This document shows positions 1-64,000 of a stretch of DNA of 64,000 nucleotides, piece by piece. A program made the translations under genes and the position numbers. The notes beneath the pieces were generated by a model that was given only the letters and a program-made list of their open reading frames with translations, was not told the origin of the DNA and did no database searches. Where the stretch lies: assembly GCA_964035545.1 (NCBI GenBank), contig OZ037766.1, positions 26,564,343 through 26,628,342 of the forward strand, read 5' to 3'. Source of the DNA: Bugula neritina (lineage: Eukaryota; Bryozoa; Gymnolaemata; Cheilostomatida; Bugulidae). Within the stretch, counting starts at the first letter, position 1, and each line of letters opens with the position of its first letter.

Positions 1-3000
1 ACTCAGTGTGTACAATTAGTACACTTCAGTGCTGCACTTTAATTGAAATCTAAACTATGTATTGAATAAGGAGACAGCTATAGCTAGATAAATTTATATA
101 AGTATTGAAATACTACTAACAACAGATAATTTAAGCTTAATAAGGAGAGCATATCATATTATATTGTTTGATTTGTGTAGAAACACTCTGGTCTAGTTTA
201 GTTGTGAATACTAACAGCTGTTGACCCAGTGCTTACCCTTTTCTGTTTATGACATAACATGATTCCAAGTTAGGTGTTACTAAGCTGAGCTATACATGTG
301 GTGCAACACATAGGGATTTATTAGAACTTAAGCTAAAATTTTCTGCCACAATATGCAGGCCGTTTTGTCATAAAAATTTTGCAATGTTATTATTACTAAA
401 AAATGTAACTCTTATTACCTAGACAAAAAGGCATGTATTATGTCAGGATATAACAATGAATGCATATATAAATTATTATTACAATTTTATGTAATTTTAT
501 AGTAACTTTAAAGGTTAACTTGCATTAGTTTTTTAGGTGACGGCAAAATACATTGCTGTAATATAAATTTACCAAAGATCAATTTTTTTCCTTTGAAAAT
601 TCTATTTAAACGCAAAAAATATATAATTTGGCAAAAGAGGGGATTGCAAGACTGCAGCTTTCATTAGTTTTGTTTCTCTTGTTTGTGAACTACACAGCCA
701 TGCGCACCCCACTTACAGCACCAGCAACAGCATACATATGCTGACTCTAGTAAAACATAGAGCAATGAGTGTGTAAGACCCTCATTCTGTTGCTAAACCT
801 GTCCTTCCTTTACGTTATTGCTCAAGTATGTCCTTGTGTATCATTCTTACATACCAGCTGCTCTAAACATGTTTCAAAAGTGAATACTGGTGCGAAAAGA
901 CTATTAAATGGCAATGTTTTATAAAAAGCGGACATAACTACTATAAAATGCTGCCAACTGCTATGTTAATAACATACTTAATAGATTCCTTAATATACAC
1001 TGGTTATGATAGCAGGTTAAGGAGGTAAGTATACTGAATCAATAGTTGTTAATGTATGCAGCTAATGAAGGGATTTGATAGTTTGATATATAATAAACAT
1101 TAGCAGCCATATGGTAATGAGCAGTATATTGCCCTCAATGCTTGTAGTATACTGCACTATATAAACTGTACAGTCTGTTGATATTTATACCACATAGTAT
1201 CAAGCTATAAGAAGTATGTGTGTTACTAAGCTATCTATAACTTTTTGTTTATTAATTTTTGATAAAATAAAAGAAAAACAACAAATTTTACCACTGCAGA
1301 AGTTTCTTTGTTATTCATATAATAATATATGGGAAACAGTTATGTTTAATCAGTGCATTTTATATGCAAATTTTGAATTGTCAAGTCTGGTTTAGTAGCT
1401 TGAGTTATTTGTATGTATACATTCTACTGGATAGATTCGTACGTCATCAGCGTATCAATTGTTTTACTGCAATGAATGTCTTTAAAAAATATCAATAGAA
1501 AAAAAGCTAGAAAAATTTATCTGTATAATAGTTAATGTATTTTTGATGATGTGTAGCAAAGACTGAAGCCTATATGGTATGTTATAAAATGTTGCCAAAA
1601 GCTACTGTAAGTGAAATGCGACAGCGTTAGCACTTTACCCAACCAAGCGGTTACACTATTAAGTATCATTAAAGAGTTGTTACCGATTTCGATTCTGCTA
1701 GGCATTAGAGTTGGTATAAGTTAATAAGCCTGAACTAATGAACTTCATTTTCTTTCAGGATTTTACTCGCATCTTGTATTATTAGAGAGCATAAGACTTG
1801 ACAGAATGTTTTACACTGTAAAGTATATTCTACAACACAGTAAGACTAATAACGCAATTACAAATACTTTAAATACAAAAACACATGATTTAACCTTACA
1901 TAAAACATTCACAACACAGGTTTTTCTTTTTGCACCATGGACTTGATTTGTCTGATAAATACATATGCTTGTCCTAGGTATTGCTTTTTGGTGATATGAA
2001 GAATGTTGAACGTCAAAGTTTACTCCATGCCCATTTTTGTCTTTTCAAAATTATGTTATACTGACGCAGCATACGTAAACTATAAATAAACTCACGCAAT
2101 TTTACAGTCACTATACTCTTACAGAAAGGGTCTTTTTAAAGTGGGCTAAGGACTTATTCAGATGAGGCACAGGAGCAATTATGACTGAATACTCTTCCTA
2201 GTATTACCAATAGCCTTTTCTGGGGTTTGAACCCATGACTTCAGGTTTACTAAGCCAGCGCTCTAACCCCTAGACCATGGCCGCTTCGCTACACAGCAAA
2301 CATAGACCGTGAATGCTATATCAAATTTATAATATTTACAAGTTGCAATGCATGTGCCATTTTCTACTTAAAATTACGCAATTAAATAAACTGAATATCT
2401 TTTCAAGCACTTAACATCTAGACAACTAAATAACTTTCAAACATATACACCAAGTAAGCCGATGTGTATACTAGTTTTTATGCCAATAGTTACTAGTATG
2501 TATGTGAACAGCTTTACCTGTTTACTGAGCTAAATCCATTAAGTGCAATGAATAAATGACATGAAGTTCAGAAAATTTGAAGTTTTTAAAACTATATTGC
2601 TAAAGATAAATTATTTAAAAAGTTAAAAAGTCATTATTGCATGTTAAAATTAGATTTTGTGAAGTCATAAAATTTGGGCAATCTCTTTTTAAAAAAGGTA
2701 TATCTTTTAAAAATTATTTAGAATAAAATAAAACCATAACCCTTTAAAAAAGCAAGTTGCTTTATATATATAATGTAATAAAATGTCTTGAATAGAAAAG
2801 GCAGGTGCAGCAATAGGGAAGTTGAGAAAAGTCTCCGTTTTGAATTAGAAATAGAGCAAAAAAAAGTTACGTTCTTGCAAAAGTTTCAATTCATGTCCTA
2901 AACCAAAATTTATTAAGAAAATTAAAGAACTTGGGCTATTAAAATTTCTCCACTACTGCAGGTAAATAGCAATCTGTCAGTGCACTATAATATTTTTTGT

Positions 3001-3115
3001 GAATCTTAATGCACGATTCTCTATATAATATACTAAAATCTTTCAAGAAACATATTTGAAACTCAAATTAACAAAGGTATTATGCAGCAGGAAATAGTGA
3101 CTTTTTGACTGGCAA
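1..3115. other. Intergenic, no gene recognised
   Basis: AT-rich sequence with no open frame that I can link to a protein family and no convincing chain of splice sites. It holds one minus-strand SINE (2102-2286) and the putative poly(A) signal of the next gene (AATAAA on the minus strand, 2909-2914). A distal exon or untranslated region of a gene outside the window cannot be excluded. Confidence 0.5.
2102..2286 (-). mobile_element. tRNA-derived SINE, copy 1
   Basis: Reading the minus strand, the head carries a pol III A box (TGGTCTAGGGG) followed by a B box (GGTTCAAACCC) about 40 bases later. A shared body follows (GGCTATTGGTAATACTAGG type, then an ATAATTGCTCC-like block), ending near a GTGACTGTAAA motif. 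The same head and body occur at 9582, 52091 and 52822-53023. There is no cloverleaf with a 3' acceptor stem, so it is a SINE rather than a tRNA gene. Confidence 0.8.
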
Positions 3116-4611
3116 TTATCCATTATAGCAACTATAATAGAAATATGCCTCGAGAATGTCTCCTGCAACTCTTCTGAACGGTACAAAGTGCCACTCTGGT
3201 GCCTCCTGGTTGCTATGCTTTGATCCATAGTCCCTGCTTATCTCTGTCTTGTAATCCACTGAAATATTACCAGCATAATAATTATTCTTCACACCTACAT
3301 TAGTTACAATGATTTTGCACTGTTGTATGTGTCATCTAGCAGAGCTAGTTGCTAAATGATAGTTTCTAGGTGCTAGTTGCTAGGCACTAGTTGCTAGTTG
3401 CTAGACACTAGTTTCTAGTTGCTAGGCACTTGGTGCTAGTTGCTAGGTGCTAGATGCTATTAGCTAGTTGCTAAGCACTATTGTCAATAGCGCTTTAAAA
3501 AATTAAATAATTTACTGCACTCTAACATTATTTTATTACGATATGATACTCACTAGCATGTCTCAACGCTCTATGGATATCAGAAATTTCTTTTGTTGTT
3601 AATTTTTCTGCCATTTCACTTCTAATTTTCTCTGGCAGAACATGCTTTCTGGTCTCGGAGTACCCCAACCTTTCTACAACATCAACAGTGTTCTCAGTCT
3701 ACAATCACAATTAAACTCTATGACTGCAATCACGAATTTTGTGCTAAACATACTATATGCTATGTTACAATTATTATTCACAGTAGAATTCGCCGAAAAC
3801 ACTTGGCTAAAAATTAGAAGAAAAGAAAACCAGCACTCAACTGAAAGTGATCAGATACAATCAGTTGTCATGTGTTTAAAAGTGAGCTGAAAATTAAATC
3901 TGGCCGGTGATGTATTGAAAAGTTATAAAACTATTTATCCAGTTTTATTACAAGTAGTTTAAGGTAACCAGTTTACTCCATTGATTGTTTGCAGTATTTT
4001 GTTGTATATTTTGTTGTTATTGTATAAGTGACTGCTTCTATTACAGGTTTATATTGTGGTTTAGACTATAGTGTAAAATTCTCAACACCTACACATGCTC
4101 AGGCTTAAGTACTGCTTGAAAGGATACATACAGTAAAAGTAAATCAAGCAAAAACTTTCTAATTTGACTGTTTAGAATCTGTTTATTGATGTATCAATGG
4201 TGTATAGAAATTATGCAGTCTCTCAAATGATTTCGAAAAAATTTTCATTTGATCCGGTAACGTAAAATTTATAGAGTAAAATTTCAACAGTTTAGCTCTC
4301 AAACCTAGTGTGCTAACTATTGAAGCCACAATTAAGATGGTCACCAGAAAACCTTATTGTGGTTAGCTTTCAGAACTTTTTCTGCTATATAAGCTTTTCC
4401 CCCAATCACTAGGCATGCTAAGTAAAGTTTGGTGTTAAGCTACTTTTTAAGTTACCAATACATAACATGACTTACTCAGATATATAGCTGTCTGGTCAGA
4501 AGGAGTACAGTGGTAAAGCTTGTTGTCTCTCTCCTGTACTTCTAAGCTATACATGAAGTACATAAAAGCTCCAAACGCTATGGCAACTGGAATCTGTTGA
4601 ACGTCAATCAT
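3116..4611 (-). CDS. Unrecognised small single-pass membrane protein (118 aa, 3 exons)
   Basis: I do not recognise the family. Three exons join in frame: 4476-4611, 3554-3631 and 3116-3258 (357 nt, 118 residues plus stop). All junctions are GT-AG (donors GTAAGT and GTGAGT). The start is the ATG at 4611; no upstream in-frame ATG is seen nearby. Residues about 7-24 form a hydrophobic segment (IPVAIAFGAFMYFMY), consistent with a signal anchor. The rest is soluble and charged, with a short helical stretch (AEKLTTKEISDIHRALRHA) and an aromatic C-terminus. An AATAAA lies about 200 nt past the stop (2909-2914). The size and N-terminal anchor would suit a small mitochondrial or ER membrane subunit, but this is only inference. 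An additional 5' coding exon is possible. Confidence 0.55.
3340..3490. repeat. Degenerate minisatellite (TAGTTGCTAGGTGC type)
   Basis: Many imperfect iterations of TAGTTGCTAGGCAC/TAGTTGCTAG with a unit of about 7-14 bp. It lies in the intron between the second and third exons of the 118-residue gene. Confidence 0.75.
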
Positions 4612-7201
4612 ATTCTTTATGTTTAGTCTTGGTCTCAATTATGGCTACAACAGCAAATACGCTCACTAATAAAATGAGCTGAATGCAAATTACTGACAAT
4701 CATAGAGGTGCAGAGGTGAGCATTTTTGCTTAGCTTGAGTTTATACTTTTTGCTTTGGTGTTTAGGGGTTGATTGTTTTATTCTAAAAACTCGAGCAACT
4801 TTTTATTCAGCAGCCAGCATTAAAAACTTTTATTCTACACCTACCTTTTAATGTAGCACCTAGGCAACGTACACTTGATAATTGAATTCACTAAAACGAC
4901 AGTAAATTAACATACGTAGTCATATTTATGTAATTGTTTGAATTAATGTGTTGAAATGTGTTTACATTCCAAGGATCTCATAGTTGAGAAACAAGAATGC
5001 CCAACACTTGGAGTTGCAGTATATGCATAAGTTAACGCAATTTGTATCTAGTAGTTAAATTACTTAACAGTTTACCTTATAGCTCAAGACACTGCGTAGT
5101 TTATAATGTGACCTTTACATACCTTTAAGCTGCAGTCACTGTTTACCTGTTGCTGCTAAGTGCGTGTTGTACTGGTACTAAACTGTAAGTTGAAATTGTT
5201 GCAGCTAAGCAGGTAATGCTGATAGGGGTAAATTCCTAAGCTATGCTAGCTGCCAATACTTTAGCAGGGAATTCCCCCATGCCCTTTTGAACTGTAAACT
5301 CATGATAGTACAATAGTATCAAGTAAAATGTACTAGCATAAGTATACAGTGTTCAGGTTTATAGCGATATTTGCAAAGTTGAGATAGCTAATAACTCATT
5401 ATCAAGAAATTACATATGTTATTATTCTTATTATAAAAGTAAGATAGTCTAACAATATAATTAAACTAAATATTTCAAAAATTGAATTGTTCAACAGCTC
5501 TTAAAGTTAAAACCACTGATTATATTCATTTTTTTACAAATTATAACAGTAATTGCTGTTGAGTACTACTTCAGTTGAAAAAGATCTCAATTGGTCATCC
5601 CTGAGTGACTAGTCTGAGGTTTTAAGAAGTTTACAAATTTCCTACAACTTTTCAAACTTACACAAACTGTACAAGCTTCATTCGAAAGCTGTGACTGTTG
5701 AGAGGCAATGTGAACCAAGGAAATGCAATGAATGCAATATCAAAATTAGTTGTACTATATCGGTGCAATAGGTTGGTGTAGAATGAGATAGGTGCACTTT
5801 CAACAAATTTGGCTGATAAAATCTAATGATCAAATTTTTCAATATAGTATTTTGAAAGTTCTGTCCAACAGTTCAGCATAATATATGAAGAGTGTCGGAT
5901 CACCGTCCAACACTTTCAGCCCCTGTCTAACAGTAAATTTGTACACAGAGATTTCTACACGACAGCAAATGTTGGTGAAGCTCATCCAATAGAAGTGTGA
6001 GAGCTTTTAACAAATTACTGCATCTCATTGTGTATAATAAAGGAAGCAACCTTTCACCAGCTGCATACAACTTGTCTGTTATTACCAGTTTGACAATTGA
6101 TATTTTTGAGTAAATACAGTTTATTATTATTGACAATATGCTATATAAAACAGCATTCTTTTACTTTCTTAGAAAGCAACAGCAGGCTGTTATTGCCTTT
6201 TGGCCATATTAACATAATTATTTAAATGTGTTGCAATAGTGAAAAAACCAAGCCGTCTATTAATTGTGCAAGATAAAACCTCACATTTAGATATGAATTA
6301 CATTAGAAATTTATAAAATTTGTATAATTTGTTGCATAAATTCACCGAATTTGTCTTTTTTGTTTCATTGTACATAGGTGGCTTAGAAATTTGAAGTTTG
6401 AACTAGCATATTGGCACAATTTTCTGGATATTCCAAGATGGCTGCAATTAACTGCCCCATTTATTAATGCTTTACCTCAAGAAGCCATAGAAAAACAATT
6501 ACTTGTTTGCAAAAACAATAGATATTATATCATTTTCAGCATGGCATATATTTTATTGCATATATGTCAACCATACTATGATTACAGGGTGTACCAGTAG
6601 AAAAAAAACATTTTAAAGGGAACATTGGTAAATTACTTCAAGGTCAAGTCGATTAAAACAAGAATGTGTATATTACATTATAATGACTAAATTATGAGAC
6701 CAGATACTGAAGATGGGCTATGGAGTTACAGTGAGGGGTGGTGAAGTAAAACACTGGGCTCGGTAACATAACAAAATGGCAGAATAAAATATTGTTTGCA
6801 CAAAATATTAGTGATTTAATATTTGTAACTATAAATAAACATGAATAGAGTCGCTGTAAAGCAGAAGATTACTGGCCCATCAACTGGTGTGATGGTAGCA
6901 TCTTATATCAACTACAGAGCATACAATATGGCTGCTGCATAGATATTCTGTATTAATTATAATTCATTTACTGAGAAAGCAGATTTCTGTGTGTATAGTA
7001 TCCATAATTACATAACTATTCAGTAAGAAATGGAGGAGAATTGTTTGTTGTTTAAGTAACTGGATGGTCCACAGATCTTCACAAATACACTGTGTAAATA
7101 GTTGAGTTAACTGCAGCTATTTCTTAGTTATTTTACAGTTTACTTTAAACTCCCTTCACGAGTTACTAAAATATTCACAATCAGCTGCTTCTGGGAGGTG
7201 C
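4612..7201. other. Intergenic, no gene recognised
   Basis: AT-rich DNA between the small membrane-protein gene and the importin-5 stop codon. The open frames here (for example at 5927-6136 and 6391-6600) have no recognisable domains, no supporting splice context and biased composition. Part of it should be importin-5 3' UTR and the promoter of the 118-residue gene. Confidence 0.5.
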
Positions 7202-10200
7202 CTAGCTGTTCATAGTTGTGTATAACGCTTCCTTCAGACTGGGTTCAAGACTAGACACACAGGCTTGTAGCACCTCACCATTACTCTGCAATAGAAGCAA
7301 GTAAGTAGACAACTCCTAAAGAGCGTATAGTATACTAACAGTGGGATATACACAGCTTGTATTCGGATTATCTATTTCCTGTGTGTTATGTGAGCAGCTA
7401 ATAATATGCAAGTTACTAGTTCATATATCACATAACCTCGTGCACTAAAGACCTATTTCGTATGATAAAAAATCGTATCATGAAAATACACAACTGTCAA
7501 GAGAAGTATTCAGAGTCAATTTATTACATTTATTTGGACTAACACTGCAGTAGGCAACTTAGCATTAATTTTGTCTTGGAATATTGCCATACTTACACAC
7601 CACATGCTTTTAAGCAAGTCTAAAGGTGTATGAATCTCATTTTAGATATCAAATGTAATAAAAATAAAATAAAATTGTCATGAATGAATTTTATGGTGCC
7701 AAATATGATAAAATATATAATACTGCACAAACAATATAAATAGATATAAGTTATAAAGAAACTACTCATAAGGATTTCTATTGTAGCACAAATTTATCTG
7801 ATAATAAACATGAAGTGACACAAAGGTTAGGCTACAGATAGAGATTTCATTCCAAACTCTTAGCTAATAAAACACAGATAAAACTGACCTGTAGTGAAGC
7901 TATGCAAGTCTTTAGTTTGTTGTACACTTCCGAGTCTTTAGAGAAAAGCTCGAGACAGAAGGCTTGAGCAATGACGGTCACCAGGTGAGGCAGGTTACAC
8001 CCGTTCTCTCCGAACAAACCCGCGTGTTGCCTGCAAGAGCTTGTACATTGTATCTACTGCATAGATGACCAGAAGGAAACTCGTATCTCAAACATAACCT
8101 CCAACTTTTGACGAGTCACAAACAATTGTATAAACAACTTACTGTGAATGCCTAGTCAGTTAATTTGTATCAACTACGAGTATATCAACCAGCTCTGGTT
8201 AGCTCACTACTCACCATACACATTCATACAAATTACACACAGAGAAGGAATACTACAAGGTGTACTCACGATTCAAACAGGTCACAGAAGTAGCCGTAGA
8301 CATGTTCAGCTTCATCTGTGTCTTCAGAAACAGGCAGCCAGGAGAGCCAGAGTGGTATGACCTCGTTGGGGTCCACAACTCCTGTGGTAATATGTTACAC
8401 AATTACATATTACGATAATATACGTTGTATATGCTTTCTATACACTAAATATTACGATAATATACGTTGTATATGCTTTCTATACACTACATATTACGAT
8501 AATATACGTTTATATGCCCACATATTACAATAATACGTTGTACATGACAAGGATAGATTACATATTGCCCAATTTACTGTCAACTATGTAATTTCTGCTT
8601 AATGTAAAATGATGTCATAATACAATATGATAAATATTAAAATATTCAGATATCAGCAAACAAATGAAAGCTCATTTGATAGGTCAGTTGCACAGAACAC
8701 AGAGGTGGTCACAAGATCTATCCCACAAAAACCAAAAGTTTAACGCAAAGTTGTGGCCTATAATATATATGTAGAAAACATAAAATCCATTTATTAAAAT
8801 TCTGTGGTTATAACGACCATTAAGAAATATACTCCAGACGAGATACTTCAACTTACCCTGAGTGTATTTACATATTTTAGTTATCGCTGAGATGGCATTT
8901 TCAGCTGCAAAAACATTTTCGACATTTCGAGCCTCGGTGTCCTGTACCATGTTTACCAATAGAGGGACTATGCCTACAACGCCACAACTAAAGTTATTAC
9001 TGGAATAATAGAGATGTCATAGAGACATGGCTAAGAAGATGACACAGTTAGATTTCCTTCAGACAATATTTCATTCATGAAAAGTGTTACTTATAAAAAG
9101 TAAATAGTATGCATTTGCCCCTTGCTAGCCTTAGGGTGATTAAATTTACACGAAATAAATGTTGTAACAGCACCTTACAACTCCCACAGCCTAAATCAAG
9201 ATAATCGGTAGCCAAGAATTTATGACATTTCTATTTACATTACAATAAAAATGAACAGAAAACTCCAAACCTAAAAGTTCACAGTTGCAGGTTAGTAAGA
9301 CAAATGTTCACTAACTGTTGGGTAGACCAAACCCGAGACCTAAACTCACCTTTTAGTGTTTCAGTGAAAGCATTCTGTCCGCACATGGCCATGACCCCGG
9401 CGCCATAGGCCGCAGCTTGCCGCACCTCCGGCTGTTTGTCTGAGAGAGAGGCTACCAGAGCCTGGACGTAGTACTCGTTGTACTTAGCAGCAGCCTGCGA
9501 CAGCATAGCAAACTTTGTCAACAGTTGAAATAACAGTCAAGGTGACTGGATGATGTAATAATAAGACGAAAGGTCATAACTGGGAGCAGCTGTAGTCTAG
9601 GAGTTAGAGGAAATGGCTTAGCAAAGGCTATTGGTGATTTTAGGGAAGGCAATCATTCATAGAAAACACAATAGGAAATAAGTTCTTTTCCTCAGGGGTT
9701 CTCACAGGGACAGTGACTATAAACCCAAGCAAGTTTTCTATTAGGCCACAATCAAATGTAAGGTACAATAATGTAACATTTCGATATAGTTTGAGTAACT
9801 GCTTTCCAGAGTAATGGTGTGTGCCGTAACAAAAGAGCACACAGCATAGACCTAGCATTAAGAGTACTGTACTTACGGAACGGGCACACACCCCCCCCCC
9901 CCCTGCTGTGAAGAACAGTGTACTTACCGGGCCGGCATATTCCAGCAGATCATCAAAGATACAGAGACCCCACTGTCTGTCTGACCACAGGCTATCACTC
10001 TTGAGCAGTCTCACAAAATGGCCGAGGAGCTGATCGAACAGAGGCAGGAAGTCAATGCCCATCGTACCGAAGAGGGCGTGTATGATGTCGGATATCTTAG
10101 AAAGTATGTAGACGTCTTCTTCATCCTGCAAGTTAGACACCGTGTCTTATAATGCATGTTAAACCACGCCCCTACTGTGGTAAACCACGCCCCTACTGTG

Positions 10201-13200
10201 TTAAACCACGCCCCTACTGTGTTAAACCACTCCCCTACTGTATTAAACCACGCCCCTACTGTATTAAACCACTCATCTACTATATTAAACCACTCCCCTA
10301 CTATATTAAACCACGCCCCTACTGTGTTAAACCACGCCCCTCCTGTGTTAAACCACTCATCTACTATATTAAACCACTCCCCTACTATATTAAACCACGC
10401 CCCTCCTGTATTAAACCACTTCCCTACTGTATTAAACCCTTTCCTACTGTATTAAACCCTTTCCTACTGTATTAAACCACCCCCCCACTATATTAGCCCA
10501 CTTTCCTGACTGCTTTCGAAGACCCATACCTTCCATAGAAATGAGTGACAGCATTTAGTCAACTACAGTAACCTGGCAGAGACATCTCACCGCGTTACAC
10601 AGATTCTCCTCCACATCGTCATCATAGTCTTCGTCCTTTCTCTGCTCCTGACGCTCCTCCTGGTGTTTGAAGTGACCGTTGAGCAGATTTATCATGATAT
10701 TCAACAGCTCCTGTAGATGGGCCTGGCTGAGTGCCCCCTTACCCCGTCTTTCTATGCACTACAGTGTTCGAGAATAGGGTAGAGTTGTAGAGGTAAAAGA
10801 TTAACTAAGATAAATAATATTTTAGGCATAATTTAAAAATCATTCACCGAATACATCAGTTAAATATGAAGCATTCTTATTATAGAGCTCATTACATATA
10901 TAATGCCCCGAACTCAGGTGGTGCAACACAAATCTACATGAACACTAAAAGGAGAAAGCGCTGGGACATACTTGGGCTAGAGAGCTCATTACTTCAGCCT
11001 GTATATCTTTCTCTGGCTCAGACTCTATGGCTTTGAGGAGGCTGGGTGCGATGAAGTCCCACATGTTTTGTACATACTCTAAGGATAAAAGAGCAGACAA
11101 CTTCGTTATAAACTTATCTAATATATAATAAACGGCAATGACTATAATGCTCCCTTCGTATCTCACTAAGCTGCCGGTCCCAAAACCTTAATTCGTGGCA
11201 TAGCAGAATACAGGACTAAACTCAACTAATGAATTCGTTAAATTCGTCCATTTTGTCCCTATACCCACACATGCATAAACCACAAAATAAAGGTCCAAGC
11301 CCTTTCCATGACATGCATTTAAATGGTAGTGTCAGTACTAAGTAGCTAGTAATACAGTGTGAGTAGCTAGTAATACAGTGTAAGTATCTAGTAATACAGT
11401 GTAAGTAGCTAGTAATACAGTGTGAGTAGCTAGTGATACAGTGTGAGTAGCTAGTAATACAGTGTGAGTAGCTAGTGATACAGTGTAAGTATCTAGTAAT
11501 ACCGTGCCAATATCTAGTAATACAGTTATCGTACCTGGTCCTTGTATCTTTGCACAATCTAGAAGATACGGAAGGGATTCAGCAGCAGCAATACGACAAT
11601 CATCATGGAAATAAAATTTTAGAAGTGGAACCATAATCTCTACCACCTATAAACATGCAAGCATAAACAGTGAGCTGTAAGGTACACAAGAGCTCTGTTA
11701 GCTGTAAAACCATGTATAGACAAGGCACTACTCCAAGTGTGAACTTCTACATCATTTAGCATAATTATTCCAGGTTTTTATTCCTGGCCATATACATGTA
11801 TTATCAACACACACAGCTATGACGTAAGAATTTAAGAATTAGAAGGGCAAAGAAGACACTAGTGGCTTGTAAATACGTCTCCACGCACCCACCTCCTTAG
11901 TGTACGGAGAGAAGCCCTCCTTCAGTTCCCTCGCGTAACACACCAACATCTGACAGGCTGTTGCCTTGTCCTCCAGACCAGCTGTCTTGATTCCAAAGTT
12001 CTGTTGATCTCCGAGAGTTACAAACTGCCAGTCCGTATCGTTAGCCAGTGATTGCATCTCATCAGTGTCCAGAACAGCCACCTGCAATGGGTTGTCAAGA
12101 GAGCGTGTATAGCTTGTCACTATATTTACTGCTACCACTACCAACTAGTGTCACTGCAACAATTACCATCAGGGCATATAATCATTGCTGGAATAACCAT
12201 TGCTGCAAACATAGGCATCATTGTTATAACCACAACTGGTAAAACTGTAGCTAAAATTATACAACTATCAAAAATGCTGTTCACATATATCAAGACACAC
12301 TGTTAGGTCCCACAAAACTCTCTATTGTGTAGAGATTGAGTAGAAAACGATTGACGAAAGCATTAGATGAAAGGTCAGTAGACATTTGTACTGCTAGCGT
12401 ACCTCTGGTTTGATGTTGGCGGCTTTCAGTACAGGCGGCATGACCATGGGTAGGTACTGCTCAAACTCTGGCCCCAGGATCTTGCACATTCTAGCCCAGG
12501 CAGAGATGAGGTAGGAGACCTGATAGTATAAACATACATATTCTAGTGTGAATATATGATAGAGTTTAATGTTTATACTCTAGCTTATATAGTGTGAATA
12601 CTACAATGCAACGCTCTCAGTGAATGTAATAGGATATGTATATATTCTAGTGTATACTATGTATAATATAGTGCATATAATGTAATTGATGACACAGCGT
12701 ATAATTAGAAGTGATGTAATGTATACATAATGTTAGTAAAAGGAAGACAAACCAAGTCATAGAGTACAAATGTACATCAGTGAACTTAACCTGCTAGTAA
12801 CCTACTATGAACCAACCTAACAGTACTAAGATAGAAGAAATGCACAGAACACAGCATTATCAAACAAATAGCTCTCCTGTAGAGCTGGGATATTTTTTCA
12901 AATAAGTAAAAAAAGTTAGCTAAACTTGTACAAGTATTTTAAGTATTCCACCACAAAATCAAGTCTGCCAATAATTTCCTCGCACGCCCCTGGAAAGGCG
13001 CCATATTGTACTTTAGTGAAAGAATCAGCTAGACCTGACGGAAAAACAGAGAGAAGTATGGAAGACTACCTGAGGATCATCATCAGCCAGTTCCTGTCCA
13101 GTCTGAGAGGCCAGAAGAAGACTCATCACGTCTCCACAGTCCTGCATGAACTTCTCCTTCCCTGAAAGCAGAACAGGTGTGTAACAAGGGTAGACTGAGC

Positions 13201-16200
13201 CAAGGGAAGTTGGCCGTGATCAAAGAAACTATCAACTTTACAGAGCGGGTTGTTGGTCTCCCCTACCTGAGACTGAACTATTCAAGTTACTAGCTGTAGA
13301 TATGTGCCCATAACTAAACTATTATATTATATAGTTGACAACTAATCAAGTGCAAAATAGTTTATATGACCACAGTAAGTGTAAAAAAACAGATAAATAC
13401 ACAGGTAAATGTGTACAGGTAGGTGTGGACAGATAGATGTGGGCAAGTAAACGTACACAGGTAGAGGTGTAGAGGTAGGTTATACAGGTAAGTATACAGG
13501 TAGAGGTGTAGAGGTAGGTTATACAGGTAAGTATACAGGTAGAGGTAGGTTATACAGGTAAGTATACAGGTAGACGTGTAGAGGTAGGTTATACAGGTAA
13601 GTATACAGGTAGACGTGTAGAGGTAGGTTATACAGGTAAGTATACAGGTAGACGTGTAGAGGTAGGTTATACAGGTAAGTATACAGGTAGACGTGTAGAG
13701 GTAGGTTATATAGGTAAGTATACAGGTAGACATGGACAGGTAGGTTATATAGGTAAGTATACAGGTAGACATGGACAGGTAGACGTGTAAAATACTCACC
13801 TACTGCCAGTCCAATCAGACTGACACACTCTATAGTCTTCCCTCTGAGCAGCTTCAGCTCAGGCTGTACTGCATTCTCTATTATGACCTTCAGACAAGGC
13901 ATGAACCTGTGAACAGTGAGTAGAGCAGAGTAAGTAACTAGAGTGTGCAGAGTAAATCATCAGCTCACCATGTATAGTATGATGGACCAACTTACTATTC
14001 ATATACAATGTGATATTACTATGATGTTACGTTTCGTTGAAACATTTGATGTATCAACATATAACAAAAAGTCCTAAACAAGGTAACACATCTCACCCTC
14101 AATACTTACACCAACATGCAGGTACTTACTGGTCGTAATAGTCTATGAATTTATCCTCAACTGAGTCAGCTACAGAGGCCAGAGTGGTGACTATCTGTTC
14201 CAACACTAGTTTATTTCCCTTGTTGATCAGCTCATTAAACTTATTGTTCAGAACCTGTGACATACAACAATGTTACACAAAATGTACTACTTGTACTGAA
14301 ACATATAACAACATGTGCTAAACAGGTTACAACATGCACTACATAGTTATACAAAACTACAACTTGTGCACGCACACACATACTATAGCACTTAACAATA
14401 AAACAAACTACGTATGGATAACAGAGTTACCGGCACACTAAACCTACTACCAGCTCTAACAACAATTTATCTAAGCCAACCACCTATACTAAATATTATT
14501 TTACATCATAATTAAAAGAAAGTGGAAATATGTTACATAAAATTTTTAGAGTATGCAGTATAGACTCCACCCACCTTTCAATGAAAATGACTGATGTCTA
14601 AACCACACCCACCCCGGCTAACTTCTGGATTATGCTGCCTAAACCACACCCACCTCAGCTAACTTCTAGAATGTGCTGTCTAAACCACACCCACCTCAGC
14701 TAACTTCTGGATAATGCTGTCTAAACCACACCCACATCAGCTAACTTCTGGATTATGCTGTCTAAACCACACCTACCTCAGCTAACTTCTGAATTATGCT
14801 GTCTAGATACGGAGACAAAATCTGCTTGGGGCAGTCTTCACAGAAGTTGACTAGGGCAGCCCCTGCATGAGCCTGAACTCTGGGGTTAGCGGTGTCATCC
14901 AGCACTGATAAGAGACTCGGTAGCACCTGTCATTACAAATGGCACCTCGTTATTTCATTACACAGGATGGCGCACTAAACGTGCAACCAATACACTAGAG
15001 TCTAGATTGATCAGAGGTAGGCAGATGAAGAGCAATAGTGTTCAAATTACACAGTGAAGGGCTTAGACAACTACATACAACCAAAAATTCTAGTCTGTTG
15101 TATAAACAATGTTGTCACAGAATATATCAATTATTGATAGATTTATAGGATGGATTTTCAATTATCAGGAATTTTGGCATTAGATGGAACATATTCTGTT
15201 TAGGAATAAACAACAAAACTATGTACATATGGAGAATGCACCATATATAACAGAACTATGCATATACAAATGGAGATGTAGAACAAAACTATATACAAAC
15301 TAGGCTGCATCACATCACACATAACAGAAGACTTGCCAGCTAAAAGAACAAATAATTAACAAAAGAGTCTAGCATGAGAAGACAATTGCCACACAGAGTA
15401 CTAGCTATAGTCTGTGAACAGTGACAGCACCTACCGTCTGGTGGAACTTTTTCTGTAGGTTGGGTTGGAAGTCTGTAGACATCTGTCCCAGGGCGTTACA
15501 TGCAGCGTACCGAACTCTGGGGTGGGGGTCTCTGTGGAGCAGAGTATAGAGTAGTAACAGATTCTAACAAATCTAACAAGCTGTCCGCTAAGTAGATTGC
15601 TGCCTCATGCAACTATCATCTGGGCAATATTTTCTTACTGTTTTATAAAACTAGCAGCTCAGGCAGCACAAAAGGGCTTTTGGTGATGCCAAAAAAGGAA
15701 ATCAAATTGTAATGACCCTTGCATTACTAGCAAAGGCCCATATTGTCAACATGGTAAGAAGGAGCTCGTGAAAAACCTCTCACTACTCAAGTCACCATCA
15801 ACATGTTGAGATCTGCAAAGCCAGTTGAACAAAGAGAAGCACATCATTTTACTAGTTAGAGCGATTAGCACGTACCGAGTAAAGGGCACGATGCTCTCCA
15901 CAATCTGGTTCAACATGGTGGCCATGAGCTTGTGACATCCTTCCCCACAGGAGCTGATGGCCATCAGGGCAGCATGCCGACATTTCCAGTCTTCTGAAGC
16001 CAAGAGTTGTGGGATGTTGCTGAGTATGTGAGGCAGCATAGTCTGTGCTCCTACAAACCAACCAAATAGCTGGATATCTCAAGTTGAGTTTAGAATACTT
16101 AGAATAAAGTTTACCGATATGGCAAATGTCTGAAATCAACCGCAAATACGTCTTTTATATGGCAGGTGTACCGATGCATGAAATAGCTTTAGAAAAGATT

Positions 16201-19200
16201 TGTACAGGAAAATCTTCAATCTCCATTATAACAGATACATTCTTGGTGACTTACCTAGACCACAGGCTAAGCGGTCAAGGGCAGATTCTGCAGCTACAGG
16301 GTTGGTGTCGGCCTCATCATCTTCAGGCTAGAATCAAATAATGATACAGGAATAAGTCATCTACACCGTATCTAATTTAATTGTATATGAATTAAAGAAA
16401 AATCGAATATTATTTCAAAAAAGCTAACAAATAAGAATAGGGCAAAAGAAAATAAAAACATCTTTCTTTGAAATGCTTTGCATATGATGACATCAATTAG
16501 AATGACAAGGGGGCTGTACCTACTACACCCCTGACCACCCCCTGACCACCCCCTGACCAGTACGAGTATTACAAGTGTAACGAGAAGCTAGTAACCTCAT
16601 CTTGTGTTGACCAATCATCTTCATCTTCCAAATCACACATCAGTTGCAGCACAAGCACTATGATAGTCGGTATGTACTTAGACTGTTTTCTCAACATAGC
16701 AGATGCTGTCTCGGAAAGGGTGGTCACAAGCTCTAAGGCTAGCTGTCTCCACGAGTCTTCCATCTCTTTGTTAGAGATAATCTACAGTACAGACACCATT
16801 AACAGGTAAAATTTACAGGATATAAATTATACAATATTCAATACATATCTCTAGAGACTAATGTACTGGAGTCACTTGCCTTAATATACAGTGCTTCCTC
16901 CATATCTCACAGTTCCCAGTTTTATGAAATTTTATAGGTCATGGGCAAATTTAACTGATGCGTCAGCTAAATCCGATATTCTACTATGTCATGAATTAAG
17001 GTTTCAGGGCACGTAGCTTAGTGAGAGACGGAGGGAGTACTGCCGTAACTTACCTCTAGAACAGAGGGTACAATAGTCACACTGCAATGACTTACCTAAA
17101 TAGAGTAACCTACTTTAATCTTGTACTTACCTTTATACAGAGCTCGAGGACAGAGGGTAGCTGTGGTCTGAGATACTTAGGGATATTCTCGGCCACGTCT
17201 ATCAGACACTTGAGAAGGATATCGTCTGTCTGTGAGTCCACAGACACAGTGATGGTGTGAATTATCCCCGGCAGCAGGTCTCTCAGGTAGACTAGCAGCT
17301 GCTGGTCCGTGTCATTAGACACCAGGAAGGAGCATGCTGCCTTGGCAGCTGAGAAACACACCTGGTGGAATACAGGTAAACAAATGCTACATGAACACAC
17401 CTGGCATAACACAGGTGAACAAATGATACATGAACACACCTGGTGTAATACAAGAGAAAAGACATGAAGTAAAAGAAAACCTAACTTTTCAGCAGCATTA
17501 GCTCATACTGAACTACTCTCTAGTCCGAAATCTTGACTTTACATCGCCATATATAGGGAAGGGGTGAAGTAGTAACACAACTTGTGTGGCACAGAAGCAG
17601 TATAATACATACATTACCGGACAAACTTTTAAAAAGAAGGTAGGAAAGTCACTTCCTGCGAGTAGCTCACTTACTTCTGACTGTTCGGATAAACACGAAA
17701 GTAACATCTGTTTGATAGTTTCTAGGTGGTTGGCTTGCTGGTTACCAAATATACCAGGGACAGAGCTGCAAACATACGAGTTCGTAAATATAGATCCAGG
17801 AGAGCTTTGTGGCTGGTGAAGGGTTACAAGGTAAAAGGCTGGCATGTATGCAACTGAGACGTTGCGTACAATTACATAACTTAGAAATGTCTAGCCACCC
17901 AGCACCCTGGTATATGACCAGAAAACTTCTAAGAATTTACCTAGCATACAGGTATTCGCAAGGTCCCCATGTAAATGCACTGTGTAAGATGAAATGATAC
18001 ACTTTATGAATATTTTTATCCTACTTCATTGCAGAACATATCATATAAGAGTATAAGCATTAAACGGCGATAATTAACGGTGTGTAATGAAGTGTGTTGA
18101 GTGACAGAAAACAACTTTAAAGTTTCAACTACAATTACAATAGTTAATAATAATAAAAACTATCTTCAACTATTGATGGAAGGATTCACAAGATACGATT
18201 GTGAAATTGAACTGATATTAAAAATAGCAGTTCTACCACAGCATACCTAATAATACCTGCTGCCTGTATGTTAGATCACATTCTTATATAACTACACTGT
18301 CACTCATATAATTCAGGGAATGCATACCTAGTTAGTCCAACAACAAGAGCAGTTATATAGTTAGTATAGAATACACTAATCTACTATAATCACGGTGGTA
18401 CATCACGAATCGCTGACATTCCTGGCCCATGATGTCATGATTCTACATGCACTGCAATATTAAGCTGGCAGCTGATGAAGGTGTTGGGAAATGCTGACAC
18501 ACGCACTGTAAGGTGAGTTCTATTTAATCCAATAAATACAATTAGTTGAGGTAATTAGCAAAGGTAATTAGAAGGCCCTTCTTCTAACTAGCATCATGGA
18601 CAAGTAATTGAAATGGCAATACAAGATCATCTCTTAATGGTGCTGCTAATGGAGCACAAAAATTATTGGATGGGCAGTAAAGAAAATCAGGTAATTTTAG
18701 CTGTATTGGCAGTATCAGACCACTAGCAGCCTAATATCAGACCACTAGCAGCCTAATATCAGACCACTAGCAGCCCAATATCAAACCACTAACAGGAACA
18801 CCTTTTGGAAGCTAAATTTGAGTACAACAATCCATATGGCTAGCATTTCATACATTTAAATTACTTTATACTTTGATGATCTGTACAACGCAAATAAGGT
18901 ATTAGGAAATACTCTTTTATAATTACAACAATGCTCAAGCTGCTTAGTACCTTGTGCCCAACTGTGGCACAAGGAGACTTACAGCACAAGGCAGTAAGGA
19001 ATAGCTGAGTACCTGAATATGTGAAGAGCACTGTCCTTCAGGGACGCCTCCGTAGACTGCACGCACTCAAAGAGAAACTGTAGGATCTCAGGCCAAGTAT
19101 TGTTAGACTCCTCATCTACAAACACACAAGTACGCCAGTTACACACATCAAAATACTCACTAGGTTAGACCAGGGGTTTCTAGCCTTTTCAGCGCGACGG

Positions 19201-21424
19201 AATATTTCATGACGAGGGCAACATTTTAAACTTTAGCTTGAGCTGGGGGGGGGGGCCACAGTATCAGTATTCTCCGAATTATTTTATCCTAAATCCTTAT
19301 GAAGCATTACGCAAGAAAGTCCCAATAGTTAATGCAGGCTGCATGTTTTGCAGCACGCGGATATTTTATCCTAAATCCCTATGAATTATTACGCAAGAAA
19401 GTCCCAATAGTTAATGCAGGCTGCATGTTTTGCAGCATGCGGATAAATAAGACATTTAAAAGGTGGTTTTTCACTTTAATGTATACTGTGAAAATAACTT
19501 TTAGTCTTATGCCTTTGAGGGTCACATAAATGTAAGCAGGGGGCCACATCCAGCCCTGGAGCCGCCTGTTGGACAGCCCTGGATTAGATTGTCACGTATC
19601 CAGTAGCCCCTCTCACCTACCAATCAGATTCCTGCACAGCTCAGCGGCAGCGTCGCAAGCCTTCCTCCTGAGGGACACTTCCTTTTCCTCTCTGATGGCG
19701 GTGAGTAGCTGATGCTTGGCGGCAGCTTTATGCTCGTCCGGCAGCTTTTCCCACAATTCCTCAAAGTCTCCGGTGAACAGCCGTCTGAGCAACACCACCG
19801 CCAGGATACGCATCTGACAAGAGCAGATCACATGCAGACAGATGACAACAAACAGCAGGTTCTCCACATAAGTTATAGATATTGAGTTTACCTGTTAGCA
19901 TAGCTTCAGGAAGTCAAGCTAAGAGCATATATTTACTAACAAAACATCTAAAACACTTTGTAGACCCCTTTAAGAATGTTGTAGAATTGAAAGCATTACC
20001 TGAACTGCACTGTTACATTCCAGACCAAAGACTAAATATAGCATGACAGGTACATAAACAATTATAACTTACCTCCAGTGACTTGGAACCATCTCTGGCC
20101 ACAGATAGAAGAAGCTCCAGTCTTTGCACAGGTGTTATGGTATCGTATATCGTCTGCAAGGAGATAAACCAAAGCCTCAGAGCATATATTTAAAGAGCAA
20201 AATCCTAATAAACCATGACACTAGGCTACAAATCAGTCTATTACACATAGTATAATGTAAGCTTGAAAAAGAGGTCAAGAGTTAGAGGTTTGCAACTAAT
20301 AGGTACTAGATAAGCTAGCATGTCAACTAGTTTAAGCCAAACAGTGTCAAATTTTGTGATATCCTCAAAAAAGTAGACTGATTACCTGTAGGCAATAAAA
20401 TAAATTCAACCCATACTTATAAAATACAATTGACTCTAGCACCATTTAAACTTAGTTGAATTGAGCAACAATAAAGCTAGTCCATAACAGTTGAAAAAGA
20501 CCAACAGTTATTTGTAGCATACTCTTACTTTAGGAGTGTTTAAACTGTGATTACTTAAAGTTAGTATCATTACTATTATACTTAGTAATACCACTACTAG
20601 TACTACTGAAATATTATTCATTTTGACAGAACTTGAGTATGTTGGGTTGAATAAGCTATCACTATAAATATTACTAAATATTGCCTATCTCAGTCTTACC
20701 ACCCTTCATAAAAAATAGTTAGCCTCAACTTGAACTACCTCAATCTACCTAGTCTCTTTTAACCAAAGCCAAAGGACAGGTATAGCCTACATAGCAAAAG
20801 TTACTTTAACTTGAATTATACTTATAGTAATACTAATCCTTAGTTATATTTATAGCCATGGGCATAATTTAAACTAAAACCATAAGAATTAAGATTAAGT
20901 ATAATAAATATAATAACTATTACTATAAATAAAAACAAATTCATTAATATTATAATTATTATTAATAATTATTGATAATTTATCTATCCTTATATTTAAT
21001 TTTACTATAACTTAAATGTAAATTGTACTAACAAAAGTTAGTTATTAGTTATACTAATACTTACAGTTACTACTCTGACTCAGTCTTATAACTTACCAAT
21101 AAAACTAAAAGTAAAAGCTATACCTATGCCTATTACTATTAGTATTACTATTCTATTAGTATTACTATTAGTATTGGGTAAAGTATTAGTATTACTTTTA
21201 GTAAAGTGATACTAAGACTAATAGTAATAGTAAATGATTTATTATTACTATGAGTATTAATATTACTATTATTAATAGTAATAGTAATACTATTGGCTTT
21301 ACTTTAAGTTTTATATTTAAGTTCAACTTTTAGTTTTTACCTCTGCTGAACTTCTGGTCTCATTATCACCACTGAGCAAATTTTGAAGTATTTCATGAAA
21401 CTGTTGTTGAGTATTCTCGGCCAT
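7202..21424 (-). CDS. IPO5: Importin-5 (RanBP5/karyopherin beta-3), complete 25-exon gene
   Basis: Importin-beta-family receptor that carries cargo, including ribosomal proteins and histones, through nuclear pores and releases it on binding RanGTP. Exons in transcript order: 21341-21424, 20073-20153, 19621-19813, 19013-19115, 17675-17765, 17131-17361, 16596-16781, 16255-16327, 15876-16050, 15435-15531, 14777-14926, 14130-14254, 13800-13906, 13070-13161, 12403-12519, 11893-12081, 11535-11646, 10972-11078, 10591-10758, 9928-10125, 9350-9494, 8857-8973, 8270-8381, 7889-8030, 7202-7285. They sum to 3279 nt, exactly in frame: 1092 residues against about 1097 in vertebrates. HEAT-repeat segments align along the whole length, for example [37 protein letters not shown] and [12 protein letters not shown]. 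The acidic loop is present (DLEDEDDW). The exon 7 donor is weak (GTTACT), and residues at the exon 5/6 join are a few fewer than usual. The start follows the family N-terminus ([13 protein letters not shown]). Confidence 0.97.
8399..8540. repeat. AT-rich tandem repeat beside importin-5 exon 23
   Basis: About three copies of an approximately 50-bp unit containing TATTACGATAATATACGTTG and TATGCTTTCTATACACTA. It starts about 18 bp upstream (transcript sense) of the exon 23 acceptor. Confidence 0.8.
9582..9727 (+). mobile_element. SINE copy 2, internally deleted
   Basis: Begins GGGAGCAGCTGTAGTCTAGG like the intact copy at 52091, then jumps from the A-box region to the body (GGCTATTGGTGATTTTAGGG). 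The B box is missing. It ends with GACAGTGACTATAAACCC, the same tail as the other copies. It lies in an importin-5 intron, antisense to the gene. Confidence 0.7.
9868..9935 (-). repeat. Poly-C tract and duplicated donor region beside importin-5 exon 20
   Basis: A run of about 14 C follows CACACA at 9885-9904. On its far side a near copy of the exon 20 donor (GTAAGTACAGTACTCTTAAT against GTAAGTACACTGTTCTTCAC) is present, so a decoy 5' splice site sits about 50 bp downstream of the real one. Confidence 0.6.
10152..10490. repeat. 21-bp minisatellite (TAAACCACGCCCCTACTGTGT)
   Basis: About 15-16 copies of a 21-bp unit with variants (ACGCCCC, ACTCCCC, ACTCATC). The array lies in the importin-5 intron before exon 20 and ends 27 bp from that exon's acceptor, so it occupies the zone where a branch point is expected. 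Because 21 is a multiple of three it gives long but meaningless open frames. Confidence 0.95.
11338..11530. repeat. 21-bp minisatellite beside importin-5 exon 17 donor
   Basis: About nine copies of GTGAGTAGCTAGTAATACAGT, with GTAAGTATCTAG variants. It starts about 5 bp past the exon 17 donor. The frame of exon 17 stays open through the array. Confidence 0.95.
13386..13795. repeat. Minisatellite of about 39 bp beside importin-5 exon 13 donor
   Basis: Repeats of AGACGTGTAGAGGTAGGTTA followed by TACAGGTAAGTATACAGGT, roughly nine copies, some shortened. The array reaches within about 5-10 bp of the exon 13 donor at 13799. Confidence 0.9.
14560..14810. repeat. 41-bp minisatellite made of importin-5 exon 11 donor copies
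   Basis: About five copies of a 41-bp unit. In transcript sense each unit has the last roughly 26 bases of exon 11 (ending CAGAAGTTAGCTGAG) followed by GTGGGTGTGGTTTA. The genuine exon end at 14777 is the first unit, so the array is a tandem duplication across the exon/intron junction. Each copy keeps a potential 5' splice site; one copy is GATGTG and one is GGGGTG. Confidence 0.9.
16515..16560. repeat. Short C-rich tandem repeat (CCCTGACCACC)
   Basis: Three copies of CCCCTGACCAC, unit about 14 bp, in the importin-5 intron following exon 7, about 40 bp from its donor. Confidence 0.8.
17350..17455. repeat. 39-bp repeat made of importin-5 exon 6 acceptor copies
   Basis: Three units of about 39 bp, each containing ACACACCTGG. 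In transcript sense this reads CCAG then GTGTGT, that is the exon 6 acceptor and the first exon bases. Two decoy acceptors lie directly upstream of the real one at 17361. The unit is 13 codons long and stays open in the exon frame. Confidence 0.8.
18708..18795. repeat. Short tandem repeat, 22-bp unit
   Basis: Four copies of CAGACCACTAGCAGCCTAAT plus AT in the importin-5 intron between exons 4 and 5. Confidence 0.85.
19171..19581. mobile_element. hAT-like non-autonomous DNA element
   Basis: Short inverted ends start CAGGGGTTTCTAGCC and finish GGACAGCCCTG. Flanking octamers GGTTAGAC and GATTAGAT match at six of eight positions, consistent with an old 8-bp hAT target duplication. Inside is an 86-bp tandem duplication (19278-19445, containing AGAAAGTCCCAATAGTTAAT) and a G10 run. 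There is no transposase. The family assignment is inferred from ends and duplication length only. Confidence 0.6.
21120..21310. repeat. Low-complexity ATTAGT/ACTATT repeat
   Basis: Degenerate array of ATTACTATTAGT-type words and their complements in importin-5 intron 1. The same style of sequence occurs at 53990-54560 and 55870-56190. Confidence 0.7.
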
Positions 21425-22734
21425 TTTTTATTAAAACTGCAAGTCTTCAGAAGATTGGCAAATATGGAGTTTAAACCGCGAGTTCAATATGATAAACGAA
21501 AAGTAGTCAACTTTCCATTTACAGCACGTTGGCTTATAGAGCTGAAAGGATAATACCCGGGCTTCCTGTTGTAGTAGAATATGCAAATTGTCAATCGCTA
21601 CATGGCCCATATATTAACTTGTGACCTATCTTTTGAACTTGAAGCGAAAGATAACTCTGAGAACATATAAGATCTTGATTCTTGATGAATCCAGGAATTG
21701 CTAAACTACCTTGGATTGTTAGTGAATTCGTATAAATTGATTTATAACTCATTATTAAGTTATAACATGCGATAATGTTGTGGTTATATCAGTAAGCAAA
21801 ATATTGCAACTTGCAAATAGCAGCAGTAAAATTGTAATTGAGCTAAATTTTTATTAAGACTGCTCCAAGCTTTGTATGAAGATTATTCTTTTTACCTATA
21901 TAGCTGATTTGAAACTTGATGTTGCCTAATTACGTGGTGGTTAGTTTAATTAAATTCTCATTTTTAAAAATATATATACTTTCCTATTCAACTTTTGCAA
22001 TATTTAGCTTTTCGATTATAAATTACAATATCATTGCATATACCTACTGCTTATTGCTATTATTGGTGGAATCAAGACTGCAAATGTAGTTATAATGCCT
22101 TTAAAATTGATTAAATAGGGATGCATGCAACACTTGAATTAAAGTTAAAACAATTAAATAAAAATATAAAATAAAAATATAGAACTAAATAAAATAAAGC
22201 TAATAGAATATATCACTAAAGAGACGTGACCTAATGATACATTATAATATATTGCTTGTTATATGGCCTTTTTATACGTGTGTTGTCAATTTTTGCCCAT
22301 TAGCTCAATTTTCAAGTATAATGTTTAATGGAAAATAGGTTGCTAGCAAAAATCATGAAGTAGCAATAATTAAACTATATGTTTATTAGGACAAAAATTA
22401 TTTTGGATTATATAACAAACAAGGTCATAATATTTTATACCATCAAAAGAGAATTAGAATATATATTATATATAGAAGTTAGAATTCAATGCCTTAAGTA
22501 AGACATTTATCTCATGAGAGTTAAAGAACAAACATAATGTACAGAATAAAACAAATAATAGACTAGTGACAGCAAAAGTTACATTCAAGAAAAACTGAAA
22601 TACAATAAATAATATTCAATGAGTTTCAAAAATGGAAGATAATAATGTTTATTAAGTGATGGTTTTCATTACATTATAGTCCTTGCATGTGTGCTGGCAA
22701 TGTTAAGATGTATAATTGAAGATGGTGCTTGAAT
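21425..22734. other. Intergenic: importin-5 promoter side and RhoGAP-like 3' UTR
   Basis: AT-rich. It contains a minus-strand AATAAA at 22648-22653, about 80 nt past the RhoGAP-like stop codon, which is a plausible poly(A) signal. I see no clear core promoter motif for importin-5. Confidence 0.5.
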
Positions 22735-25521
22735 TCACTTGTCATGTTCGCCAATAACCTTGTCAACAACTTGTTGGTACAGTAGCTCAAACTTGTTTGT
22801 CGAGTCCAAAAACCATTCAGATCGCTAAAAATAGCGCCACGAAATATGAATAAAGTTAAAGCTGTTAGACTAGTTAACATCAATAAAAAAATTATTCGTA
22901 AATATATCACAAAGATAGAAAATTTAACAAGCAAAAATAATATATCTTATTTAAGTTCATCAACATAAATTATACATGTATATATCATCATTATAACAAA
23001 ATCCTTTAACGAACTCTATAGAAAATCAAAGTTTTCTGCTTTTTGATCAAAACTAAGCATATAATGATTGTTGAATGTACTAATATATGTAGTTTGCCAT
23101 GAGATATATGTACGTGGCTAAGATTTACCTTATACATGTTTATGTTGTCGCATTATATAAAATGTATTTATTATATAGAACCTCAGCTAAACAGAAATTA
23201 TGAAATCTATGCTACCTTTAATTTAAATAGGCTATTGAATTCAATATAGAAACTCATTTTATATCAAATAAACTTTTGTATGAGTCACTAAACTGAAAAA
23301 AGAAAAAAAATTCAACATACCCTTTTCAGGTTATCCAGCTGCTTAGCCTTCAGGGTTTGGTTCACTTCTTCACATTGTTTCATGAGTTGTTTGGTTGCTG
23401 ATTGAGGTGATAGAGCCAGTTTTTCAAACTCCAATATCTCATTCTGTTTCAGCTCACCAATTTTTGTGACATCAGCAAAGAATCTCAAATTGTTCACTCC
23501 AAAGACAGATGCAGAAGTGAAGTTTGTTATCATGATTTCCATTAGCTGGTTTGCCTTCTGTTGCTTGACGGGGTCCTTATTGCTGTTCCTACATTATAAG
23601 AAAGATATTTACAAGGAGTTATAAAATTTTATTATAGATATTTCTTTTGTTTATTAAAAAATTTTTATTAAATTTCATGCACAAAAACATATGTAATTAT
23701 TATATACGTATTCATTATATAATTTACAAACTGCTTCAATTGCAGGTTATAGTCACTTACACAAATATACAGCTTGTGATGGAATTGGCTAGGAATTCAG
23801 TAGACAGATTTTGACATTTGCAAACAGTATAAGCTAGTCCTACCATCAGTGTTAGTAACCTTTGGTTTTGGTTCGGGAGAGATTTGATTAGTCTGTGAAA
23901 AGTAGATATATAAGTAATTCCTTATGTTATACATACTACTACTACTATAATATGTTATGCATACTACTACTACTATATGTTATACATACTGCATGTGTAA
24001 TATACACAAAGAATAAGATAATAGCTTTATTTTCAGGTTAGCAAATCTAAAAGCTTATCATACATAAATTATAAACATAATATGGCTGATTTGACTTTCA
24101 ACTTAGTTGTCAGAATTTAAACTGAAATAAAGTAAATGCTAAGGAGGCTGCAGATTTCAAAATAAAATGTCTAAAACACTTAGTTATTTTATTCTCACCT
24201 GTTTAGAACCCGTTTCTGTTTAAAAAGATCCCGAACTTTCAGTACCTTAAAAAACTTTTTTTCAACTGTTTTTCCAAGAATGCCTCCAGGTAGGTGCCAT
24301 AAAAATTTCTAAAAAAGTTAGCAAATGATACAGAGAAAGCAATAATTTAAATATAGCTAGTCTAATGCTGCTGTCTATAAATAACAGTGAAAAACATATA
24401 TGTTCTGCCTTTTAGTTTTAGTCAGCTGATTTAAATTTATTAAATTTTAGCCAAATCTTAATACTAATAACTGTAATTCTAATGATGAACTCTTAGTTAT
24501 GAGCTAAACATGAGTGAATTACAATGTATAAGTAACTTACTTTCACTAGAGAGCATAATGAGTGGACAGAAAAGCTGGTCAACTGAAGCATCTGTCCTGA
24601 AGAGAAACTTTTAGTTAGACAGCACAGTTCTGCAGAGAAACCAGGTTTGGTGAAAATTCCGACGTGAAAGAAGAGCCCCTCAGTGAATATGTGAATTAAT
24701 ACATTCTGTAAAATGACATTGTATTGTGACTTGATAGGCTATAGACTGCATATACTACTTTATAATATAATATATTATAATTTATCATATCATATTATTA
24801 ATATGATGGCAATGCTGATTATATTGTAGTATAAAATATTATTTTAAATTATAATATAACAATATATTATATTGTAGGTACTATATGTTACATTATGCCA
24901 ACTTATATTGTAAAATGTCATACCATATTAAATTATAATTAATTGATTATGTTACAAATTAATACGTTAGTTTATATCATAATAATATATATTACATTAC
25001 ATTGTTTAATGTTATTCTATAGGCTTACTATATTATATTATAGTTTATTATATATTGTATTATGCTATACTGTATTATAATAAGTTATAGTATATCATAT
25101 AGTACATGTTAAATCTTATTGAATTACATTATAGTAAGCTGCCTTAGCTATATTATGTACTGTAATATTGTATAGTTGCAGTGTCACCCAGTTATTGCAT
25201 CAGTATACACAGCTATATGACTCACCATCAGCATAGCAGGAGTTGTCTTCCTTTTAAAAGTAACTTTTAATGGCATTCCAAATTTCAAACTAAAATGGCA
25301 CACATTGTGGTTTTACATCTCAACAGTAGTGAGCATGTTTCAACATTCATAATATATTAATGTTTATCATCAGCTATTGGTTATTTGTGCAGGTATATTA
25401 TTATAGGTCATACAGTTTTAATGTTTTAAAATGTAAAATGTTCTATTTACCTGCGTTGCTCCTGCTCGCCAAGCTCCATAGCAGACGATTTCCCAGAGAA
25501 CAGTTTTTTAAAAAAATCCAT
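22735..25521 (-). CDS. RhoGAP-domain-like protein, probably catalytically inactive (299 aa, 7 exons)
   Basis: Exons 25451-25521, 25226-25289, 24541-24705, 24199-24308, 23761-23892, 23321-23588 and 22735-22824 join in frame (900 nt). Residues about 40-185 follow the RhoGAP pattern: a Pro and hydrophobic helix (TPAMLMNVLIHIFTEG), then GIFTKPG (61-67) where active GAPs have GIFRxxG, then a SLVKKFLWHLPGGIL block like the usual LLKxFLRxLPxPL, and a helix resembling the NLAxVFAP region (LSTEFLANSITSCIF). The arginine finger is Thr64 and the Asn of NLA is not conserved, so GTP hydrolysis stimulation is unlikely. LPGGIL recalls the ARHGAP20/TAGAP branch more than typical LPxPL proteins. The C-terminal 110 residues look helical and charged, possibly coiled coil. 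Start at MDFFKKLFSGK. AATAAA lies about 80 nt beyond the stop. The family call is by pattern reading, not a search. Confidence 0.7.
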
Positions 25522-27592
25522 GGCTATAAAATATAGGTTAAATAAGGATATCTAGGTATAATGGCATTACAACACAAAGTGTTTCATATTGATTTCTATG
25601 AGTACACGTAACAGTAATAATATTGGTCAGGTGCATAAGGTGTAAATTGCAAATCCAAAGTACATAAATTACTAAAGTGTTGCAAAGATAACATGATCAT
25701 ACTTGACGAAAAATTTTTAGGATACAGTATTTCGATCAGTATTACAGATTAAATGTTTTATAAAGCTAAGAAAAGTTGACTAACCTGATTGATTAAACTA
25801 GAGACAGACAATTCCAAGAGATGAACTTGACTGAAACAGTAATAAGCTGTTAGATAAGGAAGTCAATAAATTGCACTAAAAGTTTTCAAACGTAGAAGAA
25901 AAGCAATGACATCCACCTTCTGAAGTAGAGCAAATAACACTACACAGAGTTATTACGCAACGCTCTTCTCATTGTTTAGTGTTAAGTTAAATTGTTAGTT
26001 AGTAGCTGTTAGTATATAGGTTAGTAATTATAGCATTACTAGCATTGTCATACTGAATATTTATTTTTTGCATATTTTATAAAAGTAAAAAATGAGATTT
26101 GTTTCAATGCTTTTAATTTCTAAGCATGCAGCTGAGCTCAAATGCACACACATATTGCTATATCAAACGAAGATGGTTTTACTGTTAGATTTGTTTTAAT
26201 ACATATTTTTAAGACAAAGATGGTTTATATAACGTTATTAAATAATTTACAACATATTCCAAGATGTTAAAGTTCTAGTAAAACATTAATTCAAACCGTT
26301 TTATATTTCATGATTATGTATTGTAATTGAACAGCATGCTGTAGCTTGATGCAAATGATTATGTAAACTTTTCTCTCTGAATGTTCTAAATGTTGTGATA
26401 TATGCAGATTAGTAAGAACAAGCAAAGCTTATCAATATAACAATATTATGGTTTTAATAAAAGCTAAATGTGCAAATAATATATACATATAACTATATAC
26501 TACTATTTTAGGTTTTAGTACAAGAATTTAGCTGCAATAAAAGCCCAAATTTACCAACATAATTTCCCCAACCTGTGTATTTTATCTCTTAGTTTAATTA
26601 GTAATTTGCCATTTAGTTTGAATGTGCAGACTAACATTAGGTGAGAGTTTCTAAAACATATTACAGTAAAACCTTTCAAAAAGAGCATAAATAATTCATA
26701 TATATTATAATAAACGTGGTCAAAAAAATAAAAACTACATAGATAATTTGGAAAAAAGGGTTATTATAGGAAAATGCATCTGGAAACATAATTTAAAATC
26801 TTTGAGAGTAAAAAAGCTGAACTTCTGTGCAAATTCAGGTAGAAAGACTCATTCGCTACTGAAAAGAAAATTCCTAGCATGAGCTCTGTTGCAAGCAGAG
26901 TAAAAACAGGGTACATATCAGTGCAATGGCTGCATCTGCACCAGCCCACAACTAAAAACTAGTTTATTAATATAAATTGCACAATAACTGTGCCAATAAC
27001 AAACAATGTTCATCAATCAGCAGTTAATTTTCAGCAATTACAAAAAAGTAGTTAATATTTTAATACAGTGTTGTTGTTTATTTATATAATATTGTGTTTA
27101 TGCTAACTATCTATATGACAATACTAATTAGGAAAACTGAATTACTTCTCAACTAGAAACACCCATGAAAATAACATAAAAGGCATAAAGATTGCATATA
27201 TAATTAGTCGTGACAGTTGAACTGACCTTTAAAAATTCAAATTTTCTGAATAAAATTTATAACGTAGACTGTGATATTTTGAAAAAATGTCAGTCTTAAA
27301 ATTAAATACCATATATACTATATTCAACATTATACAACTATCAGCTATCAGTATTTTAATGGTGTCCAAATTACCTATACTAGTTAAAAGTGATGAAATC
27401 AAAATATGACAATATTTTTTTAATTTAACTAAAAATTGTGTTAACAAATTAATGAATATAAATTTTATTTTGCTTCAATGTTATAGGAATGTGAAATTAA
27501 AATATATTGTTGAATATTTTTTAACAATTGAATGTCTTGTTTTAAAAAATGTTTTAAATATATGGAATGCCAGCTGACATACTTTCTTAAAC
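25522..27592. other. Divergent intergenic region, no gene recognised
   Basis: AT-rich space between the RhoGAP-like gene (minus) and the intronless gene (plus), so it should hold both promoters. Open frames here (for example 26764-26949 and 27229-27447) look random. Confidence 0.5.
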
Positions 27593-29194
27593 ATGGCCGA
27601 AGCAGCTGGATCTGCTTTACCCAACACATGGGAGGACACACGCGTGTGGGGCTGCGCCCCCGAACAACTTATCTCTAACATTTTCAGAGGCTCTCAAAAA
27701 GTATATTTCACTAAGGCAGGCAGCAGCTCAGAGCATCGGCAGTACTTTGAAGCATTCTTTGCTGGCAGTGCTGACCCAGTAAAGAAATATTTCCGAATTG
27801 AAGTAGGTAACAGTAAACACAGGGAAATCAAGTTTTATGCTGCTAATGGACGCTACTCATCATTGTGCGTGGCTAAATGCTCTATTCAAAGTCCAGACAC
27901 GGACATAATGACGCTAGTTATGATGTACCACAAAAAAGGACAAGCAGTAAATGAGGTTGCAAAAGCAAGACTGACATCAAATGGAGCTGCCGATATAGCG
28001 AATGGAGAAATGCTAAAAGTTGTGAGAAGAGATAACATAATTGTTATTGAAACAGCGCGATATGGCGAAGTGTTGATGCATCTACTCGACATTGAAAAAA
28101 AGGAGCCCAGCAAGTGTGCATTTTTAACACGTTGCATGGGCAAGCAAGATCCAGTTATCATGATTTCTTCTCTTTATTTAGCTTTACATTGCTTTTATTC
28201 AGAAGCAAAAAATGGTCTCTTGTACAGCTTAAATGAGTTGCTATATATTCCTTCAAGTTGTGTTCTTCAGTGCTTGACAGACATAGCGTCGCATGTTTTA
28301 CAGAAAAGACACTGTTTCTTGACAGTAGCAGCTGGAAATGAGCAATGCCTGAACGTCGAGCATGAGCTAATAGTTGGCAATCAACCACATCTTTTTATAC
28401 AGGTTAAAGGAAGAGAACCTAACAGCGGCTTTTTTATCCAGGCTTTTAACAGAAACAATGATGAGGTGTTTCGTCTAGTAGAAGTTTCTAACCGCGACTG
28501 CATACTATATATCAATCAAACTGAAATGATTGGCCAGGTTTCTTTTAGCAGACATCTTACTAGTTACTCAAATCAGAAAGGAGCAGAGGTGATCAGCGGG
28601 CAGAGTAAACAGCACGCCTCACACCCATGCCATGTTACGTTCCGCAGCACACTGTCCATGGCTTTTCTAGCTTCCGCCACAAGCAATCTTATGAATCAGC
28701 TAATAAGAATTCAAAGATTGCACAATTCAAACTTTGAACCCAGTGACTTTGCTGCCATGATCTGTATGACTTTATATCACATTCACTTTGACTCTAATAT
28801 TACCTCGGTAACTGCTGGTTTAGGACCTCCGAGCACTTCTGCAGTAGAACATCCACGGAGATCTTGTCCTGGGAGAACATCCGCCAATCAACATCAAAGC
28901 CAACATCAGAATCTTCCTCCACCTCGATATTCAAGTCATCCCCGACAGTCCCAACAAGCAGCACCATCTGCTCTCCCTAATATGTCCAGTCAACCTACAG
29001 ATTTGCTGAGTTGTTTTCAGGGTAGAGCCTCTACTCAACTTCAGAATCAAAACCAGATCTTAGCACCTTCTTCAGTGTCAGATCTTTCACAGACACAATC
29101 ATCTGATTCTGATTTACAAATAGCTCAGCGCGAACAGTCTCTGTCAGATGCTCTACCTAAGGCTTCCTTAACTGGATATTATCAACAATTTTAA
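27593..29194 (+). CDS. Intronless 533-aa protein with duplicated beta-rich module and Q/S/P-rich tail; family uncertain
   Basis: A single open frame with a good start context (AACATGG) and an AATAAA 87 nt after the stop (29281-29286). It lacks introns, while its neighbours have many. I do not recognise it with certainty. Residues about 15-205 and 215-405 seem to be two copies of one module. Each has a run of short alternating strands (such as YFRIEVGNSKHREIKFYAANG and HLFIQVKG...GFFIQAFN) and ends in a hydrophobic helix (DPVIMISSLYLALHCFYSE; SDFAAMICMTLYHIHFDS). That layout, a beta barrel closed by a central hydrophobic helix, resembles the tubby/LURP-one/phospholipid-scramblase superfamily, but this is inference from pattern. 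Residues 410-533 are low complexity, rich in Gln, Ser and Pro, likely disordered. There is no signal peptide. The intronless form suggests a retrocopy origin, or a lineage that lost its introns. Confidence 0.85.
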   Translation: MAEAAGSALPNTWEDTRVWGCAPEQLISNIFRGSQKVYFTKAGSSSEHRQYFEAFFAGSADPVKKYFRIEVGNSKHREIKFYAANGRYSSLCVAKCSIQSPDTDIMTLVMMYHKKGQAVNEVAKARLTSNGAADIANGEMLKVVRRDNIIVIETARYGEVLMHLLDIEKKEPSKCAFLTRCMGKQDPVIMISSLYLALHCFYSEAKNGLLYSLNELLYIPSSCVLQCLTDIASHVLQKRHCFLTVAAGNEQCLNVEHELIVGNQPHLFIQVKGREPNSGFFIQAFNRNNDEVFRLVEVSNRDCILYINQTEMIGQVSFSRHLTSYSNQKGAEVISGQSKQHASHPCHVTFRSTLSMAFLASATSNLMNQLIRIQRLHNSNFEPSDFAAMICMTLYHIHFDSNITSVTAGLGPPSTSAVEHPRRSCPGRTSANQHQSQHQNLPPPRYSSHPRQSQQAAPSALPNMSSQPTDLLSCFQGRASTQLQNQNQILAPSSVSDLSQTQSSDSDLQIAQREQSLSDALPKASLTGYYQQF

Positions 29195-30113
29195 AACAAA
29201 AACAAAATTATTTTGTTGTAATTTATATTTGAATTCAGTTGTACTCTCCTAAAAAGATCCTAAGCTCTTATAGTAAATTTAATAAATAATGCAAGCTATA
29301 AAATCAAGCTATATATGAATTCTAATAAAATAGACAATTAACTATAATATATTATAGTATACAAGGCAAATTATTGGAAAAGAGTTTTAATCGTCATTTT
29401 TAATACTTGAAAATTCGGCTTAAGTATTTATTCGAAAGACCTTTTTAAACTATTTCATTATTACTTTGATATTATATATTTGTTAAGTCAGCAGGTTTTC
29501 TGAATTTCTTTCCGCCATGCTTGTATAATTCTATAAACCAAACATGTCATATTACTTTTTTCATTCAGATTTAAAATATAACCTAGTTGGAATAAATAAT
29601 AAGAGGCTACAATACTTTGAATGATTTGTAATGGAAATAATTTTTCTTTATATAATTACCTTATAGAAATTGAAACATTTTAACATGATTCACATAAAGA
29701 CATTATATTTAGTGCATGTATGCAACAGAAATTTATTAGAACTAAAATTTTGACCAAATCTTGGATAGGTGCAATACTTAGTGTGTTCTTGTTTTTAGTA
29801 ACATTTAATTCAAAAACGAAGAGTAGATAATTAAACTCATAATAACATTATATTGCATAAATTTGAAAAACTCAATGTACAATTAATTTGTGTTACATGT
29901 ATTGTGTGTGTGTTGTGTGTGTTGCATGTTTGTGGTGCGTGCGTTTTATATTAGATATCAGATGTCACTTACAAATAAAGCGCTGGAAAGTATTAAACTA
30001 CCAAAGACTATAACTTCTTCAAATAATATATTATTATAGTTTATGCTTATATTGTGAGTCTGAGTGTTTAATGTAAAACAACACATTTAGCTTTTTGCAG
30101 ATACACCAGTTGC
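29195..30113. other. Intergenic; start of tandem segment A
   Basis: The first part is the 3' end of the intronless gene. From about 29640 the sequence resembles 33420 and 38760, marking the left edge of the first of three duplicated segments. A short GT-rich tract at 29896-29943 corresponds to longer GT microsatellites in the other two segments. Confidence 0.65.
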
Positions 30114-30119
30114 TTTATT
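30114..30119 (-). terminator. Poly(A) signal, peptide gene A
   Basis: AATAAA on the minus strand, about 125 nt past the stop and conserved at the same place in all three copies (TGCTTTATTG on the plus strand). Confidence 0.7.
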
Positions 30120-30244
30120 GTTCAAAAAACAGGCAATAAACTTTCCATAAATTTGTGCAGAAGGTTATAATCTGTAGAAATGCATGAAGTTTAAACTATT
30201 TTCAACTGTTGATAGTGAAGACAGTTTCCTGGTCAGAAGTTGCT

Positions 30245-31106
30245 TTAGCGTATATTGTGGCATCTGCAGCGTGTACTAGTGGCATCGTACCCAAAACTTG
30301 TGTAACCTTTATTTTCACAAATTTTACTGCATCTGTATACTGCGAGGAAAAGCTCATATGTAGCTGTCACGGAACCTTTTAAAAAGTTAAACGAGCATTT
30401 AATAACATCAACATAATATATTTTAGTATTTTTAGCACATTGTAGGCAATATGCTGGTAGAAATAACCATCATGCTTAAGAACGTAGCAGGTGAAACTTC
30501 CATTAACCTGAAAAACTATCACTATGCATCTCTGAGATGGTGCCCGGTAAAAATGTCACAGGTAAAAATGGAGCTGGCAATAATGGCACAAATAGAAAAG
30601 TATAGGAAAAAGTGGCACATTTTTAATATTAGGGTTTTGGGGTTTGGGAAAGTTTAATATCAGTGTGCAGTTTTTTAAACCTACTTTGCCATTTGTGTCA
30701 TTATTACCTGTGCAATTTTTACCTGCGCCAAATTTATGTGTGCTAATTTTACCTGTGCCCTTTTAAACATGCCATTTTTATCTAAAGTCCATAAAAACAC
30801 AGCAGGTAAAGTTTCCATGGACTTTGTAAACTATCACTACATCGCCAAGACTTATCTTTCATTCAATGCATAGAGTCAGTGTCAATGGATGAAACTACAG
30901 CTACAGGATAAAGCAAACTTTATCCATTGAATTGTGGGAATGTAGTGATTTTGTTCATTAGTAAATATACAGAGATTTTGACGTACATCAATATAAAACT
31001 AATCTTCATTGTTGATGGAATATACAACAGTTATAATATGGTACTTACATGTTGAAATAATGGTGATAAGTACAGCCAGTAACAAAGCAAAACACCTCAT
31101 TTTCAT
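30245..31106 (-). CDS. Small secreted cysteine-rich peptide A (62 aa, defensin-like CxxxC...CxC)
   Basis: Coding exons 31049-31106 and 30245-30375 (189 nt), with a 5' untranslated exon ending at 31381 (donor GTAAAA). The coding donor is GTAAGT and the acceptor TTTTTAAAAG. The N-terminus MKMRCFALLLAVLITIIST is a strong signal peptide. The mature part has Cys at 20, 35, 39, 56 and 58: CxxxC, then KGY at 42-44 and GY at 48-49, then CxC. CxxxC with CxC is the cysteine-stabilised alpha/beta core of invertebrate defensins and related effectors. The residue after the second GY, where defensins have their fourth Cys, is Asp. Basic residues are common near the C-terminus (RCRCHNIR). Function is not proven: it may be antimicrobial, toxin-like or signalling. 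First member of a three-gene tandem cluster. Confidence 0.8.
30539..30793. mobile_element. Palindromic element, CACAGGTAAAAATGG family (copy A1)
   Basis: The left arm has ACAGGTAAAAATGG, GGCAATAATGGCACAAAT and GAAAAGTATAGG. The right arm carries the complements (CCTACTTTGCCATTTGTGTC, ATTATTACCTGTGCAATTTT). A TTTGGGGTTTGGG-type centre separates them. No coding capacity. Related copies lie at 31814, 35210, 36466 and 40826. Confidence 0.65.
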
Positions 31107-31380
31107 TTTTTAGTCTACAGACATATTATTTGTGAAAGTTTGTTAAAATGCAATAAATATATACAGAAAGAAGTTCATAACATGTTTGCGAATTATATAG
31201 CATAAACACACCTTTCAATTTTAATAGAAACACATGTTTTGTAAAAAGCTATGCCACTATAAGTTAGACATAATATTAAGAACTATATGAATGAATCCTT
31301 AACCTGGCAAATGTTTTAATAAATCAAACATATGTAGCAATGTCAGCCAGGGGGTAAAAATAGATAATTTAGTTTTTTAC

Positions 31381-31450
31381 CTGAAGCTTACAATAAACAG
31401 AAATCTTGTATACAGTTATAGTAGTGAAGAAACACCTATAATGTAGTGCA
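31381..31450 (-). promoter_or_regulatory. 5' untranslated exon of peptide gene A (start approximate)
   Basis: Ends in TTGTAAGCTTCAG with a GTAAAA donor. The same exon end followed by GTGAGA or GTAAGA occurs in genes B and C. The acceptor next to the start codon is TGTCTGTAG in A and GTTTGAG in B and C. Confidence 0.6.
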
Positions 31451-31461
31451 AAAAGAGCATC

Positions 31462-31478
31462 TATAATTATATATTATT
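31462..31478 (-). promoter_or_regulatory. TATA-type core promoter, peptide gene A
   Basis: ATAATATATAATTATAG on the minus strand, about 25-40 nt before a conserved TTTTTGCACTACATTATAGG stretch. Conserved in B and, in altered form, in C. Confidence 0.5.
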
Positions 31479-31813
31479 TTTGATTTAGATTATTACACGT
31501 GGCATTCAAATGATTGGTTAACAGGTTGACCCATGCAGCTTCTACAGCTACTATTATGGTTTGATCCAGAACTTTCCGGTCTGTTTGCATTCTATTTTAA
31601 ATTTCTACAAAATACAAAACTTATACAACATATTTAGCTCCGCATTCTAGAACATTTGGTAATTTACCTCAAAGGTCATTTCACCTATAACAAGTTATAA
31701 TTTCTTTGATAGAAGTTTATTCATTCTTTTAAACAAAAGAAACTGTTGAAATAAAAGAGATAACAAGTTTTTTTTAACTTTGTTCATTTTAGTTTAAAGA
31801 TTTTTTTAATGAC

Positions 31814-32062
31814 TGGTGCCTGGTAAAAATAGTACTGGCAATAATGGTACAAATGAAAAAGTAGGTAAAAATAGCAAATTTTTCCCTTATTGGGGTTTAG
31901 TTTTGAGGGTTTAGATTTGAGTGTAAAAATTTGGGGTTTGGGCAAACTTAGTATGTATCAATGAGCCTATTTTTACATACTTTTCCATTTGTGCCATTGT
32001 AACCTGTGTCATTATTACCTGTGTAATTTTTATCTGCACGATTTTTACCTGTGCGATTTTTT
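31814..32062. mobile_element. Palindromic element, CACAGGTAAAAATGG family (copy A2)
   Basis: Left arm CTGGTAAAAATAGTACTGGC then ATAATGGTACAAATGAAAAAG. The right arm is the approximate complement up to ATTTTTACCTGTGCG. The centre is TTGGGGTTTAGTTTTGAGGG. Same position and form in segments B (36466) and C (40826). Confidence 0.65.
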
Positions 32063-32189
32063 ATACCTAAAATCAGAAAATGCTATAACTTCTCTCTCAA
32101 TATACAGGGTTAGTAAAATCCCCAGCTTAGTGTACCAGTCTGCGTCTTTCTGTAATTTAAGATCTGACCTACTTTCTATTACATAATCA

Positions 32190-32640
32190 TTATTTCTGTG
32201 TTCCCATGTAGCAGCTGAATGCTTGCAAGTATGGATTTGCTGTTGCGGTTTTTATTAACCGCGCATCAAATGAAGAACTCATGCTACGAATAGGTACGGA
32301 GTAAATTTCAAATCCCTTTTTGCTTATATATAATACATCCTTATTTGCAATATATATACTATACTCTCTTTTACTACATCCTACGGGCATTAGATCTGTT
32401 TTCTATAAATATTAGTAGCCAATTGATTGCTGATATCTGCCTTTGTCACAAAAGATTTCATTTTTGCATAATATAGATACAATTTTCCGTTGGAGGAACC
32501 GTTGAATGGATTTGCAATTGCCGTTTTCCTTCAATTAATACAGCTTTTGTTACTTGGCTATAAATATCTTTTAATTGCCCATGCCCTGTACATTTTGTTA
32601 AACAGTGACTTTTTAACCCCTCACACCTGCCTTTAAAACC
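32190..32640 (-). pseudogene. Degraded copy of an unrecognised coding block (segment A)
   Basis: Corresponds to the open 132-codon frame in segment C (41332-41730). It keeps an SKREYSIYIANKDVLYISKK-type frame of 66 codons (32190-32390), but the upstream part has an internal deletion of about 110 bp and a frameshift relative to C. Family unknown. Segment B (37200-37640) is degraded in a similar way. Confidence 0.4.
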
Positions 32641-32799
32641 TTTATAAAATCATCATTATTAGAATGTTGCTATCTAAAAACTGTAAATCAATGACAGTTG
32701 GTATAATAAAACGATATTAATGTCAACAGCTATTTAATAAAGTCTATGCATATGTCAATAAATAGAATCTGGTTGACACTGAAACAGCTGTTTTTCACA

Positions 32800-32802
<3 letters not shown>

Positions 32803-32854
<52 letters not shown>

Positions 32855-32871
32855 TATATATATATATATAT

Positions 32872-32911
<40 letters not shown>
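32803..32911. repeat. (TA)n microsatellite
   Basis: About 50 TA repeats with two TAGGTA interruptions at the end of segment A. An equivalent tract ends segment C. Confidence 0.95.
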
Positions 32912-32915
<4 letters not shown>

Positions 32916-32917
32916 CA

Positions 32918-33405
32918 TAGTTGCGTTTATACTTCTACTGAAAAAAGTTCCGATTTTCAGTTAATAATACTTGTCCGGGTACCCCTTTGTAGTCAAACTG
33001 AAAATTGTTGAAATCATATTGATGCGAAAGCTTACTTTCTAAAAATTAAATTTGACTTGCCTAATCGCTTATATTTGATATTTGATATTTGCTATTTGAT
33101 GCCCTTTGTAAACCTCGTGAATTAGTGAAGCTTATAGCATAAAAAGGATAACTGAGAAGGCGTAGACGATATAATTATTGACATATATAAGTACATCATT
33201 TAATCGCCAAAGTCATTACTAAATAACGTTGTTTACAAGGAGTTATTACTCCTTAGGAGTATTATCCTGAAATCAGCCGTTTAAGTTATCACAATACAAA
33301 AAAATTTTTCGAGTGGCTTTTACAATACAATGCAACTCAAAAATGAATTTCACCTCGGTCAAATTGAATTCCTGACTGAAAATAGTGAAGGTATAAACAC
33401 AACTA
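32918..33405. mobile_element. Inverted-repeat element (MITE-like) between segments A and B
   Basis: Ends TAGTTGCGTTTATACTTC and GAAGGTATAAACACAACTA are inverted copies with two or three mismatches. A second inner pair (GAAAATTG/TTTTCAG) may extend the stem. About 488 bp, no open frame. The target duplication is unclear. Confidence 0.55.
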
Positions 33406-33581
33406 AGGATTCAGTATTTTGTCTTTATATAATCACCTTATAGAAATTGAGACATCCCTTTAACATGATTCACATAAAAACTGTATCTATTTGGTGCATG
33501 TACAATAGAAAAATATTAAAACTAAATTTTTTCAAAATCTTATATAGGTGAAATATTTATAGAGTGTTCTTGTTTTTAGTA

Positions 33582-34526
33582 GGGGAAACCTGGGTGATAT
33601 GGGCCACTTAAGCCCACAGCCCAGGCTGACTATGGTTGATTGAAAATTAGTATTTCATCATGTGGGTGCTATCTCTACTGACACACAAACAGAGTTTGAA
33701 GCTCCTATACAGGTGCTTGACTGAGCTATAATTGAAAATTGGTGGACCATATCACCCGGGGATTTTTTGAAATTTCGGGTGATATGGGCCACCACAGACT
33801 CCGTCACATAAAGTCAGCTTTTTTGTGTTGAAAATGCATTTTGCTATATTAAAAAGTAACATAAAACAATATATTTAAAATAAGTGTGTAACAGCTTCTT
33901 TTAATGCCTCCTAACTCCAAGCATTTCAAATATTTTTGAAAAAATATCTTGGCTTCTAAAATACATTGCATGAGTATGAATATTTCAAGCACACATTCTA
34001 CGGCAACTGGCTATATTGTTGTCTAATCAATATTTAGAAGTTTAATGCTTCATCATTTTTTGAAACACTTGAGAAATAGTATTATTTTTCTTCAAACAAG
34101 TATATGAACAGAAAAATTCACGGTCCATATCACCCCTCAAGTGGCGGTCCATATCACCCAAAAATCATGTCACCAAAAATTTTGAATTCCTACAGGCAGA
34201 GAGTGGACAAGTATTATATATACTATTTGGGTATTTATACATACCTTCCACACATTATCTTTAGATACAGGCCCCTTACTTCAGGTAATTTTTTTCAATG
34301 AAAATATATCCACAAAATTTGTGAAAAGTTATAAGAAAATGAGCAAAAAGAGAAAATGTGTCTTTATTTTCTAAGACAAAGAGACAAGTCTAAAATATGT
34401 AGACAGGAAGTTAGATATTCCTAATTCTAAGCAATGAGACACTTTCCAACTTTCTAGTAACCTTGGATACTGCAAAACATGCATGGTCCATATCACCCGG
34501 GTGGTTCATATCACCCAGGTTTCCCC
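33582..34526. mobile_element. 945-bp non-autonomous element with TA target duplication
   Basis: Inverted ends start GGGGAAACCTGGGTGATATG and finish with its complement (CATATCACCCAGGTTTCCCC), one or more mismatches further in. Segments A and C carry the empty site (TTTTTAGTAACATTTA in A), and B reads TTTTTAGTA...TAACATTTA, so the duplicated target is TA, as for Tc1/mariner elements. GGTGATATGGGCCAC words recur inside (33776, 34124, 34147). I see no transposase open frame. Confidence 0.85.
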
Positions 34527-34546
34527 TAACATTTATTTTATAAACG

Positions 34547-34604
34547 AAGAGTGTGTGCGTGTGTGTGCGTGTGTGTGCGTGTGCGTGCGTGTGCGTGTGT
34601 GTGT
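34547..34604. repeat. (GT)n microsatellite, segment B
   Basis: GTGTGTGCGT-type repeat, expanded from the short tract in segment A. Confidence 0.95.
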
Positions 34605-34783
34605 TTTGCAAAAGTGTTTTATATTATATATCAGGTGTAGCTATTACAAATAAAGTGCTGGAAAGTATTAAATTACCAGAGACTATAACATCTTCAAATA
34701 TATTATAGTTTATGCTTATATTGTACGTCTGTGTTTTTAATGTAAAAGAACACATTTAGTTTTTTACAGATACACCAGTTGCT

Positions 34784-34789
34784 TTATTG
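34784..34789 (-). terminator. Poly(A) signal, peptide gene B
   Basis: AATAAA on the minus strand, at the same place as in genes A and C. Because gene B reads past the ancestral stop, it lies only about 65 nt after the new stop. Confidence 0.65.
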
Positions 34790-34855
34790 TTCAGGAAACA
34801 GGCAATAAAATTTCCATAAAGTTATACAAAAAGTTGTAATCCGTGGAAATAAAAT

Positions 34856-35749
34856 TTAAACTATTTGCAACTGTTGGTAGTGAAGACAGTTTCCCGACCA
34901 AAAGTTGTTTAAGTGTTTATTGACGCACGCGCAACGCCCAGTATTGGTAACGTATCCATAATTTGAGTAACCTTTCCTTTTACAAACTTCACTGCATTGG
35001 TAACTTGCGTGGAGAACTTTATATCTAGCTGTCACCGAACCTTTTAAAAATTTAAATGAGCGTTTAACAACATCAACATAATATATTTCAGTATTAGATG
35101 CACATTGTAGGCAATATGTTGGTAGAAATAGCTATCATGCCTAAGACCATATCAGATGAAACTTCTATTAACCTCATAAACTATCACTACATCTCTGAGA
35201 TGGTGTTCGGTAAAACAGCACAGGTAAAAATGGCAGAAATAGAAAAGTAGGAGAAAATGGCACATTTTCAATATTAAGGTTTGGGGGTTTGAAATGAGAG
35301 AGGGGGTTTAGGTTTTGGGTGGGACGAGGGTTTGGGTTTGGGGGTTGGGAAAGTTTAACTTCAGTGTAGCTTTCGTATACCTACTTTGTCATTTGTGCCT
35401 TTATTACCTGTGCCATTTTTACCTGAAATCCCTAAAAACATAGCAGGTGAAGCTTCCATTGACTTCATAAACTATCACTACATCTCCGAGACTTATCTTT
35501 CATTCAATGCATATATAGGGTCAGTGTCAATGGATGAAAGTGCAGCTACAGGTTAAAGCAAACTTTATCCATTGAATAATGGGACCCAGTGATTTTGTTC
35601 ATGGGTAAGTACTTCGAGATTTTGAAGTACATCAATATAAAACTAGTTTTCATTAAGTTGATAGAAAATACAACAGTTATATGGTACTTACATGTTGAAA
35701 TAATGGTAATGAGTACAGCCAGTACCAAAGCAAAACACCTCATTTTCAT
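34856..35749 (-). CDS. Small secreted cysteine-rich peptide B, stop-loss form (80 aa)
   Basis: Coding exons 35692-35749 and 34856-35040 (243 nt). A 5' untranslated exon ends at 36022 (donor GTGAGA). The signal peptide differs from A by one residue (Leu9 to Val). Cys 20, 35, 39, 56 and 58, the KGY and GY elements and RCxC are all kept, with no length change up to residue 62. At the position of the stop codon in A and C (TAA) this gene has TTA. Translation therefore continues for 18 more residues (LNNFWSGNC... to a TAA in former 3' UTR), adding a sixth Cys at 71. Mature identity with A is about 20 of 43 positions. Intact, with normal splice sites and poly(A) signal, so expression is plausible. 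The functional effect of the tail is unknown. Confidence 0.75.
35210..35425. mobile_element. Palindromic element, CACAGGTAAAAATGG family (copy B1)
   Basis: Counterpart of copy A1: ACAGGTAAAAATGGCAGAAA on the left, CTTTATTACCTGTGCCATTT on the right, with a GGGTTTGGGTTTGGGG centre. Segment C lacks this copy. Confidence 0.6.
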
Positions 35750-36109
35750 TTTTTGGTTCTCAAACAAATTATTTGTGAAAGTTTGCTGAAATATAATAAA
35801 CATATACAGAAAGAAGTTCATAATAAACTGTTTTCGAATCATACATAAGCTGTACATCTGCCAATTTTAATGGAAACACACGTTTTGTGAAATGTTATAC
35901 AGCCAAGTTAAACCTATTAGAAACTATATAAATAAATCTATAACCTTGCAGATGTTTTAATAAATCGAACATATATAACAATGTCAGCCAGGGGGTAAAA
36001 ATAGATAATTTAGTTTCTCACCTGAAGCTTACAATAAACAGAAATCTTGTAGGCCCTATGCAGTTATAGTAGTTAAGAAACACCTATAATGTAGTGCAAA
36101 AAGAGCATC

Positions 36110-36123
36110 TATAATTATATATC
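36110..36123 (-). promoter_or_regulatory. TATA-type core promoter, peptide gene B
   Basis: GATATATAATTATAG-like sequence on the minus strand in the same relation to the 5' untranslated exon (ends 36022) as in gene A. Confidence 0.5.
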
Positions 36124-36465
36124 ATTTTTGATTTAGATTATTACACGTGGCATTCAAATGATTGGTTAACAGGTTGACCCATGCAGCCTCTACAGCTACT
36201 ATTTTAGTTTGATCCGAACTTTCCGGTCTGTTTGCATTCTATTTTAAATTTCTACAAAATACAAAATTTATAACAAATTTAGCTTCGCATTCTAGAACAT
36301 TTGTTGATTTACCTCAAAGGTGACGCGGTCATTTCACCCATAACAAGTTATAATTTCTTTTACAGAAGTTTATTTATTCTTTTAAGCAAAAGAAACTGTT
36401 GAAATAAAAGAGGTAACAAGTTTTTTTAACTTTATTCACTTCAGTTTAAAGAAACTGTTAATGAC

Positions 36466-36711
36466 TGGTGCCTGGTAAAAATAGCACAGGCAATAATGGT
36501 ACAAATGAAAAAGTAGGTGAAATTGGCAAATTTATCCCTTATTGGGGTTCGGTTTTGAGGGTTTAGTTTTGAGGGAGGGTTTGGGCAAACTTAACATCAG
36601 TGTGCCATTTTTACCTGTGCCATTTTTACCTACTTTTCCATTTGTGCTATTATTACCTGTGTCATTTTCACTGTGCCATTTTACTTGTGCTGTTTTTACT
36701 TGGGCTGTTTT
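36466..36711. mobile_element. Palindromic element, CACAGGTAAAAATGG family (copy B2)
   Basis: Counterpart of A2. GCACAGGCAATAATGGTACA on the left; TTTTACCTGTGCCATTTTTA and further TGTGCC words on the right. Confidence 0.6.
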
Positions 36712-36761
36712 TATCTAAATTTGTGAAATTGCTATAACTTCCATCTCAATATACAGGGTTA

Positions 36762-37104
36762 GCCTAGGGCCACACTGTGCGTATTTTCGCATGCGAAAAT
36801 TAAAATCACAAGTAGCAAAGGTGTCCACTGTAGCGTCAGTGATGCGTGATAAATAAAGCTTTCATTTTTAAATCGCACTCGCTTTCAATAAAACGCAATT
36901 TGCTGGAATATAGCACCAAATAAAGAAATTGGGCTCGCTGAATAACTACCAGCCAATTAGGTGACGACGACAGAGACGATTCGCACTTGCGTTGAAAATG
37001 CAGAACGACAAGTGCAAACGTTTTCTCAACGCGCACAGTGGACACCTTTGCTAGTTGTGATTTCAATTTTCGCATGCGAAAATACGCACCGTGTGGCCCT
37101 AGGC
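36762..37104. mobile_element. 343-bp foldback MITE with TTA target duplication (PIF/Harbinger-like)
   Basis: Ends GCCTAGGGCCACAC and GTGTGGCCCTAGGC are exact inverted copies, and the inverted repeat extends about 70 bp (TATTTTCGCATGCGAAAAT and GGTGTCCACTG inside). Segment A has the empty site GGGTTAGTAAAA. Here TTA flanks both ends. A 3-bp TTA duplication fits PIF/Harbinger. Related elements are at 47239 and 58364. Confidence 0.85.
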
Positions 37105-38051
37105 TTAGTAAAATCTCCAGGTTAGTATACCAGTCTGCTTTTTTTTTTGCAGTTTAAGATTTGACACACTTTCTATTACATAATCATTTATTCTGTGTTC
37201 TCATGTATCAGATAGATTTGCATTTGCGGTTTTTATTAACCATTCATCAAATGAAGAATTCATGCTACGAATAGGTACGGAGTAAATTTCAAATCCCTTT
37301 TAGCTTATATATAATACATCCTTATTTGCAATATATACTACTATCTTTTTCTACATCCTACGGGCATTAGATCTGTTTTCTATAAATATTAGTTGCCAAT
37401 TGATTGCTGATATCTGCCTTTGTCACAAAAGGTTTCAATTTTGCATAATATAGATAGAATTTTCCATTGGAGGAACCGTTGAATGGATTTGCAATTGCCG
37501 TTTTCCTTCAATTAATACAACTTCTGTTACCTGGCTATAAACATCTTTTAATCAGGCATGTCCTGTCTGTTTTGTTAAACTATGACTTTTTAACAGCTCA
37601 CACCTGCCTTTAAAACCTTTATGAAATCATCGTTATTAGAATTTTGTTATCTAAAACTGTAAATCAATGACAGTTGGGGTATAATAAAACGATATTAATG
37701 TTAACAGCTATTTAATAAAGTCTATACGCATATGTCTATAAATAGAATCTGGTAGACACCAAAACAGCTGCTGTTTACAGAATATATAATCAAAAAAAAG
37801 CAATTCAATTAGATGTTATTTTACTGTGCTACTATTAGTTACGTGCTTCTTTAGCACTCCTCAGGCACATGAATTACTGAATTTAAATTTTTACATTAAA
37901 AAAATCAAGATGTAAAACACAACGTAAAACATAATGCAAATATAGTGGTGACTTTGAGGTTATTATAGGCTTTTAAATATTTAAAAAAATCTATAAAGAA
38001 ACACAATATAGGCACACAATTTATAGCAAATATAATTTTATTGGGTGGTAA

Positions 38052-38760
38052 TTATATAGGTGTTTGAATATTATTTATTGTAGTACATGTATATATAAAA
38101 TATAAAATATAGAATCTCCAAGTCTTATGGCTGCACAGTAAAAAAATTTTTGAATGTCGGCAGGTTGATAGGAGTTCATTTTGCTTGTTTAAAGTACACA
38201 TGTTAGGTTTTGTATAAAATAAAAAAATATTCCCATAAGCATAAATTACGCGGTATTGTACAGTTTCAATTGTTTCAATATTTTCCAACTTATATTGTGT
38301 TTAATGTTTTTGTTAGTTAGTTGACAAATGTATTTACTAAGTTCTGCCTAGTTCGCTTTCTCTTTGTTTTTAAATGACAATTTGCAGTTTGAATATCTTA
38401 GTTTGAAAGATCCTTCGCTCAGGCCAATGTACATTGCAGGCTCTATTTCAGCAGTTTCTACAGTTGATTGGTATATTACATTGCTTTCCTGACAGTTTTC
38501 TTTTAGTGGACAGCTTTCTCTTTCTCTGCCGTTGTAGTTTTTTTGTGGAAGTTTTGTTTTTGTGTTTCTTTTTTTTAATATTCTATTATTGTGGGCGCTT
38601 ATATATTATTGTCTGTTTTATTTTTGGCATACAACTTTAGCTACCTTTCATATTGTTTATATTAATTATTTTATAGAATAGATGTTGCTTCGGGAATTCT
38701 TCATTCATTATTTTAAAAAAGGTTTTTGCAATTTTTGTGGCTACATGTTAATTGGCTGTA
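38052..38760. other. Spacer between segments B and C
   Basis: AT-rich, T-rich on the plus strand at 38500-38640. The open frames have no recognisable domain and read as simple T-rich sequence. Confidence 0.4.
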
Positions 38761-38974
38761 TATGATGGATTGTTTGACGTGATTTGCATAAAAATGTACC
38801 GTTTGGTGCATGCAAAATAAAAATTTATTAGGCTGAAATTATTGACAAAATCCTATATAGGGGTGTATTATCTATTGCTTTCTTGTTGTTAGTTACATTT
38901 AAGTTAGAATAAACGAAGAGTGGATAATTTACTCATAATTATATATTTATATTATACATTTGAAAAATTCAAGG

Positions 38975-39245
38975 TAAAATATGTGTTGTGTGTGTTGTGC
39001 GTGTGTTGTGTGTGTGTTGTGTGTATGTGTGTTGTGTATGTGTTGTGTGTGTGTTGATTTGTGTTGTGTGTTGTATGTATTTGTGTGTATGTGTTGTGTG
39101 TGTGTTGTGGGTGTGTTTGTGTGTGTGTTGTTTGTGTGTTGTGTGTGTTGTGTATGTGTTGTGTGCATGTGTGAGCGTGTGTGTGTGTGTGTGCGTTTTC
39201 GTGTGTGTGCTTGTGCGTGTGTGTGTGTATGCGTTGTTCATGTGT
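38975..39245. repeat. (GT)n-rich microsatellite, segment C
   Basis: About 270 bp of TGTGT/GTGTTGTGTGT. Open frames of mostly Cys/Val or Thr/His here are artefacts of the repeat. Confidence 0.95.
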
Positions 39246-39410
39246 GTTTTACATTATATCAGGTATAGTTTATAAATAAAAAGCTGAAAAGTATAAAATT
39301 ACCAAAGACTATAACTTTTTCAAATATATTATAGTTTATGCTTAAATGCTTTGCGCCCGTGTTTTTAATGTAAAAGAACACATTTAGTTTTTTGCAGATA
39401 CACCAGTTGC

Positions 39411-39416
39411 TTTATT
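39411..39416 (-). terminator. Poly(A) signal, peptide gene C
   Basis: AATAAA on the minus strand in the conserved TTGCTTTATTGTTTAGG context, about 120 nt after the stop. Confidence 0.7.
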
Positions 39417-39537
39417 GTTTAGGAAACAGGCAATACAATTTCCATAAATTTATTCAAAAAGTTGTAATATGCGGAAATAAAATTTAAACTATTTGCAACT
39501 GTTGGTAGTGAAGACAGTTTTCCGGCCAAAAGTTGTT

Positions 39538-40116
39538 TTAGTGTTTATTGCTGCATGTGCAGCGTTTTGTATTGGTAACGTATCCATAATATCTGTAACC
39601 TTTATTTCTACAATAGTCCCTGCATTTGGAAAGTGTGCGGAAATATCTAGGTCCAGCTGTCACGGAACCTTTTAAAAATTTAAATGAATATTTAACAACA
39701 TAAATATATATCTCTGTATTAAAAACATTGTAGGTAATATGCTGGTAGAAATAGCTATCATTCTTAAGAACATATCAGATGAAACTTCTATTAACCTCAT
39801 AAACTATCACTACATCTCTGAGATGGTGCACTACATCTCCGAGACTTATCTTTCATTCAATGCATAGGGTCAGTGTCAATGGATGAAACAACAGCTTCAT
39901 GCAGGTTAAAGCAAACTCCAACCACAAATATCTTATCCATTGAATTGTGGGAATGCAGTGATTTTGTTCATTAGTAAATACTTCGAGATTTTGACGCACA
40001 TCAATATAAAATTAATGTTCATTGTTGATAGAAAATACAACAGTTATATGGTACTTACATGTTGAAATAATGGTGATAAGTACAGCCAGTAACAAAGCAT
40101 AACACCTCATTTTCAT
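39538..40116 (-). CDS. Small secreted cysteine-rich peptide C (62 aa)
   Basis: Coding exons 40059-40116 and 39538-39668 (189 nt). A 5' untranslated exon ends at 40402 (donor GTAAGA). The signal peptide differs from A at one residue (Phe6 to Tyr). The Cys pattern is identical (20, 35, 39, 56, 58), with KGY, GY and RCTC. The segment between Cys20 and Cys35 is wholly different from A and B after SVTA (GPRYFRTLSK). The region around CRDYC is rich in Arg and Tyr, so the peptide is strongly basic. From residue 46 to 54 it is closer to B (YYGYVTNT). The shortest intron of the three (390 nt) reflects loss of one palindromic element. Role as for gene A: secreted effector, function unproven. Confidence 0.8.
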
Positions 40117-40483
40117 TTTTTGGTTCTCAAACAAATTATTTGTGAAAGTTTGCTGAAATATAATAAACATATACAGAAAGAAGTTCATAACTTTTTTGCG
40201 AATCATATAACATAATATACATTTTTCAATTTTAATGAAATCGCATGTTTTTTAATCACCCGTCAAAAGCTACGCAACTATAAGTTGAACATATTAAGAA
40301 CTATATCAATGAATCTTATAGGGACTGGCAAGTGTTTCAGTAAATCAAACATCTATAGCAATGTCAGCCAGGGAGTAAAAATAAATTATTTAGTTTCTTA
40401 CCTGAAGCTTACAATAAACAGAAATCTTGTAATCTGTTATAGTTATAGTGAAGAAACACCTATAATGTAGTTCAGAAAGAGCC

Positions 40484-40497
40484 TTTACTTATATATC
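40484..40497 (-). promoter_or_regulatory. TATA-type core promoter, peptide gene C
   Basis: GATATATAAGTAAAG on the minus strand, upstream of the untranslated exon ending at 40402. It differs from A and B just 3' of the TATA, so expression level may differ. Confidence 0.45.
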
Positions 40498-40825
40498 ATT
40501 TTTGATTTAGATTATTACACGTGGCATTCGAATGATTGGTTAACCACTTGACCCATGCAGCCTCTACAGCTGTTATATAGTTTGATCCAGAATCTTCCGC
40601 TCTGTTTGTATTCTATTTTGAGTTTCTACAAAATACAAAACTTACAACATATTTAGCTCTGCATTCTAGGACATTGGTTAATTTACCTCAATTAAGGTGA
40701 CACAGTCAGTTCACCTATAACAAGTTACTATATATTTGTTCATTCTTTTAAGCAAAAGAAACCGTTGAATTATAAAAGATAACAGGTTCTTTTTAACTTT
40801 ATTCACTTCAGTTTAAAGAAACTGT

Positions 40826-41028
40826 TAATGACTGGTGCCTGGTAAAAATGGCTCAGGCAATAATGGCACAAATGGAAAAGTAGGTAAAATTGGCAAATTT
40901 TCATTATTGGAGTTTAGTTTTGAGGGTTTAGATCTGAGTGTGAAAGTTTAGAGGGGGGGGGGTTTGGGCAAACTTAGCATCAGTGTGCCATTTTTACCAG
41001 TGCCATTTTTACTTGTGCTGTTTTTATC
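40826..41028. mobile_element. Palindromic element, CACAGGTAAAAATGG family (copy C2)
   Basis: Counterpart of A2 and B2: CTGGTAAAAATGGCTCAGGC on the left; CATTTTTACCAGTGCCATTT on the right. Confidence 0.6.
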
Positions 41029-41331
41029 TAAATTTGTAAAATCGCTATAACTTTTATCTCAATATATACAGGGTTAGTAAAGTCTCCTGGTTAGCTGTGC
41101 ACCAGTCTGCTTATTTTTTGCAGTGTAAGATCTGACACACTTTCTATTACATTATCATTTTTTCTGTGTTCCCATGCATCAGATGGATGCTTGCAAGTAT
41201 GATTTGCTGTTGAGGTTTTTATTAACCACGCACCAAATGAAGAACTCATGCTACGAATAGGTACGGAGTAAATTTCAAATCCCTTTTAACTTATATACAT
41301 CCCTATTTGCAATATATACTACTCTCTTTTT

Positions 41332-41730
41332 CTACATCCTCTGAGCATTAGATCTGTTTTCTACATATATTAGTCGCCAAGATTGCTGATATCTGCCTTT
41401 GTCACAAAAGATTTCATTTTTGTGTGACCTGTTTACAGGCTTTGCATAATAAAGATAGAATTTTCCGTTGAAGGAACTTTTTAAATGGATAAATGCAATT
41501 CCAGTTTCTCTCAATTCATTAACTTTTTTCAAACATTGATTGAAAAATTCATTCGCATGATTGGAATCATGGGATGTAAACGTAGTGATATAGAATATGG
41601 GTGACGTGGACAGCTGCTGATTTCCAGGTGCTACTTGGTTATAAATATCTTCTAATCGGGCATGCGCTCTGTATTTTGTTAAACTGTGACTTTTTAACCC
41701 CTCACACCTGCCTTTAAAACCTTTATGAAA
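41332..41730 (-). other. Open frame of 132 codons, unrecognised, conserved block of segment C
   Basis: A stop-free stretch runs from just after a TGA at 41731 to a TAG at 41332. It contains KSHSLTKYRAHARLEDIYNQ, NEFFNQCLKKVNELRETG and GKFYLYYAKPVNRSHKN. It has no clear start codon at its left end, and an acceptor-like AAAGGCAG precedes it, so it may be an internal exon. Composition is protein-like, not repeat-like. The A and B segments have shortened, frameshifted versions. I do not recognise the family. It may be a partial gene carried along by the segment duplications. Confidence 0.45.
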
Positions 41731-41880
41731 TCAGCATTATTAGGATTTTGTTATCTAAAAACTGTAAATCATTGCCAGTTGGTATAATAAAATGATATTA
41801 ATGTCAGTAGCTATTTAATAAAGTCTACACATATGTCTATAAATAAAATCTGGTAGACACCGAAGCAGCTGCTGTTCACA

Positions 41881-41881
<1 letters not shown>

Positions 41882-41941
<60 letters not shown>
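41882..41941. repeat. (TA)n microsatellite, end of segment C
   Basis: About 30 uninterrupted TA repeats after the conserved ACAGAATATATA boundary. Confidence 0.95.
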
Positions 41942-41942
<1 letters not shown>

Positions 41943-41944
<2 letters not shown>

Positions 41945-44900
41945 GTAAAAAAGGCAACTTCCAATGTCAAAGAAAATTTCAATTTAGAAACTAGTAGTAG
42001 GCAACTGGAGGAAGAACAGAGTTAAGGAAGAGTTTGAAATTTTAACAGAACGAACAGATGAGATTTGTGACTGGTTCTATTGTAAAGTCTTTCATTGCTT
42101 GCTCAATTCCTTAACTGATTTAACAACAACTTATCCACACATTTGTAAACATTTGTTGATTTGAGACCAATAATCCTTCTGAGGAACTGTATAATTGTAA
42201 ATTGAAGTTGAAGTTAAAATAGGGAGTTGTCAGTACTTAAGTTGAATAAACAAGCATGATCTGCATGAGAAAGGAAGAAAATTACAGAAAGAAAATGATT
42301 CTAAATCAGTTCTTTTCTGCTGCTTAGCCATGAGTTTGAATCTATCAAGCCACTCATTGAATTCTCCACTGCTGCCAAGCGCTATCCTTGTAATATTTAA
42401 TTATTATGTCAGAAAGCTTGACTGATGCCATTGCAATGTGTGCTGAAATAGCTTGTAATTATGATGCATATAGACAAGTATTACCATAAGTTATTATCAG
42501 CTTTTTTACTGTCACTGCAGCTCATTCTATCAAACCTCAAAGCTAACTGACGGCTTGAGGAACAATATGTCAAAGGTCATAACAGTTACATATCACATGT
42601 CACATGAAGAAGCACATTAATGTATAATTGCCTGACAGCATTATTGTATTGCTATAACATTTCATAATACAAAACTAGGAAAAGTTATAAGTCATGGGAT
42701 GATATTGTCATATTGCTTCAGTAAACAGACACGAACATTACAGAACTATTTAAATTGCTTGTTTGAAAAAAGTAACCAGCATTAAAAACCTTTGCTACAT
42801 GTTCATTTTGGCTATAAAACATATTTTATATGAATGAGTTAAAAATATACTATATCATATAACCAAATAGCACTTTGGAAGGATGATTTGAACTTAAAGG
42901 ATATGGTCAAGTTATGATCTTATGTTAGCTGAGTATATTGTGTAGATCATAGTAGCAAAAGAAATATGTGGTTTTATGTAACAACTTGTACTGCCAGGCT
43001 AAGAATAATGCAGCTGGTAAGACTACACCTAAAGCAAAGGTGTCGGCTGACTCTTAGTGGAATGACATCAACAAAGATGTAGTCCCTATAAACAGTGAGT
43101 ATGCATTGCAGCTTAGAAGATGTTCACAGAGGGTAGCCAACTCCTACGTAGTCATTACTTCATTGAGAATTTCACTGTAGCTGCACCTCACTTGGAGTAG
43201 TCAATATATGGAAGTGATTTCAAATTTTCAAAATTATTTCTGACATTCAATAAAACTTTCGATAAAGTCAAATTCAATTTAAGTAAATGTCAATAAACAA
43301 ATTTCAACTTCAAGTGTACACTAACCCATAAGGAACTTTCTAGATAGGCGTGCAAAGGCTTCATATTGTGTAGTATATCCAAGTAATAATAAAAGTGAAA
43401 AGTTTAGTATTAAAATCTGTGCTTGTTTACAAAAATTTGAACTCTGTGTTATTGATTTATACTAACAAAATCTCAAAACTCAGTGCAGGCTACTTATATA
43501 CAGTAACTAATATAGTATAATATACCACACTTATATATTGCAGTATAACATAATGCAGTAATATACTATAGCGTAATATACCATAGTATAATATACTAAG
43601 GCATAGTATGCTATAGTATGTTATGTTACAGAAATATTAGTATATTATACTGTAGACTGTAGAGCATAGTAGAAAAGTAATATACAGCCGTCCGGCATAA
43701 TGCAAGCTACCCTACTATTATTATTATAAAGCTATTGATTTTATCACACCAAAACCATTGTATCCAATGAATGCACGGTGTTGGCAAAGCCTACTTGTGT
43801 TAATTTTATGTCAACTACCAACCATCTGCACGCAGGAATAACAAACAAGTAAAGTTGAGTCACTAGGTTAAAGGTGAATACATCACGCTGAATTGAGTCA
43901 GTACTGTTCAGTTTGACTGGTGAGTAAGTAGATTATAGTAAATATATTATAGTAAGTAGTAAAGCAGCAGTGTAAGTCGGCTACTGTAGTTCATAGCATG
44001 CAGTTTATAGTTATATTTATGAGATGGTTTTTACTTTAGTCAACTGAACAACTAATCTGGTAGTGTAGACTCAAGATTCAGATTGTGGTTATGAATAGCC
44101 TCTGGCTCTACAGCCAAATTTAAGTTTAGTAAACTGCTTTATATAATAATATACATCATGTTTTATTTATGACTAGTAGTAGTAAGATTATACTAGCAGT
44201 ATCAGTATGTAGGTTGATTAAACATATTACGTAGCACTATCTGTGACTTTATATGACATTGAATTTGACGGTTACACTCACAGTTGCCTGCAGAAACCAC
44301 CACACCACCACACTGAGTCACTGAGTCACTGACACTCACCGCTCAGTCTCACTCTGTAGTGGTCCTGTTTAGCAAGCTCTCAAGTTCTGTAGGCCTACTA
44401 GTATTAGTATTAGTAACTGCCATCTTTCATGTTCCATTCGCATCTTCTGTTTATAGTAAGTCAACTATGCTTGAGCTTTTTCTCTTTCTCTGTCCAACTA
44501 TCTTTATCTCAGTCACATGTATGCTGTCCTCTTCATGGTCTGTTCAGCTGCTTTTTACCTTTGCTTCACATGTTGATGTAATAGATATCTACACAGCTAT
44601 GGGTAGCACGCTGACTCGCAAGTTGGAGGACTTTGGTTCTATTTATGTCTGGAGCAATTTGTTTTTACAAGCTCTTTCAGCCTTCAAACTCAGTAGAACT
44701 TCTAGAGAGTTGAGGCGCAGGTGGAGTCTAACTAGTGATGTATTAAGCAGGGGCCAGCAAAGTTCTGGAGAACTGGGTGGAATGTGTGTTGAGATTCCCC
44801 AGCAGCCCCTACAGTGTACTACTAAGTAGTACAGTTTATGGTAAATTTTTGGCAACTTTAGAAAGTTTCCTTCCAAATATGCACATTCACTTGTTACACA

Positions 44901-46861
44901 TTCACCAAAGTAATCTGATGAAAACAATGCCTTATTGATTACAAAATTAATCTTTGCAGAGAAGTACCAGCATAGAGTGTATAGCTACATACTGCAGGTA
45001 TTCTAGTCGTATTTGGCAAGCTAATGCAAAGTTGGTGCAGTTATAATGAAGAAACTTAGAAAAGCCTGCATTACATTGTCCAATATTAACCCTGGCATTA
45101 TAGGTGATACTTAATTGTATGTTAAAGCAATCTCTTCAAAAATATAATGATGCAGTATAAACTGAAGTGAATGTCATTTGCATATTGTGTTTTCTCCGCC
45201 CATTGATTTATGAGGTGAAGTTAATCTTTATTCAGAAAATAAGCTCTATTCTCCAACCTAAAAGTGTAGTTCCAGGCAATATTCTCTCCAAGTAATACTT
45301 GAGATACTAGAAGTGTTACTTGAGGCAGTAGTGACTTGAAAAATCCAATGAAATGCAAAATCTCAATTTCAAATTAGTATATTTTTTGGTATAAGACATG
45401 GTATATGGTAATTACTGTTTGCCAGCATGAGTCTAAACTCTAGACTGTAAAGATGTGGATGGTGCATAATACTTCTTCAGAGGAGGTACTGTAAGAGTAA
45501 TTTAGCAAGTTGAAACTGTTCTTCTCTCCATGGCCTGTTTTTCTAATACAAACTTCAATAGTAGCACTTTATCAAAACTCTATTAAACATTACTTCCATG
45601 GAACTGTGAATACAATACAATAGACTCGATCTAAATTTGACTATACAGTTTGTTTGTCATAATTTGAAAGGAAGCATACAATATATTGTAGGATTAATAA
45701 ATATTATGTTTAGGTATAGCCAGCCAGTTGTACAAGCAATAGCTAATGACATTTCTTTAGTAATTATACATTGTCATTATACTGGTCCAAGCTTATGGCT
45801 TGGGTAGCTATTTGCATAGCTCCATGCATTGGCCGACAGTTATATTATTAATGGCCCAGATGAACCTCTCTACTTACTGTCATACAATAACTTTACTCCA
45901 GTGAAATAGTCTTTCAGGGAGCTGCTGCTCAATGAGCAGGTGGATATGAGTACACCTCAGGGGTTGCAGGTGGATATGAGTACACCTCAGGGGTTGCAGG
46001 TAAATATTTGGGGAGGGGGGTTTGCAGGTGAATATGAGTATGTCAGGGGGCATGCTAAGTACATAAGTAATTGAAATACCTTTGCATATATTTGAAGGTA
46101 CTTTGTCATGAAACTTTATGTCGTTGCCTGCTACTTGCAATTTTCAAGGTCTAAAACAACTGCTGCGTCAAGCTTTTCTTTCTTGACATTGCACCATTCT
46201 GCTCACCTATATCCTATTCTGACAAATCTTATTACTATTAGTTTAATGAAAATTGATTTTTATAACTTTTTATTAATGAAATGGCAAAGTTGATTTTGCT
46301 TGTAGATTTTCAACTCTGATAGCCATAGATTCTTTTAAAATCATATGGCTTACTCTTGAACATTTTCAATACGTGATAAAATGTTGTTTAGTCTTTCGAC
46401 AGTTTTCTTCAAATTTTAATTAACAGCAATACTGTGTAATATTCAAAGTTAGCATCAGTCTTTGAGTGCACAGAATCAAAGATGTAACCACGTGATGTAA
46501 AATGTCTAGACCTAAATGAGCTCTATTCAGGTAGAGAAATGAGCTCTATTTAGGTGAAGAAACAGAAAAATTTTAATAATTATTATTTATTTTATTGATA
46601 AGCTTCGATTTAGAGCACAGGTGAAAACTCTCACAAAAACATCGTTTATTTGCTAGTTTTTTTAAAATATAAAAACAAGTTTTTGTCCAGTTTCTTCACT
46701 ATATATTGCACCTATTCTGCTATAAACATGTGTAGCTGTAGCATTGTATATGGTTTATTTTGTAGGACATATAGAAGTCTTCCCCAGTAAACCAACCGCC
46801 AGAGAGGGTCTGTGAAATCTGTTTTGTTTTGCCAGACCAGTAGAAAGACATTCATGAAGAA
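41943..46861. other. Intergenic between the peptide array and the sulfotransferase gene
   Basis: No convincing coding exon. 43500-43680 is a low-complexity TATAGTATAATATAC region. 44280-44345 has CACCAC and GAGTCACT short repeats. The frame at 44359-44829 lacks an ATG at its left end and reads as Ser/Leu-rich sequence without a domain. Upstream untranslated exons of the sulfotransferase gene may lie here: an acceptor-like TTTTGTAG precedes 46765. Confidence 0.45.
45944..46045. repeat. 30-bp tandem repeat
   Basis: Three copies, the last diverged, of GGTGGATATGAGTACACCTC followed by AGGGGTTGCA. Confidence 0.85.
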
Positions 46862-49800
46862 ATGACAAGAGCTACAAAAAGAATATTTGAATGGAGTATC
46901 GTAACAATAGGCTGTTTACTATGTTACCTTTTATTATCATGTAAATACCACTGGAACTTGCAGGTTAGTGAAGTAACAATACAATATTTACTTTTAAATG
47001 TAATTATTTATGGTTACACTTCCATTCTAGTATCTTATTTGGACAGAAGCTTGGCTTAAAAAGTTTTTTTGGTTGATTATGTTTAAAAAAGAAATTTCAA
47101 ACTAAAAGTCTTTAAATATTTCTCTCCGGAATCCCACCTTGATGAGTTTTGTAGTTATGAAATACAGTATACCTGCTTAGTAGGATTATAGAGAACTTGG
47201 TTGGTGTTTAAGATGAATCTTCACAAGTAGATCATTTAGTGTAGGGCCACATGACGTGACGTGAGAGAAATCCCATTAGAATACACTCTAGTAACCTGCC
47301 ACACACAGTGCATGTGTTTCGAGTGCAAAAATTATTAGCCAATGATGTTAGCGTTAAACTTTACTGCTTGCCTACAGACGTTTGTTTTAAACTACGTCAT
47401 CGGATTTGAATATTTTAAAAGCGGAAATGCAAACTATATAAAACTGTTTTAATTCAGCTGACTAGAAGTTAAATCGTAAATTAAAATAAAAAAATGTGCT
47501 CCCTAAATATTACATGGTAATAAGCCAATTAGATCAAACTGTGTCGCACAAGCGTATCGCACTTCTCGCTCAGCATGTTAGACGCTTGAAAATCCGCACG
47601 CAATGTCCAATTTTTGGGCTCAATGGGATTTCTCGCACATTGCGCTCATTGTAAGACGCCTCGTGTGGCCCTACACTTACATTTACTCTTGGCTCACAAC
47701 TGAAATTTACATCTTAAAAACTGGGTTTACATCTTCTATAACACCAGCAAAGCTAAAAATGCAACAAGTCTATTTGTAGAACAATAGTTGCACATTTACA
47801 AAACTGATGCTCATATATGTTAACATAACATAAAGCTTTAATTAAATATTATGTTGTAGCCAGCGAGACAAAAGGTAATGCAATTATTTATTAATTATAA
47901 AACACAGCATAATAATTATAAATGTTATCCAAACAGTTAGTACTGCATCTGGTTTAGCCAAATAATTGGTAATGCTAATCAGGAAGCATAATTTTGTTTT
48001 TGATTATGGCATAAGAAAGGGTAGTTAATGGACCATTGGCAAAAAATCATGTGCTGGCAAATACACTAAATTATATTCCATTTATTCTCAGTCTTTGCCA
48101 ACTTATTATGTTGGTATAAGTTACAACTGTGACCTTACAATTAATTTTGACTTCAAAATCAAAGGTGATATATTAACAATTCTCCACCCCTCCCCCTCTT
48201 GCACCCTCCCTCCCCATCACCCTCCCTCCCCATCACCCTCCCTCCCCATCACCCTCCCTGGAAGCTAGTTGTTTACACTGTTTATACTAACCCAGCAAAG
48301 TGAGAATAAGGATTCTGAATGTTTTCAAAACGAAAACAAAAAAGTAGCTAATTTAGTAAAGCTGCTTTAGTAACATGCTCGTTGCATAAGAATAAATATA
48401 TTTGGTATAACTGTTTTCAATGCTTAACTGTTTCTCGTGTAATTATTAGGATCCAAAGCCCAACGAGGAAGCCCAGAAGAAAATGAGAGAGCTTGCAATA
48501 CAAGAAAAACTAGAAGTATACGAGGCCTTAAAATCAATGAAGGCTCGAGCGGATATTGTCAGTGATTTGTGCCAAACTGAGTATGTTATCAGTATAATAT
48601 AATGTGTTTGTTATCTTCTGTTTAAGGGCGCTTTCGGATTCCCCCTACGCGTAGCCTACTGGGCTCATTGATGAATTTACTCACTTTCTCTCCGTCGAGT
48701 ACTCCTCAATGAGCTTCGTATGGGTGCACGTAGTACCCATTGGGTAGAGCAACAAGTTTTTAAGCGCCCTAATACTGATTTTTCATTTTACTTTTTCTAT
48801 TTACAGTACCGCTTTTTTCTTTCCTTATTCCCTTTCTTATATTGCACCAGACTTTTTCTGGTTATACTTTTTTCTAATCTATGTGTTTTCAACTTCCTTC
48901 CAGCTTTATTTTGACAGCTAGCTAGTGTTACACTTTTGTTTTCAATAGTTTTGCGCTGGGTTCCTCATTGATTTCTGATAACCATAATTCTACCCAACCA
49001 AACTGCATCAGCAAAATTTTACCACCAAAGCTGCTCTAGTGTAAATTTTTAATGCTCTCTGACACACTGCATTTATGCAGTATTCTATTATTCACATATA
49101 TCTTGGCTATTGGCTAAAAACAACATATTGATTTTATGATAAATTTTGTGTATGTTATAAAATTAACATGGACATACTATGCAGAAGTTATATTTAGCTG
49201 ATAGCCAACATCTATGTGAATCATTGAATACTACACAAATGTACTACGTCAAAGAGTTTTTGAAAAAAAATTATGTAGAGTTGAGTATATTAGAATGTTC
49301 TGCAAGTATATAAGATGACATTCCATGACAGGTTGTAAATCAAGTTTTCAATTATTTGTACTCATAGTAGAACTGATTTATCTATACTTTACAGCATAAA
49401 GTATAAAACTGATCCTGGTTTTTGCTTGGGAAATTCAAAATCAAGGACCTTGCTAAGCACGAAAGACAAATCTCTAATGTATACGCCAATACCAAAATGT
49501 GGCTGGACCACTTGGATGGTAGTATTCTTTGACCATTATAAAGTTTATCACGATGGAAATACCGGGTATGTATGAGTGAATTTTCAAATGTGAAATGGTC
49601 TTTCACTTTGAGTCCTATTTAGTATATGTTACCTTACACTTATTAAATTATTAAAGTATTCAAATGCGTAGTATTTAGCTAAAAGCAAAATTGCTGAAGG
49701 AGGAACCATTAAGAAAAAGCATTGCATTCCACCGGCCAAACTAGAAGATAGCAACTTTCTATGCTCAACCCTGCATAGTTGAGTTGCTTATTAAACTTGT

Positions 49801-50968
49801 ACTGTGCTTAATTTTAATAGATCAAAGCTTATGCACCAACATATTATTTTGATTTTATTTATTTATATTCCAAACTATGCTACATTTTGTGTGGTATTGT
49901 TACAAATTTAACTAGAATTATGTTGTAAACATTGTAATATTATATTCAATTTCTCTAGTTATATTGCGTGTGGTCATGCAACCACTAGAAATAATTCTAT
50001 ATAAGCTAATCGCACTTGCAACTTTTTTGTTAGTAGCCCATTGTATATGAACCATTTAGTAGCTGTAGTGGAGAAATTGAGATAGCCTAAGCTCTTTAAA
50101 TTTTTCTCATAGCTTTTGGTTTGGGCGCTGGTTGAAATTCTTGCGAGAACATAACTTCTTTTGGCACGCAGGCTTTTCTCAATTTCTCCATTACTGCACC
50201 TACCTCATAATATAAACTAGCTGCAACTTGTAGACTTTCAACCATAATTTCATCAATTATAATTCCAATAACTTTTGCAGATGGGCTTGGAATGCACCAT
50301 ATGATAAAATAAACTTTAAGATAACCTCCTTAGAATGTTCCAAAGAATTTCTAGATTACGAATATAGACTATTATTTGTGAGGTAAGTAGAATACAGTCA
50401 TTTTCAAACATCCGTCAATACTATAGCGAAACTCACGTCTCCTGACTATTAATCAATTCTGTTATGTTTTAGAAACCCTTATGAGCGGCTAGTATCTGGG
50501 TACAAGAACAAAGTATTAGAAAAGAATGGGTTGTACGTCAAAACATACAACAAACCATGTCCGTGGTTGACTTTAGACCCCAAATATAACCAAACGTCTC
50601 TTAATTTCTCGCAGTTTGTGTCTTGTATACTAGAAACTGCTAGAGGTCAGAGTTCAGATTTATCTTCTCGGAAAGCTGGAATACTTCTAGACCACCACTG
50701 GGCTCCACAGGTGCACCTCTCATTACCGTGTACAGCTATGTACACTCACATAGGCACATATGATCATTTTGCTGACGACGCAAACGAGATGATCCGAATT
50801 CACAAATTTAATGCCACTTTAAAGCGAATCAATCAGACTCCTAAAAGCTTAAGCCGTACTCTAGAATTTTGGTACAAGCAGTTGAGTGTTGAGCAGCTAG
50901 TAGGACTTCAGCAGTTATATAAATACGACTTTGAATTATTTGGGTATGATCCTTCTCCCCCATTATAG
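46862..50968 (+). CDS. Carbohydrate sulfotransferase, HNK-1 ST/CHST8-14 family (333 aa, 5 exons)
   Basis: Golgi type II membrane enzyme that should transfer sulfate from PAPS to a sugar on a glycoprotein or proteoglycan. Exons 46862-46963, 48450-48580, 49395-49565, 50281-50382 and 50473-50968 join in frame (1002 nt). Residues about 10-26 form the signal anchor (WSIVTIGCLLCYLLLSC), followed by a charged stem (35-77). The 5'-phosphosulfate loop is PKCGWTTW (111-118). The 3'-phosphate motif is RNPYERLVSGYKNK from Arg169, preceded by LLFV. Likely N-glycosylation sites include NQT and NFS in the last exon. The C-terminus keeps the family's LYKYDFELFGY. Exact acceptor sugar and orthology (CHST8, 9, 10, 11-14) cannot be set by eye. 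An AATAAA lies at 51137-51142. Convergent with the NDUFC2-like gene. Confidence 0.9.
47239..47676. mobile_element. 438-bp MITE with TTA target duplication, same superfamily as 36762
   Basis: Inverted ends GTGTAGGGCCACA and TGTGGCCCTACAC, flanked on both sides by TTA. GAGAAATCCCATT near the left end pairs with AATGGGATTTCTC near the right. It lies in intron 1 of the sulfotransferase gene. No coding capacity. Confidence 0.8.
48180..48262. repeat. 16-bp tandem repeat (CACCCTCCCTCCCCAT)
   Basis: Four copies in intron 1 of the sulfotransferase gene, preceded by more C-rich sequence. Confidence 0.9.
48626..48769. mobile_element. 144-bp MITE with TAA target duplication
   Basis: Ends GGGCGCTT and AAGCGCCC are exact inverted copies, flanked by TAA on both sides. 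CTCATTGATGAATTTACTC and TCCTCAATGAGCTTCG suggest an inner foldback. It lies in intron 2 of the sulfotransferase gene. Confidence 0.65.
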
Positions 50969-51851
50969 CAATCTCACCAGAGCATGCAGAAAGACAATTG
51001 TGGTGTGATGGTCGTTTGTATGGTGAAAAGTATGCAACTATTATAGACTCGGTTCTCCAAATCCCAGACTTTTACATGTCCAGTGAAAGTCAATAAGCTA
51101 ATTGCTACATGATTGGATATTATATTCTATGGTGCCAATAAACTTATCAGAATTACTATTTATTGCTATAAATAACAGTAGCATACTGCTAATCAGAGAC
51201 TACAAAGTGAAGTTAGTGAGAATACATGTTGCTAGTGTTCGGACTAGACCAATCATACAAAGATTTGCTACTGCATGTTCAGACTAAGTAAAATTGCCAA
51301 AATACCAATTTACTTAGAATCAATGTCATCAAAGTTTTATTTTTACTGTGCAAGTTCAACTTTAAGAAAGGATTTTATATATCCTGTCTGTAGGCTGTAC
51401 ACACCCTGGTAATTTTTGAATCACCTTGAATTTGCATAGTAATTAATGATGGTAAGAATAAAAATATCTATATGAGTGAAATCTTGATTGGACCACAAGT
51501 AGTTTCCAAGACAGCTACTAAAGATGGAGGTTACAGGAACGCTGAACCTAGTTTGTGTTTTACCTAACATCAAGATTTTTCTATTTTGTACGTTATCTCA
51601 ATGCAAACAAAAAATCTTTATGGTGTAACTAATTTACCCTTTATTTTTCAACATCTAATTCATCAATTGGCCTTACTGTAACTGATATTGATAGCAATTC
51701 TTTCATGTACAAAGGGAGGCAACCCTTGAAACAGACTATGAAGAGAGAAATTACTGTATCAATATAACATATAGTGACATGTATTACACACAGGAAGCAA
51801 AAACTCAGGAAAAACTAACAAAATTCTATAAGAATCCTTTTTAAAAAGCAA
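50969..51851. other. Convergent 3' region
   Basis: 3' UTRs of the sulfotransferase (AATAAA at 51137) and the NDUFC2-like gene (minus-strand AATAAA at 51640-51645) face each other here. No further gene seen. Confidence 0.6.
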
Positions 51852-54800
51852 TCAAGGCCTGTGGCTGGTGGAGGGTATGAAGTGTTCCGTATCTTGTATA
51901 CGCCATTTGCTCATAATCTCTGTCTGTGTTTTTTGACTTCCAGACCTCATTGGTGTCCAGTCGGAGAAGGTCTCTATCATCTTTCTGGGTACTAAAATTA
52001 ATAAAGATTGTTATCACCGATGCGACTAGTAAACCTAGTAACTCTGTTAGGTAGCAAAGAATATAGCAAGAATAATATATTATTAGGTAAGGGAGCAGCC
52101 GTGGTCTAGAGGTTAGAGCATTTGGCTAGTAAGCACGGAGGTCATGGGTTCGAGCCCTGACAAAGGCCAGTGGTGATGTTAGGAAAAGCATCCAGTCATA
52201 ATTGCCCCATCTGAATAAGCCCTTAGCCGGAGTTAACAAAAAATCCTTCTATCAGGGGTTTTCTCATATGGATGGTGACTATAAACTTCCGTGAGAGAGA
52301 ATATATTATTAGGTAATATAAACTTCAGAGTATGGAAATCAATAAAAACATTAAAAATCAAAAAGTAATAAACGGAATAAAGACACAGGCAGTGCGAGGT
52401 TTAAAACATTGAACACTATACAATTATTAGAGTTTCTGCAAGTTTGGTCAAAAACGAATTTAAGAGTTGCATTCTACAGTCCAAGAGAGCATAACTCACA
52501 AGTAATTGCATTTAATGATCTGAGGAGTATAATAATTATGATAGTAAAATAGTGTGCTCACTTTTTGAGATGTCAAATGCCACAGCAAAACCATGATTCA
52601 TTTGCATATAACTATTGTAGTTATAAATCATATGCGAATGGCTTATTTCAAGTAACTCGAATCTCATCACCATTTTCAAGATCTACTTAACTTGCCTAAA
52701 ACTAGTGACATTGTTAAAACACAGCTAGTCACCTTTTTTACATTTATATTCAGATACAAAATGACAAATACTACATTTCTGGTTGAAGTACTTGTACTTG
52801 TGCATCAGTTCCATCAAACTATCCATCTAGTCGCTATCGGTGCGAGAAACCTCTGACGGAAAGGGTTTTTGTTAAAGCGGGCTAAGGACTTATTTAAATG
52901 AGGCACAGGAGCAATTATGACTGGATGCTCTTCCTAACATCACCAATGGCCTTTGTTCGAGCTCAAGCCCATGACTTCATGTTTACTAGGCAAACACTGT
53001 AACCCCTAGACCACAGCTGCTCCCTAGCACACTTCCTTACAATAATGGAGCACTGTGACTTTCCATCCTACACCAACTTACCATATTCCGGAAACTTCTC
53101 TGGATATAAACGCATGTAGTCATCCACAACTCTGTCTTCATATTTGTAACTTCTAACATTAACTCTATCCGACCATCTAGCAAACCAAAGAGAGGCTGCG
53201 TATGCAGGTAACAACTTCCATGAACCTAAAATATATGCCAGTAGTTGTTGCAATACAAAAACGAGAGGACGCACACACAAGACACCGATATTTTGAAACA
53301 TTGCAATAATATATTGAACTTTTCTTTGATTAAAATTCGAGCTTACCAAAAGCTCGAATTTCAACCAAAAAAAAGTTTAGACTATCAAGACTCAAACGAT
53401 GTTTTACTACAACTTATAGGCTGAAGATATAAAGTAGTAAGAATGAAGAAACTGAAGTAGCTCAATATAAATACCACTGCATTGTTAATATTGTGTATGA
53501 TTACTTTGAATCAAATGGCAACTCAAAAATAAATCTTCTAAAAAATCTAGGGAATTAAAATTAATATCATCATTGCAGCTACTTCTATAGTACTGTTACT
53601 AAATTAAATTGAAAAACCAGCATAATAGCCATAATGATAATGAACATTTCTCAAGTATTATAATTAATTTATATATTATTATTACATATTGATATATTTT
53701 ATACTATTCATACTCATAGTTATTATGATAACTATCTATATGATATGACCACCATAATAATTATAATAGGGTTTGCAACAAATCATTGATAACATCAATA
53801 TTAAAAAGTATATCATAATGATAACGATTCATCATGATTTACACTATCATTAGAAATATTGTTATAACCTAAGACTTATACTCATACTCATAGTTATGGG
53901 AACATACAGTCACAGCAATACTTAATGTAACTAAGTTTTTGTTATTTCAATCCGTAAAACTGAACTAAATTTTATTTCACCACTAGTATTTTAATTGATA
54001 ATAACAATTAATACTAGTACAAGTATTACTACTAATAATAAGACTAATAGTACGTAATTAGTTTTAGTACATTATTATTTATAGTTATGAATATTACTAA
54101 ATGCTATAACTATTTATAATACTAATTGTAACACTGATAGCTATAGTCTATAAGTGTAAATAATACTTTACTAAATCAGTTATAGTAATAGTTACAGTAA
54201 CACTAATTACTAGTATTAGTATTACCTTGCTATTACTGAGTATTAGTAATAGTAGAGTAATAGTAATACTAGTAAACCTAATACTATAGACTAATTGAGT
54301 AATAGTAATACTAATAGTAATAGTACAAGTATTACTATTAGGTTTAGTATTAAAGTTTAACTAATATTGTAATAGTAATACTAATAGTAATACTAATAGT
54401 AATTAGTAAAACTAAAAGTACAAGTAATTATCAAATATTAGATTTATACCAATGGCAATACTCATACTATAACTATAATTACAAGTATAACTATTAGTAT
54501 TGCTCTAAAGTCTAAGCATAACTTAAATATAAAAAATTATTACTGTTGGTTATTTCAACAAGCAATCATGAATTGATAATCACAATGATAATAATTTAAA
54601 TTAAATAATTAATACTAATATCATATTTATAACAAATTAAAATTGAACCATTTCAATTTGTACTATTAGTATTAGCATTAGTATTTAAATTTTAATGCTA
54701 AATTTTAAGTATAATAAATATAATTATTAATCATACTCGAAATAAGACTCACTTTTGTATAAGGGTTTGGGTAAACCATATTTCGGAAATGAACTGGCAG

Positions 54801-54948
54801 CAGCCATACATCCCGTGCCAACACACACCCATTCATACAATGTAGCTGGAACAAAAGACCAGCTGCCGGCTGCTTTACGAGCTTCAGTATCAGTCACAGT
54901 TATGTAATCCGTTCTTGGTTTAGCATAGTAGTATGCAGGCAATGACAT
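51852..54948 (-). CDS. NDUFC2: NADH dehydrogenase 1 subunit C2-like (complex I B14.5b), 159 aa, 3 exons
   Basis: Accessory membrane subunit of mitochondrial complex I. Exons 54753-54948, 53082-53225 and 51852-51991 join in frame (480 nt; donors GTGAGT and GTAAGT). The diagnostic part is near residues 92-125: RSYKYEDRVVDDYMRLYPEK then FPEYVPRKMIETFSDWTPMR, matching the family's Y..DRE..YMKLHPEDFPE and a following K..ETF..W.PIR-like end. An apolar segment at about 36-48 (TLYEWVCVGTGCMAAAS) and another at about 66-80 (LLPAYAASLWFARW) would be the membrane helices. The protein is longer than the vertebrate form (about 119 residues): it has an extended N-terminus and a polar C-terminal tail of about 35 residues. 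Intron 1 carries a long ATTAGT-type low-complexity tract. Identity is by motif recall, so moderately sure. Confidence 0.75.
52091..52299 (+). mobile_element. tRNA-derived SINE, copy 3, intact with 17-bp target duplication
   Basis: Head GGGAGCAGCCGTGGTCTAGA, A box TGGTCTAGAGG, B box GGTTCGAGCCC, then the shared body (GGTGATGTTAGGAAAAGCAT, ATAATTGCCCCATCTGAATA) and tail ending GTGACTATAAACTTCCGTGAGAGAG. AATATATTATTAGGTAA occurs exactly on both sides (52074-52090 and 52300-52316). It lies in intron 2 of the NDUFC2-like gene, antisense to it. Confidence 0.93.
52822..53023 (-). mobile_element. tRNA-derived SINE, copy 4
   Basis: Minus-strand head GGGAGCAGCTGTGGTCTAGG, a decayed B box (GGGCTTGAGCTCG), then body blocks shared with copies 1 and 3 (GGCCATTGGTGATGTTAGGA, AGCATCCAGTCATAATTGCT). 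It lies about 60 bp from NDUFC2-like exon 2. Confidence 0.85.
53600..54720. repeat. Low-complexity AT tract with ATTAGT/ACTAAT words
   Basis: From 53640 it is ATAATGATAATG-like, and from about 53990 to 54560 dominated by TAGTAATACTAATAGTAATA. Fills most of NDUFC2-like intron 1. Confidence 0.75.
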
Positions 54949-56688
54949 TGCGGCGAGTGAATCTTTACCACAATTAGATTAATTTATTTAAGAAAAAATA
55001 GAGAGGCCACGAGAGAAATACTTATAAAAGTGTGGCCATTGTTGAACATAAGTATGAGTTAATTATATCAATATGAATATGAATATGTGCAACAAATTGA
55101 TAGAGCTGGCAAATCTAGTAAATGTCTCACCCGGCTTTACCAAAGCAGTTGTTTCTAACCTTAGCTAGGCTTGTTGGTTTTGTAAATAAGTGTTGTTTAT
55201 GATAGAAACTATTTGTGCTATTATGTCTAAATTCTCTTATTCGGATCACAGGCTTTACGCAAATGCATGACATGAGTTTACGACTAAAAATATTCCGTAC
55301 CAGTTAAAACCTTGGCCCGATAGGCAATTAGTCCTGTTCGAGACAATTCCATTACGGCGGTTTTATTGCAGCGCGAAATGGTAAAAATAAAAGGTACACG
55401 TTACCATCATTAATAACTATTGGTATTTCTATACGAAATCTTTGCCCTAAGGTGTAACCATTAAAATTACTCTAAATATAATTATAGCAATTCAATATTA
55501 GTTAAATAATACATGGCTCAGCAACTAATAATAATACCTCAACGGTAGCACTCTTTATTTTCTTGAGTTGAATCTTCGTTTAAGAATTTGAACTTCAATG
55601 TGAAACTGAATATGATTATCATTATGATTATAAATATCAATATGAATATGAATCATTGAATGTCTTAGTCTAACTCTATCACTATGAGTATGATAATCAT
55701 AATGAAGTGCTATTATTATTAATGTTATGAATATCAAAATCAACTTCAAGTGATCTATGATCAACATAAACATGTCCATGTATTTCAATTTGTAAATGCT
55801 AAACTTGAAGTTAAAGTTAATCTTCATGTTGATGTTGATTTTCATTTTGATTTTTTGTTCTCATAACTTTATTCTAATACTGATAGTGATTAGTATAAGT
55901 AAAAGTTAGTCATAGTATTAGACTTGGATTACATTTAAAATCACTATTAGTATTACTATTAGATTTAGTATGAATCAAATCAGCAAATCAAAATGTAATA
56001 CTAATAGTAATAGTAATACTATTGTGAGTATTACTATTAGTATTAGTATTAGTTATGCAATACTATAACTATAAGTATTACTAACTCTAAGCAATAGTTA
56101 TACTAATAGTATTAGCATTATATTTATTAGAATATTACTAATACTATTACTATTAGCATTACTATTACTGTTAGTGTTAGACTTAGTGTTACTCAATGTT
56201 GCTATTTGTGGATTTCATTTTGATTTTAAGTTTAAGATTACCTTTAATTTTGGCTTGCTTTTAATTTTTTTATTTTAGGGTTTAGCTCTTGAGGCTTGGA
56301 GTTGGTCATTTATTTTTAGCTCTAATTTTCAATATGAGTAAAACTAAATAATTATAATGAGTAGTGAATTACTAAGAGTTGTGCAAAAGGAAATTTCTAA
56401 ATTCAGTTTTGATAAAAATCATAAGACCAGAAAACTTTTATTTTTTAGTGTTCAGAACTTTTTGGGAACAGTTTTGAAATGTGATATCTTGTTTAAAGCA
56501 ACTCGTACAATATAAAAAGACATATTGATAACACTTATTGGTCTAAAAAAGCTATTGCTTCATGTGGGCTATATATTGTTTTCTCATATTGTTAACTTAT
56601 TGTTTAATTTATGCTGGTATCTTTTGTTTAGGATTCAACGCAGTTATCCTAACCGTTGCTTGCTTATCATCTCTGTAATTGAACAGTC
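54949..56688. other. Divergent promoter region, NDUFC2-like and DDRGK1
   Basis: Head-to-head spacing of about 1.74 kb. It includes ATGAATATCAAATTC-like low complexity (55560-55860) and a second ATTAGT/ACTATT tract at 55870-56190. No clear core promoter motif was picked out. The TTTTGTTTAG before 56632 could be the acceptor of a DDRGK1 5' untranslated exon. Confidence 0.5.
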
Positions 56689-59600
56689 ATGGACCCAGTA
56701 ATATCATATATTCTTGCTGGAGTCATTGTAGTTGTTTTGGCTGCCCTCGTCTATCAGGCATTTACCTCTAAGAAAAGTAAGCAATAAATATGTCTAAAAT
56801 ATATTCATCATCAATTTAAGCAATGGTGTTCATATAATTCTGAATTGACATGTATTGCAATAGTTCTAAGTCTGCAATTTTATGCGCATTTGTGTGATAC
56901 TGATTTCAATTTTTTTAACAAGCACTTATTGATCTCTTATGACAAAGCTAGTGATTTAAACATCATCAGTCACTGCGGGTTTCATGTTTTAGGCAATGAA
57001 AGTGAACCTGCCGCTGTTAGACCTCGTGTACTTCCTGGGGCGGAGCTGAGAGAGGATCTCCCAGCGGGTGCTCGACGTAGACGCGCTGGTGCAGGTCGGT
57101 TAAAGTATACGTCTGATTGTAGTGTACACACAGCTCAGCAGTACTGTTATGCAAATCCATTGTTCTCTATCCACATACTTTTTAATGAAATATATTTTTC
57201 TTTAATTTTTTCATGCAATCATACTTGTTAAATAATAATTTGTTTACTCAACTATTTAAAGTGTAAATTTTAAATAGAGCAATTGTGATATGGCAACTTG
57301 GTAAATGTCTAATAACTTTTATAATACATTAAATGTTTACAAGATTAAATAATTTTCAACACATGATTTCTAGTTAAAGGCCGGTTCTTGCTACTGTATG
57401 GTGTAAAAGTATCTACAGTACAATATGTCCAGTATTTGAAGACTAGTCTTTGCTATACTATATCTACAGTACAATATGTCCAGTATTTCTATCATGTTTT
57501 AGTTGATAGACTACGGAGAGCTCGAGAGGCTGAGGCTGCTCGCCGGCAGGAAGAAGATTCCGGTAAGCTTAGTCTGCTGTTGTGATCATTACAGGGAAGA
57601 TGTTTGCTGTCAGACTGATTATTTTTCACAAAACACTGAATATTACATGTTATTTTACATAGATGAATAGTTTGATATCGTGCGACAGTGGGATGAGCCT
57701 GTTATAGTTATGGTGTAGTTTTTAAATTCTCTTAGTGTTCTACAGTGCAGACTTTTTTAGATGCCTCTGCTAATGAGGAAGGAGACTTGTTTGATTATAT
57801 TGCTCAGCCAGAAGGTAAAATTGGAGCTAAGAAAATGGCAAAACTGGAAGAAAAAGCGAGAAAAAGAGCCGACAGAGAGGTGAGTGCTATTAGAGCAACT
57901 TGTCCTAAATCACCTGGTGTCACACCACCTGTTGTCACACCACTTCCTGTCACACCACCTACCATCACACCGCCTGCTGTCACACCATCTTCAGTGACAC
58001 CACCTGCCATCATATCTTCATAATATGTATCTGCATATTCATATATCATACTCATATATTTCCAATGACTTTCATGTCTGGTGCAAACAGTTTTCTTTTT
58101 GCCTCAGACTCATAACACTTGCTCTGTGTAACGTGTTGGGGCTCTATTGCAGGCCATGGAGAGGGAGCGAGCTGAACAGAAAGAAAGAGACGCCCTTCTT
58201 GAAGAAGAGAGGAAGAAGGAAGAAGCTCGTCTTCTACGACTCGAGGCTAAGAAGGTATGTTGTTCTGTTCTTAAATAGAGAAATTAGTCCGCTAAAGGTC
58301 TGAGTAAATACTGTCGGGCAATTTGGTTAAATTGGTAACGATACTTGGGAATTCTCAAAGTTAGCGTAGGGCCACACGGTGTGTATTTTTGCAGACGAAA
58401 ATTTGCACCACAAGTAGAAAAAAGTGTCCGCTGTACAAAATATTGAGTCAGTGATATCGGAAAACTACTAGCTAATTATATTTGCGTTTAAACTTTACTG
58501 CTCGCCTTGTTTCTATGTCTACATGTGCGGGATAACTTAAAATTTTCATTTTTAAATCTCACTCGCTTTCAATATAATGTATTGTATATATATATATATA
58601 TATACACATATATATACACATATACATACACATATACATACACATATACATATACATATGTATGTATATTACCTTATATCCAAAATAGAAATAGTTGCAA
58701 GTGATTTTATGGTGAATGTGTGGAGATTTATGAAATTTTGTCTACTAGTGATGTTGGTTGTGTTAGCAGTTGCAGTTGTCTTCCCTATCTAGTCTGTTGT
58801 GGCCACAGATAACAGTGTTATAGCATGTTTTCTGATTGAAGGAAGAAGAAGCAAGAATAGCAAAGGAGGAGAAAGAGAAGAGAGAATATGAAGAGTATTT
58901 GGCAATGAAGAGTCAGTTTGCTATTGAAGAGGAAGGAGAAGATGCTGTCATGCAAACAGATGTAAGTATTATGTATATAGTGTAGTAGTTGTGTGTATAT
59001 AGTGTAGTAGTTGTGTGTATACAGTGTAGTAGTTGTGTGTATACAATGTAGCAGTTGTGTGTATGCAGTGTAGTAGTTGTGTGTATATAGTGTAGTAGTT
59101 GTGTGTATATAGTGTAGTAGTTGTGTGTATATAGTGTAGTAGTTGTGTGCATGTAGTGTAGTAGTTGTGTGTATATAGTGTAGTAGTTGTGTGCATACAG
59201 TGTAGTAGTTGTGTGTATACAGTGTAGTAGCTGTGTGTATACAGTGTAGTAGTTGTGTGTATACAGTGTAGTAGCTGTGTGCATATAGTGTAGTAGCTGT
59301 GTGCATATATAGTGTAGTAGTCGTGTGTATACAGTGTAGTAGTTGTGTGTATATAGTGTAGTAGTCGTGTGTATACAGTGTAGTAGTTGTGTGTATGCAG
59401 TGTAGTAGTTGTGTGTATGCAGTGTAGTAGCTGTGTGCATATAGTGTAGTAGTTGTGTGTATATAGTGTAGTAGTCGTGTGTATACAGTGTAGTAGTTGT
59501 GTGTATATAGTGTAGTAGTTGTGTGTATATAGTGTAGTAGTCGTGTGTATACAGTGTAGTAGTTGTGTGTATATAGTGTAGTAGCTGTGTGTATATAGTG

Positions 59601-61622
59601 TAGTAGTTGTGTGCATATAGTGTAGTAGTTGTGTGCATACAGTGTAGTAGTTGTGTGTATGCAGTGTAGTAGTTGTGTGTATGCAGTGTAGTAGCTGTGT
59701 GCATATAGTGTAGTAGTTGTGTGTATATAGTGTAGTAGTCGTGTGTATACAGTGTAGTAGTTGTGTGTATATAGTGTAGTAGTTGTGTGTATATAGTGTA
59801 GTAGTCGTGTGTATACAGTGTAGTAGTTGTGTGTATATAGTGTAGTAGCTGTGTGTATATAGTGTAGTAGTTGTGTGCATATAGTGTAGTAGTTGTGTGT
59901 ATATAGTGTAGTTGTTGTGTGTATACAGTGTAGTAGTTGTGTGCATATAGTGTAGTAGCTGTGTGCATATAGTGTAGTAGTTGTGTGCATATAGTGTAGT
60001 AGTTGTGTGTATATAGTGTAGTAGTTGTGTGTATACAGTGTAGTAGTTGTGTGTATATAGTGTAGTAGCTGTGTGCATATAGTGTAGTAGCTGTGTGCAT
60101 ATAGTGTAGTAGTTGTGTGCATATAGTGTAGTAGTTGTGTGCATATAGTGTAGTAGTTGTGTGTATACAGTGTAGTAGTCGTGTGCATATAGTGTAGTAG
60201 TCGTGTGTATATAGTGTAGTAGCTGTGTGTATATAGTGTAGTAGCTGTGTGTATATAGTGTAGTAGTTGTGCGTATATAGTGTAGTAGTTGTGTGCATAC
60301 AGTGTAGTAGTTGTGTGCATACAGTGTAGTAGTTGTGTGCATATAGTGTAGTAGTTGTGTATATAGTATAGTAGTTGTGTGTATATAGTGTAGTAGTTGT
60401 GTGCATACAGTGTAGTAGTTGTGTGCATACAGTGTAGTAGTTGTGTGCATATAGTGTAGTAGTTGTGTATATAGTATAGTAGTTGTGTGTATACAATGTA
60501 GTAACTGTGTGTATACAATGTATTTGTTGTTTGCATACAGTATCCTTGTAATGTAAAATATGTGTTTTGTAGGAGGCAGAGCTACTTCAACAGTTTATTG
60601 ACTACATCAAGGTATGTATGGTGTTGTTTTACACTTACGTTGTGTTTATTTCTTGTTGAATCATTTCTTCTCTAATGTGAAGGTCAACGCCCTTTATATC
60701 CTGTTCTGTTTGCGAGTACTATTTAGCTTGACTATATTTATTGAACTATTGAACTATTTATTGATTATATTCACTAAACAATTATATAATATTGTTTGTA
60801 GAAAAACAAGGTCATGGTAATAGAGGATTTAGCTGCTCAGTTTAATATAAAAACCCAGGTAATGTGTATAGTTTTATAAAACGTGTGCTCTCTCTAGTTT
60901 GTTGCTTTCATTGTGATAATTTATTAGACTCTAGCAATTCTAATTCTCTTGTCGAATAACCAGAACTAACACCTTCTGTAATAGTAGATGTGAACTTACA
61001 ATCCTATCATTCTGTTAATAGTTATAGATATGACCTTTGGTCATAAATCCATTAATTGTTGGTCAAATTCTATATTGGCTTGAAATTTTATGAAATACAG
61101 TCAAATCAATACCACACATTCTTCCAGTTACATTGCTTGTAGAGTGAAAGTAAAGTCAACTTTTAGTCCACTTTATTACTTACTATTTTGGCGGTTAGCT
61201 CAACGTTGCAGAAATTGCAATATCCAAATTAACTTTAAAATTGAAAAAACTAGTTTTTATATAATTTCATACATAGTGTTTCACCTGCGTGAAGCTATGA
61301 TATAACTTAATAGACATCAGTGAATCATTGTTCCAACTCTGTTTAGCTTATTTTCTGTGCTACTGACTGTATTGTTTGAAGAGTGATCATTTATATGTCT
61401 ATGCAGGCAGCCATAGAGAGAATTGAGGCACTCATGTTAGATGGAACTCTCACTGGAGTACTAGACGATCGCGGAAAGTTTATCTACATCACCATGGAAG
61501 AGTTGCAATCTGTAGCCAAGTTTATCAAACAGAGAGGTCGTGTTTCAATACAAGAACTAGCGGAATCCAGTAATAAGTTAATTAGATTGACTCCTGAGTC
61601 TGGTCCAGTAGAAGTGCAATAG
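56689..61622 (+). CDS. DDRGK1: DDRGK domain-containing protein 1 (UFBP1), 305 aa, 9 exons
   Basis: ER-membrane adaptor of the UFM1 ligase complex (with UFL1 and CDK5RAP3) in ribosome UFMylation and ER quality control. Exons 56689-56776, 56993-57094, 57503-57562, 57746-57879, 58153-58254, 58842-58961, 60573-60611, 60802-60858 and 61407-61622 sum to 918 nt in frame. The vertebrate protein is about 314 residues. Residues 4-25 are the membrane anchor ([20 protein letters not shown]). Residues about 70-190 form a long charged Lys/Glu/Arg helix ([27 protein letters not shown]). The C-terminal winged-helix region carries the name-giving [10 protein letters not shown] (about 253-262), then [20 protein letters not shown]. 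The exon 6-7 intron contains a roughly 1.55-kb minisatellite, and the exon 4-5 intron a VTPP-coding repeat. A likely poly(A) signal is ATTAAA at 61874. Confidence 0.97.
57905..58025 (+). repeat. Proline-coding short repeat after DDRGK1 exon 4
   Basis: Seven or so copies of a 15-bp CTGTCACACCACCTG-like unit, starting about 25 bp past the exon 4 donor. The exon 4 frame stays open through it for 47 codons (VTPP/ITPP repeats) to a TAA at 58021. Confidence 0.8.
58364..58577. mobile_element. Truncated MITE of the GTAGGGCCACA family
   Basis: Left end GCGTAGGGCCACACGG preceded by TTA. The following AAAATTTGCACCACAAGTAG, GTGTCCGCTGTA and CTCACTCGCTTTCAATATAA match the 36762 element. The right half is absent: a (TA)n/(ACATAT)n tract begins at 58582. 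Confidence 0.7.
58582..58665. repeat. (TA)n and (ACATAT)n microsatellite
   Basis: TATATATA followed by ACACATATACATACACATAT repeats in the DDRGK1 exon 5-6 intron. Confidence 0.93.
58968..60525. repeat. Large 22-bp minisatellite (TGTAGTAGTTGTGTGTATATAG)
   Basis: About 70 copies with a few recurring variants: TTG or CTG or TCG at one site, GTGTAT or GTGCAT at another, ATATAG or ATACAG at a third. Blocks of several units recur (for example around 59330-59460, 59460-59520 and 59700-59800), showing higher-order duplication. It begins 7 bp after the exon 6 donor and runs to about 48 bp before exon 7. Open frames of 490-570 codons on the minus strand come from this repeat and are not genes. Confidence 0.97.
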
Positions 61623-62831
61623 ATTTTGGTGAAAAGGTAACTGCAACAGTGTTCTAGACCCATTCCTGCAAAATTTAAGCGTTTTATAAGCTATAAACTA
61701 GAAATGTTGTTAACTAACCAAGTACAATAGATCTGATGTTAGTTTTCTTTATTATAGCTTCAAAAATATGTTTTTATCTGACCACTTTTTTTTACTCTGG
61801 CTAAACAAATTTGATGAAGATTTTTGTAATTTTAAACTTCTCAACATGTTAGAAGCTCTGTTATATTTTGTATATTAAAGGAAACTTTGTTTTTAAAAAA
61901 AATGAGTTTTAATGATTTAATTTTGATGAGCTAGAAAATTTAACACTTCATTGCAAAGTCATTTTAGCCTACTGTTGTCGCGGAAAGACTTCATTAAGGC
62001 TGTTATTTTCATATACTAAAGTTATAATAGTATATAGACTAATAGATAGATACCAACTATTTTGAAAATAATTATATACCAGAAAAACATGTATTTATAT
62101 TTCCAAAACTGAGCATATATTATATATTTTATTTGTTGTTGATTCTTATTGTTGAATTTGTTTTTATACCTTTGCACATGTCTTGACTTTATGTTTATAA
62201 GTGATAAATTGGAGTTACTAAAATACTAGATGTTCATTTATGAGCTACGCTTTTCATCCAAATTGGTAATGCTTCTCCCTCGAACAGGAAACTTAATAAA
62301 CAAATAGTAAATAAAGACTATACTATTGTTACCATGCCACATTTTGTGTTACGAGAGTGTGTCCATAGCTGCTTTTTTATATTTCTGTCAGAATGATATT
62401 TAATATGACAATACATATAATATGATGAAAAATATGCCTCCTACATAATTAATTAAGGGTATAGGTACAAATTTATTCAGAAAAATAATGAGCATTTCAA
62501 TCTATGAAAACAGTAGGTCACAATTTCAACTCACGCTTATATATTAGATAGCTGAATAAGTCTTGGTGTAGTGATAAATCTGGGCAAATGCACGTGTATT
62601 GATAAAAAAAAACAACAAATAGTATAAAAAAAACATGCTGTTGAGTTGGAGGAGCAAGTGACCGTGTCAGAGCATTAAAAGTATTTAAAACTTTTTCCTT
62701 CAAGACTTTTCCCTTAACTGTCAATAAAACAATACCAACTAAACCTTTCTATAAGCTATTGCTGCTGAACAAGACACAAAATTCCTTGCTAACGATTAAC
62801 AGTGAGGCAACAATTGAAGTACATTGTAAAG
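61623..62831. other. Convergent 3' region of DDRGK1 and TIMM10B
   Basis: AT-rich 3' UTRs. ATTAAA at 61874-61879 (plus) and AATAAA on the minus strand at 62472-62477 are candidate poly(A) signals. No other gene seen. Confidence 0.55.
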
Positions 62832-63623
62832 CTAAGTGGGACTAGGTTCAGATTGATTTTGAGATGCCACTATCTTCTGCATCTGGATTTCTTGTTCTCT
62901 AAGCAAGTTGTCTTGTTTTTTAGCTTGAAGTTCCGAGAAAATAACCATTAGTCTATTGTTTGACTGTAGATGTTTCCAGAAACAGTTGTGTGTGCACATC
63001 GCCTGAAATAAAATTTAATTTAGAAATTTTGTTAGTTTTTAAAAAACTCCACATGAATTATATATGCAAGATATTATTTTCATGAACAACACAACTTGAT
63101 AAAACTTTACTGAGATTAGAAAAAACCTAGCATATTATCATTCACCCGTTATCATTACACAAAAGCTCTTTCTTAAATATAATTTGATGATTACAACTTA
63201 CTTCGGAGTTGTTCAACTTTCTTTGATTCATATCGTAGACACAAGAGTTGAAACAGTTCTCGGTAATTCTGTTGTACATCATCATAAGGTCTCGAAACTA
63301 CAAACAAAGCCTTTATTTTAGATTAAAACTTCTCTTTTATAGTACAAGTAAACAGTTGCATAAAAAAACTTTAGTACATTAACAATGCAAGTTCCTAAAA
63401 ATTCAAGATACAGGCTGGCAAGAAAGAACTTGCAGTTGAGATTTTAATATAATTATGCTGTTCTTAGGAAATCTTTATGTATTTGCATTCGACAGAAACT
63501 TTTTGAAAAACTTCAATTATTAATTCAATATTTGAATTTCAGCTCCACTAACAAAAACTTGAAGTTTAAAACTTTGGTATTGATTTATCAAAAAAGAAAA
63601 CTTACTTGAGTAGCATGATCCAT
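62832..63623 (-). CDS. TIMM10B: Small Tim chaperone TIMM10B (Tim9b), 94 aa, 3 exons
   Basis: Intermembrane-space chaperone subunit associated with the TIM22 carrier translocase. Exons 63606-63623, 63202-63297 and 62832-63002 join in frame (285 nt). The N-terminus (MDHATQFRDLMMMYNRITENCFNSC, described here in two parts) has the family's FRDFLxxYNxMTExCF pattern. The twin CX3C motifs are CFNSC (residues 21-25) and CTHNC (41-45), 15 residues apart. After that NNRLMVIFSELQ matches the conserved helix, then a polar tail (QSEPSPT). The FRDL start and long tail favour TIMM10B over TIMM9 or TIMM10. The first exon is only 18 nt. A 5' untranslated intron is likely: acceptor TTTTCAG at about 63680. Confidence 0.88.
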
Positions 63624-64000
63624 GGTGATGTAATTTTAGAGTTTTTTTATAATCTGCCTTGAATAATACTGTGAATTATCTGAAAACAAACAAAGTATTT
63701 AGATGTAAAGTAAACAATTACAATACAATAATCGAATACTGTTGGGTAAATATTTATTGCCATAGTTCTCCACTAACTCGTGCAAAAAATTGGCTCTTTG
63801 AAAGAGCCAACCTCAAATGGTAGGAAACAGCCATGATCATCTAAATTACTTCAATGATTAGTCATTAAACCAAACATTTTCAATTCACATCAAAATTAAA
63901 TTAGTTAATCTATACACCGACAAATATATTTTTATTCCAACAATGACAAGCTCTTTAGAGACTTTAATTCTCACCCTAGCTAGTCACTTAGATAAAAAAT
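63624..64000. other. TIMM10B upstream region
   Basis: Includes a likely untranslated exon end near 63680. Nothing else recognised up to the window edge. Confidence 0.5.

Follow-up and report, generated by a model that had tools for sequence, protein, structure and literature searches.

The defensins of insects and the mytilin and myticin of molluscs carry a CxxxC motif in a helix and a CxC motif in the last strand, and the cis-defensins of both groups have a signal peptide and a mature part that is cationic and some 38 residues long. In the canonical six-cysteine defensin a third disulfide joins Cys1 to Cys4 (excerpts of PMC5234102). The nasonins of Nasonia, an expansion within one lineage, are defensin-like peptides that combine CXXXC with CXC, and in nasonin-1 the signal peptide is followed by an intron of phase 1 (PMC2853521, in part). 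Four cysteines that fit the CSH motif only are described in the myxobacterial defensin-like peptide AdDLP, from which, it has been proposed, the superfamily may descend (PMC5116183, in part). The atypical fungal defensin-like peptides of Zymoseptoria belong to a large family, specific to that lineage, in which typical as well as atypical cysteine frameworks occur and are united by a conserved gene structure; it is the spacing within CxxxC or CxC that is altered in them, six cysteines are kept, and the peptides are overall anionic (excerpts of PMC5234102). In DvirARP, a defensin-derived peptide of Drosophila, three disulfides became two after duplication through the deletion of C2 and C3, and the fold was lost (excerpts of PMC11116330).

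Among the papers listed by our searches of the CC-licensed literature we found no CS-alpha-beta defensin from any bryozoan, so that the family described here would give access to the innate immunity of the phylum, and of a species, Bugula neritina, that is studied for its symbiont and its bryostatins. Big defensins, which combine a hydrophobic N-terminal domain with a beta-defensin-like six-cysteine domain, have been reported in the bryozoan Flustra foliacea (PMC7203481, in part). The three genes on which we focus (A, B and C) lie on the minus strand of B. neritina chromosome 2, within a stretch of 64,000 nucleotides that we refer to as the window. They are probably recent duplicates within a family of CS-alpha-beta (cis-defensin) host-defence peptides, secreted and cationic, that has expanded in the bryozoan lineage.

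Each of the systems above is matched in part by the Bugula family. The paired motifs, the expansion within one lineage and the phase-1 intron of the trio recall the nasonins, but these belong to an insect lineage, the C4 position of the solved nasonin-1 is by our own reading still a cysteine (GSCV), and the likeness need not reflect descent from a common gene. The trio shares its four cysteines with AdDLP, which is bacterial and is likened to the Bugula peptides by description, not by sequence. A large family with typical and atypical frameworks and a conserved gene structure is shared with Zymoseptoria, whereas the Bugula peptides are cationic and keep both motifs while C1 and C4 are lost. 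As in DvirARP there is a reduction from three disulfides to two, but Bugula has lost the opposite pair of cysteines and is predicted to retain the CS-alpha-beta core.

Three tandem genes on chromosome 2

The initial annotation had described three duplicated segments, each with a gene composed of a 5' untranslated exon, a 58-nt signal-peptide exon and a mature-peptide exon. Three tandem genes with this exon layout are indeed present on the minus strand, and the segments are true tandem duplicates, as judged by the repeat families that they share (for example D2, D4, D5, D7 and D10-D13), which are 63-98% identical and lie about 4.0-5.0 kb apart. The junctions originally read (31049/30375, 35692/35040 and 40059/39668) are all exact, since the mature exons begin at 30375 (A), 35040 (B) and 39668 (C), each after TTTTTAAAAG. 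The signal-peptide exon is exactly 58 nt long in all three genes and ends with ACAT|GTAAGT in each, the splice phase is phase 1 throughout, and the joined frames give precursors of 62 (A), 80 (B) and 62 (C) residues.

Gene A comprises, on the minus strand, an exact match to a putative promoter word, GTTAACCAATCA (31511..31522), a TATA box (31467..31474), the 5' exon (31381..31445), the signal-peptide exon (31049..31106, 58 nt coding), the mature-peptide exon up to a TAA stop (30245..30375; 62-aa precursor) and an AATAAA poly(A) signal (30114..30119). The corresponding features of gene B, on the same strand, are the exact word at 36159..36170, the TATA box at 36115..36122, the 5' exon at 36022..36090, the signal-peptide exon at 35692..35749 (58 nt), the mature-peptide exon at 34856..35040, which includes an 18-residue C-terminal extension with Cys71 (80-aa precursor), and the AATAAA signal at 34783..34788. 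Gene C, also on the minus strand, has the exact word at 40533..40544, the TATA box at 40489..40496, the 5' exon at 40402..40464, the signal-peptide exon at 40059..40116 (58 nt), the mature-peptide exon up to a TAA stop at 39538..39668 (62-aa precursor) and an AATAAA signal at 39411..39416, with a second AATAAA 38 nt closer to the stop. For the proposed 5' exon, the TATA box and the CTTCAG|GT donor at the 3' end are conserved in all three genes; the exon starts were placed by inference, in gene A from the TATA box. The layout of the trio is not due to chance, as the same layout is found at unlinked loci and an independent Bugula assembly has annotations, as hypothetical proteins, for three relatives. 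An Rfam scan of the window gave no match at gathering scores.

A family spread over five chromosomes

A search for further copies indicated that "three genes" understates the family, which numbers at least 35 loci over five B. neritina chromosomes. The signal exon was located at 32 of the 35 loci and was not found when searched for at L056, L007 and L027; the mature exon is interrupted by a stop before the last cysteine at three of the 35 (L007, L027 and L046). L046 (E 0.8) was counted as family, despite its stop, on the strength of its signal exon and core; L009 (E 2.9) and C1:13617773 (E 0.012, four stops) were left out of the count. A search with a profile of 19 members picked out three proteins among 145 candidates, the hypothetical proteins of the independent Bugula assembly. 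Single queries with gene B and with the six-cysteine array described below gave no match among 5.8 billion proteins, and gene B gave none among PDB sequences.

The sequence GTTAACCAATCA appears to be a promoter word common to part of the family. Across 216 Mb, the combination of the exact word with a TATA box was seen at four places, all of them at family genes. With one mismatch the word occurs at 27 places genome-wide (32 in all, versus 11 for a reversed control), five of which are near known family loci; a pattern scan of three others (2.2 kb each) detected no family gene. Thus, specificity is shown only for the exact word, or for the word plus TATA box, and in that form the word can serve as a sequence tag for some of the family members.

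Cysteines of the mature peptide

Cysteines are found at positions 5, 20, 35, 39, 56 and 58 of all three precursors, and gene B has an additional one at position 71. The hydrophobic leader is, by inspection, encoded by its own exon, and with cleavage placed by eye after SVTA, Cys5 and Cys20 would probably lie in the signal peptide. The shared mature pattern is therefore C35, C39, C56 and C58 only (C-x3-C...C-x-C); of the pattern originally given (20, 35, 39, 56, 58), every position is present in the three genes, but the first probably does not reach the mature peptide. The latter is about 38 residues long in genes A and C, as in insect and mollusc cis-defensins, and 56 in gene B. Its net charge was between +3 and +10 in all 20 members for which it was computed. 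Both a signal leader and a cationic mature peptide, the marks of a secreted antimicrobial peptide, are thus present in the family.

Thirteen clustered copies on chromosome 9 have the canonical six-cysteine CS-alpha-beta pattern, including both C1 and C4, and this array matches all six cysteines of the insect and mollusc cis-defensins. Neither C1 nor C4 is present in the trio or in most of the dispersed members. (Note that L048 and L049 have C1 and not C4, and that L051 has Tyr in place of C2.) In the trio neither cysteine is found in the probable mature peptide, so that the C1-C4 disulfide is missing and two residues that are pairing partners in the CS-alpha-beta fold are absent together. A tree of 22 sequences leaves the family unrooted and does not give the direction of cysteine change; because the four-cysteine state is found beside six-cysteine paralogues, loss would be the simpler reading.

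Predicted fold and superfamily membership

The Cys2-x3-Cys3 and Cys5-x-Cys6 motifs are present in all three genes of the trio and in 19 of 19 aligned members, in an alignment made without L051, L056 and the disrupted loci. The initial annotation had taken these motifs for the CS-alpha-beta core, and the structure model of the gene C peptide agrees: a helix bearing CxxxC is predicted to be followed by two strands, the last of which bears CxC, as in insect defensins and in mytilin and myticin. The model overlays mytilin (1.2 A over 32 residues) and insect defensins, with low Z. Unlike the cis-defensins of insects and molluscs, the Bugula family shows no obvious pro-region by eye and, among the bit-scored matches, reaches no Pfam defensin model at cut-off. 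None of these matches to Defensin_2 (best 14.1 bits versus a cut-off of 20.4), Gamma-thionin (best 11 versus 25.1), Myticin-prepro (at most 16.0 versus 28.5) or Scorpion_toxin_alpha-beta exceeded the curated cut-off, and PF14866 scored 25.4 versus 27. Myticin-prepro was matched by 11 of the 19 members at E values up to 1 (best 9e-4). Matches to the WSC domain (best 3e-5, in L014, and 1.3e-4 in gene C) were below cut-off with partial model coverage and were set aside as short cysteine-pattern matches; Toddler, Imm17 and viral Pfam names were taken as noise. Taken as a whole, the first reading stands in part: what it took for a candidate undescribed system is most likely a new two-disulfide branch of a CS-alpha-beta superfamily that was already known.

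Unequal divergence and possible functions

Between the copies of the trio the signal exon is 93-98% identical, and conservation is lowest in the mature exon, which diverges faster than introns and UTRs while keeping the four cysteines, KGY and GY. In the chromosome 9 array the mature exon is instead the most conserved segment. The defensin scaffold can here be studied as a natural experiment within one genome, with paralogues that have or lack the third disulfide, one branch being held fixed and one diversifying.

We propose that each gene of the trio would be transcribed from its own TATA promoter, that the transcript would be spliced from the 5', signal and mature exons, and that the product would be secreted. 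In the predicted fold of the mature peptide an alpha-helix packs against a sheet of two strands; two disulfides, C35-C56 and C39-C58, would hold it together, equivalent to the Cys2-Cys5 and Cys3-Cys6 bridges of the superfamily, with the N-terminal C1-C4 bridge missing as a pair. Such peptides probably serve as effectors of host defence, binding and perturbing the surfaces of microbes or neutralising their products, and their exposed residues are probably being diversified under conflict.

B. neritina is known for a bacterial symbiont, and legumes have nodule cysteine-rich peptides. It is conceivable, if unlikely, that the trio peptides act like the latter, confining the symbiont rather than killing pathogens. 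A conserved signal exon with a hypervariable four-cysteine mature exon would fit such a role, and B. neritina is the source of bryostatins, with host-symbiont interactions mentioned in the draft-genome paper (excerpts of PMC7576161). Two of the 19 members come near the Nodulin_late model, but the match is weak (best E 0.045), and large defensin expansions are known without symbionts, for example in Nasonia (PMC2853521, in part) and Zymoseptoria (excerpts of PMC5234102). Improbable too, in our estimation, is a wider scenario in which a defensin gave rise, through C1-C4 loss, to a two-disulfide repertoire under one dedicated promoter module, the fast branch managing a vertically transmitted drug-producing symbiont and the near-identical six-cysteine array doing generic antimicrobial work.

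There is little prospect that the peptides serve as chemical deterrents or are directed at ion channels, a role in which the CS-alpha-beta scaffold would have been recruited against competitors or predators, as it was in the K-channel toxins of scorpions. Alpha-KTx peptides are among the closest PDB sequences and folds, and the mature exon is diversifying; however, the same searches returned defensins equally well, the fold alone does not tell the two apart, and bryozoans are not known to have a venom apparatus. Nor do we expect the peptides to adopt some other small disulfide fold that is CS-alpha-beta-like only in CxxxC and CxC, a quite improbable reading given paralogues with six cysteines at classic spacing and a helix-strand-strand model that fits mytilin. 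Host defence by a cis-defensin branch is the most likely reading for the trio.

The C-terminal tail of gene B

Genes A and C have a TAA just ahead of the tail, which is read through only in gene B, and gene A has a further TGA downstream of its TAA. The first stop falls no more than 12 codons past CxC in 22 of the 23 rows examined, the exception being gene B, which suggests that the short form is the family norm. These stops, and those inside the mature exon at three of the 35 loci, might suggest that A and C are decaying pseudogenes whose fast mature-exon change reflects lost constraint, but this is highly improbable given the short norm, a mature exon that outpaces introns and UTRs, contrary to the expectation under neutral decay, the retained cysteines, KGY and GY, and the near-identical signal exons.

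The tail itself may be left over from a peptide that was once longer, or it may be an element of the 3' UTR that has been conserved. The motif [NT]C[LF] follows CxC in frame 0 at seven of 23 loci (A, B, C, L007, L008, L038 and L056), with a stop-free path to it only in gene B; in the other frames of the same 23 loci it occurs never (+1) or twice (+2), and the two out-of-frame cases favour its conservation as DNA or RNA. (Note that the tail of L026 ends in NC, the next residue being missing.)

Split genes for short cysteine-rich peptides in Bugula neritina

The initial annotation had placed three duplicated segments in the window, each with a split gene for a small secreted peptide, made up of an untranslated 5' exon, a signal exon of 58 nt and a mature-peptide exon. 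Direct repeats do span all three segments, and reading and translation of the minus strand found the splice junctions of gene A (31049/30375), gene B (35692/35040) and gene C (40059/39668) to be exact. The joined exons translate into precursors of 62 residues (A and C) and 80 residues (B). Each of the three copies carries GTTAACCAATCA 36 nt upstream of a ATATATAA box, a CTTCAG|GT donor, and an AATAAA 70-128 nt past the first base of the stop. (A plus-strand open frame of 538 codons at window 27578-29194, in which no Pfam family scored above cut-off, converges on gene A from its 3' side.)

Further copies were sought elsewhere in the genome (215.85 Mb) through searches with single members and a pattern scan of flanks, and the family comprises at least 35 distinct loci, the trio included. 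Chromosome 2 holds the three in the window and one more, chromosome 6 four, chromosome 3 eight, chromosome 1 one, and chromosome 9 both a group of five at 7.47-7.49 Mb and an array of 13 at 4.45-4.57 Mb. At 32 of the 35 loci a signal exon with a phase-1 donor at its end could be identified, the exceptions being L007, L027 and L056. Note that because the signal-exon scans outside the window required phase 1 (together with a length of 40-80 nt and a GT start), the shared phase is partly built in there; the near-constant length of these exons (49-52 nt) and their mostly GTAAGT-like donors were not criteria in one of these scans. The mature exon has a stop ahead of the last cysteine at L007, L027 and L046. 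Net charge lies between +3 and +10 in all 20 peptides computed, and 6 of the 19 inner branches are well supported in a tree that is unrooted and weak at depth.

A profile of the family also matched (E 1e-15 to 2e-12) three hypothetical proteins from an independent draft genome of B. neritina, one of them 95% identical to locus L008; by our own reading, the gene model for this protein has a 5' exon spliced onto the signal exon without a change of frame. Because AUGUSTUS annotation of the draft used transcriptome hints, as stated in a passage of PMC7576161, these models lend modest support to splicing in the family, and fall short of proving transcription.

An upstream sequence word shared among family members

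The word GTTAACCAATCA stands without mismatch upstream of each of the window genes and at 4 of 29 other loci. With up to one mismatch it occurs at 7 of the 29, versus 0.3 expected (reverse complement, 1; reversed word, 0), and with up to two mismatches at 14, versus 3.15 expected (3 and 2, respectively), where the first 1200 bases per locus were scanned and expectations came from 20 block shuffles. Followed 25-50 nt downstream by TATATAAG, it occurs four times genome-wide, at gene C, L053, L030 and L052, and the controls gave zero matches genome-wide. Exact GTTAACCAATCANNTGAA occurs five times genome-wide, at genes A and B, L053, L030 and L052; one mismatch adds 27 places, 5 of which are near family genes (reversed control, 11). 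On this sequence evidence we read the word as a putative family promoter module whose carriage is seen in about half of the family.

Six-, five- and four-cysteine forms

Of the cysteine pattern originally proposed for the trio (20, 35, 39, 56, 58), the last four positions stand and the first does not, as Cys20 probably lies in the signal peptide. None of 16 aligned paralogues has Cys in the corresponding column, where the residues are Gly, Ala, Ser, Thr, Asp or Ile, and by eye SVTA makes a plausible cleavage site; we therefore take the mature core to be C35-x3-C39...C56-x-C58. Within the trio, an additional Cys71 is present in gene B only.

The chromosome 9 array (L031, L033-L037 and L039-L045; C9:4451745-4568509, both orientations) consists of 13 genes for nearly one identical six-cysteine defensin, SYGCPKYPSKCKKYCKGKGY[SN]SYKCSGSSCKCLKYHGK, and its spacing, C-x6-C-x3-C-x9-C-x4-C-x-C, fits the canonical framework as quoted in PMC5234102. 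The other 19 mature forms counted have four cysteines in 14 cases, five in 4 (B, L026, L048 and L049) and three in 1 (L051). Missing from the four-cysteine forms are both C1 and C4, a bonded pair of the canonical fold in the account quoted from PMC5234102; their loss would free the N-terminal loop, which may be the part being varied. B and L026 have the four-cysteine core plus a C-terminal cysteine. L048 and L049 (C9:7476180-7479389) retain C1 and lack C4, and could represent an intermediate or give rise to covalent dimers.

The superfamily is given six, eight or ten cysteines in a passage of PMC7203481, from which this family departs, and we count the departure against the defensin reading. 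An excerpt of PMC5116183 allows 4-12 cysteines and regards myxobacterial peptides with four cysteines as possibly representing the ancestral state. Within this known superfamily, the family forms a new branch. For the trio, whose fold is a model prediction, established knowledge of the superfamily suggests peptides that would be secreted, would each contain two disulfides and would act on microbial surfaces or products. Among the matches listed in CC-licensed literature on bryozoan or Bugula defensins there was no paper on bryozoan CS-alpha-beta defensins, nor was there one among those listed for tunicate, lineage-specific or two-disulfide defensins; big defensins of Flustra foliacea are mentioned in a section of PMC7203481.

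Opposite patterns of divergence in the trio and the array

In the trio, 26-29% of sites differ in the mature exon, versus 11.5-18.5% in pooled noncoding parts and 2-7% in the signal exon. (Both introns and the 165 nt that follow the stop were pooled as noncoding; for gene B these 165 nt are counted from the A/C stop position and hence include its coded tail.) One-sided Fisher tests of mature versus noncoding divergence gave p = 0.0071 (A-B), 5.5e-6 (A-C) and 3e-5 (B-C). Nei-Gojobori estimates for the mature part, with about 23 synonymous sites, were dN 0.39-0.53 versus dS 0.17-0.34, but for the A-B pair the gap was small, with dN 0.41 versus dS 0.34. The four cysteines, KGY and GY are retained throughout. 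The order is opposite in the chromosome 9 array, where identity over 78 pairs is 97.7% in the mature exon, 88.0% in introns and 86.1% in the 3' UTR. This reversal argues that the trio branch is diversifying and the array branch held fixed, as judged from sequence divergence. Gene conversion could homogenise introns and so weaken the case for the trio, but it would leave the divergence of the mature exon unexplained.

Because the stop lies within 12 codons of CxC in 22 of 23 rows examined, we take the short form to be normal and gene B to be extended. The reverse, with the long form of B normal and A and C shortened, is conceivable, and the stops of A and C do precede the tail that B keeps. After the stop, an [NT]C[LF] word is found in frame 12-14 codons past CxC in A and C (window 30191-30244 and 39484-39537) and at L007, L008, L038 and L056; the reading frame of gene B runs into it, and two further loci carry it out of frame. 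The word may be either a relic coding tail or a conserved 3' UTR element.

Other features of the window

Exons of an importin-5-like gene occupy 9640-17502 on the minus strand (TPR_IPO5, E 1e-20 at 17110-17502; Importin_rep_6, E 1.5e-10 at 9640-10146), an interval that also contains 21- to 41-bp minisatellites. An exon of a Sulfotransfer_2 family gene lies at 50453-50968 on the plus strand (E 5e-24). At 58972-60541 a 22-bp unit, repeated in tandem about 71 times, leaves open three overlapping minus-strand frames of 541-587 codons, which look like repeat artefacts.
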